Shown here piece by piece: positions 1 to 64,000 of a stretch of DNA of 64,000 nt. The notes beneath the pieces are model-generated. The model did not search any database. It was given only the letters and a program-made list of their open reading frames with translations, and was not told the DNA's origin. The position numbers and the translations under genes are program-made. Positions within the stretch are counted from its first letter, which is position 1. Every line of letters starts with the position of its first letter. Origin of the DNA: Conus ventricosus. Its lineage: Eukaryota; Mollusca; Gastropoda; Neogastropoda; Conidae. The stretch lies in NCBI GenBank assembly GCA_018398815.1, contig CM031601.1:30186242-30250241 (forward strand), written 5' to 3'.

Positions 1-150
1 CCGCTGAGCTTTGCAGGTGCTGCCGCGCTTTGCAGGTCAAGTTATCATATATGATCACTTGGCCTAAATTTGCAGGTGCTCCGTGCTGAAGTCATTAGCC
101 AGCAGGCTGCTGCGTTTGGCAGGTCAAATGATCACTATGACACTTGGGCC
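1..150. repeat. Degenerate direct repeat
   Basis: Two imperfect copies of a unit with the words ttgcaggt...atgatcac...cacttgg lie about 80 bp apart (around 30-70 and 115-150). Shorter ttgcaggt words recur at the very start. No coding potential is evident. It may be the end of a repeat that begins outside the window. Confidence 0.35.
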
Positions 151-1186
151 CAGTTTTGCTGTGCTCCTCCCTTTTCTCAACCAGGCTGCAATGGCTTTTT
201 GGGAGAGTTACAGCAGTAATTGCTGTAGCCAAGCTTTTATGGCGCTCTAATCGCCAGTATAGTACATCCCTCATTGTAATTTGGAGCATTTATATGAAGA
301 TATGCTGGCCACACACTACTCCTCTCCATACTGGAGATGTACTAAGGTCTGCCTAACCCCAAACTAGTTTGTTTGCCAGACATTCGAATACGTTATCCAG
401 TTGCATAAGTTTAATATGGTTTGGCGTTTGCTACAACAGGGTTCATTTATACTGATTCCTAGCTTATGAAATTTAGGTAGTTGTAAAAACATATGAAATC
501 TGAATAAGTTTTTTTGGCATATGAATCAGACATGCCCACCTGCGCCTCAAGAAATGAACGCCATGTTTGATGCGTTTTGCTCTTTCAAACATGGCTTTAG
601 CTGTCCAAGCCCCGCGCCCAACAATCAACGCGTGATGAAAATTTTTTTGCTTTTATTTTGTTTTATCAACATAGCGCCGCTTTTTAAAAAAGGAAGCATC
701 TCATCAACAGTTAAACACTTATTATAATTAGCCTCATCTTGTTCGGGAAATGTCATTTTCATTTCCTTGAACCAACAAACCTTGAAGATAGTCGTTCATT
801 TCCAAAGCAGTCGGTTCACTTTTTTCTTTTTCTCCACCCTCCCAGGAAAGCAATATTCTTTTTGGTTTCGGCGGTAAAAACATGCTTTACCGATTCTTTT
901 TTTGACAAATACTCTAACAATGGTCAGTTAAAGTTAAAATTGTGATCTTGAATAGCACAATTCTGTTCTCAGTAAACCGGCCGCCATTTTAGAATAAAAC
1001 CAAGCCTACCCCAGCGCAATAAAACGTCCTACCAGTCCGGCAGTCAGTAGAAGAATGATGAAACCGTGTTGGTTACTAGTCATGTGAGCGCTGTGAAAGA
1101 TGATGAAATATATTGCAATGCAGCTGGCCCGGGGTGAGGGGGTGGGGGGAGGGGAGAGAGGGGCGGCAGTATTGATTTTTAGCCTC
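151..1186. other. No gene recognised; intron or intergenic
   Basis: AT-rich unique-looking sequence. The short open frames show no recognisable domain and no exon with matching splice borders that I could relate to the RNF213-like gene downstream. Confidence 0.5.
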
Positions 1187-1220
1187 TCAGTTTGCCAGCA
1201 GGTGTGAGGTGGGGCCCCGC

Positions 1221-1449
1221 TCGTGGGATGAGTGTCTGTCTCTGCCTGTCTGTCTGTCTGCCTGTCTGTCCGTTGTTTTGGTGTGTGTGTGTGTGGTGTG
1301 TGTGTGTGGGGTGTGTGTGTATGTGTGTGTGTGTTGGGGGGTGGGGGGTGGCGGAGGTGGTGGTGGAGGGGTTGGGGGTGCATGTGTGGAAGAGAGGAAG
1401 GAGGGAGGTAGACAGCAGTCAGGAAGGTGACACAGAAAAGTATGCGAAG

Positions 1450-1540
<91 letters not shown>

Positions 1541-1546
1541 TTTGTG

Positions 1547-1583
<37 letters not shown>

Positions 1584-1672
1584 CCGCCTCTCTGTCTGTC
1601 TGTCTGTCTCTCTGTCTCTCTTCTCTGTCTGTCTGTCTGTCTGTCTGCCGGTGATTCTCTCTCTCTCTCTTC
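1221..1672. repeat. Compound microsatellite (CTGT)n/(GT)n/(CT)n
   Basis: Runs of gtctgtctgt, then (GT)n broken by a G-rich stretch near 1334-1380, a long (GT)n at about 1452-1581, then (CTGT)n and (CT)n to about 1670. Open frames made of Cys-Val or Thr-His repeats across this block are repeat artefacts. Confidence 0.95.
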
Positions 1673-1679
1673 CGCCACA

Positions 1680-1754
1680 GGAAAAGGCGGCTTTAGGCCA
1701 CTTTCGCCCAAAAACTCGGTGGAGGGTGAAAGTGGCTTAGAGTCGGCCTTTTCC
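1680..1754. repeat. 75-bp imperfect palindrome (hairpin)
   Basis: The left arm starts ggaaaaggcggctttaggcc and runs to about 1709. The right arm (about 1725-1754, ending ggccttttcc) is its near reverse complement, leaving a loop of about 15 nt. It sits exactly between the microsatellite and the LINE remnant. It could be a small foldback element or a structured leftover of a larger transposon end. Confidence 0.75.
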
Positions 1755-1761
1755 TGTTCTC

Positions 1762-3561
1762 TTGCTTTTTAATTCTGGAAATGATCCAAATAAGCTTCCA
1801 GTTTTCACCTTACACGGCACTATTTTAAACTATGTTAAAAGCGTTAAATTCTTAGGTGTAATCCTAAGTAGTAAACTAACATGGAATACTCATATTGACC
1901 ATATTTTAAATAAAGCAAGAAAAAGTCTGAATTTCCTTAAAATTGTCAGTGAACAATCTTGGGAGCAAGACACTAAAAGTTTAACTGTTTTAGCAACTGC
2001 CCTTGAAAGCTCAAGACTTACATAATATGCTCAGGAAGTATTTTTTAATGCACCTAAATATCTTTTAAATAAACTTCAGAGCACTGATTGCAAAGCCTTC
2101 AAAATTGCCCTAGGGGTTCCCACACATACGTCAAACTTAGGGACATACAACAAAGTGGGAGTTCTACCTCTATCTGAAATTAGAAAAGCTTCTACTTTAA
2201 AATTCATCTTAAAAAGTTTCTCACAAAAAGGTTTTTGCTCAGAAGAGGTATGTTTAGATTCGGAAAAGGATTTTGGAAAACGTGCACAATATATACAATC
2301 CACAAAATCTATTTATTCATTTTCCTCAGATCTTCTAAAAGATACAAAAATAGATAAAAATAACATCGCCGGAAAACCTCCGTTTTCACACCATTCCAAA
2401 ATGGGTACAATCAAAGGCTTCCTTTGACATTGACTACAATAATTTAATAAAAAAGGATTCTCCCAACATTTTGAGAAATTTTGTCTACACTCACTTAGAA
2501 AATAAGTACAGACATCACTTAAAAATATTCAAAAAATATTCACAGATGGTATTAGATGATAATAGCACGGGAGCAGCTTTCATAATTCCTAGCTTAAAAA
2601 TAGAAAAGTTATTTCATCTTGGTAAAAGTCATCATTGGATTTCATTTTGAATTTCCCCATAAATAACAGTCAAATCGTAATATGCGCTGATTCAAAAGCA
2701 GCATTGAATGGTATTAAGTCGTCTAATTCATGTGTACAATTAGACATGATAACTGAAATTAATCATATAGTACACCTTCTTTCCCAAAAAGGCATTAATA
2801 TTACTTTTTGTTGGGTGCCTTCTCATTGTGGTATATTGGCAAATGAACAAGTAGACAAAGTTGCAAAAAAGGCAGCTCAAAACCTTAGCAGCACAGTAAC
2901 AATAAATGTTCGCTTAGATCTGGCAGAATGTTTCTCTATCATAAATAAAACATCTCATGATAATGTAACAAAAACACTGAGGAACTCGGACATATATTAT
3001 TACAACAATTGCATCAAATGTAATGACAAAAACAATGGGATGACATTATACAAAAGATTTATTTTCTCATCCAGGGAGATTGAAAGTCTAATCCGTAGGC
3101 TTCGTTTAAACTCGTTTAAAACAAAATATTGCAAAGATATTAATTATATGTGTGGGGATTCTATAAGTGTCAATCATTTACTGATTCATTGTCCCAAAAC
3201 AAAAGAGCTTTTTAATAAATCAGGTTTTGAGGGTTTTGTTAATGGATCGACTCCTTTATCACTATCTAGTATATTAAACAATTTTGCTACTCTTGAATCT
3301 ATTTCTAAATGTTTATTAGGCTGTTCACTTAATATTTATCTTTAGCATTTGTGATTGTTACAGTTACAATTTTAGTTTAAGTTAAACGTTCTGATGAATA
3401 GGGTGGGTGGAGGGTTATGATTACATTCCTTACGTACTGCTTTAAAACTTACACTCCCTAAAAAAATGCATCTTTCTCATTCTTTACATCAAGCTCACTC
3501 TACACTATAATATTGTCTGAATCACTTTAGTGGAATGACGTTAAACTGAAGAACAACAACA
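1762..3561 (+). mobile_element. 3' part of a Nimb/I-type non-LTR retrotransposon
   Basis: The fragment runs from the RT thumb region (KFLGVILSSKLTW near 1840-1890) through a connector (ALGVPTHTSNLGTYNKVGVL) to an RNase H domain and a 3' end reading gacgttaaactgaagaacaacaac. The order RT-RNase H and the CAAC-rich tail fit I-superfamily elements of the Nimb type known from molluscs. It is 5'-truncated, beginning right after the palindrome. Its reading frame is interrupted by an in-frame stop near 2023 and by frameshifts before 2635, so it is dead. Its A+T content is clearly higher than that of the LINE at 13.4-18.4 kb. Confidence 0.8.
2635..3345 (+). pseudogene. RNase H and C-terminal domain of the Nimb-like pol
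   Basis: An open stretch of 236 codons with RNase H signatures: ICADSKAALNGI early and WVPSHCGILANEQVDK about 40 residues later, holding the conserved Asp and His-Asn motifs. A C-terminal Cys/His-rich segment follows (MCGDSISVNHLLIHC), the CCHC-type end common in I/Jockey-group pol proteins. The ATG at 2635 is internal and not a real start. In a live element this domain would degrade the RNA strand during reverse transcription. Upstream pol is broken, so this is a relic. Confidence 0.8.
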
Positions 3562-4104
3562 GTTTCCACTTGCTATCTCCTTCTGTAATTTTTCACCAAC
3601 ATAACTGACCAGGATAAAATTAGTAACGATGATAAATGATGTTTCTGACTTCTTTCTTGTTTCAGAAGCTCCATTTCATCGATTCTTGTACTCTACATAG
3701 GACATTTTCATTCATAATTTGAGTACAAAGCTAGCTCCATGCACGAAGGAAAAATTTTTGTTCCATATGTGAAGTAAATTTCCATTTTCTGACCAGACTG
3801 AATATACTAGGCAAACTTTTAATGTCAAATGAATAATGGATGCATTTGTGACTACTGTTGAAATACCTAGACCATTACTGCAGGTGTCTGTCTGTCTCAA
3901 GCCTGATGATGAGTTATGTAATAATATTGAGAAAACCGGAGTGAGTGGCATTGAAGTAGTGCCTGTGGGAGAGCACAGTTGATGAGAAACAAACAACAAC
4001 GAAAAAAGAAAAGTGTTTGTCTAGCAGCACATGTGTGTCTGCTGTAAATGGTGTGCACATGGTGAGTTGTTGTCAAGATGTATAAGTGAGGAATCTGCCT
4101 GCAG
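3562..4104. other. Presumed intron before first visible RNF213-like exon
   Basis: No coding signal or repeat family recognised. The stretch ends in the acceptor ctgcctgcag at 4095-4104. Confidence 0.5.
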
Positions 4105-4238
4105 GTCGGGTGCCAATGCGTCAGCTGGTGTACAGGGTGCAGCCCCTGCCCCAGAGTATGCTGCCACTGGTCTGGGACTTTGGGCAGCTCAGCTCCAATG
4201 TGGAACACATGTACATTGCTCAGATGGTCCGCCGTTAT
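4105..4238 (+). CDS. RNF213-like exon a
   Basis: Acceptor ctgcctgcag|GT and donor TAT|gtgagt bound a 134-nt exon. It starts with the last two bases of a codon and ends in phase 0. It encodes 44 residues including VPMRQLVYRVQPLPQSM and LVWDFGQLS, matching in my memory the segment of vertebrate RNF213 just upstream of its first active AAA ATPase module. RNF213 is a very large cytosolic AAA+ ATPase with E3 ubiquitin-ligase activity, implicated in lipid-droplet and anti-pathogen ubiquitylation. The next exon joins in phase after 947 bp. Earlier exons must lie left of the window or in sequence I could not recognise. Invertebrates can carry several RNF213-like genes, so orthology is not claimed. 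Confidence 0.88.
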
Positions 4239-4265
4239 GTGAGTGGATTTTTGCTTCTCTACACT

Positions 4266-4302
4266 GTTTTGCCTTGTGTGTGTGAGTGTGTGTGTGTGTG
4301 AG

Positions 4303-4393
<91 letters not shown>

Positions 4394-4394
4394 C
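4266..4394. repeat. (GT)n-(AG)n microsatellite
   Basis: A (GT)n run is followed directly by (AG)n, starting about 28 bp after the donor of the exon ending at 4238. A G-rich stretch (4547-4574) follows further on. Confidence 0.95.
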
Positions 4395-5027
4395 AAAAGC
4401 ACTCGGGAGGGAAGGATTTGGGAGTGTTAAGGAGATATGGTAGGGATCTGGAGGCTACGGGACTGGATGTAAAGGAAATACGTGAGATGGAGGGTGCAGA
4501 CAGGAAGGGGAAGAGGGCAGAGGGACGAAGAGAGCTCAGAAATGTGACTGGGGGTGGAGGAGGGGGGGGGGGGATTGGGGGAATAAGGGTGGTGGAAGAA
4601 CAGAATTTCATTGACTTTTATTTGATTTCTTACATCATCAGTGTCTGCATGTGACTGGATTATGAGATCTCTTCATTCAAGATTGAGGAAACTTGTTTTG
4701 CAAAAGAGTAAAACAGCTGAACTATAAATACATCGCTCGCATGATGCATAATGATTGTATCATCCTGCACTGAACATACTGGAGTCACAAAACAGCCTGT
4801 CATGACTGGATCCTTGCTGAGATTATCTGTGGAAAAAAAGTTTGTACATTTTAGGTAGGAGTGTGGTCTGATTCAAAGAGGGATATGTGTATCCCTTTTT
4901 TGGTAGTCCCTCTGTCTGTGTGTCTTTTTATGTCTGTCAGAATATCTTCATTGGAATTATTTTTCATTCCCATCTCTTCTAACCTGAATGTTGTTATGAT
5001 TCCCTTGTGATTTTTCATCTTGACCGC

Positions 5028-5072
5028 TGTGTATGTGTGTTTGTGTGAGTGTGCATGCAGATGTGCATGTGT

Positions 5073-5130
<58 letters not shown>
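5028..5130. repeat. (GT)n microsatellite
   Basis: An interrupted then pure (GT)n run ending about 55 bp before the acceptor of the exon at 5186. Confidence 0.95.
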
Positions 5131-5135
<5 letters not shown>

Positions 5136-5185
5136 TGGAATCCAAAAGAATAATGTGAACAGATATAGTCCATCTGTGATTTTAG

Positions 5186-5281
5186 GAGCGCGAACAGCTT
5201 TTAGGTGACCTGACCCAGCAAGAGTTGATCACGTTGACCAAGGTGCTTGTGGAATGTCAAGCTTTCATAAGGAATCTGAAG
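5186..5281 (+). CDS. RNF213-like exon b
   Basis: A 96-nt, phase 0-0 exon between acceptor tgattttag and donor AAG|gtgaat. It encodes 32 residues ending LTKVLVECQAFIRNLK. In the vertebrate protein the corresponding helical stretch directly precedes the DECSFVSLRD motif, which is exactly what the next exon (12915) begins with. Phase and order therefore support a single transcript. The intron that follows is 7.6 kb and full of transposon debris. Confidence 0.85.
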
Positions 5282-7084
5282 GTGAATGAAAACCTATACC
5301 TAGTAAAAACAAAAATTCAGTCTTAGTGAGTAAACAGTAGAAGAATCAAAGTACAACAAGCTAATCAGTATGTTAAAAATGTTGTGAAGGGCATACTATA
5401 AATATAAGATTTTCCATCAGACTGAATGTGATTTTCATAAACAGAGGAAAGAATTTGCTTCTTGGCAGATTGGTCTTAATTACTGCCATGTTTGCAGCCA
5501 TGGCTTCTCTGCTCATTACTGGAGGAGGAAAGGGGGAGGGGGTGCATGTGTCACTTGTGAAGATGTGGGCATTTTGCATGGGAGGAGGGCACCTTTGATG
5601 AGGGCACCTTTGATGACAAGAACCCTGGTACAAAACCCCATGTCTCTGAGGCCAATGAGCTATTGCTCTCCAGAGATGGAGAGGGACCAGCTAGGAATAG
5701 CGTGTATGATGATTTGCTGGTGCAGAGGTGAATTTAAGCAGTGTTGGCCTAAAGTATGTTAGAGTGCAGCATGTCTACACTTTCTGCATCTGCAGAGGCC
5801 TGAGACAATTTGATAGTCTTGAAAAATGAGGATGGGTCACTGAAATTATAGTGAAAAGGCACTGTTGGTCTGAAGGGGGTGAAGAAGAGTCTGAAGTAGC
5901 CCTGTTCATGTCATGGTTTCAAAGAGGGGTAACAGCAGTCAGAAATTGCAACGAGCAAAAACAAAACGTTTGTTTCATAATTTGTTTGTTCCTTCACTGG
6001 GCAGCACAGTAATTCTGTTTTTGTTCTTGCTCTTGTCATGCCACAGTTCATCATATCTGTGGAAAAATGACTGAAGAAAAGATTACATCTGTGTCTACAG
6101 AAGGTCATGTCTGGCTACATCCTGTCCCACTCAGCCAACGTCCACATAAGAGGTTTTACTGAGGATTTGAAAAATCTGATTTCCTAGTTACAAAGATTTA
6201 GTTACAGAATGATGGTTCAGCTTTCTTGTGGGCCGGGTGTTCATTTGTGAAGAGTAACCATATCCCCACCCCAGCCCTCACAGAATCCTTCAGGAAGCTT
6301 CCTGGCTGTGCGGCGCCCAGGGCTGAAAGATTCTTTCCTTATTGGAGGAATGGAGTGGATATCCCTGATGGGGAGCACTGGTTTATCTCGCAGTGCCGGA
6401 TCTGGGACTCCAGTTTGAGTGGCACTTGACAGCAGTGAAGTGTGTATTAAGTTATTCACTAAATCAACATTGGATCATGGATCTGAGTGGTGAAGGATGT
6501 ATCCAAAAGAATGCCCATAGACACCTGGGCTTTTGTCCTAATGGGTTGCAGACTGGGTCTGGCCTTACCTGCTGCATACCCCATCCAAAAAATGTAGGAT
6601 TGCTCTTGTTGGGGTCAGTGTGAGCTGTTGAAAGAGGAGAAAACAAGTAACTGTGTTCTAAGGCAAAAAGGATAAAGGAGATACAGAAAAAAAATCTGAA
6701 AGGCTGTTTTTGTTTTGTGTTCATATGTAAAAACGTAGGATGGGCTGGAAACAGAAGCCAAACATCTTGATAGTATATTAAGCCTTGAATTTTGCCTTTC
6801 AAAACAGTTACATAGGTTTAACTTTGTAAGAGTTTAACATGACATTAAACTTCTCAGTCTGCACATACTGTGCACCTTTTGTGCTTATGTACTGCACTGA
6901 TGTGTACACAGGATTACTGATGCATTGAGCTGTGTTCACATTCTCTGAATGTGACTGCAGATCATGGTTGGCTGCTGATACTGATTTTGCAATATGTACA
7001 GTGTTTGACAAATTAAGGCACACTAGTTAGAATTTGGGAAAACATATCACCTGGTAGTGTTATTCAAAATGTGTGGTACAACAA
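5282..7084. other. Intron sequence, no recognised element
   Basis: Mostly unique-looking sequence. Short open frames (for example 6226-6429 and 6464-6802) have no domain I recognise. A stretch near 6105-6165 has codon-like composition but does not fit between the flanking RNF213-like exons. Confidence 0.45.
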
Positions 7085-7296
7085 AAAAGCTTACAACATT
7101 AACTTTTTTTAATACTTACCTGTCCAAACACATGCCTCATATCCACTAGATGTGGAGCAGGTGATATATCAGAAAACTCAAAAAAGTCAAAATGGAGAGC
7201 GGGGAGCTAACCTACTTTAAACCACCAGAAATGCATGTAATCAACTCACTCCCCTTACCGTGATTCAGTTTTCTGCTTCTCCTCAGTGATGAAAGG
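7085..7296 (-). mobile_element. Terminal-repeat element, copy A (3'-truncated)
   Basis: It begins with an AT-rich terminal segment, then atacttacctgtccaaaca (7112-7130). Its interior (ggggagctaacctac, taatcaactc, attcagttttctgc) matches the reverse complement of copy B at 12.13-12.48 kb, so it lies in the opposite orientation. The far end is missing after about 7296. The family recurs at 12.1, 32.2, 40.3 and 54.7 kb. Confidence 0.75.
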
Positions 7297-7980
7297 CATG
7301 GTCTTTCTTAGCTCATGCACACTGCAATGGATGCACAGAAGCTTCCCTGTGACTTAGCCTTTCTGCCCAGGAAGAGAACCTGTATGCTCAACGAGAGAAT
7401 TTGGGAGAATTGTTACAGCTTGCCTCTGCTCATTACAGGATGCCTTGGTGCATTCCAAGTTAACCAGCCTTTCCACACCTATAACATACACACTCTGCAG
7501 TTCCTGTCAAAAACTGATGTCAGTACTCAACAAAGATGAAACCTTTGTTGTCTGCACTGGGTGCTTCCCATTTATTCCTTGTAGCTCGTGTGAGTGTTGG
7601 CTGACTTCTACATGGCGCTATGTTTGGGGTTTTCTTTCTCATGGTCTGCCAGTTTTGGCAAGAGCAGCTAATGACGCTCCCTTCAACTTTTGTCCTGGGT
7701 ACAGTTAAGACTGCCCAGCATCTTCCCCCAGCATGCTGTATGATCCCTACTCTTGGGTGACCATTTTTTTGAGGAGCAGCTGCTTTCCCTTATCTTCTTG
7801 TAGGCCTCAGGGAAGCTTGCCTCCATGGAACAGTTCTGGCATGGACAGTTGCCCAGGCATTACTCCAAGGGGGGTTACTGGTGCAAGTGGATACTGGCAG
7901 GGCATCGTAAGCAGGGAGGACAGGTTACACTCTGACCAAGTGAGGGTTCCAGTCACTTTCCCCTCTCGAAGATATCTTTT
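7297..7980. other. Intron sequence, nothing assigned
   Basis: Short open frames on both strands without recognisable domains. It probably contains repeat debris related to the flanking elements. Confidence 0.4.
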
Positions 7981-8080
7981 ACTCCAGCTAAGGGCATAGA
8001 GGTGACATACTGATCCAGCATCCCTCTGTCTCCACACCAGTCTCATATCCAGCGACACCTCTCTGAACAGAGACACTAGT

Positions 8081-8132
8081 GCCGTTCTTGCTTCAAGAGA
8101 ATCATGGCTAGCCAAGGATGATCTGCATTGAG
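8081..8132 (-). repeat. Extra short copy of the endonuclease-element start
   Basis: About 52 bp (tcatggctagccaagg core) are nearly identical to 8935-8987, which is the start of the endonuclease ORF described next. In both copies the minus-strand frame reads CRSSLASHD. This is a partial second copy in the same orientation, separated from the larger copy by about 800 bp. Confidence 0.7.
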
Positions 8133-8345
8133 TAGAAAGAAACTCGTGGAGAGCATGGCAGCAGAGAGTCCTCAGAAGAGAAGCCCCCTTCAAGCAAGTG
8201 TTTCGGCCCTTATCTCCTGACACTCTAGGGGGGTTGGGCCACACCCGGTTCATGACTGGATGTCCCTCTGGACATGCTCATTTTCCACTTAATGACTCAC
8301 ACTCTAACCACTGAGCCACAGGGATACCTGATATTTGTAGGAAAT

Positions 8346-9020
8346 TTAAGCCTTATGAAGTTCACTTTTGTTCCTCCTTGACCAGATCCAGCTTGAACAC
8401 CTCTCTGCCGCTTTTGCCATTGCTTTCAGGGCTCTGTTTTTTTCCCTCCCTGCAACTGAGAGCTGTTTCATGAGGCTGTATGCAGACGTTCCTACAAACA
8501 GCCTAGCTCCAATTTCTGCAGTGAGGACTTTGACCTGATAGCCTTCTCTCCTCAGGCTTTTTGCCAGATCAGCATACTCTTCAGTCTTGTAGATTTGAGC
8601 TGCCTCCATTCTGTTCTTATATGGCACCGTGAGCTCGATCATGATCAGCTGCTCGGTTGACTGAGAGTGGACTACTATGTCTGGTCTTATGCCACTCTTG
8701 CTGATGATCTCTGGGTGACTCTTCCATTCTGGGAAGTCTGCTGTGCACTCCCAGTCATCTGCCCCATCCAGCAGATGCTGCCTGCATGTTTCAAGTGGCA
8801 CTGTTGTTCTTGGCCATGATTTGTCGCCTCCTGCCGTGAAGAATGTTGCGGGTGCTTTTGGAGTCCTGATTTTCCCTTTTGTGGTGTTGGTACTAGCCCA
8901 GACTACTTGTACAATCTCTTTGAGCACTTGGTTGTGCCTTCTTGCTTCAAGAAAATCATGGCTAGCCAAGGACGATCTGCATTGAGAGTATATGACAATG
9001 AAAGGAGAATTTTTGCACAA
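8346..9020 (-). pseudogene. R2-type (restriction-like) endonuclease domain ORF of a non-LTR element
   Basis: A minus-strand frame open for 224 codons. Its family-like part starts near CRSSLASHDFLEARRHNQ, so the upstream ATG is unlikely to be the true start. In the middle it reads SGIRPDIVV followed by a 14-residue spacer and then IELTVPYKNR. The pattern R-P-D, 12-14 residues, D/E is the signature of the PD-(D/E)xK endonuclease that R2/NeSL/R4-type LINEs carry at the C terminus of their single ORF. A basic C-terminal tail (RALKAMAKAAERCSSWIW) follows. No RT region is found next to it, so this is a 3' remnant of a larger element, although the frame has stayed open. The alternative is a domesticated nuclease fragment, for which there is no support beyond the open frame. 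Confidence 0.6.
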
Positions 9021-9127
9021 TGGTGCTCACAGGCTTGTTTCTTCCCAGCAGAGGCCTTGGTTGAAGACATTGCCCTTTGTTTTTATTGAGGACCTTTAGA
9101 TTTGAGGAAGGAAAGCCAGCTCCTTAA

Positions 9128-10080
9128 CTTTTTGCCTACGGAACGCACGCCTCCGTGCGCTGCGCAGAGCTCCGTTGCCTACGGAACGCACGGTGCTGTG
9201 CGCTGATTGAAAGCTCCGTTGCCTACGGAACGCACGTGCGTGCGTTCTTATTTTGAAAAATTCTACTATTCAAACTGTAACGGTCTAAGAGAAGTAACTC
9301 CCGCCAAAAGTTAGTAGCAGAGGGTTCCTGGTAGCCTGACATGCCCTAGTTCTTAAGTTCAAGCAGAGTTCACCTTGGCTATCTTCGGCTGAGACAAAGA
9401 ACCCTTTGCTGGGTTTTTCCGACTTGGAACTGACCGCATTTCTGGCACCGGCCTTTTTGTCTGCTAGAGTCTAGTAAAAATGCCAGCTCAGCGCCGTTAC
9501 TGTTTCAATGTATTCAAGGCAATTCCGATAACGAAGGAGAGTCGATCGACAGTGGAGATGATAGGGAAGATGTGGGATGGTTATTTGAAGATGTTCTTGA
9601 ATTACAATGACAAATAAACCGATTCGACTGATTCAGTAACACACACAGGCGCTTGACTCGCAAAACCTCTCTGCCCAGATTCTGTGAAATAGTTTAAAAA
9701 TGGATAATAACTGATAACGAAAAGTATCATAACCATAACTGTATTAGTTGAGTGCTTTTTGTATCAATTTGTCTGCATGCCATCACTAAACATTGATCGT
9801 CAAACTCTGCACTTGTTTTTATTTCTGTGTGTTTGGTTACTTCATTTATCCATGCGTTGTCTCAACGCAGGATCTCTTAGAGTTTTGAAAGTACATTCAA
9901 CTAAAAGTCCTTGATTTCTTCTTTTCAGATATACCAAACATGATGTTAACACGGCCCAATCATAACACATAAAATAAATTCAAAAAATGCCAAAATCGCT
10001 ACGTAGGCGGGGGTTTTAGCGTGAGTGGCTGTGTGCGGGAGGGGGGAAAACTCACGCTGCACGCATACGCAGGGATAGTG
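9128..10080 (+). mobile_element. piggyBac-like non-autonomous element (TTAA-bounded)
   Basis: TTAA at 9124-9127 and at 10081-10084 bound 953 bp. The left end (ctttttgcctacggaacgca) and the reverse complement of the right end (cactatccctgcgtatgcgt) are alignable as an imperfect inverted repeat. Three 43-44-bp GC-rich subterminal units (9134-9249) sit at the left end and related cgcacg-type words at the right. Around 9510-9610 one frame reads as an acidic Ser/Asp/Glu-rich stretch (NEGESIDSGDDRED), like the N terminus of piggyBac transposases. TTAA duplication is diagnostic for this superfamily. No catalytic domain remains. Confidence 0.65.
9134..9249. repeat. Three tandem 43-44-bp subterminal repeats
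   Basis: Units start at 9134, 9177 and 9221 with gcctacggaacgcacg. The first two end agctccgtt; the third is shortened. GC-rich subterminal repeats of this kind may bind transposase. That role is inferred from position only. Confidence 0.85.
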
Positions 10081-10109
10081 TTAAAGGACTTCACAGCAGC
10101 TGTTTCTCA

Positions 10110-10930
10110 GACTATCAGATTAATGGGTCAGATATCAACATTAACCGTGATCCTTTTTTGTCTGAATTAATTCCCTATGCTGCATTGGGCTCCCTGATAT
10201 TAAGCAGATGCCCTGAATGGAGCTTACCCTTACTTAGTCCTGGAGTATCTGGCCTCAGGACACTTCGAGCCATCACAGAATGCTCAGTCGGGAACCTCAC
10301 TCTTAAGACCATTTATTTTTATCACCCTGGCTTTAGCATGCAGGGTCAGTGAGGTTCATGCCTTTTCCATGGACCCACGGTCCTTGAAGTGGCAAGATGA
10401 TGGCACAGTCACCTTGTCTATGTGCCAAACCTTTCTAGCCAAAACGGCAAAGCCTAAGGAGTGGCCTCTAAAGATTAACTTGTCTCTGCTGGCCTCTTTG
10501 TCATCTGGCCTCTTTGGGTGCAGACGTTCAAAGTTAGAGAAGGTTAATAGTTCTGTCAGAGCACTGAAGGTCTGCCTTCAGAGGACAAAGTCAGAATCCT
10601 ACGAATTGCACCTTTGGTGTAGCAGGCTAAAAGAAATGAAAGAGGGAGCCACTGTAAGACCCCAGATGATAAGCTCTTGGCTTTGACAGGTCATCTGCCA
10701 GGCTTAGTCTTTGGCTAGAAACCTCTTCTGACCAGAGAGGCTATCACGGCACATGAAGTCCAGGCTCTCCCTACCAGTTGCACACTATGGCAGAATACTG
10801 CAGTCTCTGACATATGTCGGAAAGTCGGTTGGAAATGGATGACCATATTTGGCAGGTTTTGTCTCAGAGACATGACGAAGACATGGGGGCTCTGGACTAT
10901 GTGGGCAGAATAGCTGTAGCCAGCAAAGCT
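10110..10930 (+). pseudogene. DIRS-type tyrosine recombinase relic
   Basis: Read across frameshifts, the + strand carries the ordered motifs of the tyrosine recombinase of DIRS-like retrotransposons: RVSEVHAFSMDPR (10342-10380, with the first catalytic Arg), a mid-domain SVRALKVCLQRTKS (10554-10595), ATVRPQMISSWL (10650-10685), then AHEVQALPTSC (about 10750) and RFCLRDM (about 10855). In active members the HxxR box has Arg where this has Gln, and the nucleophile Tyr lies where this has Cys. The domain is therefore inactive even apart from its frameshifts. In DIRS elements this enzyme integrates circular cDNA without a DDE integrase. A 3' relic of the same type lies at 39.9 kb. Confidence 0.7.
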
Positions 10931-11395
10931 ACCTTTATAAGTTACATGTGAATCCTTCATTCCCTCCTGTTTCAGTCTTGAGACAGGATTTCATACTAAA
11001 GAAAAAAATGAAATGATAATGATAGTAATGATAATAAAACAAACAAAAAACAAACACAACATACAAAAATGAAAACGAAAGTGTTTCGCAAGAGTGAAAC
11101 TAAGTATACCTTTCATCAGATTTTGTTTGTGTGAACCTGCTAGAGTACACTGAGACAACTCATTCATTTGGGCCACTTTGGGGAGGGCTGTGTTGGTGTA
11201 TAGAGATGCTCATGGTTATTTTTCCTAAAAGCCACATTTTGAATGTTTGTGGCTCACTCATGGACAGACTCCAGCGGTACCCCATCACTCAGCAAGAATG
11301 CCTATTGAGAATGAATTTTATCATATGCAGCATCACCCACTCAAGAGCCTTTATACTTGTTTGGGTTTTCTCCTCACCTGCTGAAAAATGAAAAA

Positions 11396-11705
11396 GGAGA
11401 TCCTGGAGTATTGTTATCAACACATCCATCTTTTGAGTGGCCCAGTTCATTTTGGAAGACTGTTAGCACATCCATCAGAGGATGGCTCAGTTCACTTTGA
11501 GCATTGTTGTTATCGCATCCATCAAAGAAGGATGTCGTTGTCACAATTTAAGAATGGCATTGTGACAGTTTTGAGCATTATTGTTTCACACACATCAAGG
11601 AATGGCACTATGCACTTGGAGTATATTTCACACCCCTCAAAGAATGGCACTGTGACAATTTAGAGCATTTCATTGGCACATCTATTGAGGAATGGCTCTG
11701 TAGCC
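11396..11705. repeat. Degenerate minisatellite (about 50-60-bp units)
   Basis: Repeated words gaatggcac/ggatggctc followed by ttgagcat and cacatccatca recur about five times with drift. Any frame through it is a repeat artefact. Confidence 0.65.
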
Positions 11706-11872
11706 CCTTTGTTGGTAGATTATTGCCCTGTACTGTGGTGTTTGGACACACCTGTTATTTACTCCTTGTAATTGGGATCATGGCATCTTTACCACTGGAA
11801 TTTCGGTGTCTATGGCAGATTCGTTGTATTGCTTGTACGCATACTATGATATGCTCCATACACTTATTTAGC

Positions 11873-11923
<51 letters not shown>

Positions 11924-11956
11924 CAGTACAGCAAAATGAATGTGTGTGTGTGTGTA
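11873..11956. repeat. (CA)n and (GT)n microsatellites
   Basis: A (CA)n run of about 46 bp at 11875-11920, then a short (GT)n at about 11941-11956. Confidence 0.95.
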
Positions 11957-12129
11957 AGGGAGAGCAGAGACAATCCTTTCATCCACCAGGAATCATTGAG
12001 ACTTAAGACCGTTTTGTGGCTTTGGCGCCAAGCTCTGGATAAGTTAAGGTCAACCTTGTGCGCTTTGAGTCTGAGCACTGATTTGTGTCTCAGGTGAGAT
12101 TACCAACTATCCTTTTTGATATTCGGGAA

Positions 12130-12480
12130 TTTGGTTGGACAGGTAAGTATGAAGAAAAAGAATCTTACTATATACTTAAATGCAGTTTTATGATTCACTT
12201 ACCTGTCCAAACCCTAGGACACCCAACCCTCTCCTGCAGTATGGAAAAGGGGAGAAAACTGAATTATGCAAGGGGAGTTGATTACGTCTTTGTCAGGGAG
12301 ATGTGGTTTAAGGTAGGTTAGCTCCCTGCTCTCCTTTTTATTTATTTATTTAAATTTTTTTGATAGGGTTTTCTGATCTATAGTGTGTTCACATTTAGTG
12401 GAGATAGGGCATTTGTTTGGATAGGTAAGTATATCATAAAACTACTTTTAGAGGTAAAATTCATTTTTTTCTTTGCACTT
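12130..12480 (+). mobile_element. Terminal-repeat element, copy B (both ends)
   Basis: The left side has ttggttggacaggtaagtat (12131-12150), an AT-rich spacer, then cacttacctgtccaaac (12196-12212). The right side has catttgtttggataggtaag (about 12408-12427) and a complementary AT-rich tail ending in T-runs near 12480. The outer 60-70 bp form an inverted repeat. The interior is homologous to copy A in reverse orientation. A tyrosine recombinase relic of DIRS type lies 1.2 kb upstream. Confidence 0.75.
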
Positions 12481-12914
12481 TGAGATTTACAACATTTTTC
12501 TTATTTTCTAGAACATCAACAAATGTTTATGAGTACATGGTAAATGAGTGGAATTTTGTGTTGTTTAATTCACAAAACTTAGCAGCAGAAATTTTTAATT
12601 TGGAAGTAATGGGGAATTTTTTTTCAATGTGATTTTTACAAAAGGAAAATATAATTTTCTGTGATTTTGAAAATATATTTATTACATGTAAATATGTGCT
12701 GACAAGTGCATGATTTAACATTTCATTCTGAAAAAACTGGATTTTCTATATCAAGGGAAGTGTATGTGTATGCTGTATGCGTGTTTGTAAACATATGTTA
12801 GCATCTATGAATAAAGCGATCCTAATGCAAGGTGCTGTTTGTGTTGTGAATTCTTTTACATGTCAGCTGTGCACTTGGAACTGAAACTAATTGCAATATG
12901 TATGGATTCTTCAG

Positions 12915-13028
12915 GATGAGTGTAGCTTTGTCAGTCTGCGTGATGCTGACAGAGCTCTGATGGTGACTGGTTGGTTTCTGAAACAGACTGAACTGTTGAG
13001 GAAGATTCAGGAAGACCTAGGACCTAGG
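12915..13028 (+). CDS. RNF213-like exon c
   Basis: A 114-nt phase 0-0 exon between acceptor ggattcttcag and donor AGG|gtatgt. It encodes 38 residues beginning DECSFVSLRDADRAL and continuing TGWFLKQTELLRKIQ. The DECSFVSLRD box is one of the most recognisable conserved strings of the RNF213 family. The exon follows the one at 5186-5281 in phase. The following intron (6.2 kb) holds an almost complete LINE. Confidence 0.92.
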
Positions 13029-14186
13029 GTATGTATTGAAGATTATGAATGTGACACCAGTTATATGAAGGGAAAGCAGTCTTAATTGGTTCAGAAGTAG
13101 AAAAGATCACAAGGAAGATGATTCCTCACTTCATAGCATGAAACCCCAAATAATTCTTGGCATTCACTTTATGAATAACTTAAAAGGAGTATTGCAATTT
13201 TCAAGGGAATTCATAGAAAATAAAATATATACAATGAATAAATAAAGCTTGAAGCTGTTTCTCCCCTGATAAAAGGACTAAAGACACACACATTGAGACT
13301 ACATTTGCTAGCCTTACCCATTCACCTAGCACACTGCTGCTGAGAAGCACAGAGCAATTTTTTTGGCTTTGCTGTTGTATTTTCCATGTTGTCTTGCAGC
13401 TACAGTGTCTGTCTTGTAATGGTATACTTGGATAAGGATAGTGGTATCTGCTGCCCCTAAACTCCCCCCTCCGGGGGGTTGCGACCTTGTCGTGGTCGGA
13501 GGGCTTGCGCGGTCCAGTGATCCCTTAGGCTGTGCTGGCGGGGGCATCAATACTTTAAGATAGGCTGGTTTTTTTAAACTGCTTCTAGGTCCGAAAAGCC
13601 AAGATGCTGTCTGGCCTAAGCATAACGGGGTAAGGAGTTGATGCCCCTGGTAGGGCTTCCCATGTCAGATAGGCTAAGGGTGAGGATCCTGACTAAGAGT
13701 AACCCGCCTTTCTCCTTTTCTTTTTTCTGCCTTCCTTATTTGGTCCTTTTTCTATCTTCGTCTCCCCTTCAAGTCTTCTTTTTCACACTCCTTTTCTCTC
13801 TGTGGTCTCCTTAAGATCCGCCGCGTTGGCCGTGCGGTGCGACCTGTGTCGGAGGGGAATGAGATCCTGGTGATTGAGAGGGCCAGCGCTCTCAACACAT
13901 CACTTTGGCTCGGACCTCTCCTAGACAGGGAGTACACTTTGGCCCGGGTGTACTAATCGGCTCCCCTTCTTGGGGCTGGGTCAAAACAGGCATTTCTCCG
14001 GCTGGCCAAGGTAACCCCTGCAGTGCTCAGCTCTCTGTTCCCGGGAGTTGGGCATGATCAGGGGGGATAGGGTTGGTAGGTTTTTTGTCTGTTGTATGTC
14101 TCTCCTGAAGCCTGGAAGGGGTCAAGACAGTGATTCTTGACCCTGGCCCCTTAGTTGGACTCCAAGGTGGGTGGGTAAGGGAGAGA

Positions 14187-15518
14187 TGAATCATAAGAAA
14201 CTAAATATGGCTTTCTCAAAAACAATTCCCCCAAAAAGAAGAGGAAGGCAGCATCTCCTATTTCAGGGATTTCAATTCTGACAGCGATTCGGATACAGAA
14301 GTACGACAGAAGTCAGGTTTCTGGGCTTCCTGGCTCGTGGTGGAAGGGACGGAGCAGGAAAGACCCCTTTCAGCTCTGAGCCCTTTTGCTATCCAAAAGG
14401 GCTTTCAAGGTATAGCAGGTGATCCTCGGTCCACCAAGAGGTTGAGGAATGGTTCATTTCTACTTCAATGTAAATCACAAAAACAATCCGAACAGCTGCT
14501 GAAGGCAACAAAACTTGTAGACAGGGAGATCAGGGTAACTCCACACAAACAATTGAACTCATCAAAAGGCGTGATTCGCTGCCGGGATTTATCTGGTGTA
14601 TCAGAGGCAGAAATTAAGACGGAGCTGGCGTCCCAGGGTGTGACGGAGGTGCGCAGGGTGACGATAAAGAAAGGTTCAGAGAGAGTGGCCACCAACACCC
14701 TCTTTCTGACCTTCTGCAACCCTGTGCTGCCTCCGGTCATCAAAGTCGGCTACCTGAATGTCCGGGTTCAGTTATATGTTCCGTCCCCGTTGAGGTGCTT
14801 CAGGTGTCAGAAGTTTGGCCATGTCAGGGACCGCTGTTCAGGGAAAGAGGTATGCGGTGTTTGCTGCAAGGCAACGCATGATGGGCCGTGTCAAGATCCG
14901 GCACATTGTGCTAACTGCGGTGGCGACCATCCCTCCTCTTCACGAAACTGTCCTCTTTGGATTCAAGAATCCGCAATCCAACGCATCAAAACGGAAAAGA
15001 AGATCTCGTTTTTGAAGCCCGGAAACAGGTTGTGGGCAGTCAGACGCCGACAGCTTCTTCCTATGCTTTGGCTGTAAAGAAAGTCCCCACAGTTTCTACT
15101 CGGTCAGTCTGCTGCCAGACTGATGAATTCATGTTTTCGAAGACATTGCAAGTACGATCTGTCAGTTCTGGTGGTAGCAGGTCCACCACCTTCCAACCCA
15201 AAATGAATGCCCCTGGTGGAGGCAAAAAATCCGCCACCCCTCAGACTGCCCAGCAGTCTACAACATCTGCTGCTGGGCAGATTAAAAAAACCAGCACCCG
15301 CACCTCGAACTCCCATGTCCAGTGCCCATGCGGGCAAGGGAGTTCAACCCAGTGTGGAGATGGTGGAGATGAGGAAGAAACCTCCACCATCTCCCAAATC
15401 CAGACCTTCTTCGCCTGTTGGCAAGTCTGCCAGCAGGTCTGTAGACCAACACTCTCCTGTGAAACTAAATAACAAGTTCACTCCATTGGAAGCAGATGTT
15501 GAGGAGGAGATGACCTGA
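14187..15518 (+). pseudogene. LINE copy 1 ORF1 (gag-like, three zinc knuckles)
   Basis: Protein is readable from a basic PKKKRK stretch (about 14231) through GFWASWLVVEG to three Cys/His clusters: CFRCQKFGHVRDRC, CGVCCKATHDGPC and CANCGGDHPSSSRNC (14798-14955). A Ser/Pro-rich C-terminal part in another frame ends FTPLEADVEEEMT at 15518. Gag-like proteins of this group bind element RNA. At least two frameshifts (near 14265 and near 15000) break the frame. The longest open part is 14337-15077. The true start is one of the ATGs at 14187-14211, uncertain because of the frameshifts. Confidence 0.8.
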
Positions 15519-15544
15519 TCTCTCTCCTTTTCGCCCTCTGCACC

Positions 15545-18415
15545 ATGGATAGTACAATATTCCATTGGAATATCCGTGGTCAAAATTCCAACTTCGAGGA
15601 GCTGCAGCTTCTGTGTCAATCCATAAAAACCTTCCGTCGTGGCTCTTCAGGAAACTCAAATTCAAAGCCAGAAGACCTTTAACTCTTTCTGGCTTTAATA
15701 TTCTTTCAAAACCTGCACAACCATCCACGTTGGGACTGTCGGGCGGTGTTGCCCTTCTCAATACATAAAACTTTGTTGTATAGTCCTGTCGCTCTGTCTA
15801 CCTCCCTTCAAGCTGTAGCTGCGAGAGTCACTCTCCACAAGACTGTGACAATTTGTTCCCTTTATCTTCCACCTTCTGTCCCGGTTTGTCGTCAGGACCT
15901 TGTCAGTCTGTTAGGGGAACTTCCTCGACCTTTTTGCTGTTGGGTGACTTTAACGGTCACAACCCTCTTTGGGGTAGTGCCGGTACGTCATCCAGAGGTC
16001 TGCTGATTGAGGATGTCCTTTCGGATTTGGATTTGTGTTGTCTGAACGACGGATCTGCAACTTACCTCCACTCTTCCTCAGTTCACTTTCATGTTTAGAT
16101 TTGTCGGTTTGTGACCCCTCGCTGGTCCTGGACTATGAGTGGTCTGTCCATGACGATCTACACGGAAGTGACCATTTCCCTGTTCTTTTACAGCCCATAT
16201 TAACTGAACCCGTCTCTGTCTCTCAACATCTCAATTATAAGAAAGCAAACTGGGATCTATTTGCAGCCACTATTTCTACAGAATTCCAGGACACTGATTT
16301 TCTTCAGAGTCCGGACCCAGCAAAATCACTGACGAACATTGTGATCAAGTGTGCAAAAGCTTGTATTCCAGTGTCTTCCGATAAACTTCAAATGCCAAAA
16401 ACACCCTGGTTTGATTCAGACTGCCAACAAATATCCAAAGTTAGAAAAACGGGCTCAGCGTCAGGTGTACCAACGACCTTCGGTCCCAACGCTCGAGCCC
16501 ATCAGAAACTCCGTGCTAAATCGAGATACACTTTTAAAATCAGTAAACGTCGGTCCTGGAGAAGCTTCTGCTCCAGGCTGACATCGAAAACTTCTAAGAA
16601 AAAGTTTGGAACGTCATTAGGAAAATCAAAGGGAAGAACAACCAACCCCTCCATTCATCACTTGAAACTTTGCCGATGCTCTGATCACTGACAAACAAGC
16701 TGTTGCTAATCTGTTGGCCTCCACCATCCAACAGAACTCCTCATCTTCAAATAAATCTGCAGTCTTTTTAAGAAACAAAGAGATTAGAGAGAAATCTTCA
16801 TACAATTTCACATCAGACAACTCTGAAACCTATAATCTTCCTTTTTCCATCGTTGAACTCAAATTAGCTTTACAAACCTGCACTGATTCTGCCCCTGGTC
16901 TGGATGACATTCATTATCAGGTTGTGAAACATTTTCCAGAAAGCTGTCTCCAGACTCTTCTCCAAGTCTATAACCATATCTGGACCACAGGGTCCTTTCC
17001 GCCTTCCTGGCGGAAAGCCCTGATCATTCCTATTCCAAAGCCTGGAAAGGACCTTACCAACCCTTCCAACTATCGCCCAATCGCTCTGACCAGCTGCCTC
17101 TGTAAGCTGATGGAAAAGTTGGTCAACTCCCGTCTGATGTGGAAGCTGGAAACCGATGGTCTTTTGGCCAGTGAACAGTGCGGTTTCCGGAAGTACCACT
17201 CGACGTTGACCATCTAATCCGTCTGGAAACCACCATCCGCAACGCCTTTGTCAACAAGCAGCATGTGGTCGCTATCTTTTTCGACCTCGAAAAGGCGTAC
17301 GACACACGTGGAAAGCATGAATCCTCATGGACCTGCACAGACTTGGTTTTCGGGGTCACCTGCCTCTGTTCATTCAGAACTTTTTAGCCGACCGACAGTT
17401 CCAGGTGCGTGTTGGCACCACTCTCTCTGACATCCATGGGCAGGAGTTGGGTGTTCCTCAGGGGAGCATCCTTTCTCCCGCCCTTTTCAGCATTAAAATC
17501 AATGACATTGTCCAATCGGTAAGCCAGGGCACCGAGTCCTCTCTGTTTGTTGACGACTTCGCGCTGTATGCAGTTGGAGCTTCTTACGCCAGCATACAGC
17601 GTCGACTCCAACTTTGTGTCAACAGAATCCAACAGTGGGCCAAGGAAAGTGGGTTTACCTTCTCCCGTACCAAAACTCAGTCAATTCATTTCCACAATTT
17701 TCGTCAATTCTTTGCTGATCCTGAAATTCGTCTGGACAAGTCCACCATTCCAGTTGTCAAAGAAGCCAAATTCCTGGGAGTTATTTTTGACCAAAAACTC
17801 AAGTTTCTCAGCCACATCAAAAACCTCAAAACTTCATGCCAGAAAGCTCTGAATATTCTGCGGGTCGTAGCGCACACCGACTGGGGCGCTGATAAGAAAA
17901 CTTTGCTGCACCTCTACAGAGCCTTGGTCCGTTCCAAATTGGACTACGGTTGTGCTGTCTACGGCTCCGCAAGACCCTCTTACCTCAAACTATTGGACCC
18001 TATCCACCATCAAGGGCTTCGTCTCTGTCTTGGAGCGTTCCGCACCACCCCTGTGTACAGCCTGTACGCAGAGGCGGGTGAACCTTCACTGTCCAACCGC
18101 AGGCTGAAACTGTCTTTAAATTATTATATCCGACTGTTCTCAGAACCGCAGAATCCTGCCTATGACTGTGTCTTTGACCCTCAGTTTCAAAACAAATTCG
18201 AAACCAACCCTAACTGTATTCTGCCGTTTGGTCTTCGTATGCAGCCTCACGTGCGGAATGCAGGTCTAGACCTAGGAGTTGTGTCGGATTTTTCCAAGTT
18301 TCCGGATCAACCTCCGTGGACCTTTTTCACACCAGAGATTCGTTTCGATCTTGCAGCTTTTCGCAAAGAGTCCACCAGCTCTCTGGCGTACAAGGCTTTG
18401 TATGCTGAGCTTTGA
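15545..18415 (+). pseudogene. LINE copy 1 ORF2 (endonuclease and reverse transcriptase)
   Basis: The ATG at 15545 opens HWNIRG(Q)NSNFEELQLLC, the start of an APE endonuclease. LLGDFNGHNPLWGS (about 15940) and GSDHFP (about 16165) are later endonuclease boxes in shifted frames. RT follows: SAPGLDDIHYQVVKHFP (about 16890), PIPKPGKD...NYRPIALTS (17030-17095), FFDLEKAYDT (17278-17307), GVPQGSILSPALFS (17451) and the catalytic FVDDF (17548). The RT palm to thumb region is open for 362 codons (17327-18415). Frameshifts near 15640, 15770, 16095, 16700, 17215 and 17310 make it a pseudogene. The spacer to ORF1 is 26 nt. ORF2 stops at the chimeric junction without RNase H. Confidence 0.85.
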
Positions 18416-18417
18416 GT

Positions 18418-18880
18418 TTTTGTTGCCTCAGTTGAGAGGAAATGGCGAATTGAGCTGATACGACGGAGCTCAAAGTTAACTGTACGAATTACGTTCATGA
18501 CCTGAGCATTCATTGTCAGATGTGAGTCAAGAACAACGCCAAGATTCTTTGCTGATTTTGAAAATGGAACAGTGGCATCACCGACAACAAGCGAGTCCGG
18601 TAATGGAGTAGACAGTGACGTTCTTGGTGAAGAAATGACTAAAGCTTCAGTTTTCTCATCGTTTAACTTGAGTTTGTTAAATGTCATCCATGATTTAACA
18701 TCCTGAATACATGCTTGCATTGACTGAACCAGCTCGTTGACATGGCTGGGTTCTGCAGACTTTTGTAACTGAGTATCATCTGCAAAAGAGTGAGACAGAA
18801 CAGAGTGAGATGAGATGATATCAGACAAGGGTGTTGTATACAAAACAAACAAAACTGGGCCAAGGACAGAACCCTGTTAG
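18418..18880 (-). mobile_element. CR1/L2-like RT fragment, opposite strand
   Basis: The minus-strand frame reads LFVLYTTPLSDII, then SFADDTQL (the RT catalytic box), KLNDEKTEAL and NLGVVLDSHLTMNAQV. These are hallmark strings of the CR1/L2/Rex group. It abuts the truncated end of LINE copy 1 head-on, so the two pieces were joined by nested insertion or rearrangement. The frame runs on into antisense of copy 1 as far as 18307, which is coincidental. Confidence 0.75.
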
Positions 18881-19231
18881 ATGTATATTATAGGGTTTTC
18901 CTAAATTGCCAACTGAATTTACAAAGTTTTGGCAAAATTGATTTATTAAGATTAGATGGTATTTATAACTAGTGAATATATGGAGGAGGATGGAAGTTGT
19001 GTATCATTTCAGTGCGCTACTTAGATTCAAAGCAACTGCCAGATATGAGAGTGCCTTTTGAATGATGAAAATACATCTGATTCTCTTTGCTGATATGTTA
19101 AAATCCACATAAAACCATGTGGCTTTGGTAATGACTCTGTTGATGGATTGAAATTTTTCATTGAATAAGACATTAGGTTTGCAGTTACTTTTTGTGTTTG
19201 TCATTTAGAAAGTCTTCATTTTTGTTTGCAG

Positions 19232-19389
19232 CGTGTAACATCTGACATCACCAAGTCACTTGTACTGGCTCTGTCAGTGTGCTACAGAGCAGGTTTGCCA
19301 GAGAAAAAGAAGTTTGAAGACCACATTGGAGCATTCTTGCCATCCTTCAACATCAGGGGTTCCATTGATTTTGGTCACATTCTGGACAG
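19232..19389 (+). CDS. RNF213-like exon d
   Basis: A 158-nt exon between acceptor tttgtttgcag and donor ACAG|gtaaaa. It starts in phase 0 and ends with two bases of a codon. It encodes 52 residues including LALSVCYRAGLPEKKKFE and AFLPSFN, the family segment leading into the first Walker A. Its final AG joins the first base of the exon at 27440 to make Ser, so the phase fits. It lies downstream of LINE copy 1 and the reverse CR1-like piece. Confidence 0.88.
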
Positions 19390-19639
19390 GTAAAAAATAT
19401 TTTGAATGATTTGAATTCACATTTATTTTGAAACAGAGCAGGCAAGAAAACAAGAGAGTAAACATTGCATTTTTGTTATTTATAGCAAAAGATTAGGAAA
19501 AAAATTGAGGCCAGGCTCAAGAAAAGGACAACCCTCCCTCCCCCCTCCCTGCACACACACTTCTCTCTGAGACGTATTAAGAATGTGGGTTTTGGCGTCA
19601 TATACTATACCATGTCAGACCATAGCATTCAACGGCAGT

Positions 19640-20784
19640 TAGTTAGCTCTGCAAGGCCGAATTTTTGTGGCTAATGCAGTAATAAGACCGTCACGTGAAG
19701 CCCACCCTACTTCCGCCATAGGAAGAAAGCCGGTGGCCACTTCCTGTTCCCCATTCATCTTCGGCCTGCAGCCTAAGCAAGATAAAGTTGTGATCTGTCT
19801 CGCCTATACTTCTGCTTTGTATAAAGATTGCTTGTGTGTTTGCTTCTTTACTTGTTCAGTTGTGGCTTGCACTAAACCCTGGGTACTATTGCCGTGTGAG
19901 GCTTACGGTTGGCGTGCTTTTATTTTATTTTCACTCTCGTCGTGATTGCTCTCGCAACTTTGTTTTTCAGTGCCATTTCTCAAATTCGATACTTACACTC
20001 TAGTGTAGGAACACGCCCCCTCCTGGTGGGAACGCATCCACGGCTCATCCATTCTTTTCGACCGGTTTCCACTCAGTCTTCCTTCTCCGCACGTTAGTTT
20101 GTTCCCTCTCGCGCTCCTCCCGGTTAATTCACTGCAGCGATCTAACACTCGCAGGTCTTTCGGGCCGCCATCTTGTTCTCTCCTCGCCGGTTGTCTTTTC
20201 CGCCATCTTGCCTCACCTCGTGGTCATCCACGTACATCGTACCTGGGTTTAGTGGTATGGAGGTTTCCCCTGCACTGTTATTAGCACCTTATTTTCATTG
20301 TACTAGTACAGGTCGATTGAGCTTCTCTCGATCTAGCACTTCGTATTATTATTGTTACTAGCACAGGTTGATCGAGTTTTCCATTCGATTTCTCAATTTC
20401 CTATTACTGTCGATTGAGTTTCTTTACGATCTCTCGATCTAGTATTATCGGTGCTGTGTACAAGGTCGGTCTTCTTCTCGATCGACTGACTTGTCTCCAC
20501 TTTGTGGTCGTGTTCTCCGTGTTTGCTCTGCCACCGTAGCCCAACATGGTGAAGGGACGGGTCGAGCCACTGCGCTGTTCAGAAGTCGCTCATTGCCCCG
20601 GAGGGCCTGCATGCCGATTCCTTGGAGCAATCTGTTCTTGCTATGGAAGAACGTACGGCCAGTATAGAGGGGGTTCCCATGCGCGACCATCAGTTTGATA
20701 CCTCCTCTACCTGAGCGGCGGACACATGATCACTGCGTCTGAAGGCCAAAAGGCAAGCTGCCACCAGTTCCAAATGCCTTTCCT
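19640..20784. other. GC-rich repetitive block, left part
   Basis: Composition changes sharply from the AT-rich intron. CpG-containing, pyrimidine-rich sequence includes degenerate repeats of tcgattgag...ctcgatctag at 20300-20445. It is continuous in character with 22283-23627 on the other side of the piggyBac insertion. It is possibly the 5' region of a DIRS- or LTR-type retrotransposon, but no terminal repeat could be paired. Confidence 0.4.
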
Positions 20785-20788
20785 TTAA

Positions 20789-22278
20789 CCCTCTTGTATT
20801 CAGATTCTCTGAGGCCAAATTCCCCCTAGTTTTCAGATTTTTTGGGTGAATTTAGCCTTAAAATGGGTATGTATGGTTCATGCTTCACCACAACCAAGAA
20901 TAAACCTCTAGAGCTACGAAATTCCGCATGTATGGTCACAAGGCTTTGTTCTTTTCTGTGAGCAAGATTTTGTGTGTCTCGAGGTGAAAGGTCGTGTCAT
21001 TGTCACCAAAATGTCACCCAATGTGTCACATGCGATGGTGACAATTCTAATACAGCACACCAACATCCAGTTATCCCATGCACATGCATGTTAGTGTTGT
21101 AAAATGAAAGCTGCGGCCTAAGTGAGATGATCTTTCTGTCCGCCTGTTCAGTCCCCACAGGTAATCCACAGAATGTCACACACAACTAGTGTCAATTGTC
21201 ACTACTGAACAGTTACTGTAGATTCAAGCACAGTTCCTCATTGTTTTTCTGTCACTGTTCTAAGCACCTTATACATGTCCATACGTATTTACACACTATA
21301 GCTGTGACGAAATTGAGCAGAGTGTCACTGCCAAGTGTCATCAAAGCACTGTCACCATAAACTACAGGTGAGCATATATACACGTACACACAAACACAGA
21401 GACTAGCAAACTGCCTTACTGTTGAGCCACTTTCTGCGCATGGTAGTCATGGAAACAGTCATTCTTATGAAAGCATAAAGGCACCTGGCAGAAAGAACAC
21501 ATATATGACGTTTCTACGCGTCGTCCCTTACTTGTCATACGGAATAATCAGTACAGACATAGCCCCGCATTTCGTCAGGTGTTGTGTCGAACCAGAGGGG
21601 GTCAGGTGTTCCCTTAGCTGCTTGTCTTTGTTGAGCGTATCTGTTAGTTTCTTCTGCTACTAGTTGAAAAAATGTGAGAGGCAGAAAAAAGAAATAATCT
21701 AGTGCAGTGGCAGTGTTCGGCAGTGAGTGCGCTGGGCCTGTCGGCTGTTGGAATGCGACCACATGGGCAGGATGTGTAGCCGGTCGCCATTGTTTTGCAG
21801 AACGGCGAGTAGCACATTGTACTGAGGGTCGCTTTCACCATTTTCCTCTCCTTCATTGGTGCTGATTTCAACATCATTCTCTTCTCCTATCTCTCCATTT
21901 TCATACTTCTCTACTTCTTGCATAATTTGATTCCACTCCTCCGCTGAATACTCAGGAATATCATCAAACTCGCTGTTGTTAGCAGACGACACCATTGTGA
22001 AAATCGGCCAGTCTCACGCACAACTCTTCGCTTGCAGTTTCTCCTCTTTCTTAGTGAATGGAAGTGGTGCCAGCATCCCAAAATAGTGCTGCCACATTAC
22101 TGGGCTATAGTGGGAAATCCCCAACAACTTTTAGTGGCTCTCCGAGTATTTTCACTGAGTCGGCATGTGATGGAAAAGTACCGTACACATGCGGCGGGCA
22201 GCTCCCGTCTGCGCCCGTTACAAAATCTAGCGCGCTGTCTCAGCGCTCCCGTCTGTGCCCGTTATGAATACAAGAGGG
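20789..22278 (-). mobile_element. piggyBac-like element with intact ends and truncated transposase
   Basis: TTAA (20785-20788) is followed by ccctcttgtattca. The other end is its exact inverse, tgaatacaagaggg, followed by TTAA (22279-22282): a perfect 14-bp terminal inverted repeat with TTAA target duplication. GC-rich subterminal words gctcccgtctg(c/t)gcccgtta occur twice near the right end. A minus-strand ORF starts at 21995 with an acidic N terminus (YSAEEWNQIMQEVEKYENG). In another frame it continues with FFLPLTFFQLVAEETNRYAQQ, the entry of the piggyBac DDE transposase domain (21570-21720). No catalytic Asp motifs remain. It is therefore an internally deleted derivative that may be mobilisable in trans by a related transposase. 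Confidence 0.88.
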
Positions 22279-22282
22279 TTAA

Positions 22283-23627
22283 TATCCCCAGGAAATCCTA
22301 AGGCAAGGCTCCTGTAAAACGGAAGCCTGTTTTAAGAATTCTTATCCTAATTCTCCCTCCCCCCCACTTTACCTGCCAGCTTGCTTTCTTCCCTTCCGAT
22401 GCACGTTGAGACCTCTTACTATCATGCTGAGTCACGCGACCCTCGGCTCCCGGGAAATTTTGCCACAGCGTGGACCAGCATGAGTGACGGGATGTGCCTG
22501 GAATCACGCCCGTCACTCGCCTATATGAGCTTCGTGCCATTAGCCTTCCCCCCACTAATAGCACACAGGCTCATGATGCTCTCCTCTACCGTGCACAAGT
22601 GCAGCCGCCACTACTGCACGAGGAGCGTCTGTACTCCGGTGGCGGACTTGTGGTCAGTCCCTGATACCCCCAAACTGGCCATAACTCAGGGTCTCAGCCG
22701 CAGGCACTGCTACGCCCGGACCTGTATCGCTCAGACCCCCGGCGGTCGACCCACCCCGATCAACTGTCGCACTTTCCCCTAGGGGTACAGGATGTTGGGG
22801 AGCGGACTTCTTCCGCTCCCCACTTGGGCAACAGTCCGCGGTCCCATTCCTCCGGGGGGAGGATCAACCAGTGGGACCACGGGTAACCTGCACGATCCCA
22901 CCCAGGTGGTGACCATGTCACCGCAGTCACTCCAATCCGCGCACATGCGGATAGGGGGCTTGGTTACCGTGTCCTCCACTGCTCCCCGTTACACCAGGGG
23001 CCTTCATGGATCCCACCAGGGAGGTGTATGAGGCAGTGCACTCTCCGGGGGTGGGGTGGGGGGTACGACAGGCCACGCTCTCTCGCTACCCCCCCCCCCC
23101 ACCCCCACCCCCGGTGTCTCAGGTTACCCTGGCCCCAGAGGAAATCCTGCCCCAGGGCCGCCACAGCCCGCCTTCCTCCTCGGGGACTGGTGGCACTATG
23201 CCCCCGAGAGGGACCAGTGGCTCAGATCAGACCCAGACCTACAGAATCAGCTCCACGGTCGTATGTGGCATCCAGCCTCCTCGCGCTGGTTCAACCTGGT
23301 CTCCCTCCCTCTCGGGCGCTGTCCGATCGGCAGGACGGGCTTCCCCCCATAGTCCGGCCACCGATCATGGAGCAAGAGGGACCCGCCCTCGCGTCCTCCC
23401 ACTACCAAGCTAGGGCGGGACCCTCACGCACCCCTGCAGTTGTCTCCTGGAGAAGGTTCGGCGCAACCTCTCCAGGAACCTCACTCCCCAGAGTCTGAGG
23501 ATGAGGTAGAGGAATCTTTCGCCTCATCGTGTGACGTGTCCACCCTTGAGCGGTGGCGCATGGCGCCCAGAGCTTGTTGTGAGGAGTCCCCACCCTCGGA
23601 CAAGTTCCTTTCCCTCGCTAAGTATGC
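22283..23627 (+). other. GC-rich repetitive block, right part (possible retroelement gag)
   Basis: Several overlapping + frames are Pro/Arg/Ser-rich. One contains GDWWHYAPERDQWLR (about 23188) and another SPESEDEVEESFASS (about 23488), which look like a disordered gag-type protein split by frameshifts. I do not recognise a defined domain. It may belong to the same element as 19640-20784, interrupted by the piggyBac copy. It ends in a poly-C/(CCCCCA)n tract. Confidence 0.35.
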
Positions 23628-23677
23628 CGGGCCCCCCACCCCCACCCCCCCACCCCCCCCCCCCCCCCCCCCCCCCA
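23628..23677. repeat. Poly-C tract at LINE junction
   Basis: About 50 nt almost entirely C with a few A. It separates the GC-rich block from the 5'-truncated L1/Tx1-like LINE. Such tracts are error-prone in sequencing, so its length is uncertain. Confidence 0.9.
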
Positions 23678-23679
23678 CT

Positions 23680-26600
23680 AAATTCCAAAGAGGTCCAGGA
23701 TACTGGAAATTTAACAGCTCATTGCTGTCAAAGGAAGAGTTTCTAAATAAAACGACTAACTTCATTGATGCCCACTTTATTCAGTATGACAATGAAAATC
23801 CACAAAAGGCATGGGAAATGTTTAAAGTAAGATATAAATCATTCTGTATAAACTTTTCAAAGGGCGCAAAAATTTGGCCTCAGCAGAAACAAACCAAAGT
23901 CAAACAACTGGAAGAAATTGAACAAAAACTGTCATACAACCCCTTGGATAAAGGCTTAGCAACAAAAGCACATCAACTTAAAAAAGAAATAGAACTGCAA
24001 GAACTGAAAGACACACGCGGCGCTCAACTTCGATCAAGAGTCAAATGGATCGAAGAGGGTGAGAAGAACACTTAAAATTTTCTGCGCTTAGAAAAGACAC
24101 AAGGAGCAGCAAACACTATGGCATCACTGTGTGTAAATCAGTTATTAACAGACAATCCCCAAACAATACTAGATAATATTAAGCAATACTACACACAGCT
24201 ACATAAAAAAGGCAGACTACTTAAACATGGAGAGATGATAAAAGACGATTTCCTAGCTGATGATGCCTTCCCCACACTCACAGATTAAGAAAAAAAAATT
24301 CTGCGACAAGAAAATTACACCAGACGAGCTCACGCAAGCCCTTAATCATTTAAAAAATGAGTCTGCACCAGGGAGTGATGGCCTCATACCACTCTTCTAC
24401 AAGAAATTCTGGGATAAATTAAGACAACCCTTACTGAATTGTATTACCGCTTCACTTGAGCAAGGTGAACTATCCTTTTCTATGAAAAAAGGAATCATAA
24501 CATTAATACACGAAGGCAACGATCTAGACAAACATAACCTCACTATTACAGGCCAGTTACACTCACAAATACAGACTACAAAATATTCACAAAGGCACTA
24601 GCCTTGAGACTACAGAACATAATAACATCAGTCGTTAGCGAAGACCAAGTAGGATTCATAAAAGACAGAAACATAGCCTTCCATTTGATATTCTTTGATG
24701 ATCTTACTGCATACCTCAACAGAACGAACCAGCCAGGTGCCCTACTTGCACTAGACTTCTCAAAAGCGTTCACCCTGTCTAAAGACTGTATCCTAGAAAC
24801 GCTTGATTTGTTCAATTTCGGCCCACGATTTAAAAAATCTGTTTTAACCGTTATGGAAAACACACAAAGCTGTATTCACAATGGTGGATGGTTATCTGAC
24901 TGGTTCCCAACAGAAAGAGGCATTAGGCAAGGTTGCCCACACAGTCCTTACCTTTTTGTGATAACTGTTGAGACACTAGCTATCCAAATAAGGAACAGTA
25001 AAGATATCCAAGGAATTAAGTTAACACAAAATCCTGACATAAGCAACGCATTCAACTGTACTAAAATAAAACAATTTGCGGATGATACAACACTGACCCT
25101 TAAAGATGAACAAGATATTCAGGAAGCCACAAAACATAGTTGTAAAATACGAGGATTTTTCCGGCCTAAAGCTAAATAAAAGTAAGTCAGAAGGTATATG
25201 GTTAGGATCACGTAAGTGTGAAACGGGCACTGTTAATAATATTCCTATGAAATCTGGCAAACTCGAAGTTTTAGGCATTTACTTCTTGGCAGACAAAGAA
25301 ATCTCTGAGATCGAAAAAAACTGGAAAGCCAGAGTAGATAAGATTACCAAAATCATCAAGCAATGGGAAAACAGAAACCCATCCCTCTATGGTAAAGTTA
25401 TTCTAACTAAAACATTTCTGCTGTCACAGTTCTCCCACATATTGCAAGCAGCATCTATACCAAAACAAACCCTCCACTCTATTAATTCACTGATTTATAG
25501 GTTCCTATGGGAAAAAAAGTTCAATAATAAAAAAGCATTTGAAAAGATAAAAAGAGGTGTCCTCATCCAAGAAAAGGAAAAAGGCGGCCTAAGTATGATT
25601 AACACTGAACACCATCAACAAATTTTCCTAGTCAAATGGGCGGCAGGACTCCTCAAACAAACCAAAGCTCACTGGAGCATCCTTGCGCAAAATAATATGT
25701 CACCTTTCCAGAACAGCTACTGCATTTTTTAACTGTGGTGTTGATCCTAAAGAAATTCAAGGATTAGAAAAAGTTACCTCAGTCTTTTGGAAAGACGTAA
25801 TAATTGCAGTCACCACCTTTAACAAAGGCCGAGCAATAGAGAATGTTAAAACGGAACCTCTGTGGAACAACCGAAATATAAAATACGAAGGAAATACATT
25901 ACATTTTACAAAATGGTATAAAGCAGGTATCCTTCTCGTTCAAGATCTTTGGCGAAATGGACGTATAGTGACCTTTAGAGAAATAGAAGAAAAACTAGGC
26001 ACTTCCCCAAACCTTCCATTCGAATACAATGCGCTGACAAACGCAATCCCATCCACATGGAAGCAACAATTTGCTAACATTGATCACAAAGACGAACCCC
26101 CTACTGATGTTGCAACAGACGAAGCAAGCCTCACAGCTCTATCAAATAAACAAATCGGAAAGGTTTTTGCCCAAAAGCAAAACCATGAAATATGTGCGAC
26201 ACATTTTTGGAAGCGTAAATTAAACATCAACATTCAAGACTACTTTAACTTAGCGTATGAATGTACAAAGGAATCTAGACTGAGACTCCTTCATTTTAAA
26301 TTCCTTCACAACATTTACCCCACCAACATATTGTTACAAAAAATGGGTGTAGTGGAAACAAATAAATGCCACTGGTGCAAAGAAATAGATTACATTGAAC
26401 ATGCCTTCTATTCCTGCCCTAAGTTATCCACATTCTGGAACCAAGTAAAACAGTATATTCTCACACGCTGCAACATACAGATCCCTATGAATGTAACAAC
26501 AGCACTGTTTGGTGTTACCAAAACAGATGTATTCACAGATAAATCAAGAAAACAAGCGAACATGGTTCTATTAATTGCAAAACTTTCAATTTCAAAGTTT

Positions 26601-26740
26601 AAATATGGCAAGTGTAAAAATCTGGAACTGATATTTGAGACTGAACTAATTTTACGAAATATATGAAAAACCCCAAGTTGAATATTCAAGAATAAAGAAA
26701 CAAAAAAATAAAACAAAACGAAAACAGAGAGAGAGAGAGA
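23680..26740 (+). mobile_element. L1/Tx1-like LINE, 5'-truncated and frameshifted
   Basis: It begins inside ORF2 with RGPGYWKFNSSLL, the linker typical of L1-group pol. RT boxes follow: SAPGSDGLIPLFYKKFW (24363), QVGFIKDRNI (24647), LALDFSKAF (24746), IRQGCPHSPYLF (24923) and FADDTTL (25075). Two open frames (25106-25732 and 25683-26666) carry the long C-terminal region with CHWCKEIDYIEHAFYSC (26368-26418), the Cys/His finger of this group. Stops at about 24073 and 24286, and frameshifts near 24560, 25125 and 25700, kill it. The 3' end is an A-rich run with short (AG)n (26690-26746). Confidence 0.85.
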
Positions 26741-26746
26741 GAGAGT

Positions 26747-27244
26747 AATGCATGAACCTAATGATTTGTCATATATTGTGGACATGTGCATGCTGGAAAA
26801 AAAGAAAAGAAAAGAAGGAAAAAAAAGGAGAGGTGATGAAAAAGGGAATCGATTATAATAGGTACATAGAATACAGACTAACAAGATGACAAATGAATGA
26901 TTTAAGGGAAATAAAACTTGGTTACGGAGAATCACAGCGAACAGCTACAGCTTGGAACAGCAGGCGAATGAAAAGTGGAAGTGAGCGAAACGGCAGCCAC
27001 AAAGCCGAAGAAAACAACGCACATGGTACTAATGCGAGCGCAGCCACAACACAGAACATCCCTTGCCTTTGATGGAAACAAGAGAGAACTCGACCTTCCA
27101 AGACACGACCACACACCACTACGGGTTCAACTTACTACTGAAGAGAATTCAAGTAAACATGATCATCACAAACTTCATCAGCGTCATCACACGTATTACA
27201 GTCATCTGCTGGAACAGATCTATTTGTTTTCAGTATACACACAT
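26747..27244. other. Intron, no element recognised
   Basis: A-rich sequence after the LINE tail. Open frames here extend artificially into the (CA)n repeat downstream. Confidence 0.4.
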
Positions 27245-27281
27245 GCTCACACACACGCACAGACGCACGCACCCATGCACG

Positions 27282-27366
<85 letters not shown>
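27245..27366. repeat. (CA)n microsatellite
   Basis: Interrupted cacacgca words become a pure (CA)n run of about 80 bp, ending about 74 bp before the acceptor of the Walker A exon. Confidence 0.95.
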
Positions 27367-27369
<3 letters not shown>

Positions 27370-27400
27370 ATCTCCATCCATGAAAATGTTAATAAATTAC

Positions 27401-27436
27401 TTCCCTATTGGTGACTCCTTCCCTATTGGTGACTCC
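27401..27436. repeat. 18-bp tandem duplication at a splice acceptor
   Basis: ttccctattggtgactcc occurs at 27401-27418 and again at 27419-27436. The second copy ends three bases before the acceptor AG at 27438-27439. Confidence 0.95.
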
Positions 27437-27439
27437 CAG

Positions 27440-27665
27440 TTGTCAAGATGTTCTGCTGAGGGAGGTTAAACTGGGCGAGAAAATTGCTCGAAACCAGGCC
27501 TTGAAGGAGAATGTGTTCATGATGGTGGTGTGCGTGGAGCTGCGCATCCCCCTCTTTCTGGTGGGCAAGCCAGGCTCCTCCAAGTCTTTGGCAAAGACCA
27601 TAGTGGCAGACACCATGCAGGGCCAGCAGCTGGATGCTAAATGCCTCTTCAGCACTTTGAAAGAG
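27440..27665 (+). CDS. RNF213-like exon e (Walker A)
   Basis: A 226-nt exon between acceptor gactcccag and donor GAG|gtaggc. Its first base completes the Ser codon left by the exon ending at 19389, and it ends in phase 0. It encodes 75 residues with KIARNQALKENVFMMV, then LFLVGKPGSSKSLAKTIV. GKPGSSKS is the Walker A (P-loop) of the first catalytically competent AAA module of RNF213, and its Lys binds ATP phosphate. The sequence is almost unchanged from what I recall of vertebrates, so this exon is under strong constraint. Context: the 18-bp duplication above sits in its acceptor tract. Confidence 0.95.
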
Positions 27666-27727
27666 GTAGGCACCACATTTATGCAGTACTGTCTTTTTAA
27701 CCTGGGACATGAAAACAAGAAAGAGGG

Positions 27728-27811
27728 TTGTGCGTGTGTTTAAGTGTGTATATGTGTGTGTGTCTGGGAGGAAAAGAGTGTGTGTGTGCATGCGTGTGTG
27801 TGTGTGTGTTT
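27728..27811. repeat. (GT)n microsatellite
   Basis: Interrupted GT repeats about 60 bp after the donor of the exon ending at 27665. Confidence 0.9.
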
Positions 27812-28050
27812 TGTAAGAGGAGAATTAAAGCTACAAGGTTACATGTGGAACTGTATATTATCATTTGTGTGCCTATACTTGTCTGGAGAGTCACCTGTCA
27901 TACCATTATCTGCTGATTGTCAAATCTGATTGTATAGCAGTAAGTTTGTAGTAGATATACCATGGTACTTACTTTTATACAAGGGTTACTTGAGAACCAG
28001 GTATTTCAGAAGCACAGAGGCAGTCTGAGGTATTTTCTTAATATGATTGA

Positions 28051-28394
28051 ATAACAACAGTCTATATCTGGAAAAAAAATGAGTGTTGTAGATTAGCCTT
28101 ATGCAGATAGATAACAATAGTCTATATGTGAAAAAAATGGAAGCGGTATAGATTAGCCTTATGCAGATAGGTACCAACAGTCTATATGTGAAAAAAATGG
28201 AAGTGGTGTAGATTAGCCTTATGCAGATAGGTACCAACAGTCTATATGTGAAAAAAATGAAAGTGGTGAAGATTAGCCTTATGCAGATAGATAACAACGG
28301 TCTATATGTGAAAAAAGTGGAAGTGGTGTAAATTAGCCTTATGCAGATAGATAACAACAGTCTATATGTGAAAAAAAATGGAAGCGGTGTAGAT
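28051..28394. repeat. 60-bp minisatellite, about 5.7 copies
   Basis: Units with gattagccttatgcagatag and tctatatgtgaaaaaa repeat at an exact 60-bp period (28091, 28151, 28211, 28271, 28331), with few substitutions and no indels until the last unit. Because 60 is a multiple of three, the minus strand stays open for 123 codons with a 20-residue repeat. That open frame is a by-product of the period and not treated as a gene. Confidence 0.95.
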
Positions 28395-28723
28395 AGAGTG
28401 TAGATGCAGACAGAGGGATTGCACTGACAAAACTGGACAAATGCATGATCTTAAAGTTTAAAAAACACTGCACTGGTAACAAAAACAGACCTGTCTACCA
28501 TACGATTTTTTAGTGTATTTTATGAAATTGACTTGAAAATACAATAATTCACCGAGTACAACAAAAATACAAAATCATCAGCACTGGCTGAAAAAAAAAA
28601 AGGTACTATATTCCTGTTTCAAGACATAAGTTATTGCTTCTAGTTCCAGTTAGTGCGCACTCACTTACGCCATGGTTTGCTATCTTTTATAGTGAGTTAC
28701 TGACACAGATGGTCACTAGGAGA

Positions 28724-29060
28724 ATGCCGCCACCAGCGAAAAAAACACTCTCATGAGAGTGATGAAGACCTAGATATTGAAAAGATGGATGCCAAAACGA
28801 GGGAGCAAATTTTCCTGAATGCAGCTTGGAAGTGCTTAGTCCCAAGCTCAAAAGGTCCAACTTTTGTGTGGTGCACTTTGTGCGAAACGGATTTAACTTG
28901 TGTTTAGGAGGGTGCAATGACTGCATGAAGCATGTTTGTCAGAATCACATAAAAAAACTATCAGAAGTGGTGAAAGGAACACCTGCAATTGTACAAGCAC
29001 TGGAAAAGGCCGAGGTGAAGTCTAGTGGGGACCTGGAGCTGATGGGAGAAAACAAGAACT
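28724..29060 (+). pseudogene. hAT/ZBED-like zinc-finger fragment
   Basis: Across one frameshift near 28905 the + strand reads an acidic lead (ESDEDLDIEKMD), FVWCTLCETDL, then GGCNDCMKHVCQNHIKKL. The layout of an aromatic residue, C-x2-C, a GG-N-D stretch and a terminal His-x-Lys fits the zinc finger at the N terminus of some hAT-type transposases and ZBED/ZMYM relatives. No transposase core follows. It may also be a partial exon of such a gene, but the frameshift argues for a relic. Confidence 0.4.
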
Positions 29061-29504
29061 GGGTGATTTTAGTTGTGATTATGTAATATGACTGGTTTTG
29101 TGAAAGAGTTAAAACAAGCATTCACAAGAACTGAGTGGCGTCTTGATTTATCTCTGTTTCATTGATAACTCCCGCTTCTTCAAAAGTTCAAGGTAAGAAA
29201 AACAAATTTTTTTTGTCGTGGAATACTGAAATTTACTCCCTGGAATATTAATGGTTCAATTTTGAGGTAGACAGGTCTGCAAAAATCATTATTGTAGATG
29301 GATGTGTGAAGAGAATATTTGAAGCAGTAGCCCACTTTCTAAAAGAGATTTCAACTGCAACTAAGAGAATTCTGGAAGACATTACAAGTTTCAGTTAAAT
29401 GTCATACCTTTGCCAGTAAATGAATGTTGAAGTAGTTTATGTGTTATAAACATGTGTGTTGGGTTCTTCCATGTCTTCCTGTTGCTTGTCATGATCATGA
29501 TCAT

Positions 29505-29900
29505 TGTCAGATCCGTCCAAACCTTAAGGAGTTCCTCCATCTACGTCGGGAGGTCGTAAAGAGGAAACGGTTCTGTGCCGGCTGCAACCGGCCATTCGTA
29601 TTTTACCCATTCTTACCTTTTAAAGAGTGAAGAAGCTCCGTGGTGCATTCCATGTCATGCGCCACTCACGATGAAACATGTTCTTTTAGAGTGTTGGGAC
29701 TTGCACGATGTGAGACACAAATATTTTACAGCGGAGTCCATGAAGATCCTGTTCAGGATGTCCCCGCCTGACGTGATCCTTGAGTTTTTGAGAGAGATTA
29801 ACATTTTTCATCTGATTTAAGATTTTACGGCAGAAAGATTTTTAACAAAGTTTCTGGTGCGTTTGTAGACGAGGTCATTTAACGAGATGTGTGAAAGTTG

Positions 29901-29954
<54 letters not shown>

Positions 29955-30041
29955 ACTGGTGAGTTGATTTTAACGTGGTGACAGCCCTGATGTGGCCCTT
30001 TGCGGTCGGCTGGGCTATAAGCAACATTATCTTATCTTATC
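29505..30041 (+). mobile_element. LINE copy 3: 3' end with tail
   Basis: This is homologous to the end of LINE copy 2. cagatccgtccaaacctta at 29510 corresponds to 39428. The frame 29575-29820 contains YLLKSEEAPWCIPCHAPLT, then ECWDLHDVRHKYF, the Cys/His C terminus. It ends with a poly-T run (29908-29943) and the tail gctgggctataagcaacatt followed by ttatcttatcttatctt. Possible target duplication: cttgtcatgat near 29487 and cttgtcattatgat near 30041. It is 5'-truncated to about 0.5 kb and defines the family's true 3' end. Confidence 0.8.
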
Positions 30042-30049
30042 TTGTCATT

Positions 30050-30700
30050 ATGATATCATCATCATAAATATCACTATTATTCTATGACTGGTAGATGATT
30101 GGGGTGTAGTGACAGATGCTAAGTCAGTCAAGTTTCTGAACAGCTTCCTGTCCACAGTTATGTGCATGGAGTGTTGTAACCAGTCCTTTGCATTGATCAC
30201 CTAGCGATTGTTGTCTGTTTCTTGGAAGTCCACCTCAACTGTCTCCTGCTGGATCATGCTTGATACAGCTTCATAGGATGTATTCCCATATGCGGCTACC
30301 TTATAATACCTGATGACTGCAAGGATTTTAGTCTCTGACCTACCAGCATATGTGTGGACTTGCTGCCTGATAAGAGTCATTTGTCCAATGTTAAGAGTCG
30401 TTTGTCCAATGTTTCATGTATGAGATAAGGTGTAGATGTCTGAAGGATCTACTCCTGCCATCAGATCCTTTAAAAAGTCACTGAGTAGGTTTTTTTTTTA
30501 TCTGCCTGCTTGTGAAGCTTGATGGACAGATCTATTTGCAGTTATGGTATACTCACTCGAGAACTGATGGTGTTGGATTAAGAATGAATAGCAGGAATTG
30601 AAAAGAGAAGATTTAACCTGATGGAGATGCTGAGTGGTAATATGCCTTCACAATCTGGTAGAGTTGAATATGTATAAAACCATTCAAGTCTGGGAACACT
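30050..30700. other. Intron, nothing assigned
   Basis: No recognisable coding or transposon signature. A short direct repeat aagagtcrtttgtccaatgtt occurs twice near 30373-30413. Confidence 0.4.
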
Positions 30701-30710
30701 TTCATCTTTG

Positions 30711-30837
30711 TGCGTGTGTGCATGCGTGTGTTTATGTGAGTGAGTGTGTGTTTGTGTATATGAGTGAGTGTGTGTGTGTGTGTGTGTGGGTGTGTGGTTA
30801 TGTCTTATGCTTTGTAAAGGCTGGAGCATGTAGTGGG

Positions 30838-30879
<42 letters not shown>

Positions 30880-30935
30880 TGTGTGTGTGTATGAGTGAGA
30901 GTGAGTGTGCATACATGTGCATGCATTTGTGTATA
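30711..30935. repeat. (GT)n / (AG)n microsatellite
   Basis: Interrupted (GT)n, then (AG)n at 30841-30877, then (GT)n again, ending about 100 bp before the Walker B exon. Confidence 0.95.
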
Positions 30936-31031
30936 TGTGTGTAAAGAATGAAAAACAGTAAAAAGGTGATAAGAGATGCTGGACTTACCTGGAGTTATCT
31001 AAGAACTGGTGAGGATGTGATGGTTGTGCAG

Positions 31032-31202
31032 GTGCAGATGGTGTCCTTCCAGTGCAGCCCTCTGGCCACTGCTGACAGCATCCTGACCACTTTCCGCCAG
31101 TGCGCCCAGCTTCAGCAGGACAAGGACAGGGGCAAGTTTGTGGCCGTGGCTGTACTGGATGAAGTCGGCTTGGCTGAAGACTCCCCACACATGCCTCTCA
31201 AG
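31032..31202 (+). CDS. RNF213-like exon f (Walker B)
   Basis: A 171-nt phase 0-0 exon between acceptor ggttgtgcag and donor AAG|gtgata. It encodes 57 residues with MVSFQCSPLATADSI, then FVAVAVLDEVGLAEDSPHMP. VAVLDEVGL is the Walker B motif of the module whose P-loop is in the preceding exon, with the hydrolytic Glu in DE. All catalytic residues are present, so the ATPase module looks functional. Spacing from Walker A to Walker B (about 95 residues when joined) is normal for this family. Confidence 0.95.
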
Positions 31203-31535
31203 GTGATAGTCCCAAACTGGGTTTAGGTTTATGTGGAGACCCCAGGCTTTCTCATTGTGGAAATAGCACACATACCACCTAAGCTGACCCTTTGCCTTCC
31301 CAGCAACAGTCTCATGATATTTCCAATTAAACGTCCCTTTCCTAAAGTAAGGCTAGTTTAATGTTCTAATTGACACACAATTATAGAGTGCAGCAACAGG
31401 CCAAAGCTTAATGTGTTGTCTGTTGTTGCCCTTGGGTCTTCTCCACCCTCCCATTTTTGTCATATCATTGTTTTTCATAGTCTACATTAGTTGGTCCAGT
31501 CAGCTTAGTTTGCTACAAATTCTCATTCCACTTTA
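31203..31535. other. Intron, nothing assigned
   Basis: No recognised repeat. The next element starts at 31536. Confidence 0.4.
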
Positions 31536-31966
31536 TGTACTCCCAGTTCTTATAGAACAGGGAGTACTTTACAATGGGAACGAAGAAATGCTGTCTGTGT
31601 GTCTGTCTGTCCATTGTCAAAATGTGTTCCACTCGCTCCAGACAAAACTTCTGGGCCGATCTTCCTGAAAATTTGTAGGTTTGTTCATTATGGGTCACAG
31701 ATGATGCCTGATGTTTTATTTCACCAGAATATCCGTTACTAACAGCTATAACGGCCCAAAATGGGTTTTCTTCTTTATGGAATATCTCTGAAAGTATTTT
31801 GCCGATTTCTTATTTCGGTGACGAAATACATTATGACGCATGTTTGATTGTGACTTTTTTGTGTGTGTTTTTTTTTATTATGACACAAGTTTGATTGTGA
31901 CTTTTTTTTACATGCGTATTCAAGATAGATCTAAACTGGGAGTATGTTTCTATGCTTTGCATCTTG
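31536..31966 (+). mobile_element. Pearl-like element, short copy
   Basis: It starts tgtactcccagttcttatag with a nearby inverted word (ggagtactt). A (CTGT)n tract follows, then about 1.5 core units (ccgttactaacagctataacg, gaatatctctgaaagta). It ends aactgggagtatgttt...tatgctttgcatcttg. Fixed ends, a microsatellite and a variable number of core repeats match the organisation described for pearl elements of bivalves. The long copy is at 40695-42019. Confidence 0.75.
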
Positions 31967-32261
31967 TTGTCTATTACTGACATTGATAATTGGCAGTTTG
32001 TCAGGGATTTTTGAGTGGCCTTTTCACAGTATTAAACCATTGGCCTTGGTTTTCAAAATTCACTTTTATATATTGTACATATATTTGTGTCTGAAGGCAA
32101 GATCTTAGACTGTGTGATGAGAAATTATCAAGATGATCAATATATGAACCATATTCTCTTGATTATTGTGTAATTATGATTGTTTCCTGTGTTTACAAGA
32201 TTGTTTATTTGATTTGGTGGTACTTTCGTGTTTCATATTTTGGAGTGCTTGAAATAGTATG

Positions 32262-33430
32262 CTTTTTCTCATACTTACCTGTCCAAACAAAGGTCTTATC
32301 CCCACCAGCCGCCGTGGCGAAGTGGTTAGCATCGCGGACTCCCGGCTGGGAGGTCGTGGGTTCGAATCCCATCAGAGTCAAGTGGGTTGTTCTGCCCCGA
32401 CCGGCTCCTACCCAGAGTGAGTTTGCTGCGGACTCAGTTGGGAAGACTGGGACCACACAGTCGGGTTTCATACACTTAATGGATGCGTTTCTGAGAGTGT
32501 TGCTCAAATTCCCTGACCAACACTGCAGGTGCCTGTATCTCTCGGGCCTGGTTGACGCTGGGATATATTATGAAAGGAAGCGTAGAGTACAGCCCTGTCA
32601 AGTAGTCTCAGACCGAAATGGAAATCCGTGGCATCATCTTAATCATCCTCATTCTCATCGATCAGCATTAAAAAAAAATGTCTCAGATTCTGTGGCCCTT
32701 CATGCCCTGCTCTCATGGTGACCTCAGTTTCGATGTCCTCTCCACGTCTGTGGTCTTGGTTTGGTTCCGTCGGGGTCACCGGTATCGGTGAGTCCATGGG
32801 GGCTGTCGTTGGACGGACGTGGTGGCGCCCTCTGGAGGGAGAGCTCACTCACGCCGGCTCCGCGACTAAGCAATTATTGTCGTCAGTAGGGGGCTTAGTA
32901 GGTGGTGTCCTGCGTATGTTAGATCAGAACAGGCGCCACTGAACACCACCGAAGTGACTCGGCAGCAGTGCAGTGTCTCCTCCGGTGGGTTGCCTCTTGA
33001 CGACTTGACATTGACTGCTCCCTGTGGATTGTCGGTGCCGGGTTGCGGCGGGGCCGACCGGGCTGTGGCTGTGGACGGGGTGTCGGAATGAGCGGCATGT
33101 GTGCACTGCCTCTGAGGTGACGCAGAGGTTGGGACCAAAACAAAAAACAAAACAAAAAACAAAAAAAAAATTTTTTTTTTAAAAAAGGTCTTATCCCCAC
33201 TTGACTGGAACATCGCCATAACATCTAGATCCCCCACCCCACCTTCAGTATACAAAATTTTTGAGAGTAAAGAACTCACAGTTCCCAAATAAGCCAATCA
33301 GAGTGATTGCACCTGCACCATGTTAGAACTAGCTGAGTCTTCTCCATTTCTTTGGTGATGGAACATACCTGTTTTGGCTCTCTGATTTTGGAGACTTTGA
33401 TCTGGATTCATAATGGGTTCCCACAAGCAA
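32262..33430 (+). mobile_element. Terminal-repeat element, copy C (host of a SINE)
   Basis: atacttacctgtccaaacaa (32271-32290) leads into ggtcttatccccac, then the SINE, then the duplicated target and homologous interior (cagagtgattgcacctgcacc near 33300), which resembles copy D in reverse. No right terminus was found, so this copy is truncated. Confidence 0.65.
32306..33183 (+). mobile_element. Long tRNA-headed SINE, copy 1, with 17-bp target duplication
   Basis: The head (from 32307) has a Pol III A box (tggcgaagtgg) and B box (ggttcgaatcc) like a tRNA gene but with no proper cloverleaf end. An 878-bp body ends in an A-rich tail. The target aaaggtcttatccccac occurs at 32289-32305 and again at 33184-33200, so the borders are certain. 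The second copy lies inverted at 52589-53418 and shares the whole body. At nearly 0.9 kb it is long for a SINE. No reverse transcriptase is encoded, so it depends on a LINE. Confidence 0.88.
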
Positions 33431-34136
33431 TTCTTTAAGTTGGCTTTCCATTCCGAAGAAGAGTTTCTCATTCTTTGGCTGCTTGGCAGGTTAATTCTCT
33501 AAAGATGCATTGTATCACATCAACACCAAGACAGGTGTTGTTCTGTTTGTCATTCACCTTGGCATCTCCTAAGTCATCATTGAAACCTGCTACTTTGATG
33601 GCTTCTGGTGTCGGATAAAAAAAATCACTGCGCATATCTTTAGTCAGGTACAAATTTTCTGAAAATCCTTTTCACTAATAGTGCCCTACTGGAATTGATG
33701 GAAAAGAGTGCCAGTGAGATAAAGATATGTGCAGTGATTTTTTAAGCCTTTTAGAGACATCTCCTGTTTGGGGCCCTTCACATTTTGGGAATTCACCTTC
33801 CTTGGGTTTCTCACAGGTTTTGCAAGGCTGGTGTCCTTAATGCTTTTTGCCTTTGTTAGTTTTTTTTCCTTCAGTGGGAGGTCATCATATCAGACATTTG
33901 GGTTGCTTTGGTGATTAAAGAAAATCTTAAGATTTATTTTTACCCCCCCCCCCCCCTCCCTTGATATTAAGGGAGAGGGGAGAGGGTTAAAAAGAAAATC
34001 TCCCTTCTGGTAAGGCACATTTCAGGTGAACCGAATATTCTGGCAGACTCTCTTTTTCAGCAAGGAGCAACTCCTTCTTCAAAAGGGATGATAAACAAAT
34101 CATCACTCCAGTAGGTTTTCCAGGTTCTGGTCCCCC
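33431..34136. other. Intron sequence, mostly unassigned
   Basis: Includes a poly-C run near 33944-33956. The right part may contain the degraded 5' portion of LINE copy 2, but I cannot place its start. Confidence 0.4.
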
Positions 34137-35121
34137 ATGTTGACCTGTTTGCCACCAGATGGCACGAACAGCTACCAGTTTTTGTGTTTCCTGTTCCAGA
34201 CCCATCAGCCTTCGCTGTTCATGACAGATGCTCGGGGCAGGTGTGCGGTCGGTGCTGCAACACAGTCTATTAAGGGCCTTGCCAGGGACAAGCCCTTTGT
34301 GCCAACTCTGGCGGCAGCCACCCCTCTTCCTCATGGAACTGTTCAAAATGGAAATATGTGAAAAACATCCAGCAAGTAAAGACTCAAAAAAGAATTCCCT
34401 TCCATGAAGCCAAGAAACTGGTGCTCAGCATTCAACCTTCATCAGCATTGTCATACTCAGCTGCTGTTAAAAAAGTCCAGACAGTGTCTTGTCTCCTGTC
34501 AGACAGATGCGTTCAATTTTTCTAAATCAATGCAAGAAAAACCAAAATGTGGATCAGAAAAACTTTTGCAAAAAGATCAGCAATACCTCAGAGGAGGATC
34601 AGCGCCCTCAGTGGAGGTGTTAAACCCGCTAACTCCCTGTCTCTCCAGCAGCTGAAAAAGTCTGCTGCCGAGGAGGCTGGGAAACAGACCCCTCCCAGAT
34701 CCTTCCAGCCTTGCTGCCCTGGAAAAGATGGGAACAGGAAACTGGCTGTTCTCCCCAAAAGGTCCTGGAGCCCATCCAAATGTCCCTGAGGGAAAAGTGT
34801 GGAGGTGATAGATGTGGATGGGTCATCATCTGTCCCTTCAACCTCCACAAGGAAAAAGGGTCAGGAGAAAAGACTTCCTGGCCCAAGCAAACTGATCCAA
34901 TAGCTGAAAACAAATTTTCTCCTCTCCAGTCTGACAACGAGGATGCAGAAATGGAGTGAGTTGTTCACCGTCTTCCTTTTCTTGCCGTGGTGGAGTAAAA
35001 AATTTTCCATTGGAACACCTGGGGTCTCTTTTCCAATTTTGAGGAGCTACAGCTGCGTTGCCACAATCTGAAACTGTCGTGTTGGTTCTGCAAGAAACTA
35101 AAATTCAGAACGAGAAGATGT

Positions 35122-36015
35122 CAGGGGTGGGAAACCTTCCGTAATGATACAGAATTCTGTATAGCAAATTTTTCCTTTTTTCTTTTTTTTTTTTCCCGTG
35201 TGCACATTCTGTGTTCCAATTCAGGTTTTCGAGCCACTCATATTTGATATCAGCCATCTTGTTTTCAGTACGTGAAGACTATTATCATCATGCTTTATAT
35301 TAGTCAAAATGGAGCTGATTAACGACGAGGCACAGAAGATGGACAGTGACCTAAAGAAAAACAAGTGGAGAAATGACTGGATGGATGAGATGGATGAATT
35401 GAATCGTCCATTCTGAAAATGGCTGCGGAAAACAAATGAAGTGGGCGCCACCTGGTGTCACCAGCCACCGATTTCTATTGTAAGACTTGGCCCACTGCAG
35501 CTTTTGATTTTGCTCAGTGTTTGTTCCAGTCCAGTGCTCGTGCAGACATTGACACTCTACTAAATTTAAGACTAGAAGAAAAAAAACAACAACAACAAAA
35601 CAGGAATCCTCTTTCTTGAGCGTATGAATTAAGTGATTGAAATTTAGCCACTATCTTCAATTAACATCACTGGTGAGTAATATTTATACATTGCATCCTA
35701 TTTTGTTTTGATGGTCTACTGAATTTAAGATGTATTCTAAGTACTTGGCACAGCATTTTCAGTTTGATATTTAAGCCGTAAGTCATATTTTGTCATATTT
35801 GGAGTCTTCTTGTATAGCAGTTAATTATTAACTTTGTTTTCAAGGAGAAGTCACAAAAGTGTCTTGGCAAGATACACTTTCTTCAGCTTCTGGGGGATGT
35901 TGTCCCCCAACCCCCCCAGCAAGGCGTTGCCCCTGCATCCCCCACCTGGGGCCTGAAGTGGCCCCTGGACCCCCGGCCTTTTCAGTATAGCTATGATTTT
36001 CGGCTCCCACCCCTG
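35122..36015. mobile_element. TIR element nested in LINE copy 2 (hAT-like?)
   Basis: Copy 1 is continuous across this point (agaagacctttaactcttt), whereas copy 2 is split here. The inserted 894 bp begin caggggtggga and end tcccacccctg, an 11-bp inverted repeat. Flanks share agatgt/agatat, an imperfect target duplication. CAGGGGT-type termini suggest the hAT superfamily. No transposase is seen; a 35-codon charged frame near 35308 (KKNKWRNDWMDEMDE) is not diagnostic. Confidence 0.7.
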
Positions 36016-36559
36016 AGATATTTACTCTTTCTGGTTTTAATGTTCTCTCTAAAACATCACAACCCACTTCAGAAGGAGTAATGTGGGGGAGTCTTACTGT
36101 TCATCCACAAGTCTCTTCTGTTCAGCCCTGTTGATGTAGATCCTACTCTAAAAGCGTTAGCCAGAAGAATAACTTTGCATAAAACAGTAACAGTGTGTTC
36201 TTTATATACACCACCATCTATCTCAGTCAGTTGACAAGTCTCATTGATGAAGTTCCATGACCTTTTTTGCCGTTGGGTGATTTCAGTGGGAACAATCCTC
36301 TTTGTGGTAGTGTGAATTCTTCGTCCAGAGGTCTGCTTCTGGAAGATGTCTTTTCAGAGGTGCATTGGTGTTGGCTGAATTATCCAGCTTACCTCCATTC
36401 TTCCACTGGTACAGTTTTGTGTTTAGATTTGTGGATATGCGATTCCTCACTGGTCCTGGACTGTGAGTGGTGTGCTTATGATGATCTTCACAGTAGTGAC
36501 CCTTTCCAGTTATCCTGAAATGTAATAGTAAAGAAAGCTATTGTTTACCTGAGCACCTG

Positions 36560-36781
36560 ATTTGCCATGGTTATTTCGCAGTCACAGGTTGCAACATTTT
36601 GTAAAGATCACAACTTTGTGTATCACTTGGGTATTTCACTTATGTAAATATGCACATATCAGATGTGGCTTTGCAAGTACTAGATAAGTTGAGTGTGAAG
36701 GTTTTTCTTCTTTTTTTTCTTTTAACAAGTGTTTAATATTATCTGGCGATGAAAAGAAATTAAATAAACCACTGAACTGAA
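36560..36781 (+). mobile_element. Short LINE 3' end (RTE-like tail) nested in LINE copy 2
   Basis: ctgagcacctg occurs at 36549-36559 and again at 36782-36792, an 11-bp target duplication. The 222-bp insert ends aaattaaataaaccactgaa followed by ctgaa. An (ACTGA)n-like tail is typical of RTE-group retrotransposons. There is no coding part. Confidence 0.75.
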
Positions 36782-39700
36782 CTGAGCACCTGCTATTTCC
36801 AAAAGCTAACTTGGATCTGTTTGCAGGTGTGTGCCTGAAAAGAACTTGGGGAAGAGCAAGTTGTGCAAAGTGCGGATCCGCCAAAAACCTGACAGACATA
36901 CTGCTGAAATGTGCAAAATATAGTATTTAAACAAATTGCTAATGCCCAAAACACTTTGTTTAATTCTGAATGCCAGCATATTTCCAGTGATTGTAAACAG
37001 GCTCAGCATCAGATGTTTGAAAGACCTTCAGCTCCCAATGCTTGAGCCCATCTAAACCTACCAACCAAAACAAGACATACTTTTAAAATAAGTAAACATC
37101 AGTCTTGGAGAGATTTCTGCTCCATGCTAACATCCAAGAGATCAAAGAAAAGAGTTTGGAAAATCATGAAGAAAATCAAAGGCAAGAATACCGGGCTGTC
37201 AGTTCAACACCTGAAACTCTTGCCGATATTCTGATAACTGAAAAACAAGCTGTTTGCCAATCTGCTGGCCTCCACCATTCAACAGAACATGTCCACCTCA
37301 AGTAAATCTGCTGCTTTTTTGAAAAAACAAAACTAAGAGAAAAATCTCCATATAACTTCACTTCAGACAACTCTGAAATGTACAACCTAACATTTTCAAC
37401 TGATGTACTGAAATCAGCTCTGCAAACCTGCAGCAATTCTGCTCCTGGCCTTGATGATATTTATTATCAGCTTTTGAAAATCCCACGAGAGCTGTCTCCA
37501 GAAACCTTCTGAAAGTTTACAACCATAATCTGGACTAAGGGTACTTTCCACCGCCTGACAGAAAACCCTGATCATCGTATTCCCAAGCCTGGAAAGAACC
37601 ATACAACCCTAAAAGTTATTGTCCATAGCTCTGGCCAGCTGCCTCTGCAAGCTAATAGAAAAAATATTCAACTCCTGTCTCATGTTTAAGCTGGAAACCA
37701 ATGGCCTTTTGGCCAATGAACAGTGTGGGTACAGGAAGTACCATTCTACTGTTTGACCGTGTAGTCAGCTTGAAACCACCAACTGCCATGCCTTTATTAA
37801 TAAACATGTGTTTTCTGTCTTTTTTGATCAGGAGAAAGCCTATGATACCACTTAGAGATATGGAATTCTTAGAGATCTCCATAAACTTGGTTTTCTTGGT
37901 CATCTGCCTGTATTTATTTCAAAACTTTCTGGCTGATTGGCATTTCCAAGTCTGTATTGGCGCCACAGTGTATGACATCCATAGGCAGGAGTGGGGTGTA
38001 CCCCAAGGGAGCGTTTTTTCTCCTGCTGTCTTCAGTATCAAAATTAATGAGATTGTCAGTTCTTGTCAGTTCTGTAAATCGGGGTTCCCAGTCCTCTCTG
38101 TTGATGACTTTGCACATACCCATTTGGAACCTCCTGTGCCAGTGGACAACGTTGACTCCAACTTTGTGCGGAAAAGATCCGACAGTGGGCTGAGGAAAAC
38201 TGGGGTTTACCTCTTCAAATACCAACACTCAGTGTGTTCATTTTCAAAACTTTCATCACTTCTTGGCTGATCCTGAAATTTGTCTGGTCAAACACATCAT
38301 TCCAGCTGTGAAAGAAGCCAAATATTCTGGTTGTTAATTGTCATCAAACTGAACTTTAAGTCTCATCCAGTAACTCAAAACTGCATGTCAGAAAGCACTA
38401 AACAGTCTGAGAATTGTGGCACACACAGATTGGGGCACTGACTAGAAACCTCTTCTCTATATTTACAGGGTTTTGGTCTACTGCAAACTGGATTATGGGT
38501 GTGTCATCTACGGCTCTGCCTGGAAACTTTAGATCCCATCCACCATCAGAGCTTCAAATCTGTCTGGGTGTGTTCGCACCACCCCTGTTTACAGTTTGTA
38601 TACTGAGGCAGGAGAACCATCCCTCTAAAACTGTTAGCTGAAACTTACCATGAACAACTGTTTGAATGTATTTTCAGAACGCCAAAACCCTGCATATGAC
38701 TGTGTTTTTGACCCCAAGTTTCAAAAGAAATTGATGACTTCCCCAGTTCCATTCCACCCTTGGGAGTTCGTATTCTTCCCCACTTGAACAACACAGATAT
38801 AGACCTTGGAGTCGTGTGTGATTTGTCCAAGTTTCCTGATGACCCACCGTGGACTTTCCTCACTCCAGAGATCTGGTTTGATTTAACCTCATATCATAAA
38901 GATACCACTGGCTCCTTGGCGTAAAGTTCCTTTTTTGCATCCTTCAGAAAAATTTACTGATGTCTCCAAATTTGAGGAGGGGCTGCCTGTCCTGTGTTTT
39001 GTGCAACGGGTCTTTCTCAGAGATGTTCTAAACACATTCCCACTGACAGCTTCATCTACACTGCTGAGTTGACAGCTTTGGTCCTGAAATGGTTTCTAAA
39101 TCAAAACAAAGATTTTCTCATTTTGTCAGACTCCCTTTCTGCTTTGGAGACCATTGCCAGCCGTAACCTGAAGCACCCTCAGCTTCTGAAATTATTTGAA
39201 ATATACACCTCTCTGAAAATCTGATGGATACAACATAGTTTTTGCCTGGGTTCACAGCCATATTGGCATTTGAGGCAATGAGGTGGTTGATCAACTTGGC
39301 AAGAGTGCCACAAAGAAAGAGTTGAGCAGATTGTCTATCCTTCACACAGATCTTATACCCAAAGCTCAGGCTTATGTCAAAGACCTCTGGCAAGAGGAAT
39401 GGAAATTGCAGACGGATAACAAACTTCCAGATCCATCCAAACCTGAAAGAGTTTTTACTTTTTTTCAGGGGGAGCTGTAAAGATTAAATAGCCTTGTGCC
39501 ATTTGCACACAGGGCACTCCTTTACACCCATTCTTATCTTTTAAAGGGTGAAGAAGCTCTGTGGTGCATTCCATGTTATGTGCCACTCACAGTGAAACAT
39601 GTTGTGTTAGAGTGTTGGGACTTGCATGATGTGAGACGTAAACGTTTTACAGCAGACTCCATGAAAACCTTGTGCAGAGGTGTCCCACCAGATGTTGTCT

Positions 39701-39939
39701 TTGAAATTCTATAAGAGATCAACATTTTTGTTCTGATGTAAGATTTTAAGGAAGTAAGATTTTTAATGAAATTTCAGTGTGGTTTTAAAAGATGTATTTG
39801 AAAGGGTTGTGTGGATGACATTTTTTTTTGTTTGTTTTGTTCTGTGGTTTAAGTGACTTTTAGAAGGTGGGGCAGATTCACTGTCCTGTCAGAGCATTGA
39901 AGATGTAATTTCAGGAGGCAGAGTGAAAACTCTTTGTCA

Positions 39940-40690
39940 CCCTGTTATGGTTGTGGCAAGCAGAGCGCTACTGTCAGAGCCTTAATGTTAAGCTTCCGGC
40001 TTAGGCAGGTTATTCAGCAGGCCTACATCTATGCACAGAAACTACAACCCCCTAGAGTGGATATTAGGGCACATGAAGTCCTGGCTCTTTCTGCCAGTTG
40101 CACCTGTGGCAAAGGGTTGCAGTTCGCAGCATTTGTTGGGCAGCAGGCGTTAAGTCACAGGTACTTTTGGCAGATTTTTATTTCCTGATTTTTATAACTG
40201 AGGACATGGGATCTCTTGAATGTCTAGGGATTGTGGTGGTTGCCCTGACGGCTACACATCCACTCTGATTTGGTAGGAAAAGAGCAAACAGAAGGTCTTG
40301 GATAAACATGCTCTCATCGTCTTCTCAAGATTCAGGCAGTTTGTTTGGACAGGCAAATATTAGAAAAAGGAATTTTGATTCAAAGAGTAGTTTTACAATG
40401 TACATATCTGCCCAAACACTAGGACATGTTCCCACCCCCCTGGCTAGTGAGGAAAAAGTGCAGAAACTTGGGCTAGGTCTAACGTGGTGCAATGTTTCAA
40501 ACTCACTAGGGGCAATCACTCTGGGTGACCTGTTGGGAACTGAGGCAAAGTTAGCTCCCAGCTTCTCAAATATTCTTGGGGGGAGGGGGGAATCTTGATA
40601 TTATGATGATGTTGCATGCTAGGTGTGGATAAGGCATTTGTTTGGACAGGTAAGTATGCCATAAAGACAAACTTTAGTTGCATAATTTTT
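39940..40690 (+). mobile_element. DIRS-like 3' end: recombinase remnant plus terminal-repeat copy D
   Basis: The frame 39934-40188 contains VIQQAYIYAQKLQPP and DIRAHEVLALSASC, the HxxR region of a DIRS tyrosine recombinase with the catalytic Arg replaced by Leu. About 145 bp after its stop come tttgtttggacaggcaaata (40331-40350), an AT-rich spacer, catatctgcccaaacac (40401-40417), the interior, and ataaggcatttgtttggaca followed by ggtaagta (40630-40657). The terminal-repeat family seen elsewhere alone is here physically linked to the recombinase, suggesting it is the 3' terminal structure of this DIRS-like element. Confidence 0.65.
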
Positions 40691-40694
40691 TTTT

Positions 40695-42019
40695 TGTACT
40701 CCCAGTTCTTATAGAAACAGGGAGTACTTTAGAATGGGAATGAAAAAATGCTGTCTGTGTGCGTGTGCGTTGTGTGTGTGTGTGTGTCCATCCGTCTGTG
40801 GTCAAAATGTGTTCCACTCACTCTAGACAAAACTGCTGGGCCAATCTTTCTGAATATTTTGGTATGTTCATTATGGGGCCAAAGATGATCCCCAATGTGT
40901 TATTTTACCATTATAGCCATTACTAATAGCTGTAACGGCCTGTAATGGTTTTTCTTCTTTATGGAATATCTCAGAAAGTACTTGGCCGATCTTTGTGAAA
41001 ATTAGCAGGTATGTTCATTATGGGTCACGAATGATGGCTGATGTTTTAGTTTACCGTTATAGCCGTTACTAACAGCTGTAACGGCCTGTAATGGTTTTTC
41101 TTCTTCATGGAATATCTCAGAAAGTACTTGGCCGATCTTTGTGAAATTTTGTAGGTATGTTCATTATGGGTCACAAATAATGCCCGCTGTTTTAACCGTT
41201 ATAGTGCTACTAATGGCTGTAACGACCTGTAATGGTTTTTCTTCTTTACGGAATATCTCAGAAAGTACTTGGCGATCTTTGTGAAGAATTAGCAGGTATG
41301 TTCATTATGGGTCACGGATGATGCCCGATGTTTTAGTTTACCGTTATAGCCGTTACTAACGGTTTGTAACGGCCTGTAGCAGTTTTTCTTCCTTATGGAA
41401 TATCTCAGAAAGTACTTGGCCGATCTTTGTGAAAATTAGCAGGTATGTTCATTATGGGTAACGGATAATGCCCGATGTTTTAGTTACCGTGATAGTCGTT
41501 ACTAACGGCTATAACGGCCCTAACAATTTTTCATCTTTATGGAAATTCTCAGAAAGTACTTGGCCGATCTTTCTGAAGATTTGTAGGTATGTTCATTATG
41601 GGCCCCGGATGATGCCCAATGTTTTAGTTTACCGTTATAGCCATTACTAACAGCTATAAGGGCCCCATAATGATTCTTCTTTTTTATGGAATATCTAAGA
41701 AAGTATGTGGTTGATATTTCTGAAAATTTGTAGGTATGTTCATTATGGGTCACGGATGATACCCAATGTTTAAGTTTACAGTTATAGCCGTTACTAATGG
41801 CCATAATGGTTTTCTTTTTTATAGAAAATTCAGAAAGTACTTGGCCGATATTTCTGAAAATTTGAAGTATGTTCATTTATAGTCACAGATGATGATGATG
41901 TTTACTAGAATAGCCATTACTAACGGTTACACCAGCCCAAGACAGTTTTTCCTCTTTATGGAATATCTCGCGCGTTATTCAGGATAAAATGGGAGTACGT
42001 TTATATGCTTTGCATCTTG
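40695..42019 (+). mobile_element. Pearl-like element, long copy with internal satellite
   Basis: The same left end (tgtactcccagttcttatag) and right end (aatgggagtacgtttatatg then ctttgcatcttg) as the short copy at 31536. In between lie a (GT)n tract and about eight core units of 134-147 bp. Anchors cagaaagtacttggccgatc occur at 40972, 41118, 41259, 41406 and 41550, with variants at 41697 and 41831. Each unit has ccgttatagccgttactaac-type sequence. The right end lies 13 bp from the exon at 42033. Confidence 0.85.
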
Positions 42020-42032
42020 TTTACTGTTTCAG

Positions 42033-42071
42033 GCTCTGCATCCTTTGCTGGAAGATGGCTATGAAGTTCAG
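42033..42071 (+). CDS. RNF213-like micro-exon g
   Basis: A 39-nt phase 0-0 exon between acceptor tttactgtttcag and donor CAG|gtatga. It encodes ALHPLLEDGYEVQ. In vertebrate RNF213 the Walker B segment is directly followed by a near-identical LHPLLEDG string, so this continues the exon ending at 31202 after a 10.8-kb intron. The following conserved segment (a GISNWALDP-type sensor region in the family) was not found before the assembly gap. The next exon is therefore either in the gap or missing from this scaffold. Confidence 0.88.
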
Positions 42072-44390
42072 GTATGAATATGTAGCTCACTGTATACACA
42101 TCACCAAAGCAAGGGTGTGTATAAAGGGCTCAGTGTGCATTTCATCTTTTATGCATCAGTTGCAATATCTTTGCATGTGTAGATTAATAATCAATGTATT
42201 TGTTATGATGTATTCTTCATGTATATATATATATATATACATGACACTCATTTATAGAATGTGAAAATGCAGACTTTCAGCTCCACAGGGATTATGCATC
42301 TTTATTTTCAGCCATTGCTGAAATGAATTGCAGCCATTGTAATCTGCATACAAAGTTAGAATCCTGTAGATTCTTATTCATGAAGTAAGACAGATATCTT
42401 TACACATGTAAGATATGCTGTCAGAAAGTGTTTGTAAAGTGTGTGCCTCACATGAATAAACAGTTGCTTACTTATGAGCAATAAGCTTGTAACTTTATCT
42501 TCTTATGCTAACAGGTATTTATTACAAGCTGTTATCGACTTAGACTGTATGTATACACAATGAATAGTAAGTGTACAAGGATTGTCTTGTCCTTTCACAT
42601 GATGAACAGGTTTTGTCCACATTCTCTGCATTACCCAAAACTCTTTTTGTGCATCTTCTTTGCAAGTTTAGGCTTGTTTGGTAGGTGATTTTTTTTTTTA
42701 TTGTCTATCAGTTGTGTTTGTGTTTCTTCATAACTTTCTAATGTCGGGCATTCCAGAGGTATTTTTGCCCTTATTAACAGCGTCGCCCTTTTTTCCAATC
42801 CTGTGCTTGTAATGTCCTTATTTCTGTTGCTGTCTTTAATTTACATGTCTTGGGTTGTTTCAGTCTGCAAGTAACAGAAAGTTTTTGAAGATTTAGAAAG
42901 AATTAGTGGCTGTTTGCTGTCAAAGAAAGTCAAAGAAAATTAATGAATTAAACAAGAGTTACCTGTAAGTTGTAGTTTAATTTGGATTATTTTACAGCAC
43001 AGTGTTGGGAAGGAGTGTTCACATGAGATGCTGTGCACAGGAACATACTCAGGTTTTAGATGCGATTGACCTCCTCTAACTGAAACTATACTTGGGTGGG
43101 TTTTCACAAATTTTATCAGAGCTGTGAAGGGAGGGCATGTGAACGTTCCTTCCCAACTCTATGCTCTAAATAATCCAAATTAAACTACAACTTACAAATA
43201 AGTCTTGTTTAATTCATTAATTATTTCTCCATAGCGATTGGTTCACCCACTTTCACATGAGAATTTAGAGGAAGAGGTCAAACGCGGTAACTGAAACAAT
43301 CTGTGAGGTAGCTTCTTACATTTTTCTGCTTCTAAGCAAAGATAATGGAGAGCCTTATGTTTGACTGCTACAAGGCTAGCATAATTTTTCCTATTGCCTG
43401 CGCCAGCTCTCTGATTGGTACAGACTTTTTATGCAGCAGGCCCGTACAGCTATCACAAAGATTTCTTTTTCTCACAGGAGTGAGTCTGACTGTCATTGAT
43501 TCTGAGTAAGATCACACCCAGAAACTGAATTTGTTTTGATGGTTTCAGCTCTGTCTTTGATGGGTGTATCAGGAAACCTAACTTTTGAAGTTATGTAACC
43601 CAGGTTCCTAAACGCACAGACCCAGACCACAAATACCAAAACTCTGACTGCACGATTATACTCCAATTTTTATTAACAAGTTAAATAGACAAAAATCCAA
43701 ACAACAATATAAACCTAAAACAGGGCTGATTCAATTTTCAGTGATTAGTGACAAAGAAACTTTAGGGTTGTGACAGAGAGAAAGAAAAGAGTGGGCAACT
43801 CAAAAGGGGCACTGCAAAAGAATACAAAACATAAAAATCTGCACGGGACTATGTGCGAAAAACACACAATAATAACAATGGCCAAACCAAAAGCCATCAA
43901 AGGCCTTCAGCAAACATCTCAACTAGGAAACACACAATGAGGACAATGCATCACTAATAAAATAGTAGTGATCTTATCAAGTTCAAATCCACTTGACCCT
44001 GGTTATGGTAATGCCAAACACACTTTGATCTGATCCAGTGTTAAACTGAATACAGTGAGTTGCATACCAACATACTGACAGCTCTTCGCTATCAATTGGC
44101 CACCTGACCATGGCGGCAAATCTGCTTACATCCTTTATCAGTCATCCAACTGAACCACTAGGCAGTAAGCCAGATCAATCATTCTCTCCACTAGTCCCTG
44201 GTTTCCAACAGATGTCCCCATAAAACCAATTTCATACAACCATAGCCATTTTGATTAACATCAGTCTCTAAGTTGACACTAATAAAATAATTTAAGGATA
44301 AACAGTCATCCTTGAAAGCAAGTATTTCTTCTTTTCAACTGAGAAAGCAAAAATAAACATCCTCTGAAATTCAAGGAAAACTTCTTAAAA
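42072..44390. other. Intron or intergenic, no recognised gene
   Basis: AT-rich. It contains a short (TA)n at 42222-42240 and no domain-like frame. Inverted words around 42960 and 43190 (aagttgtagtttaatttgga and its complement) suggest a decayed foldback element between about 42880 and 43250. Confidence 0.45.
42950..43235. repeat. Foldback (inverted repeat) element
   Basis: gtagtttaatttggattatt at 42970 is mirrored by aataatccaaattaaactac at 43169-43188. Flanking words aattaatgaattaaacaaga (42938) and tcttgtttaattcattaatt (43202) are also complementary. The arms are about 55 bp, with gggaaggagtgttcacatg mirrored by catgtgaacgttccttccc. It is a likely MITE of about 290 bp. Confidence 0.75.
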
Positions 44391-44563
44391 CTTAACACAT
44401 GTACCATGATTAAAACACAAAGAACCATGTACCAAACTTAACACATGCGCCATGATTAAAACACAAAGAACCATGTACCAACTTAACACATGTGCTATGA
44501 TAAAAACACAAAGAACCATACAACTTAACACATGTGCCATGATAAAACACAAAGAACCATGAG
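44391..44563. repeat. 42-46-bp minisatellite, four copies
   Basis: Units starting cttaacacatg at 44391, 44437, 44482 and 44524, each with ccatgattaaaacacaaaga and small indels. Minus-strand open frames through it are artefacts. Confidence 0.92.
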
Positions 44564-45109
44564 ATGTAGACATTTCCTCTACTAAAACCATGTGATGTGA
44601 CAAACACTGTTTTACTGCAAGAACAAAGGAAAATGAGATTTATTTAGGACCATGTGGTCTAAAACACAATCTCTCAAAAATGTTTCTGAAACAATGTGGT
44701 GTGAGCCACAATTCTAAAGCAACAGTGAATAATAAATAACCTGAACTCACCTTCAAATAATATAGCTAGGTTTAAACTTAATTCAACATGCGGGCCTAAA
44801 TTCTAACAACTGAAAATATAACAGCTAAAGCCAAGTGCAATTCTTATCAGGAAAATCCACCAAAAATCAATCCCATCCAGCTGACAGCATAGAAAATATA
44901 TGGCAATTCTAAAGGAAAAGAATCAGTTAGTATTTTTTCGAAGCATACTTTTAATACTTAGAGTAACTAACCTGGATTAGCACCACCAAGCCACAAACAG
45001 CGTTTCCCAACCTGTCTGTCTGACTCAGCACATTTATAGAAAAGAGATCAGTCAACAGAAGTGGCCAAACAGTAAAAAAAAAGTGTCTTAATACTAAAAC
45101 CGGCTAAAT

Positions 45110-45529
45110 TTTTCTTTTCTTTTTCTTTCTTTCTGCGTACGCAGGCTAAATACTCCTGTGGACACTCCCTGTATAGCCAGGCAGTGGAGTTTTGTGTGTA
45201 TGACCCATTTTTATCCCGCCATTAAGGCAGCCATACTCATCTTCGGGGAAGGTGCTTTGCTATGTATCACGTGTCATCCATACCAACGGCCAAACCGGCC
45301 TTCTCTTTTCCGAAAGTTGGTGATGGGATTTTACGTGTGTGCAAGATGTTTTTGCGTGCGTTCACACACGGAACCTCGGTTTATAGTCTCATTCGAAGGA
45401 CTATATGGGGAATGGAGTCAGAACCAATGTTAACTCCGAGGGAAAAATCCCCCTATACCGAAATTCGAACCCGCAACCCAGGATCACGAGTCCGGCGCTC
45501 TACCAACTGAGCTATCCGGCCCCCCAACA
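45110..45529 (-). mobile_element. tRNA-headed SINE (420 bp) with 9-bp target duplication
   Basis: cggctaaat at 45101-45109 and 45530-45538 flank the insert. On the minus strand it starts with a tRNA-like head: A box tagctcagttggtagagc (about 45498-45515) and B box gggttcgaat (about 45464-45473). It has a conserved body with cctcggtttatagtctcatt on the + strand, and ends in an A/G-rich tail (pyrimidine run 45110-45134 on the + strand). It is a different family from the long SINE at 32306. The head is not a functional tRNA gene because it lacks an acceptor-stem partner. Confidence 0.85.
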
Positions 45530-45839
45530 CGGCTAAATAACATGACATATAGAACAACAATACTAGTGGAAAGCAGTAGATGTTTTTACCTCAAAACATT
45601 ACAATCACTAATGAAAGTTTTTATCTTTTATTATTATTTTTTTTTAACATACTAAAATTGCTTTTAAAACCTTAGTAACCTGTGAATTCTGACGGGTTAC
45701 ACAATCACGGTGCAATCCTAATGCACTCCTGCCTTTAAAACCATACAACAAAACTGTCATCAAGAAAAGCTGTGGATGTATGTTCTTTCATCCTTAGCTT
45801 GGCAAACACAGGTTCATCAGTTTTGTGAACAAGCGAGGA

Positions 45840-46011
45840 GCTGAAGCAAGGCCTTTGGGCAGAGCTGTGTATATTCATAATGCTGACCTCTCCAGACAAA
45901 TCTGATCAGTTTCCAGAAATCTGGGTGAATGGCTATGGAATAGTGGGCATCTTTGAGGTCAGCTGAGCTCGTGTAACAATCTCTCTGAACAAGTCGATGC
46001 ATTAGAGCCAC
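45840..46011 (-). pseudogene. DIRS/Ty3-type reverse transcriptase fragment
   Basis: The minus-strand frame reads SSADLKDAHYSIAIHPDFWK, then IRFVWRGQHYEYTQLC. The ADLKDAYxxIxI... layout is the RT block with the first catalytic Asp, as in DIRS-like and Ty3-like elements, and the F-x-W-x-G-x-x-YE spacing favours DIRS. It is only about 57 codons with no neighbouring RT motif, so it is a broken fragment. Confidence 0.6.
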
Positions 46012-46082
46012 AACTGTTTTTCTCGAAAAAATTGTGTTTTGACTTTTTCATATTTTTAGGTGTATTAATACAGTCTGTTTAA

Positions 46083-46400
46083 ATGCTGAAACATGGTTAT
46101 GAACATTTATTAGTTTTGGTTGATAGCAAAGAAACAGTTGTTGCCCTGTCCACATCCAACCAGATTCTGCATGCCACAAATGAACAGCTAGCAGTCACAG
46201 ACTGTGGCCCCAAGAATGAATGGTTAGAAAGGGAAATCACCACTCTCAGGCCAAACTTGTTTATGCTAGCAGTTATCAGTTGTTGGCTGAGGAAATTCCT
46301 GCAAGCGAAGAGAAAGGTTGGGCTATTAGATTACCCGCCCTGCAGGTACTTCTGGGTGGGGAAAATCAGCACCGGGAACCTGGGGCAAAGCGAAAGGGGT
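46083..46400 (+). other. Unassigned open frame truncated by the gap
   Basis: A frame opens at 46083 (MLKHGYEHLLVLVDSKETVV) and runs into the N run. Codon use is plausible, but I recognise no family, and no confident splice border joins it to the RNF213-like exons. It could be an exon, transposon debris or chance. Confidence 0.25.
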
Positions 46401-46500
46401 NNNNNNNNNNNNNNNNNNNNNNNNNNNNNNNNNNNNNNNNNNNNNNNNNNNNNNNNNNNNNNNNNNNNNNNNNNNNNNNNNNNNNNNNNNNNNNNNNNNN
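46401..46500. other. Assembly gap (100 N)
   Basis: Exactly 100 N, the conventional placeholder for a scaffold join of unknown size. Orientation of the sequence right of this point relative to the left is therefore not guaranteed. Confidence 0.99.
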
Positions 46501-46542
46501 GATGTTGTCATGGGTTTCAGTGCAAAAGGTTTAAATTATTAA

Positions 46543-47370
46543 CCCGTTCCCTGCCTGGAACGAGTAACGCTCGTTCAGAAAACCGCAGAAAACCGCAAAT
46601 CGCTACGCCCCGAACGAGAGTGTCTCGCCGTAACTTCGTAACAGAAAGCAGAAAAATCTACTTGGGAGACAACCCTCTAAAATGTTCTCACCTCTTCTAC
46701 TGGTGTAAAGGAACAGCCCCTTTCCCTTCTCGCGAGCAGCCAGCTGACCACATGTTATGCAAATTGCGAGTTGAGAGGTCACAGCTGATAAGCATATTCA
46801 AGATGGCAGCTCAACCTAGCACTTCGTCGATGCGTCCCGTTTTCAAGCGTCACACTGCCCTTGATATTTTAGATGACATTCTAAAGTATCAAGATAGTGA
46901 TGAAGAAGACCTTTGAGGATCGGATCCTGATACTAGCGATGAGGAGGAGACGGATGGGAATCAGCACTATCCACTTTTATCGGAGATACATGCTGGTGAT
47001 GAGGTGGCTTCATTGTTCTCTACACAACACAGCAGTAAGAAAGCGCCATTAGCGTGGGTGACGAAGCGGAAATTGCTGAACGCGTGCCGTGAACAAGCAC
47101 TGCACCCCCTCCTTTCTTGACGAACGGGGTGGTGGACGTGGTACGGGCTCAGAACGACGGTGAAGGCCCCGTGGAAGCGGCCGGGGGTGTGGTATGGGGC
47201 GTGGTCAGCAACAGCTAATCAAAGAATGGCGAGAAAGAGGTGCACAGCCCTTCAACCTTGCTGTTGTTTTGACTGGGAATTCTGGTCTGCAAGTCAACTG
47301 TGCACATTTTCAGCTGTACAAAGTTCCAGTCTTCAGTTCCTTCATGACCAGAAAGTGGTTTCAGGCAAGT
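46543..47370 (+). mobile_element. piggyBac-like element, 5' part
   Basis: TTAA at 46539-46542 is followed by cccgttccctgcctggaacg, a piggyBac-style CCC terminus, and then cgagtaacgctcg subterminal words. The frame from 46803 reads MAAQPSTSSMRPVFKRHTAL and DILKYQDSDEEDL, an acidic transposase-like N terminus. After a stop and frameshifts, 47200-47368 reads IKEWRERGAQPFNLAVVL, then GNSGLQVN, resembling the stretch before the DDE domain. A possible right end is TTAA at 48456-48459 after a cgcgtctgcaggg-type segment, but the (GT)n arrays between make this uncertain. Confidence 0.6.
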
Positions 47371-47527
47371 AGCTCTATTTTTCTATTGTTGTTTTTTTTT
47401 GTTTGTTTTTGTTTTTACTACATGATTCTTCATTCCTTGACTATTCATTTTCTGTATTTCTCTTCTTTGCCCTATTTCCTACTGAAACCACATAATTATG
47501 GCAAATAATGACTGTATGGATAGGTGG

Positions 47528-47528
47528 G

Positions 47529-47577
<49 letters not shown>

Positions 47578-47764
47578 GCGCGTGCGCGCCTAAGCATTAT
47601 TTATTTCTGTATGCAAGTTTTCCATATAAGTTTGTTCATTTTGTAAAACACAGAAGCACTCATCCACAGCAGATTTTTTGTTTTGTATCATTGTGGTGTT
47701 TTTACATTCATGTGTGTGTGATACTGTTAGTGTGTGTTTGTGCATATGTGTAATGTATGTGTGT

Positions 47765-47817
<53 letters not shown>

Positions 47818-47841
47818 AGCTGTTTGTGTGTATGCATGTGT

Positions 47842-47896
<55 letters not shown>

Positions 47897-47931
47897 ATGC
47901 TCAACTGTGGGTCTGCTTACTGTGTGTGGTG

Positions 47932-47979
<48 letters not shown>

Positions 47980-47983
47980 GAAG

Positions 47984-48032
<49 letters not shown>
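47528..48032. repeat. Large (GT)n microsatellite cluster
   Basis: Four long (GT)n runs (about 47528-47575, 47759-47814, 47847-47893 and 47934-48030). The last runs are separated by a recurrent gaagctgtttgtgtg word, indicating local tandem duplication. Confidence 0.95.
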
Positions 48033-48459
48033 AAAACTCTCACATTGAAAACAAAACAAAAACTGTTTTATCACATGTTATTGGTGTGAACCATCATCAT
48101 AACAAACAAAACCAATATAGAATGATGTGAAATTGTAGACAATGGTATAAGTAAGTAATCCAGAAAAAATCTAACAAATAACTCAACAAATGGGTGAATA
48201 AAATGGGTGAACATGTTGTTTCCGTAACTGTAGCATTGCTATTTTACCCAAAATGTATTTAAGGTTATGCTCATTGCAAAGTTCACGTTTTACCCTTTCC
48301 ATTAATATATAACAATTGCTTGTTAGGTTTATATTAGGGGATGTAAAATAAAATCAAAAAGTGCAAAAATCGCGTGTCTGCAACGGTTGTACACATGTGC
48401 AGTGCACGCGTCTGCAGGGAAGTGACATTGCTCTGCCGCACTCGTCGTGAAAGTATTAA

Positions 48460-48972
48460 AGTAAAAAAAATAATAAAAATGAACGCAAGTGAGATTTCAA
48501 ACATGGTTCATGTTCACTGTAACCACTGGTATTTTACTGCTTCAGATGATGAAAGACAATGATACTACCAATTAGATTTTCTTGGCCCTTTGCATTCATA
48601 GTACTTGACTTTTGTCAACTGCTATGACCAGGATGCTAGTTTATATTCATGACCCACCTGCCTTCGCCAAGCGTGCAGTACCAGTTCAAAAATTACTAGC
48701 ACAAGCACAGTCACTAGGTCCATGTCCTAGGACTGGGCTCCCTATTTTGGGGGTAACAGGATCAGATTGCGATGCCCCAGTCTGGCTTGCCTTGTCACTT
48801 TTCAAAGGATTAAAGAGAGGAAGGTGGTGATAAGTCTGTGCACTGGCATCAATTGCACAAGTTACAAGGTCATGAACCAGGAAGATGTAAAGCAACAATT
48901 AAAAAGAGTTTCTACTACTAATTGGTTATGTAAATGAAAACCACTATAATGAGTATCATAAAGCTAGTAGCT
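48460..48972. other. No gene recognised
   Basis: A 72-codon frame at 48612-48830 has no recognised domain. Confidence 0.4.
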
Positions 48973-48981
48973 GTTCATAGG

Positions 48982-49033
48982 TAAGGTAAGGTAATGTTGC
49001 TTATAGCCCAGCCAAACACAAAGGGCCATATTA
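48982..49033 (-). mobile_element. 52-bp LINE tail insertion
   Basis: The reverse complement of the 3' tail of the LINE family of copy 3 (ctataagcaacattaccttacctta). gttcatagg occurs on both sides (48973-48981 and 49034-49042), a 9-bp target duplication. It is an extreme 5' truncation. Confidence 0.85.
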
Positions 49034-49125
49034 GTTCATAGGAGAGGGAAATGTGCTAGTTGAAGACAAAGAATTCCTATCGCGTTTTGAGCCAAAGCCA
49101 GATGTAGGTATAGTGGCAGACTCAC

Positions 49126-49305
49126 CTGTGCCATCAAGCAGCTATGAGAATTGTCCTTGACCTCCAATTCCACTTGCAGGAATTGAGCCAGGCTGTCATG
49201 CTGTTGCTCCTGGAAGTACACCTGACTGCACCACTCATCCTGAGCACGTATCACAGCATCCGGTGTGGCGCACCACAGCAAAACTTTCTTGCATTCTGTC
49301 AGGAT
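49126..49305 (-). CDS. RNF213-like exon on the minus strand (CATPDAV)
   Basis: On the minus strand, acceptor gaattgttgctcag and donor CAG|gtgagt bound a 180-nt phase 0-0 exon of 60 residues: ILTECKKVLLWCATPDAVIR, then YFQEQQHDSLAQFL. In vertebrate RNF213 a segment with CATPDAVVR followed by a YFxxQxHxSFxxFL string lies several hundred residues beyond the Walker B region found on the + strand here. It follows the minus-strand exon at 53756-53891 in protein order. The opposite orientation relative to the seven + strand exons is discussed in the findings. Confidence 0.9.
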
Positions 49306-50343
49306 CTGAGCAACAATTCATACATCTGTGTTAGAGGAACAGCAAGAGAAAGACTGCAGCAATTAAAGTAATTCTTGGGAGAAATACAAAATGTAAAAAT
49401 GTTCTTTTTGGGGGCAACAATAAAACATCAGTGATAAAAGAAAAACCACAGAAAAACAGCATGATAACTCATACAGTTATTGAAAACTTCTAAGTCCACA
49501 GTCATACTATCACCACTTTAGGAATAATGTGGATGTCCTGGCAGCTGAACAAACAATCTCATGCAACAATGACATCAGAGCCTTGAAAAACAGCAATATT
49601 GTCATTCCTGTACTCAAGAAAATGTGTGAGGCAACAATCATATCATCCATTCTTTGAGGAGCACAAAGACTGCCCTTGTATTTATGCAAACAATTCTAAA
49701 GCAACAATTATAACATCATCAAAAGCATCAAAAAAAGGTTTCCTCTAAAAGAACAGCTTTTGGACACTAATCATAACAGCAGTGCTTAAACAGATGGCAG
49801 CACCTCAAAGTAAACACAAATTCAACAAATAACAAAAAAATATAGAGGGAAGTAGACATGACCTGAAAAGATTAGAAATAATGCTAAATAATCATGTCAC
49901 CTTCACAGTCATTTCCAATCCATACAAGTAAACTGATCTTGTCAGTGAATAGCAACATTCAGATCTATTAGAATTTTGTTTTTCTGTGTGCGTGTCAAAT
50001 CTGAGAATATATATAGCTCCTAGTCGTTCCTCCTGAGAACAATGATCTAAACCTCTATGCTACTTTCATATCAGGAGCAGCACAGGCAGTAGAAAAACAA
50101 AAACAAACAAAAACTAATACAAGTGAGCGAAGAAACCTATTTCCTATTTACAATATTTTTTTTTCATCTACAATTACAATATTTCTTTTGAAGAATATTC
50201 CAAGCAGTTTGGTTGTTTATGGTGTGATTCTTTATCTATTGATTATTAAAGTACAGTCAAGATTTAGGTTACTTTGAGAGAAAGAAGAATCTTGCTGAAG
50301 CTGAACAACACATCTCCACTTTAGGACCACTGTAATGATCATG
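49306..50343. other. Presumed intron, nothing assigned
   Basis: AT-rich, with repeated gcaacaat(c/t)ata words but no clear period. Confidence 0.4.
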
Positions 50344-50347
50344 TTAA

Positions 50348-52250
50348 CCCAATGACTACCAGATCGACCACAAGATTTCCCTTGTCTGAATACCGGATTG
50401 ACCGAGATCGACCGCTGAATACTAGGTCAACAACTTTCACTTTTACCATCACATATCCCAGAATACAATCGCAACAGAAGAGTTTTCCGGTACTTCCGTT
50501 TCTGGACGCCATTTTGGTTTTTGTAGTATGGGTTTTGGTGGAGTAGTTTCGCTGCTGTGAATTTTCAAAGTTCAGCCTTTTTCTGCAAAGATTTTCTGGG
50601 AAAATGGCGGATCAAGTTGTCAAGAGGCCTGTGATGTTGGTCCATCTTGGGTTGTAGTGTTATTATTTTGTTGTTGTTGTTGTTGTCGTGTATCAATCCC
50701 TTAATGTGGCTTGTAGTGTGTTTCCACCTTAATGTCGTTCAGCTCAGGTTAGGTTTACTTTCTCTCTCTCTCTATTTTCACTGTCTGTGTAATTCACCCT
50801 GCAGGTTCACGTGTGGCTGGTGCCTGTCTCTTTAACTGGCTGTCTCTATCGGCCTCTCACCTGTCTTTTTACCTGCCACATGTACAGCATTCCCCTTAGC
50901 TTGAGGTGTTCTCACTCTGTGACGTATGGTGGCATGTTTGCTGCCAACAGTTAGAAAGGTTTTCTCTTCACTTGTACGGAAGATGTCCCTGAAAGTGCCC
51001 ACTCCAGTTCTGGTTCTCGACCATATCACCGAAGGTACAGTCAGTATCTTCATTCCTGCAGTCAGCCTATAGGGGAGGGATGTCAGCATTTCTGCCTCTG
51101 CTCGGCTGGTTCTCTCGACTGGACAGAGGGCAGAGAGTCGCTTGACCCGCCACTTTCTTGGGTCACCCACAGGTACCTGTACCCCTTTCCTGTTCCTTTC
51201 CTTTTTTTTTCCTCCTCCCGCTGGCTTCACCCGGGGCTGACGTCCTTGAGGCCGCAGTGTGTGAGCACACGTTCTTCACCAGATGGTCCTACCCCTGTCC
51301 GGGACCTTTGACGACTACCACCTCATCCGACTGGATGTGTTCTACACTGTGTTTTCAGACTTCATGCAGCCCATGTGACAGCTAAGCAAGTGTGGTTAAC
51401 TCTGTGTCGCGCTATTGTGGAAGTGGTGTGGGTGTGTGCTGAGGGTGTCGGCACTGAAAGACTGTATTCAGAACAGACCCGGTTTGGACACCCGATTGGA
51501 CATGATACTCCCAGTGAACTTTGGGAAGGTAAGGGTGGGGGACAATGGGAAGGAACAAACCAAATGTGTGTGTTGAAATGCTTATTTGTTACTATGTGTA
51601 TGTTGGTGTGAATAAATGGTGTGTTGTATTGTAATCTTTCCTGTCTGATCTCTTGCAGAGCGTGTGAGGTCAGTCACTCCCTTCACTCCCTTTTAGACCG
51701 ATCCTGTCAGGGCCGACCTCCAGGGGTCGGTCATGACACAAGTAAGTATGCAACTTGCAGAATTCATTTTCTGAAGTGATATTGATGAAGAGAGCATATT
51801 TGCAGGCTACGTTCTTGAAGAAGATTTGAAGCAAGATGATTCGGATGTCGATCTTGACCTACTTATAAATAAAGATTGACTAGTGACTGATTTTGAGGCC
51901 CAAATCGATAATGATTCGGGCGATGATAATGACGACATCCAATAGCTCATTGCTGCTGGGCCCAGTCCCCCAAAATAAGAACATTCTGAAAACAAAACTT
52001 GCTACAGATTCTTTAATAACTGACTAGAGTGGCTGGCTACAAGAAGTGAAGCCCCCAAAAGTTTCCCTTGTTTTGATAGCCAGGAAACCGGGTCAGTCAG
52101 TGGGTGTGTCCCATGATTTGCCTGTGGGAGCGTCATCTTTAGCCTTTTGATTTCAGGAGAATTTTGGCAGACTTTTAACGAGAAACAAATTTATTTGCTG
52201 CACAAAAGCAAGCAGAAAAGGATGAACATAAACTCTGGCCTAAAATAAAA
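50348..52250 (+). mobile_element. piggyBac-like relic, split by an inserted block
   Basis: TTAA (50344-50347) is followed by cccaatgactaccagatcga, a CCC-type end. ATG at 50604 opens MADQVVKRPVMLVHLG. After about 1 kb of unrelated sequence (50690-51745), the frame 51779-52020 reads DIDEESIFAGYVLEEDLK and DNDSGDDNDD, the acidic N-terminal region of a piggyBac transposase. SGEFWQTFNEKQIYLLHKSK (52155-52215) looks like the start of the DDE domain. Several stops are present and no right end was found. The N-terminal character is convincing; continuity of the two parts is inferred. Confidence 0.55.
50690..51745. other. Inserted or unassigned block inside the piggyBac relic
   Basis: It contains (CT)n at 50760-50773, a 132-codon minus-strand frame (50832-51230, basic, no domain recognised), an aataaa at 51610 and a hairpin gaccgatcctgt...gacctccaggggtcggtc near 51697-51735. 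It is possibly a solo LTR or an unknown element. No terminal pair was confirmed. Confidence 0.3.
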
Positions 52251-52308
52251 ACTGCCTGTTTATCAAAAAGCAAAGAGCAGACGGACAAGAGGTACATCAT
52301 CACCACAG

Positions 52309-52367
52309 TGTGTGTGTGTGTGTGTGTGTGTGTCGGAGGGGGGGCGGGGGGGGGGGGGGGGGGGTTG
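52309..52367. repeat. (GT)n followed by poly-G
   Basis: (GT)n then a G run of about 25 with single interruptions. Length is likely unreliable. Confidence 0.9.
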
Positions 52368-52588
52368 CTCAGTGCACTTGTGCAAAAGCACATCTTTGCT
52401 GAATTCCATCACAATCTAAAGTTCAGTATTCAGTAATCTGTTGTTGTTATTTTTGTCCCCTCAGTAGTTAGAAGACAAATTTTCTTGTATGTGATGCCTT
52501 CAGTTTAACAAAATTGGTGAAGTTTGGGTTTTTTTTTCCTTCACAACAAAAGTTAATTATCTAGTGTGCAGACCATACAGATTGACTC

Positions 52589-53418
52589 TTTTTTTTTTTT
52601 TGCTGCCCCAACCTCTGTGCCACCTCAGAGGCAGTGCACACACGCCACTCATTCCGACACCCCGTCCACAGCCACAGCCCGGTCGGCCCCGCCGCAGCCC
52701 CGGCACCGACAATCCACAGAGGGCAGTCAATGTCAAGCCGTCAAGAGGCAACCCACCAGAGGAGACACTGCACTGCTGCCAAGTCACTTCGGTGGTGTTC
52801 AGTGGCGCCTGTTCTGATCTAACATACGCAGGACACCACCTACTAAGCCCCCTACTGACGACAATAATTGCTTAGTCGCGGAGCCGGAGTGAGTGAGCTC
52901 TCCCTCCAGAGGGCGCCACCACGTCCGTCCAACGACAGCCCCCATGGACTCGCCGATACCAGTGACCCGACGGAACCAAACCAAGACCACAGACGTGGAG
53001 GGCATCGAAAGTGAGGTCACCATGAGAGCAGGGCATGAAGGGACACAGAATTTGAGACATTTTTTGTAATGCTGATCGATGAGAATGAGGATGATTAAGA
53101 TGATGCTACGGAATTCCATTTCGGTCTGAGACTACATGACAGGGCTGTACTCTACGCTTCCTTTCATAATATATCCCGGCGTCAACCAGGCCCGAGAGAT
53201 ACAGGCACCTGCAGTGTTGGTCAGGGAATTTGAGCAACACTCTCAGAAATGCATCCATTAAGTGGATGAAACTCGACTGTGTGGTCCCAGTCTTCCCAAC
53301 TGAGTCCGCAGCAAACTCAACTCTGGGTAGGAGCCGGTCGGGGCAGAAAAACCCACATGCCCCTGATGGGATTCAAACCCACGACCTCCCAGCCGGGAGT
53401 CCGCGACGCTAACCACTG
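52589..53418 (-). mobile_element. Long tRNA-headed SINE, copy 2 (inverted)
   Basis: The reverse complement of 32306-33183 over nearly its whole length. The poly-A tail appears as the T run at 52589-52601, and the tRNA-like head with B box lies near 53375-53385. About 15 bases of the head (including part of the A box) are absent at 53418, so this copy is slightly 5'-truncated. No clear target duplication was found. Confidence 0.85.
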
Positions 53419-53644
53419 GTATTCACATAGTCATATAGACACAAAGTCATGCGGTAGGCAGAGGGTTAAGGACTGACTCTGTGAATATTCTCAAGAACAA
53501 AACAAAACAACAACAACAAACACATTAAAAGTGACTACCACAGTCAGCCTTTCCTGTGTTAGGGTGTGATTCAATGAGAGAATTCTCATTCATTCAAGTC
53601 CATTAAAGAATGTCCCAAGAACAGGAGTTACTCAGTGTTACATC

Positions 53645-53650
53645 AGACAA

Positions 53651-53724
<74 letters not shown>
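53645..53724. repeat. (AG)n microsatellite
   Basis: (AG)n with a few GG interruptions, starting about 30 bp beyond the donor side of the minus-strand exon. Confidence 0.95.
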
Positions 53725-53725
<1 letters not shown>

Positions 53726-53755
53726 CTTTAGGGTCAACACTGATTCCATACTGAC

Positions 53756-53891
53756 CTTTTCATGCAGGTCTGGGGTCAGGGGCTGCGAAGGAGTTACATA
53801 TTTCTGCCACACTGTCAACACCAGCGAGGCAGCCATGTCACGATGGTGACCAATCCAAACATCATTCACGTCAAGCTGACAGTGCTCACAG
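53756..53891 (-). CDS. RNF213-like exon on the minus strand (DVWIGHHRD)
   Basis: On the minus strand the exon ends at donor AAG|gtcagt in phase 0. It encodes up to 45 residues including LDVNDVWIGHHRDMAASLVL and PLTPDLHEK. The vertebrate RNF213 counterpart has a DVFIGYHSD...A-S-VVL stretch ending EELHQK immediately before the CATPDAV exon, matching the order here. The acceptor is uncertain: tgctgttcag gives the 136-nt exon listed, while gcactgtcag would start it at LDVNDV in phase 0. Confidence 0.88.
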
Positions 53892-53963
53892 CTGAACAGC
53901 ATATCAAGGCTCATTGTTACATATGGTAAAATTACATGTAACTGTTTGAGCTGTCTGTCAAAA

Positions 53964-54047
53964 GATAAGATAAGATAATGTTGCTTATAGCCCAGCCGAC
54001 CGCAAAGGGCCATATCAGGGCTGTCACCACGTTAAAATCAACTCACC
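53964..54047 (-). mobile_element. 84-bp LINE tail insertion
   Basis: The reverse complement of the last 84 bp of the LINE copy 3 family (ttgattttaacgtggtgaca ... ataagcaacattatc). gtctgtcaaaa at 53953-53963 and 54048-54058 is the 11-bp target duplication. Confidence 0.9.
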
Positions 54048-54058
54048 GTCTGTCAAAA

Positions 54059-54734
54059 AGTCTACAAACAAAATCAGTGATCGATATACACAACCAAAAA
54101 ATGTCATTAACATGCTACTGCAATTGCAACAAAATTGTTACAAACAATGATACAAATTTAAATAAGCAAGCCAAAATTGTTTTTCAAATTTAAATAAGCA
54201 GGCCAAGATTGTTTTTCGAGTTTATGCCAAACAATGCCTTGACATTACATTAAGGTGAAACAGAAACGTCACATCTTAAAGTTGTTACTAAAGTCTGGTG
54301 TAATGCAAGATTCTAACCTGTTGAATTAGCAGAATTCATAAAGCCTTATAATAAGGGGTAGCATTCCCCAAAGTCTAATTGTTCTTGGTTGACAGAGTGT
54401 ACGTGACTGAAAGCAGCCATGGTGTTGCTGACACTACTGTGTTCATATCTTCTGTTAGCAGAGGTGGTAGTTCAGGAGCTGCGCCACTGTAATGAAACTT
54501 GCTGATGGCATCAGTTACCACTCAGTTCAACCCTGTAGATTAATTATTACTTGGGAGTATGCTTCAACAGAGCAATGGGTAGTATCAGCACACAGCATGA
54601 ACTGCTTCCTTTTACCAATTTTGCAACCATGTTTGTTGGCTGGACAAATTCTTTTTCTTGACATCAGTGATTTTTGTTCTTGTTTCAGTGGCAGATCAGC
54701 ATCTTCTCTTAAATACACTAGAATTTTCTTCATG
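54059..54734. other. Presumed intron, nothing assigned
   Basis: Includes a short local duplication tttaaataagcargccaa(g/a)attgttttt at 54157-54215. No coding signal that fits the missing RNF213-like segment was recognised. Confidence 0.4.
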
Positions 54735-54739
54735 GAACA

Positions 54740-55070
54740 GAAATTTCACCACTAAAAGTTCTCTAACCATACACTTACCTGTCCAAACAAATGCCTTACC
54801 CCTCGCATTCCCCACTTGGCATGGAACTCCATCACATTATCAGGATTTAATTTTTGTTTTAAAGTTGGAAGTGCAGGGAGCTAACCCCATCTCCATACCC
54901 AGTCAGGAAGCGACAGTGATCAGCCTTAGTGAGTTCACTCCATTGCATCACATTCAAAGCAGCTCAGTTTTGGTACCTTTTCCCAAGCGGGAAGGTGGGA
55001 GATCATCCCTGTGTTTGGACAAGTAAGTTTATCATTACATTACTTTTGGGTGTAAAGTTCCTTTTTTTCA
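54740..55070 (+). mobile_element. Terminal-repeat element, copy E
   Basis: The left end has an AT-rich segment then cacttacctgtccaaacaaa (54773-54792) and tgccttaccc. The right end has ctgtgtttggacaagtaagt (55010-55029) followed by the complementary AT-rich segment to about 55070. The interior (gggagctaacccc, gagttcactcc) is related to copies A to D. Confidence 0.75.
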
Positions 55071-55121
55071 CTTACGCAACAAATGCCCGAATATCAAAGA
55101 GGATGGCAGAAGCACACTCAC

Positions 55122-55175
55122 CTGACTAGGGAGACACTGATCTGATTCAACAATGACTTTGTACAGTTTCTCAAG
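55122..55175 (-). CDS. Candidate RNF213-like micro-exon
   Basis: On the minus strand, acceptor gagttcttag and donor CAG|gtgagtg bound 54 nt, phase 0-0, reading LEKLYKVIVESDQCLPSQ. The splice sites are strong and LEKxY resembles the family's LNRLEKHY segment, which lies before the DVFIGYHSD exon. About 25 residues expected between the two are unaccounted for, so this is tentative. Confidence 0.4.
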
Positions 55176-55599
55176 CTAAGAACTCGGAATTAATGGCCAC
55201 TTAGGGCCAATGTGATGATTTCCATGCTTAGACAGGAGATGAAAAACTAAGTCCTCACTCTCCCTCAAGATAATGGCTCAAAGTGACAAGCAAAAAGCTT
55301 ACCTAAAAGAGAAAAGAATTTCTCAAGCCTATAATTAGGAAAAGGAGTACACCCTCTCCCAGGACATACGGGGAATTGAGTACAGATAGTGCCATTCATA
55401 CGCGTATCACAAACATCAAAGTTAACTTGATCAAAGTGTGAAGCAATACACTACAAAATATGCAACAAGCAGGTAATGATAGCGTTGTGTAAATATAGAG
55501 GTCAAAATCGAAAGGGTCAGTGTAAAAGCATGGTGTGTGTGTTGCCATCTGGGCAACTTTTATGCCCCCAAGGTAGTCATATGTTTCTACATCACTGAC

Positions 55600-56216
55600 T
55601 GCAAATTGTGAATGTCAGTGGCTTTACTTCCAGCATAACTTATTACTGTGCAGTGCACCTGAGGGTTAGGGCCCGACTTTCTTTTTTTGTACACAATCCT
55701 GTCTTTGCCATTGTAAATCAACATTCACTTTTCTATCACAGTTTCTCTGATGACATTCAGCATTGTAATCTTCTGACAACTTTTGGTTAGCATTCCTTTG
55801 CCTGTAAGGCTCCTTTTATTTGGAACAATCTCTCACATCAACTCAAATACTCTGCCTTTCTGCTTTCCTTTAAACCAAACATGGAAACTTTTCATATCCT
55901 ATCAGACTGACATTCATAAATGTATGTTAGTGCTGTCTTCAGCAGCAAATATGAATGCCAATGATTATTCATCTAAGAGTAAAAAATTATTGTTTTCGTT
56001 TGAGAGGTGGTTAATGGGTGAACAGGGATTGTAAGAGGGCAAAGCTTGGTGGAGGTATACATGGACATGCAACAAGCTTGTGACTGTGGGAAGTGTTAAT
56101 GCGTACTGCCTGTTCTATCCTATCTGGCTTTTAATTTGATGTGTCTTCTTGTTTATTGTAAATGCCTAACACATTCGACTGATTAGGCATACACATTTTC
56201 TTAATAATGATGATAA
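55600..56216 (+). mobile_element. CR1/L2-like 3' end with internal deletion
   Basis: YHSFSDDIQHCN (about 55730-55765, a degraded FADDTQL box) is joined almost directly to LLTTFG...HSFACKAPFIWNN (55770-55830), the C-terminal signature of CR1/L2 pol (SFSVAAPxxWNSLP type). It ends in an ataatgatgataa tail, where the LTR element begins. The segment between RT core and C terminus is missing. Confidence 0.65.
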
Positions 56217-57435
56217 TGTAGCCGGGTGCTAACAGTGTATATTTCTTGGTCACCTGTTGTAAACGAGATATTTTGTTCATGAGTTATCTTCCCCCTTACC
56301 TCCCTTGGTTGAATCTCATTTCTTATTTTGTAAGTTCTTTAAATCATGAATACCTCAGAACCTACATAGTTGTGTATACGTTGCTGAAGTCACAAAAATT
56401 AATGTTATTCTATTCATTTACAATCGTGTTGAACTGAGAAGCCCATATTTTCCCTAAAACTGGTATTTCGACCAAATTAATCTTGGCGCCATTTTGAATT
56501 GTCCGACGAGCAAACCGTAGATAATTCTTGATTTCACAAAAAGTATGAGACAATCCAAAGAATCCATGAATGCACATTGAAAAGTCCATAAGCTCTCATT
56601 TCATATATCGCATGCCTATGATCTTTTCTGTGCAAGCTTGCGACTATACGAAATGATTGACGGCGCTGGCTCCCTTGAACAAGTCCCCCTCCTTTGTTGA
56701 TTGTCGGAGTTCTGATCTAAATTGTCGTTTTATGAAATTCGGACTTCCTAATCAAAATCTTTTTAATGACTCCATTTCTACGATAGAAGCAACCAAAAAT
56801 ATATAAAAATTATCATCCGATGGACCATTCCAACAGAATAACATTTTATCGAAGATCGTGTTAGGAGCACATGGCGACAGCCATGTGACAATAAAGCAAG
56901 TTGTGTTTTCTATCAAATTTTAAACACAAAGTTCTCGGCTTGGACGGCATCTTGGATAATGAAATTTATATGTATAAAAAGAGCAATATGCCAGCTTTTC
57001 ATTCATTACAAAAATATTTCATGCTGTTCAGTATTTTTCATCGAAATAGAAGAAAATATGACGTAAACTCGTTAAAAGTGGGTTCATTCTCGGACTTTAA
57101 TCACTAATAACTTGCCACAGAATTGTCCAATATGACTTATTGCATTTTATTCCTTGGGTTCTGAGGTTTTCATCGATATCAAATATGTTTGGATACTTTG
57201 ACTGTATGGCGAGCTAGACAATGCAGAAGCTGCGACAGATAGCACAAATTTTGTCATTTGCTGTCTCGCAAGGCTCATTTTGAGCGCGGCGCTGCATTGT
57301 CTTCTTTGCGGTCCGGGCAAGCTGTACATATTTGAGGCGCTGCATTGAGTGCAGGCAGTGTTGCCTAGAGTGTTGCCTAGAGTGTCACCGAGTGTGCGCA
57401 AAGTATTCCCCAGAGTGTTGCCTAGAGCGTTCGCT

Positions 57436-57467
<32 letters not shown>

Positions 57468-57677
57468 GTGCTCAGTGCGCTGAGTGCTGAGAGAGAGAGA
57501 GAGAGAGTTCCCAGGCAGTGTTCCTGGTTTGAGCTCCTTGTCATGGGAAAGAAATAAAAGAAGAAAACTCTGCTTTGTCCTGTGTGTTTTCTTGACTGGC
57601 TGCTGTCCCTTGGTTCCTGCACATATCATCATCTGCTGTCTTCACCTGCACACCCCTTACCCCTCCACACCATCACA
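56217..57677 (+). mobile_element. LTR retrotransposon, first LTR
   Basis: About 1.46 kb starting tgtagccgggtgctaacagt and ending ccacaccatcaca, repeated at 60222-61686 with very few differences. Near the end it has an aataaa (57552) and a (AG)n stretch (57437-57505). The ends define TG...CA. It is followed at once by a primer-binding-like site. Confidence 0.85.
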
Positions 57678-57679
57678 AC

Positions 57680-57698
57680 TGGCGCTGCGAGCAGGATT
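57680..57698 (+). promoter_or_regulatory. Putative tRNA primer-binding site
   Basis: tggcgctgcgagcaggatt starts two bases after the LTR. Position and the TGG start fit a minus-strand primer site. The tRNA partner is not determined. The same sequence recurs after the second LTR (61689). Confidence 0.6.
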
Positions 57699-57728
57699 CA
57701 AGACAAGGGACCAAGAAGACCGGACACC

Positions 57729-58262
57729 ATGGCCAGCCAACTGCCCCTACCTCTGCACCCTCTGCATCAGCTCCCCAAATTCACGGGTAACGAGAGCAGC
57801 AGGGAAGTGGATGACTTCATCCAGGAAGCCAGGCTTGCCCTACACCTGCAGCCACTGGATGACAGGACAGCCGCCCTCTGGCTGATTGCCGCACTAGATG
57901 GCCGAGCTCGCCAGGAGGTGATCAGGCTGTCAGCGACAGAGGTAGACTCCCTGGCCAAGATCTTTACCATCTTGGAGGAGAACTGGGGAGAGCAGTGTGG
58001 TGTGGTCACCCTGGCCACAGTGTTCTTCAACAGGCAGCAGGACCAGGACAAGACCATCTGGGAGTATGGCTCCCATCTCCAGTACCTCTGGAGGAAGGTC
58101 AACCAAGCTGGGGATGGGCTGCTGCCAGCAACCATACTCCGGGATGCCTTCACCCATGGCTTGCAACCAGCTGCACTATGCAAGGACGTCCGGTATTTCG
58201 TCCAGAACCATCCTACCACCACCTCTGAAGAGGCAAGGAAGGAAGCCCTAAGGTGGATGTAG
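57729..58262 (+). CDS. LTR element gag-like ORF, copy 1
   Basis: The ATG in accatgg context at 57729 opens 177 codons ending in TAG (58260-58262). The protein has HQLPKFTGNESSREVDDFIQ, then ARLALHLQPLDDRTAALWLI and WEYGSHLQYLWRKVN, the layout of a Ty3-type retrotransposon Gag capsid domain that assembles particles. The frame continues without other stops past the TAG (58263-58784) with a predicted helix (LETRLAALTATVASLRQEMQ) and a basic RRRPKRRRRK stretch, so the amber codon splits what looks like one longer Gag. Copy 2 at 61738 encodes the same 177 residues. Confidence 0.75.
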   Translation: MASQLPLPLHPLHQLPKFTGNESSREVDDFIQEARLALHLQPLDDRTAALWLIAALDGRARQEVIRLSATEVDSLAKIFTILEENWGEQCGVVTLATVFFNRQQDQDKTIWEYGSHLQYLWRKVNQAGDGLLPATILRDAFTHGLQPAALCKDVRYFVQNHPTTTSEEARKEALRWM

Positions 58263-58821
58263 GACTGCAGTGCCGACGGTGACCTCCTCCACATGGTTAG
58301 CACTGCTGCTGTGGCCTCACTTGAAACTCGGCTGGCAGCACTCACGGCCACAGTCGCCAGCTTGAGGCAAGAAATGCAGCAACCACCACCTGCAAGGCCA
58401 CCACTTCAGGTCTGCAGCTGTGTGACGGACACACAGCACTCAAGACGACGGCCCAAGCGGAGGCGACGGAAGTCTCCACCTGTGAAAACTGGGGACAAAC
58501 CCCAGTCCTCTGCCACCATCAGCAGCCAGAATGGTGACAAGCGACATGGCCCAGCAGCACCCAGGCAACAGGCAGACTCCATTTTGCCTCAGCTGTCACT
58601 TGGAGAGTGGCATGAACTTAGCAGGAGAACCCATCCATTCAGCAAATTCTGTCCTCCTGGCCAAAGAAGCCTGCAGCTGGCGAGAACCGGGAGCTACAGG
58701 CCCTCATTCAGCAGCACAGTCGACTCATCTGCCGACAGGGAGTGCTCCAATGCCAAATGGTGGACCCTAAACTTGGGCGTGTGAGCAGCTGCTCCTTCCC
58801 AGATTGCTCCGCCCCTAGGTT

Positions 58822-59385
58822 TTGTCAGTGCTCCACAACCGCCAGGGTCACCAGGGCTGCCAGCGTGCTGCAGAGATGCTGCGACCCCAGGTCTACTGGC
58901 CCGGTATGTACCGGGATCTGGAGCAGCACTTAGCCAGGTGTCGACCCTGCATCAAGGTCAACCAGACTGCCAGTGCCTCCATGCCATCAGACCGTACGCC
59001 AGAACCCAGGCCACCACAGGCTGCTGTGGCCTCCAGACAACGGGTCTGGCCCTGTCAAGTAACTTCAGTGCCTGACAGCAGAACTGACACCCTGCCGTCA
59101 TCCGAGCCACCTGACTGGAAGAGACCAAAGCGACGGAAGCTGGAACCACCATCACACTCGACTGATCGGAAGATGTTCCCACAGCCCAAGCCCAGAATTG
59201 CTGGCCACCCTGTGGCCACTCGTGTTCCGCCTCTGATACATGCTGTCGATCTACCCGTGCCAGCCCCACGACGAACTACCTGTCTGGCAGTGAAGCTAAT
59301 AAAAAGGTATGACGTCAGTGCCTGCCTGGATGACCAGAAACTCTTTCATTTAACTGACTTGGTCAGATGTTACAAGAGACAGTAA
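58822..59385 (+). pseudogene. Integrase zinc-binding remnant, LTR copy 1
   Basis: Reads LHNRQGHQGCQRAAEMLR, then YWPGMYRDLEQH and CRPCIKVN: the H-H-C-C zinc-binding domain at the N terminus of Ty3-type integrase. The DDE core does not follow. A Pro/Arg/Lys-rich tail runs to the stop at 59385. Protease, RT and RNase H are absent between gag and here, so the element cannot move on its own. Confidence 0.75.
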
Positions 59386-60221
59386 ATATATTCCCGGACT
59401 GATTTGTGGTTAAATACCTCCTTTTGGGAAGAGGTGTTGCAGACTGTTAAACAATTATGTTGTTTATTTTTATGCACAAGCTAGTACATATGTTGATCGT
59501 TTTTCATGCTGGATAATGATGTATGCCCTGGGTTTTTTTTAACCAACAGTAGTTGTGAAAGAAAACTAGGTTGTGACTTTTGGGGAAACTTTGTTGAAAA
59601 CGACAAAACCCGACCAAAAACGTACCTCCATGGGGACTTAACGCTAAGGATTTTATAACAAATTCTTTTTTGCCATTTTGTATCTGACATTTCGGATTTT
59701 TTGTTCAAATAACTAGTCCACTATTGTAACTTGGTACCTACCAGTGCTTTGGGTTTTCATGCATTCTTAATGATTTCTAATGTCTGACCTGTTGGAATTT
59801 TGTTTTAAATAGCAAAGTCCAGTTTAGTCACTTATGTACCCAAAGTCCGGGTTTTGTTCATGAAAGGAATCCCTTGTAGTCATTTTGTATTTGACTTTTT
59901 GGAATTTTTGTTTAAAATACGTGTCCATTGTAGTCAATATGTTCATTTCAGTCGATGCGAATCTGCTGACTTCCAGAAACTTTGATTAAAATAGAAAGCC
60001 CCTGGTAGTTGGAATAATATGAATGTAAACAATGAGAGAGATGAGATGTTTTGACGCTTTGATGTTTTGATACATTGATGTTAGTGTTTTGTTTTGGGAG
60101 TAGCCATACCTCTAAAGACTTGATGGCTAAAGCTCCATTTTTTTTCCTTGATTCATTTGTTGTACCCCTACTTGATAACTTTGTGTCAGCGAGGACGCTG
60201 GTTGTAACAGAGTAGGGGGGA
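59386..60221 (+). other. 3' untranslated region of the LTR element with polypurine tract
   Basis: No coding frame. Imperfect internal repetition of cattttgtat(c/t)tgacttt and tagtc words recurs at 59675-59960. It ends with agagtagggggga (60209-60221), a polypurine tract right before the second LTR, where plus-strand synthesis would start. Confidence 0.7.
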
Positions 60222-61440
60222 CGTAGCCGGGTGCTAACAGTGTATATTTCTTGGTCACCCGTCATAAACAAGATATTTTGTTCATGAGTTATCTTCCCCC
60301 TTACCTCCCTTGGTTGAATCTCATTTTTTATTCTGTAAATTCTTTAAATCATGAATACCTCAGAACCTACATAGTTGTGTATACGTTGCTGAAGTCTAAA
60401 AAATTAATGTTATTCTATTCATTTACAATCGTGTTGGACTGAGAAGCCCATATTTTCCCTAAAACTGGTATTTCGACCAAATTAATCTTGGCGCCATTTT
60501 GAATTGTCCGACAAACAAACCGAAGATAATTCTTGATTTAACAAAAAGTATGAGACAATCCAAAGAATCCATGAATGCACATTGAAAAGTCCATAAGCTC
60601 TCATTTCATATATCGCATGCCTATGATCTTTTCTGTGCAAGCTTGCGACTATACGAAATGACTGATGGCGCTGGCTCCCTTGAACAAGTCTCCCTCCTTT
60701 GTTGATTGTCGGAGTTCTGATCTAAATTGTCGTTTTATGAAATTCGGACTTCCTAATCAAAATCTTTTTAATGACTCCATTTCTACGATAGAAGCAACCA
60801 AAAATATATAAAAATTATCATCCGATGGACCATTCCAACAGAATAACATTTTATCGAAGATCGTGTTAGGAGCACATGGCGACAGCCATGTGACAATAAA
60901 GCAAGTTGTGTTTTCTATCAAATTTTAAACGCAAAGTTCTCGGCTTGGACGGCATCTTGGATAATGAAATTTATATGTATAAAAAGAGCAAAATGCCAGC
61001 TTTTCATTCATTACAAAAATATTTCATGCTGTTCAGTATTTTTCATTGAAATAGAAGAAAATATGACGTAAACTCGTTAAAAGTGGGTTCATTCTCAGAC
61101 TTTAATCACCAATAACTTGCCACAGAATTGTCCAATATGACTTATTGCATTTTATTCCTTGGGTTCTGAGGTTTTCATCGATATCAAATATGTTTGGATA
61201 CTTTGACTGTATGGCGAGCTAGACAATGCAGAAGCTGCGACAGATAGCACAAATTTTGTCATTTGCTGTCTCGCAAGGCTCATTTTGAGCGCGGCGCTGC
61301 ATTGTCTTCTTTGCGGTCCGGGCAAGCTGTACATATTTGAGGCGCTGCATTGAGTGCAGGCAGTGTTGCCTAGAGTGTTGCCTAGAGTGTCACCGAGTGT
61401 GCGCAAAGTATTCCCCAGAGTGTTGCCTAGAGCGTTCGCT

Positions 61441-61472
<32 letters not shown>

Positions 61473-61686
61473 GTGCTCAGTGCGCTGAGTGCTGAGAGAG
61501 AGAGAGAGAGAGAGTTCCCAGGCAGTGTTCCTGGTTTGAGCTCCTTGTCATGGGAAAGAAATAAAAGAAGAAAAACTCTGCTTTGTCCTGTGTGTTTTCT
61601 TGACTGGCTGCTGTCCCTTGGTTCCTGCACATATCATCATCTGCCTGTCTTCACCTGCACACCCCTTACCCCTCCACACCATCACA
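60222..61686 (+). mobile_element. LTR retrotransposon, second LTR
   Basis: About 1.46 kb, collinear with 56217-57677. Differences are scattered substitutions (for example cacccgtcataaacaaga against cacctgttgtaaacgaga). The first base pair reads CG instead of TG. It serves as 3' LTR of the first copy and 5' LTR of the next. Confidence 0.85.
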
Positions 61687-61737
61687 ACTGGCGCTGCGAG
61701 CAGGATTCAAGACAAGGGACCAAGAAGACCGGACACC

Positions 61738-62271
61738 ATGGCCAGCCAACTGCCCCTACCTCTGCACCCTCTGCATCAGCTCCCCAAATTCACGGGTAAC
61801 GAGAGCAGCAGGGAAGTGGATGACTTCATCCAGGAAGCCAGGCTTGCCCTACACCTGCAGCCACTGGATGACAGGACAGCCGCCCTCTGGCTGATTGCCG
61901 CACTAGATGGCCGAGCTCGCCAGGAGGTGATCAGGCTGTCAGCGACAGAGGTAGACTCCCTGGCCAAGATCTTTACCATCTTGGAGGAGAACTGGGGAGA
62001 GCAGTGTGGTGTGGTCACCCTGGCCACAGTGTTCTTCAACAGGCAGCAGGACCAGGACAAGACCATCTGGGAGTATGGCTCCCATCTCCAGTACCTCTGG
62101 AGGAAGGTCAACCAAGCTGGGGATGGGCTGCTGCCAGCAACCATACTCCGGGATGCCTTCACCCATGGCTTGCAACCAGCTGCACTATGCAAGGACGTCC
62201 GGTATTTCGTCCAGAACCATCCTACCACCACCTCTGAAGAGGCAAGGAAGGAAGCCCTAAGGTGGATGTAG
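61738..62271 (+). CDS. LTR element gag-like ORF, copy 2
   Basis: The same 177-codon frame as 57729-58262, with identical deduced residues and the same terminal TAG. A duplicated C near 62325 then shifts the downstream frame that is open in copy 1. The primer-binding-like site and leader upstream are also conserved. Confidence 0.75.
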   Translation: MASQLPLPLHPLHQLPKFTGNESSREVDDFIQEARLALHLQPLDDRTAALWLIAALDGRARQEVIRLSATEVDSLAKIFTILEENWGEQCGVVTLATVFFNRQQDQDKTIWEYGSHLQYLWRKVNQAGDGLLPATILRDAFTHGLQPAALCKDVRYFVQNHPTTTSEEARKEALRWM

Positions 62272-64000
62272 GACTGCAGTGCCGACGGTGACCTCCTCCA
62301 CATGGTTAGCACTGCTGCTGTGGCCCTCACTTGAAACTCGGCTGGCAGCACTCACGGCACAGTCGCCAGCTTGAGGCAAGAAATGCAGCAAACCACCACC
62401 TGCAAGGCCACCACTTCAGGTCTGCAGCTGTGTGACGGACACACAGCACTCAAGACGACGGCCCAAGCGGAGGCGACGGAAGTCTCCACCTGTGAAAACT
62501 GGGGACAAACCCCAGTCCTCTGCCACATCAGCAGCCAGAATGGTGACAAGCGACATGGCCAGCAGCACCCAGGCAACAGGCAGACTCCATTTTGCCTCAG
62601 CTGTCACTTGGAGAGTGGCATAAAACTTAGCAGGAGAACCCATCCATTCAGCAAATTCTGTCTCCTGGCCAAAGAAGCCTGCAGCTGGCGAGAACCGGGA
62701 GCTACAGGCCCTCATTCAGCAGCACAGTCGACTCATCTGCCGACAGGGAGTGCTTCCAATGCCAAATGGTGGACCCTAAACTTGGGGCGTGTGAGCAGCT
62801 GCTCCTTCCCAGATTGCTCCGCCCTAGGTTTTGTCAGTGCTCCACAACCGCCAGGGTCACCAGGGCTGCCGCGTGCTGCAGAGATGCTGCGACCCAGGTC
62901 TACTGGCCCGGGGTATGTACCGGGATCTGGAGCAGCACTTAGCCGGGTTTGTCGACCCTGCATCAAGGTCAACCAGACTGCCAGTGCCTCCATGCCATCA
63001 GACCGTACGCCAGAACCCAGGCCACCACAGGCTGCTGGGGCCCTCCAGACAACGGGTCTGGCCCTGTCAAGTAACTTCAGTGCCTGACAGCAGAATGACA
63101 CCTGCCGTCATCCGAGCCACTGACTGGAAGAGACCAAAGCGACGGAAGCTGGAACCACCACACTCGACTGATCGGAAGATGTTCCACAGCCAAGCCCAGA
63201 ATTGCTGGCCACCCTGTGGCCACTCGTGTTCCGCCTCTGATACATGCTGTCGATCTACCCGTGCCAGCCCCACGACGAACTCCCTGTCTGGCAGTGAAGC
63301 TAATAAAAAGGTTTTGACGTCAGTGCCTGCCTGGATGACCAGAAACTCTTTCATTTAACGGGACTTGGTCAGATGTTACAAGAGACAGTAAATATATTCA
63401 GGACTGATTTGTGGTTAAATACCTCCTTTTGGGAAGAGGTGTTGCAGACTGTTAAACAATTATGTTGTTTATTTTTATGCACAAGCTAGTACATATGTTG
63501 ATCGTTTTTCATGCTGGATAATGATGTATGCCCCTGGTTTTTTTTAACCAACAGTAGTTGTGAAAGAAAACTAGGTTGTGACTTTTGGGGAAACTTTGTT
63601 GAAACGACAAAACCCGACCAAAAACGTACCTCCATGGGGACTTAACGCTAAGGATTTATAACAAATTCTTTTTTCCCATTTTGTATCTGACATTTCGGAT
63701 TTTTTGTTCAAATAACTAGTCCACTATTGTAACTTGGTACCTACCCAGTGCTTTGGGTTTTCATGCATTCTTAATGATTTCTAATGTCTGACTGTTGGAA
63801 TTTTGTTTTAAATAGCAAAGCCCAGTTTAGTCACTTATGTACCCAAAGTCCGGGTTTTGTTCATGAAAGGAATCCCTTGTAGTCATTTTGTATTTGACTT
63901 TTTGGAATTTTTGTTTAAAATACATGTCCATTGTAGTCAATATGTTCATTTCAGTCGATGCGAATCTGCTGACTTCCAGAAACTTTGATTAAAATAGAAA
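62272..64000 (+). mobile_element. LTR element internal region, copy 2 (runs off the window)
   Basis: Collinear with 58263-59999, including the integrase zinc-binding piece, but split into many frames by single-base insertions and deletions. A third LTR is expected about 230 bp beyond the window end. Confidence 0.8.

What the first reader, a model, noticed from the sequence alone, without database searches (positions are those of the whole stretch)
42033..55175. RNF213-like exons switch strand across the 100-N gap
Seven phase-compatible RNF213-like exons read rightward up to 42071. After the gap, exons for a later part of the same protein read leftward (53756-53891, then 49126-49305). If the right-hand piece were flipped, protein order would be restored (Walker B, then DVWIGHHRD, then CATPDAV). 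So this is either a scaffold join in the wrong orientation or a convergent pair of RNF213-like paralogues. The first would mean the gene model here is artificially broken; the second would be a local gene-family expansion of an immunity-linked E3 ligase. The exons between these two segments (sensor region, second P-loop) are not visible on either side.
Basis: partly seen in the sequence, partly recalled or inferred. Interest (0 to 1): 0.85.

Follow-up and report, generated by a model that had tools for sequence, protein, structure and literature searches.

The report
Misplaced contigs splitting a snail RNF213-like gene
The apparent strand switch in this snail immune-type gene is most likely an assembly artefact: two nearly identical versions of one RNF213-like gene were assembled as separate pieces and shuffled together in opposite directions, so a gene model made here would be broken.

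Summary
Seven rightward and two leftward exons of RNF213-like sequence lie either side of a 100-N gap. The window's genome is held (G000, 3.52 Gb, a caenogastropod snail by COI), so I read 200 kb further right and searched the assembly. A second exon set lies on minus to the right (copy M; 92.6-99.3% identical to the plus copy P in 10 of 11 exon comparisons, 83.9% in the other). P's own continuation lies further right, on plus. Neither proposed reading fits as stated. The right-hand contig sides with M, whose strand it shares. The left contig's true neighbour is another contig, 47-63 kb further right and reversed: their ends are the two termini of one transposon insertion (23-bp inverted repeats, AAGT duplicated) whose empty site is in M. 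In the stretches searched, copy number alternates between one and two, neither copy is complete, and 3 of 3 1000-N joins read put mirrored homologous stretches face to face. Best reading: two haplotypes of one gene, retained in pieces and interleaved. A recent inverted duplication, also mis-scaffolded, is not excluded.

The parts
4105..4238 (+). exon, RNF213-like copy P (about P0003 residues 1650-1693)
   Evidence: tblastn 78-87% identity in the best rows, E to 1e-20, AG/GT
5189..5281 (+). exon, copy P (P0003 about 1694-1725)
   Evidence: sensitive tblastn, 44%, E 2e-4, AG/GT; no counterpart recognised in copy M
12915..13028 (+). exon, copy P (P0003 about 1726-1764)
   Evidence: 71-77% in the two best rows, E to 4e-12, AG/GT
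19232..19389 (+). exon, copy P (P0003 about 1765-1813)
   Evidence: 48% to P0003, E 1.6e-10; donor GT at 19390 read in the sequence
27440..27665 (+). AAA3 Walker A exon, copy P (GKPGSSKSL)
   Evidence: 79% to P0003, E 6e-29; acceptor AG at 27438-27439 read in the sequence
31032..31202 (+). AAA3 Walker B exon, copy P (VLDEVGLAEDSP)
   Evidence: 79% to P0003, E 7e-22; acceptor AG at 31030-31031 read in the sequence
42033..42071 (+). 13-residue exon ALHPLLEDGYEVQ, copy P, last P exon before the gap
   Evidence: matches P0003 ALHPLLEEGCEVE, AG/GT; M counterpart 38 of 39 bases identical
45991..45994 (+). target-site duplication AAGT, left side of a transposon insertion in copy P
   Evidence: AAGT also on the right flank in contig Cc; a single AAGT in copy M
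45995..46017 (+). 23-bp terminal inverted repeat, left end of the P-only transposon that runs into the gap
   Evidence: two exact copies in the 264 kb of ext, the other near the right end of contig Cc; 0 of 100 shuffles of the window hold a match
46401..46500 (.). 100-N gap, erroneous join between contig Ca (copy P) and contig Cb (copy M)
49126..49305 (-). exon with CATPDAV, copy M (P0003 2374-2433)
   Evidence: 59% to P0003, E 5e-18, AG/GT
53756..53891 (-). exon with DVWIGHHRD, copy M (P0003 2333-2373)
   Evidence: 49% to P0003, E 3e-6, AG/GT

Best explanation
There is one RNF213-like gene here in a heterozygous caenogastropod. Its two versions, P and M, most likely the two parental haplotypes, were assembled as separate short contigs and both left in the chromosome scaffold. 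Scaffolding interleaved them in opposite orientations. Contig Ca (P, plus strand, left of 46.4 kb) was joined to contig Cb (M, minus strand, right of 46.4 kb). The break in Ca lies inside a terminal-inverted-repeat transposon present in P and absent in M. Ca's true continuation is contig Cc reversed, then Cd. Cb's true neighbour is Ce. Shown: the exons, the two copies, the transposon bridge that makes the 46.4-kb join wrong, and the grouping of Cb's far end with Ce. Inferred: that P and M are alleles rather than recent inverted duplicates, and that all of Cb goes with its far end. The gene's product should work like RNF213, an AAA-core E3 ligase; that rests on homology only.
For: Second exon set on minus at ext 173-263 kb and P continuation on plus at 112-169 kb. 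Ca and Cd are inverted-colinear with Ce, introns included. Substitutions: 3.2-8.0% in 12 of 16 Ca/Ce blocks of 600 bp or more (the other four, 12.8-25%, are noisy stretches or repeat copies), about 2% in the four longest colinear blocks near the end of Cd, 0.79% in the Cb/Ce overlap. Three-way sites: Cb sides with Ce 45 to 2; Cc sides with Cd 133 to 25. Transposon ends at 45995 (Ca) and 109489 (Cc) with identical 23-bp inverted repeats, AAGT on both outer sides, and the uninterrupted site in Ce near 206370. Strand by P0003 residue on C7 in the stretches searched: 21-606 and 891-973 minus only, 974-1525 plus only, 1526-2282 both, 2283-2474 minus only, about 2475-2540 and 2858-3097 both, RING stretch 3092-3204 plus only. 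3 of 3 1000-N gaps in the fetched DNA lie between mirrored homologous stretches. P and M are sisters in the AAA3 tree, 100/95.
Against: Intron divergence near 5% is high for alleles. Three P contigs (Ca, Cd, Cg) read plus and three M contigs (Ce, Cb, Cf) read minus, which random orientation does not predict; only P contig Cc reads minus. A control gene (PF00940, by recall mitochondrial RNA polymerase) is present once (4 segments, one place), so the assembly is not doubled everywhere; this is one gene, and a second control did not complete. In one search Cb also has 32 sites of its own, so by that alignment it differs from Ce at 34 of 1,981 columns, more than the 0.79%. P's small exon 1694-1725 was not recognised in M and M's acidic exon (ext 203.3 kb) was not recognised in Ca, Cc or Cd. 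Copy M has an in-frame TGA in one exon, an error or a real loss. Cb and Cd hold 5,000-N runs of unknown origin. No read depth, Hi-C map or transcript was available.
Confidence: 0.72

Rival explanations
1. P and M are a real, recent inverted duplication of the gene (paralogues), and the scaffold is mis-ordered in addition.
For: P contigs Ca, Cd and Cg read plus and M contigs Ce, Cb and Cf read minus. Substitution divergence up to 8% in colinear Ca/Ce blocks. RNF213-like exons are multiplied on C13 and C16. The one control gene is single.
Against: In the stretches searched neither copy is complete while the two together cover the gene. Mirrored joins occur at three different points of the gene. 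Contigs of P and M alternate along the scaffold. A single duplication has one centre.
Confidence: 0.2
2. The right-hand contig Cb is simply flipped and belongs directly after Ca in the same gene copy.
For: Flipping would restore protein order within the window, and both sides have the same Littorina protein, P0003, among their best matches.
Against: Exons 2000-2282 of copy P lie on other plus-strand DNA, so Cb could not follow Ca directly. Ca's transposon end pairs with Cc. Cb's far end groups with minus-strand Ce (45 sites to 2) and overlaps it directly.
Confidence: 0.03
3. Two old, independent convergent RNF213 paralogues meet here and both are truncated.
For: Opposite strands, and both lose their 3' halves within the window.
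Against: P and M are 92.6-99.3% identical in 10 of 11 exon comparisons and sisters with support 100/95. Exons for their 3' parts exist elsewhere on the same scaffold.
Confidence: 0.02

Closest known systems
RNF213 (mysterin) family of AAA-core E3 ligases; nearest full-length protein found is Littorina saxatilis rnf213-alpha-like isoform X2 (P0003)
   Same: AAA3 Walker A and B exons 79% identical to P0003; exon order follows the protein; a RING stretch at 64% on the plus copy
   Different: No complete gene model can be read; the gene is split over many contigs of one scaffold
Retained haplotigs (haplotypic duplication) in long-read assemblies
   Same: Near-identical copies close together, interleaved contigs, mirrored homologous stretches at joins, copy number alternating between one and two
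   Different: Read depth, the usual proof, was not available; divergence is on the high side
Inverted segmental duplication
   Same: Two homologous copies in mostly opposite orientation
   Different: Three mirror centres within one gene, and neither copy complete in the stretches searched

Membership tests
RNF213 | AAA3 with Walker A and Walker B of the RNF213 type | tested here: met
   GKPGSSKSL and VLDEVGLAEDSP exons; residues 2770-2909 of PDB chain 8s24_A; E 7e-66 for a joined query that also held the minus exons, 163 bits for the plus part
RNF213 | Second active AAA module (AAA4) downstream | tested here: inconclusive
   Exons for parts of P0003 2000-2282 present in both copies, several with 1-bp indels; the P-loop was not read out separately
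RNF213 | RING domain in the E3 module | tested here: met
   C7:30768257-30768466 plus, 64% to P0003 3092-3161, which holds the RING-like cysteines from 3099; the match carries one TAA
RNF213 | RZ-type zinc finger | not tested
   The PF20173 search did not complete; P0003 3206-4366 was not searched with an answer
RNF213 | E3 ligase activity | not testable with these tools
   Needs protein
Retained haplotig | Two near-identical colinear copies including introns | tested here: met
Retained haplotig | Each copy at half the diploid read depth | not testable with these tools
   No reads held
Retained haplotig | Only one copy complete, or the two complement each other | tested here: met
   in the stretches searched; P0003 610-873 and 3206-4366 not searched with an answer
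Convergent paralogue pair | Two complete genes, tail to tail | tested here: not met
   No match on plus for 1-606, 891-973 and 2283-2474; none on minus of C7 for 974-1525 and the RING stretch (8 of 66 candidates and 1 of 73 were not scored)

The most novel reading that the evidence does not exclude
P and M are both real: a very young inverted duplication of an RNF213-like gene, held as near-identical opposite copies that exchange sequence (substitution divergence falls from about 5% to 2% along the gene), so the locus could keep reshuffling an immune E3 ligase.
Probability: 0.15. Interest if true: 0.4.

Novelty: not a real feature. Interest (0 to 1): 0.15.

Why it matters
It shows that an apparent local family expansion of an immunity-linked E3 ligase in a large snail genome can come from two haplotypes being shuffled together. 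Annotation here is likely to count one gene as several truncated RNF213 genes, and claims of RNF213 expansion in molluscs should be checked against read depth. A transposon with its target duplication served as a sequence-only bridge between contigs, a trick usable elsewhere.

Tried and rejected
Simple flip of the right-hand contig: rejected. Old convergent paralogues: rejected. Pfam on four single-exon frames gave nothing over cut-off. Species name: a full COI reads 96-97% to caenogastropod clusters but does not name the species. Lautoconus ventricosus (PMC8152183; passages incl. parts of the abstract, the assembly section) resembles it in size and method but has 3.59 Gb and 19,399 scaffolds, so I do not assign it. 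A second control gene (PF01028) did not complete. Literature searches: RNF213 with mollusc (11 papers listed), assembly duplication in gastropods (10 of 91 listed), RNF213 with invertebrate and gene family expansion (2 papers), RNF213 with haplotig (none). Judged by titles and starts of abstracts, none reports this locus; of the papers in these listings I opened PMC9993606 (passages) and PMC8152183.
Full report
Coordinates. I use window coordinates, continued to the right as 'ext' coordinates: ext 1 is C7:30186242 of the held genome G000 (3,523,720,488 bases, 12,740 contigs). I read 200 kb to the right of the window, then ext 264001-284000 and ext 500759-520758. P0003 is a Littorina saxatilis RNF213-like protein of 4,366 residues, the closest of the listed gastropod proteins to the Walker A exon (79%; 120 of 1,266 matches were listed).

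The observation. Five of the seven plus exons and both minus exons came from tblastn; the 13-residue exon 42033-42071 was read in the sequence and 5189-5281 needed a sensitive search. The 16 references with shuffled residues gave 0 hits where the real ones gave 92. Against the PDB chain 8s24_A of RNF213 the plus exons match residues 2770-2909 and the minus exons 3252-3350 (that this chain is human is recalled). According to the mouse RNF213 structure paper (PMC7311170, passages seen) only AAA3 and AAA4 carry all functional ATPase motifs; that the plus exons are AAA3 is my reading of their position and Walker motifs.

What lies to the right. Splitting at the 100-N and 1000-N runs, the scaffold is a patchwork of contigs: Ca (to 46400), Cb (46501-93588), Cc (93689-109779), Cd (110780-171123), Ce (172124-265390). 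Cb and Cd also hold 5,000-N runs; whether these are gaps or withheld stretches I cannot tell, and I treat them as internal. If they are gaps, Cb is more than one piece, and the part inside the window is tied to the rest only by strand and by exon order, which is unbroken (2243-2281, 2272-2326, 2333-2373, 2374-2433 going left). Exons of the gene are on all five contigs. On plus: Ca (to P0003 1960) and Cd (2000-2282). On minus: Ce (1527-2282), Cb (2243-2433), Cc (2000-2036).

Two versions. Ca and Cd are inverted-colinear with Ce, introns included. Exon identity between the versions is 92.6-99.3% in 10 of 11 comparisons and 83.9% in the other, which falls in a noisy stretch; three of the compared pieces include some intron. 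I call the plus version P and the minus version M. In a tree of 29 AAA3 sequences P and M are sisters (support 100/95), then Littorina P0003 (96/83), then one Batillaria protein (99/97). Substitutions are 3.2-8.0% in 12 of 16 Ca/Ce blocks of 600 bp or more and about 2% in the four longest colinear blocks near the end of Cd; the remaining Ca/Ce blocks (12.8-25%) and the highest Cd/Ce ones are noisy stretches or repeat copies. Many differences are single-base indels, and some stretches (Cd from 116457, Ce near 253.5-256.5 kb) have the indel load of uncorrected long reads: for Cd, 68 insertion runs in 2,203 compared columns.

Which version is Cb? In a three-way comparison of the Cb/Ce/Cd overlap (ext 91501-93534 of Cb), Cb shares 45 sites with Ce against Cd and 2 with Cd against Ce; 32 sites are peculiar to Cb. 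Cc shares 133 sites with Cd against Ce and 25 with Ce against Cd; 69 are peculiar to Cc. So Cb's far end is M and Cc is P. Cb overlaps the left end of Ce in direct orientation at 0.79% substitutions by BLAST; the MAFFT alignment, which forces gaps differently, shows 34 of 1,981 columns. Cb's strand is thus consistent with Ce; its place between Ca and Cc is not.

The bridge. Ca matches M up to position 45994 and then leaves it at a 23-base sequence that occurs once more in the 264 kb, at 109489 near the right end of Cc, in the orientation expected of the other end of one element once Cc is reversed. AAGT stands on both outer sides; M has one AAGT at the uninterrupted site near 206370. This is a transposon with terminal inverted repeats inserted in P only, and the gap at 46.4 kb lies inside it. 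Ca's true neighbour is therefore reversed Cc, which itself overlaps the start of Cd. The length of the element is unknown, and I did not count its family in the genome.

The rest of the gene. Genome searches with pieces of P0003 scored 72 of 73, 40 of 40, 35 of 35 and 58 of 66 first-look candidates. On C7 the matches are: 21-606 and 891-973 on minus only, at 30.517-30.643 Mb, with the first exons there twice; 974-1525 on plus only, at 30.113-30.156 Mb; 1526-2282 on both; 2283-2474 on minus only; about 2475-2540 on both (the plus one degraded); 2541-2782 on minus, with the plus side only partly read; 2858-3097 on both; the RING stretch 3092-3204 on plus only. Within the doubled part, exon 1694-1725 was recognised only in P and an acidic exon near 1961-1999 only in M. 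Residues 610-873 and 3206-4366 were not searched with an answer. In the searched parts neither version is complete and the two together cover them. Other RNF213-like exons lie on C13 (78.0-78.8 Mb), C16 (6.7-7.0 Mb) and small contig C5035.

Mirrored joins. All three 1000-N gaps in the fetched DNA (ext 109780, 171124, 512468) lie between contigs whose facing parts are homologous and inverted. The homology does not always reach the gap: Cc runs on 3.4 kb past it, Cd 1.1 kb, Cf 2.4 kb. The 100-N gap at 46401 is not of this kind; I did not test the other two 100-N gaps (93589, 265391) as mirrors. A true inverted duplication has one centre; three centres at three places of one gene point to scaffolding of homologous contig ends.

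Alleles or duplicates? For alleles: alternating copy number, interleaved contigs, three mirror centres, and insertions present in one version only (the transposon above, and a 5.7-kb insertion in P at ext 514.5-520.1 kb that holds a pair of 1.4-kb direct repeats 97.5% alike, LTR-like). For duplicates: intron divergence near 5%, the consistent strands of Ca, Cd, Cg against Ce, Cb, Cf (Cc is the exception), and a control gene that is present once (one gene, four segments). I give alleles about 0.75 and duplicates about 0.2. For scale, the cone snail paper PMC8152183 reports 1.05-1.08% coding heterozygosity for its species (passage seen); whether that species is the one here is not known. The confidence of the whole explanation was lowered from 0.74 to 0.72 on rechecking, because of the N runs inside Cb.

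How it works. As a protein the gene should act like RNF213: an AAA core carrying an E3 module. That is inference from homology. Two papers seen only in a search listing with the start of their abstracts (PMC12075652, PMC11549300) concern RNF213 in pathogen sensing and cell-autonomous immunity; RNF213 expansion in symbiotic bivalves is stated in PMC9993606 (passage). Nothing here shows expansion at this locus.

Noticed in passing
window 56200-64000: Two similar units about 4,005 bp apart, of LTR-element type by look, with gag-like open frames at 57558-58259 and 61540-62268; a tandem arrangement of one retroelement.
   Followed up: no
window 40839-41894: Tandem repeat, 147-bp unit, about 7 copies, directly before the last plus exon of the window.
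   Followed up: no
window 46500-47117, plus: Left end of contig Cb begins in an open frame that looks piggyBac-like (recalled motif, not tested).
   Followed up: no
C13:52756042-52757382 (L033): A complete COI frame (515 aa, code 5) inside a chromosome-scale scaffold; a very recent nuclear copy or mitochondrial reads built into the scaffold.
   Followed up: partly
ext 116457-129798 (contig Cd): A second copy of the preceding stretch with raw-read error load, as if a gap had been filled with an uncorrected read.
   Followed up: partly
C7:30603869-30605689 and 30640541-30642820, minus: The first exons of the RNF213-like gene occur twice on the same strand about 37 kb apart.
   Followed up: no
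Ce exon, ext 244005-244118: In-frame TGA in copy M where copy P and Littorina have arginine; error or real nonsense allele.
   Followed up: partly
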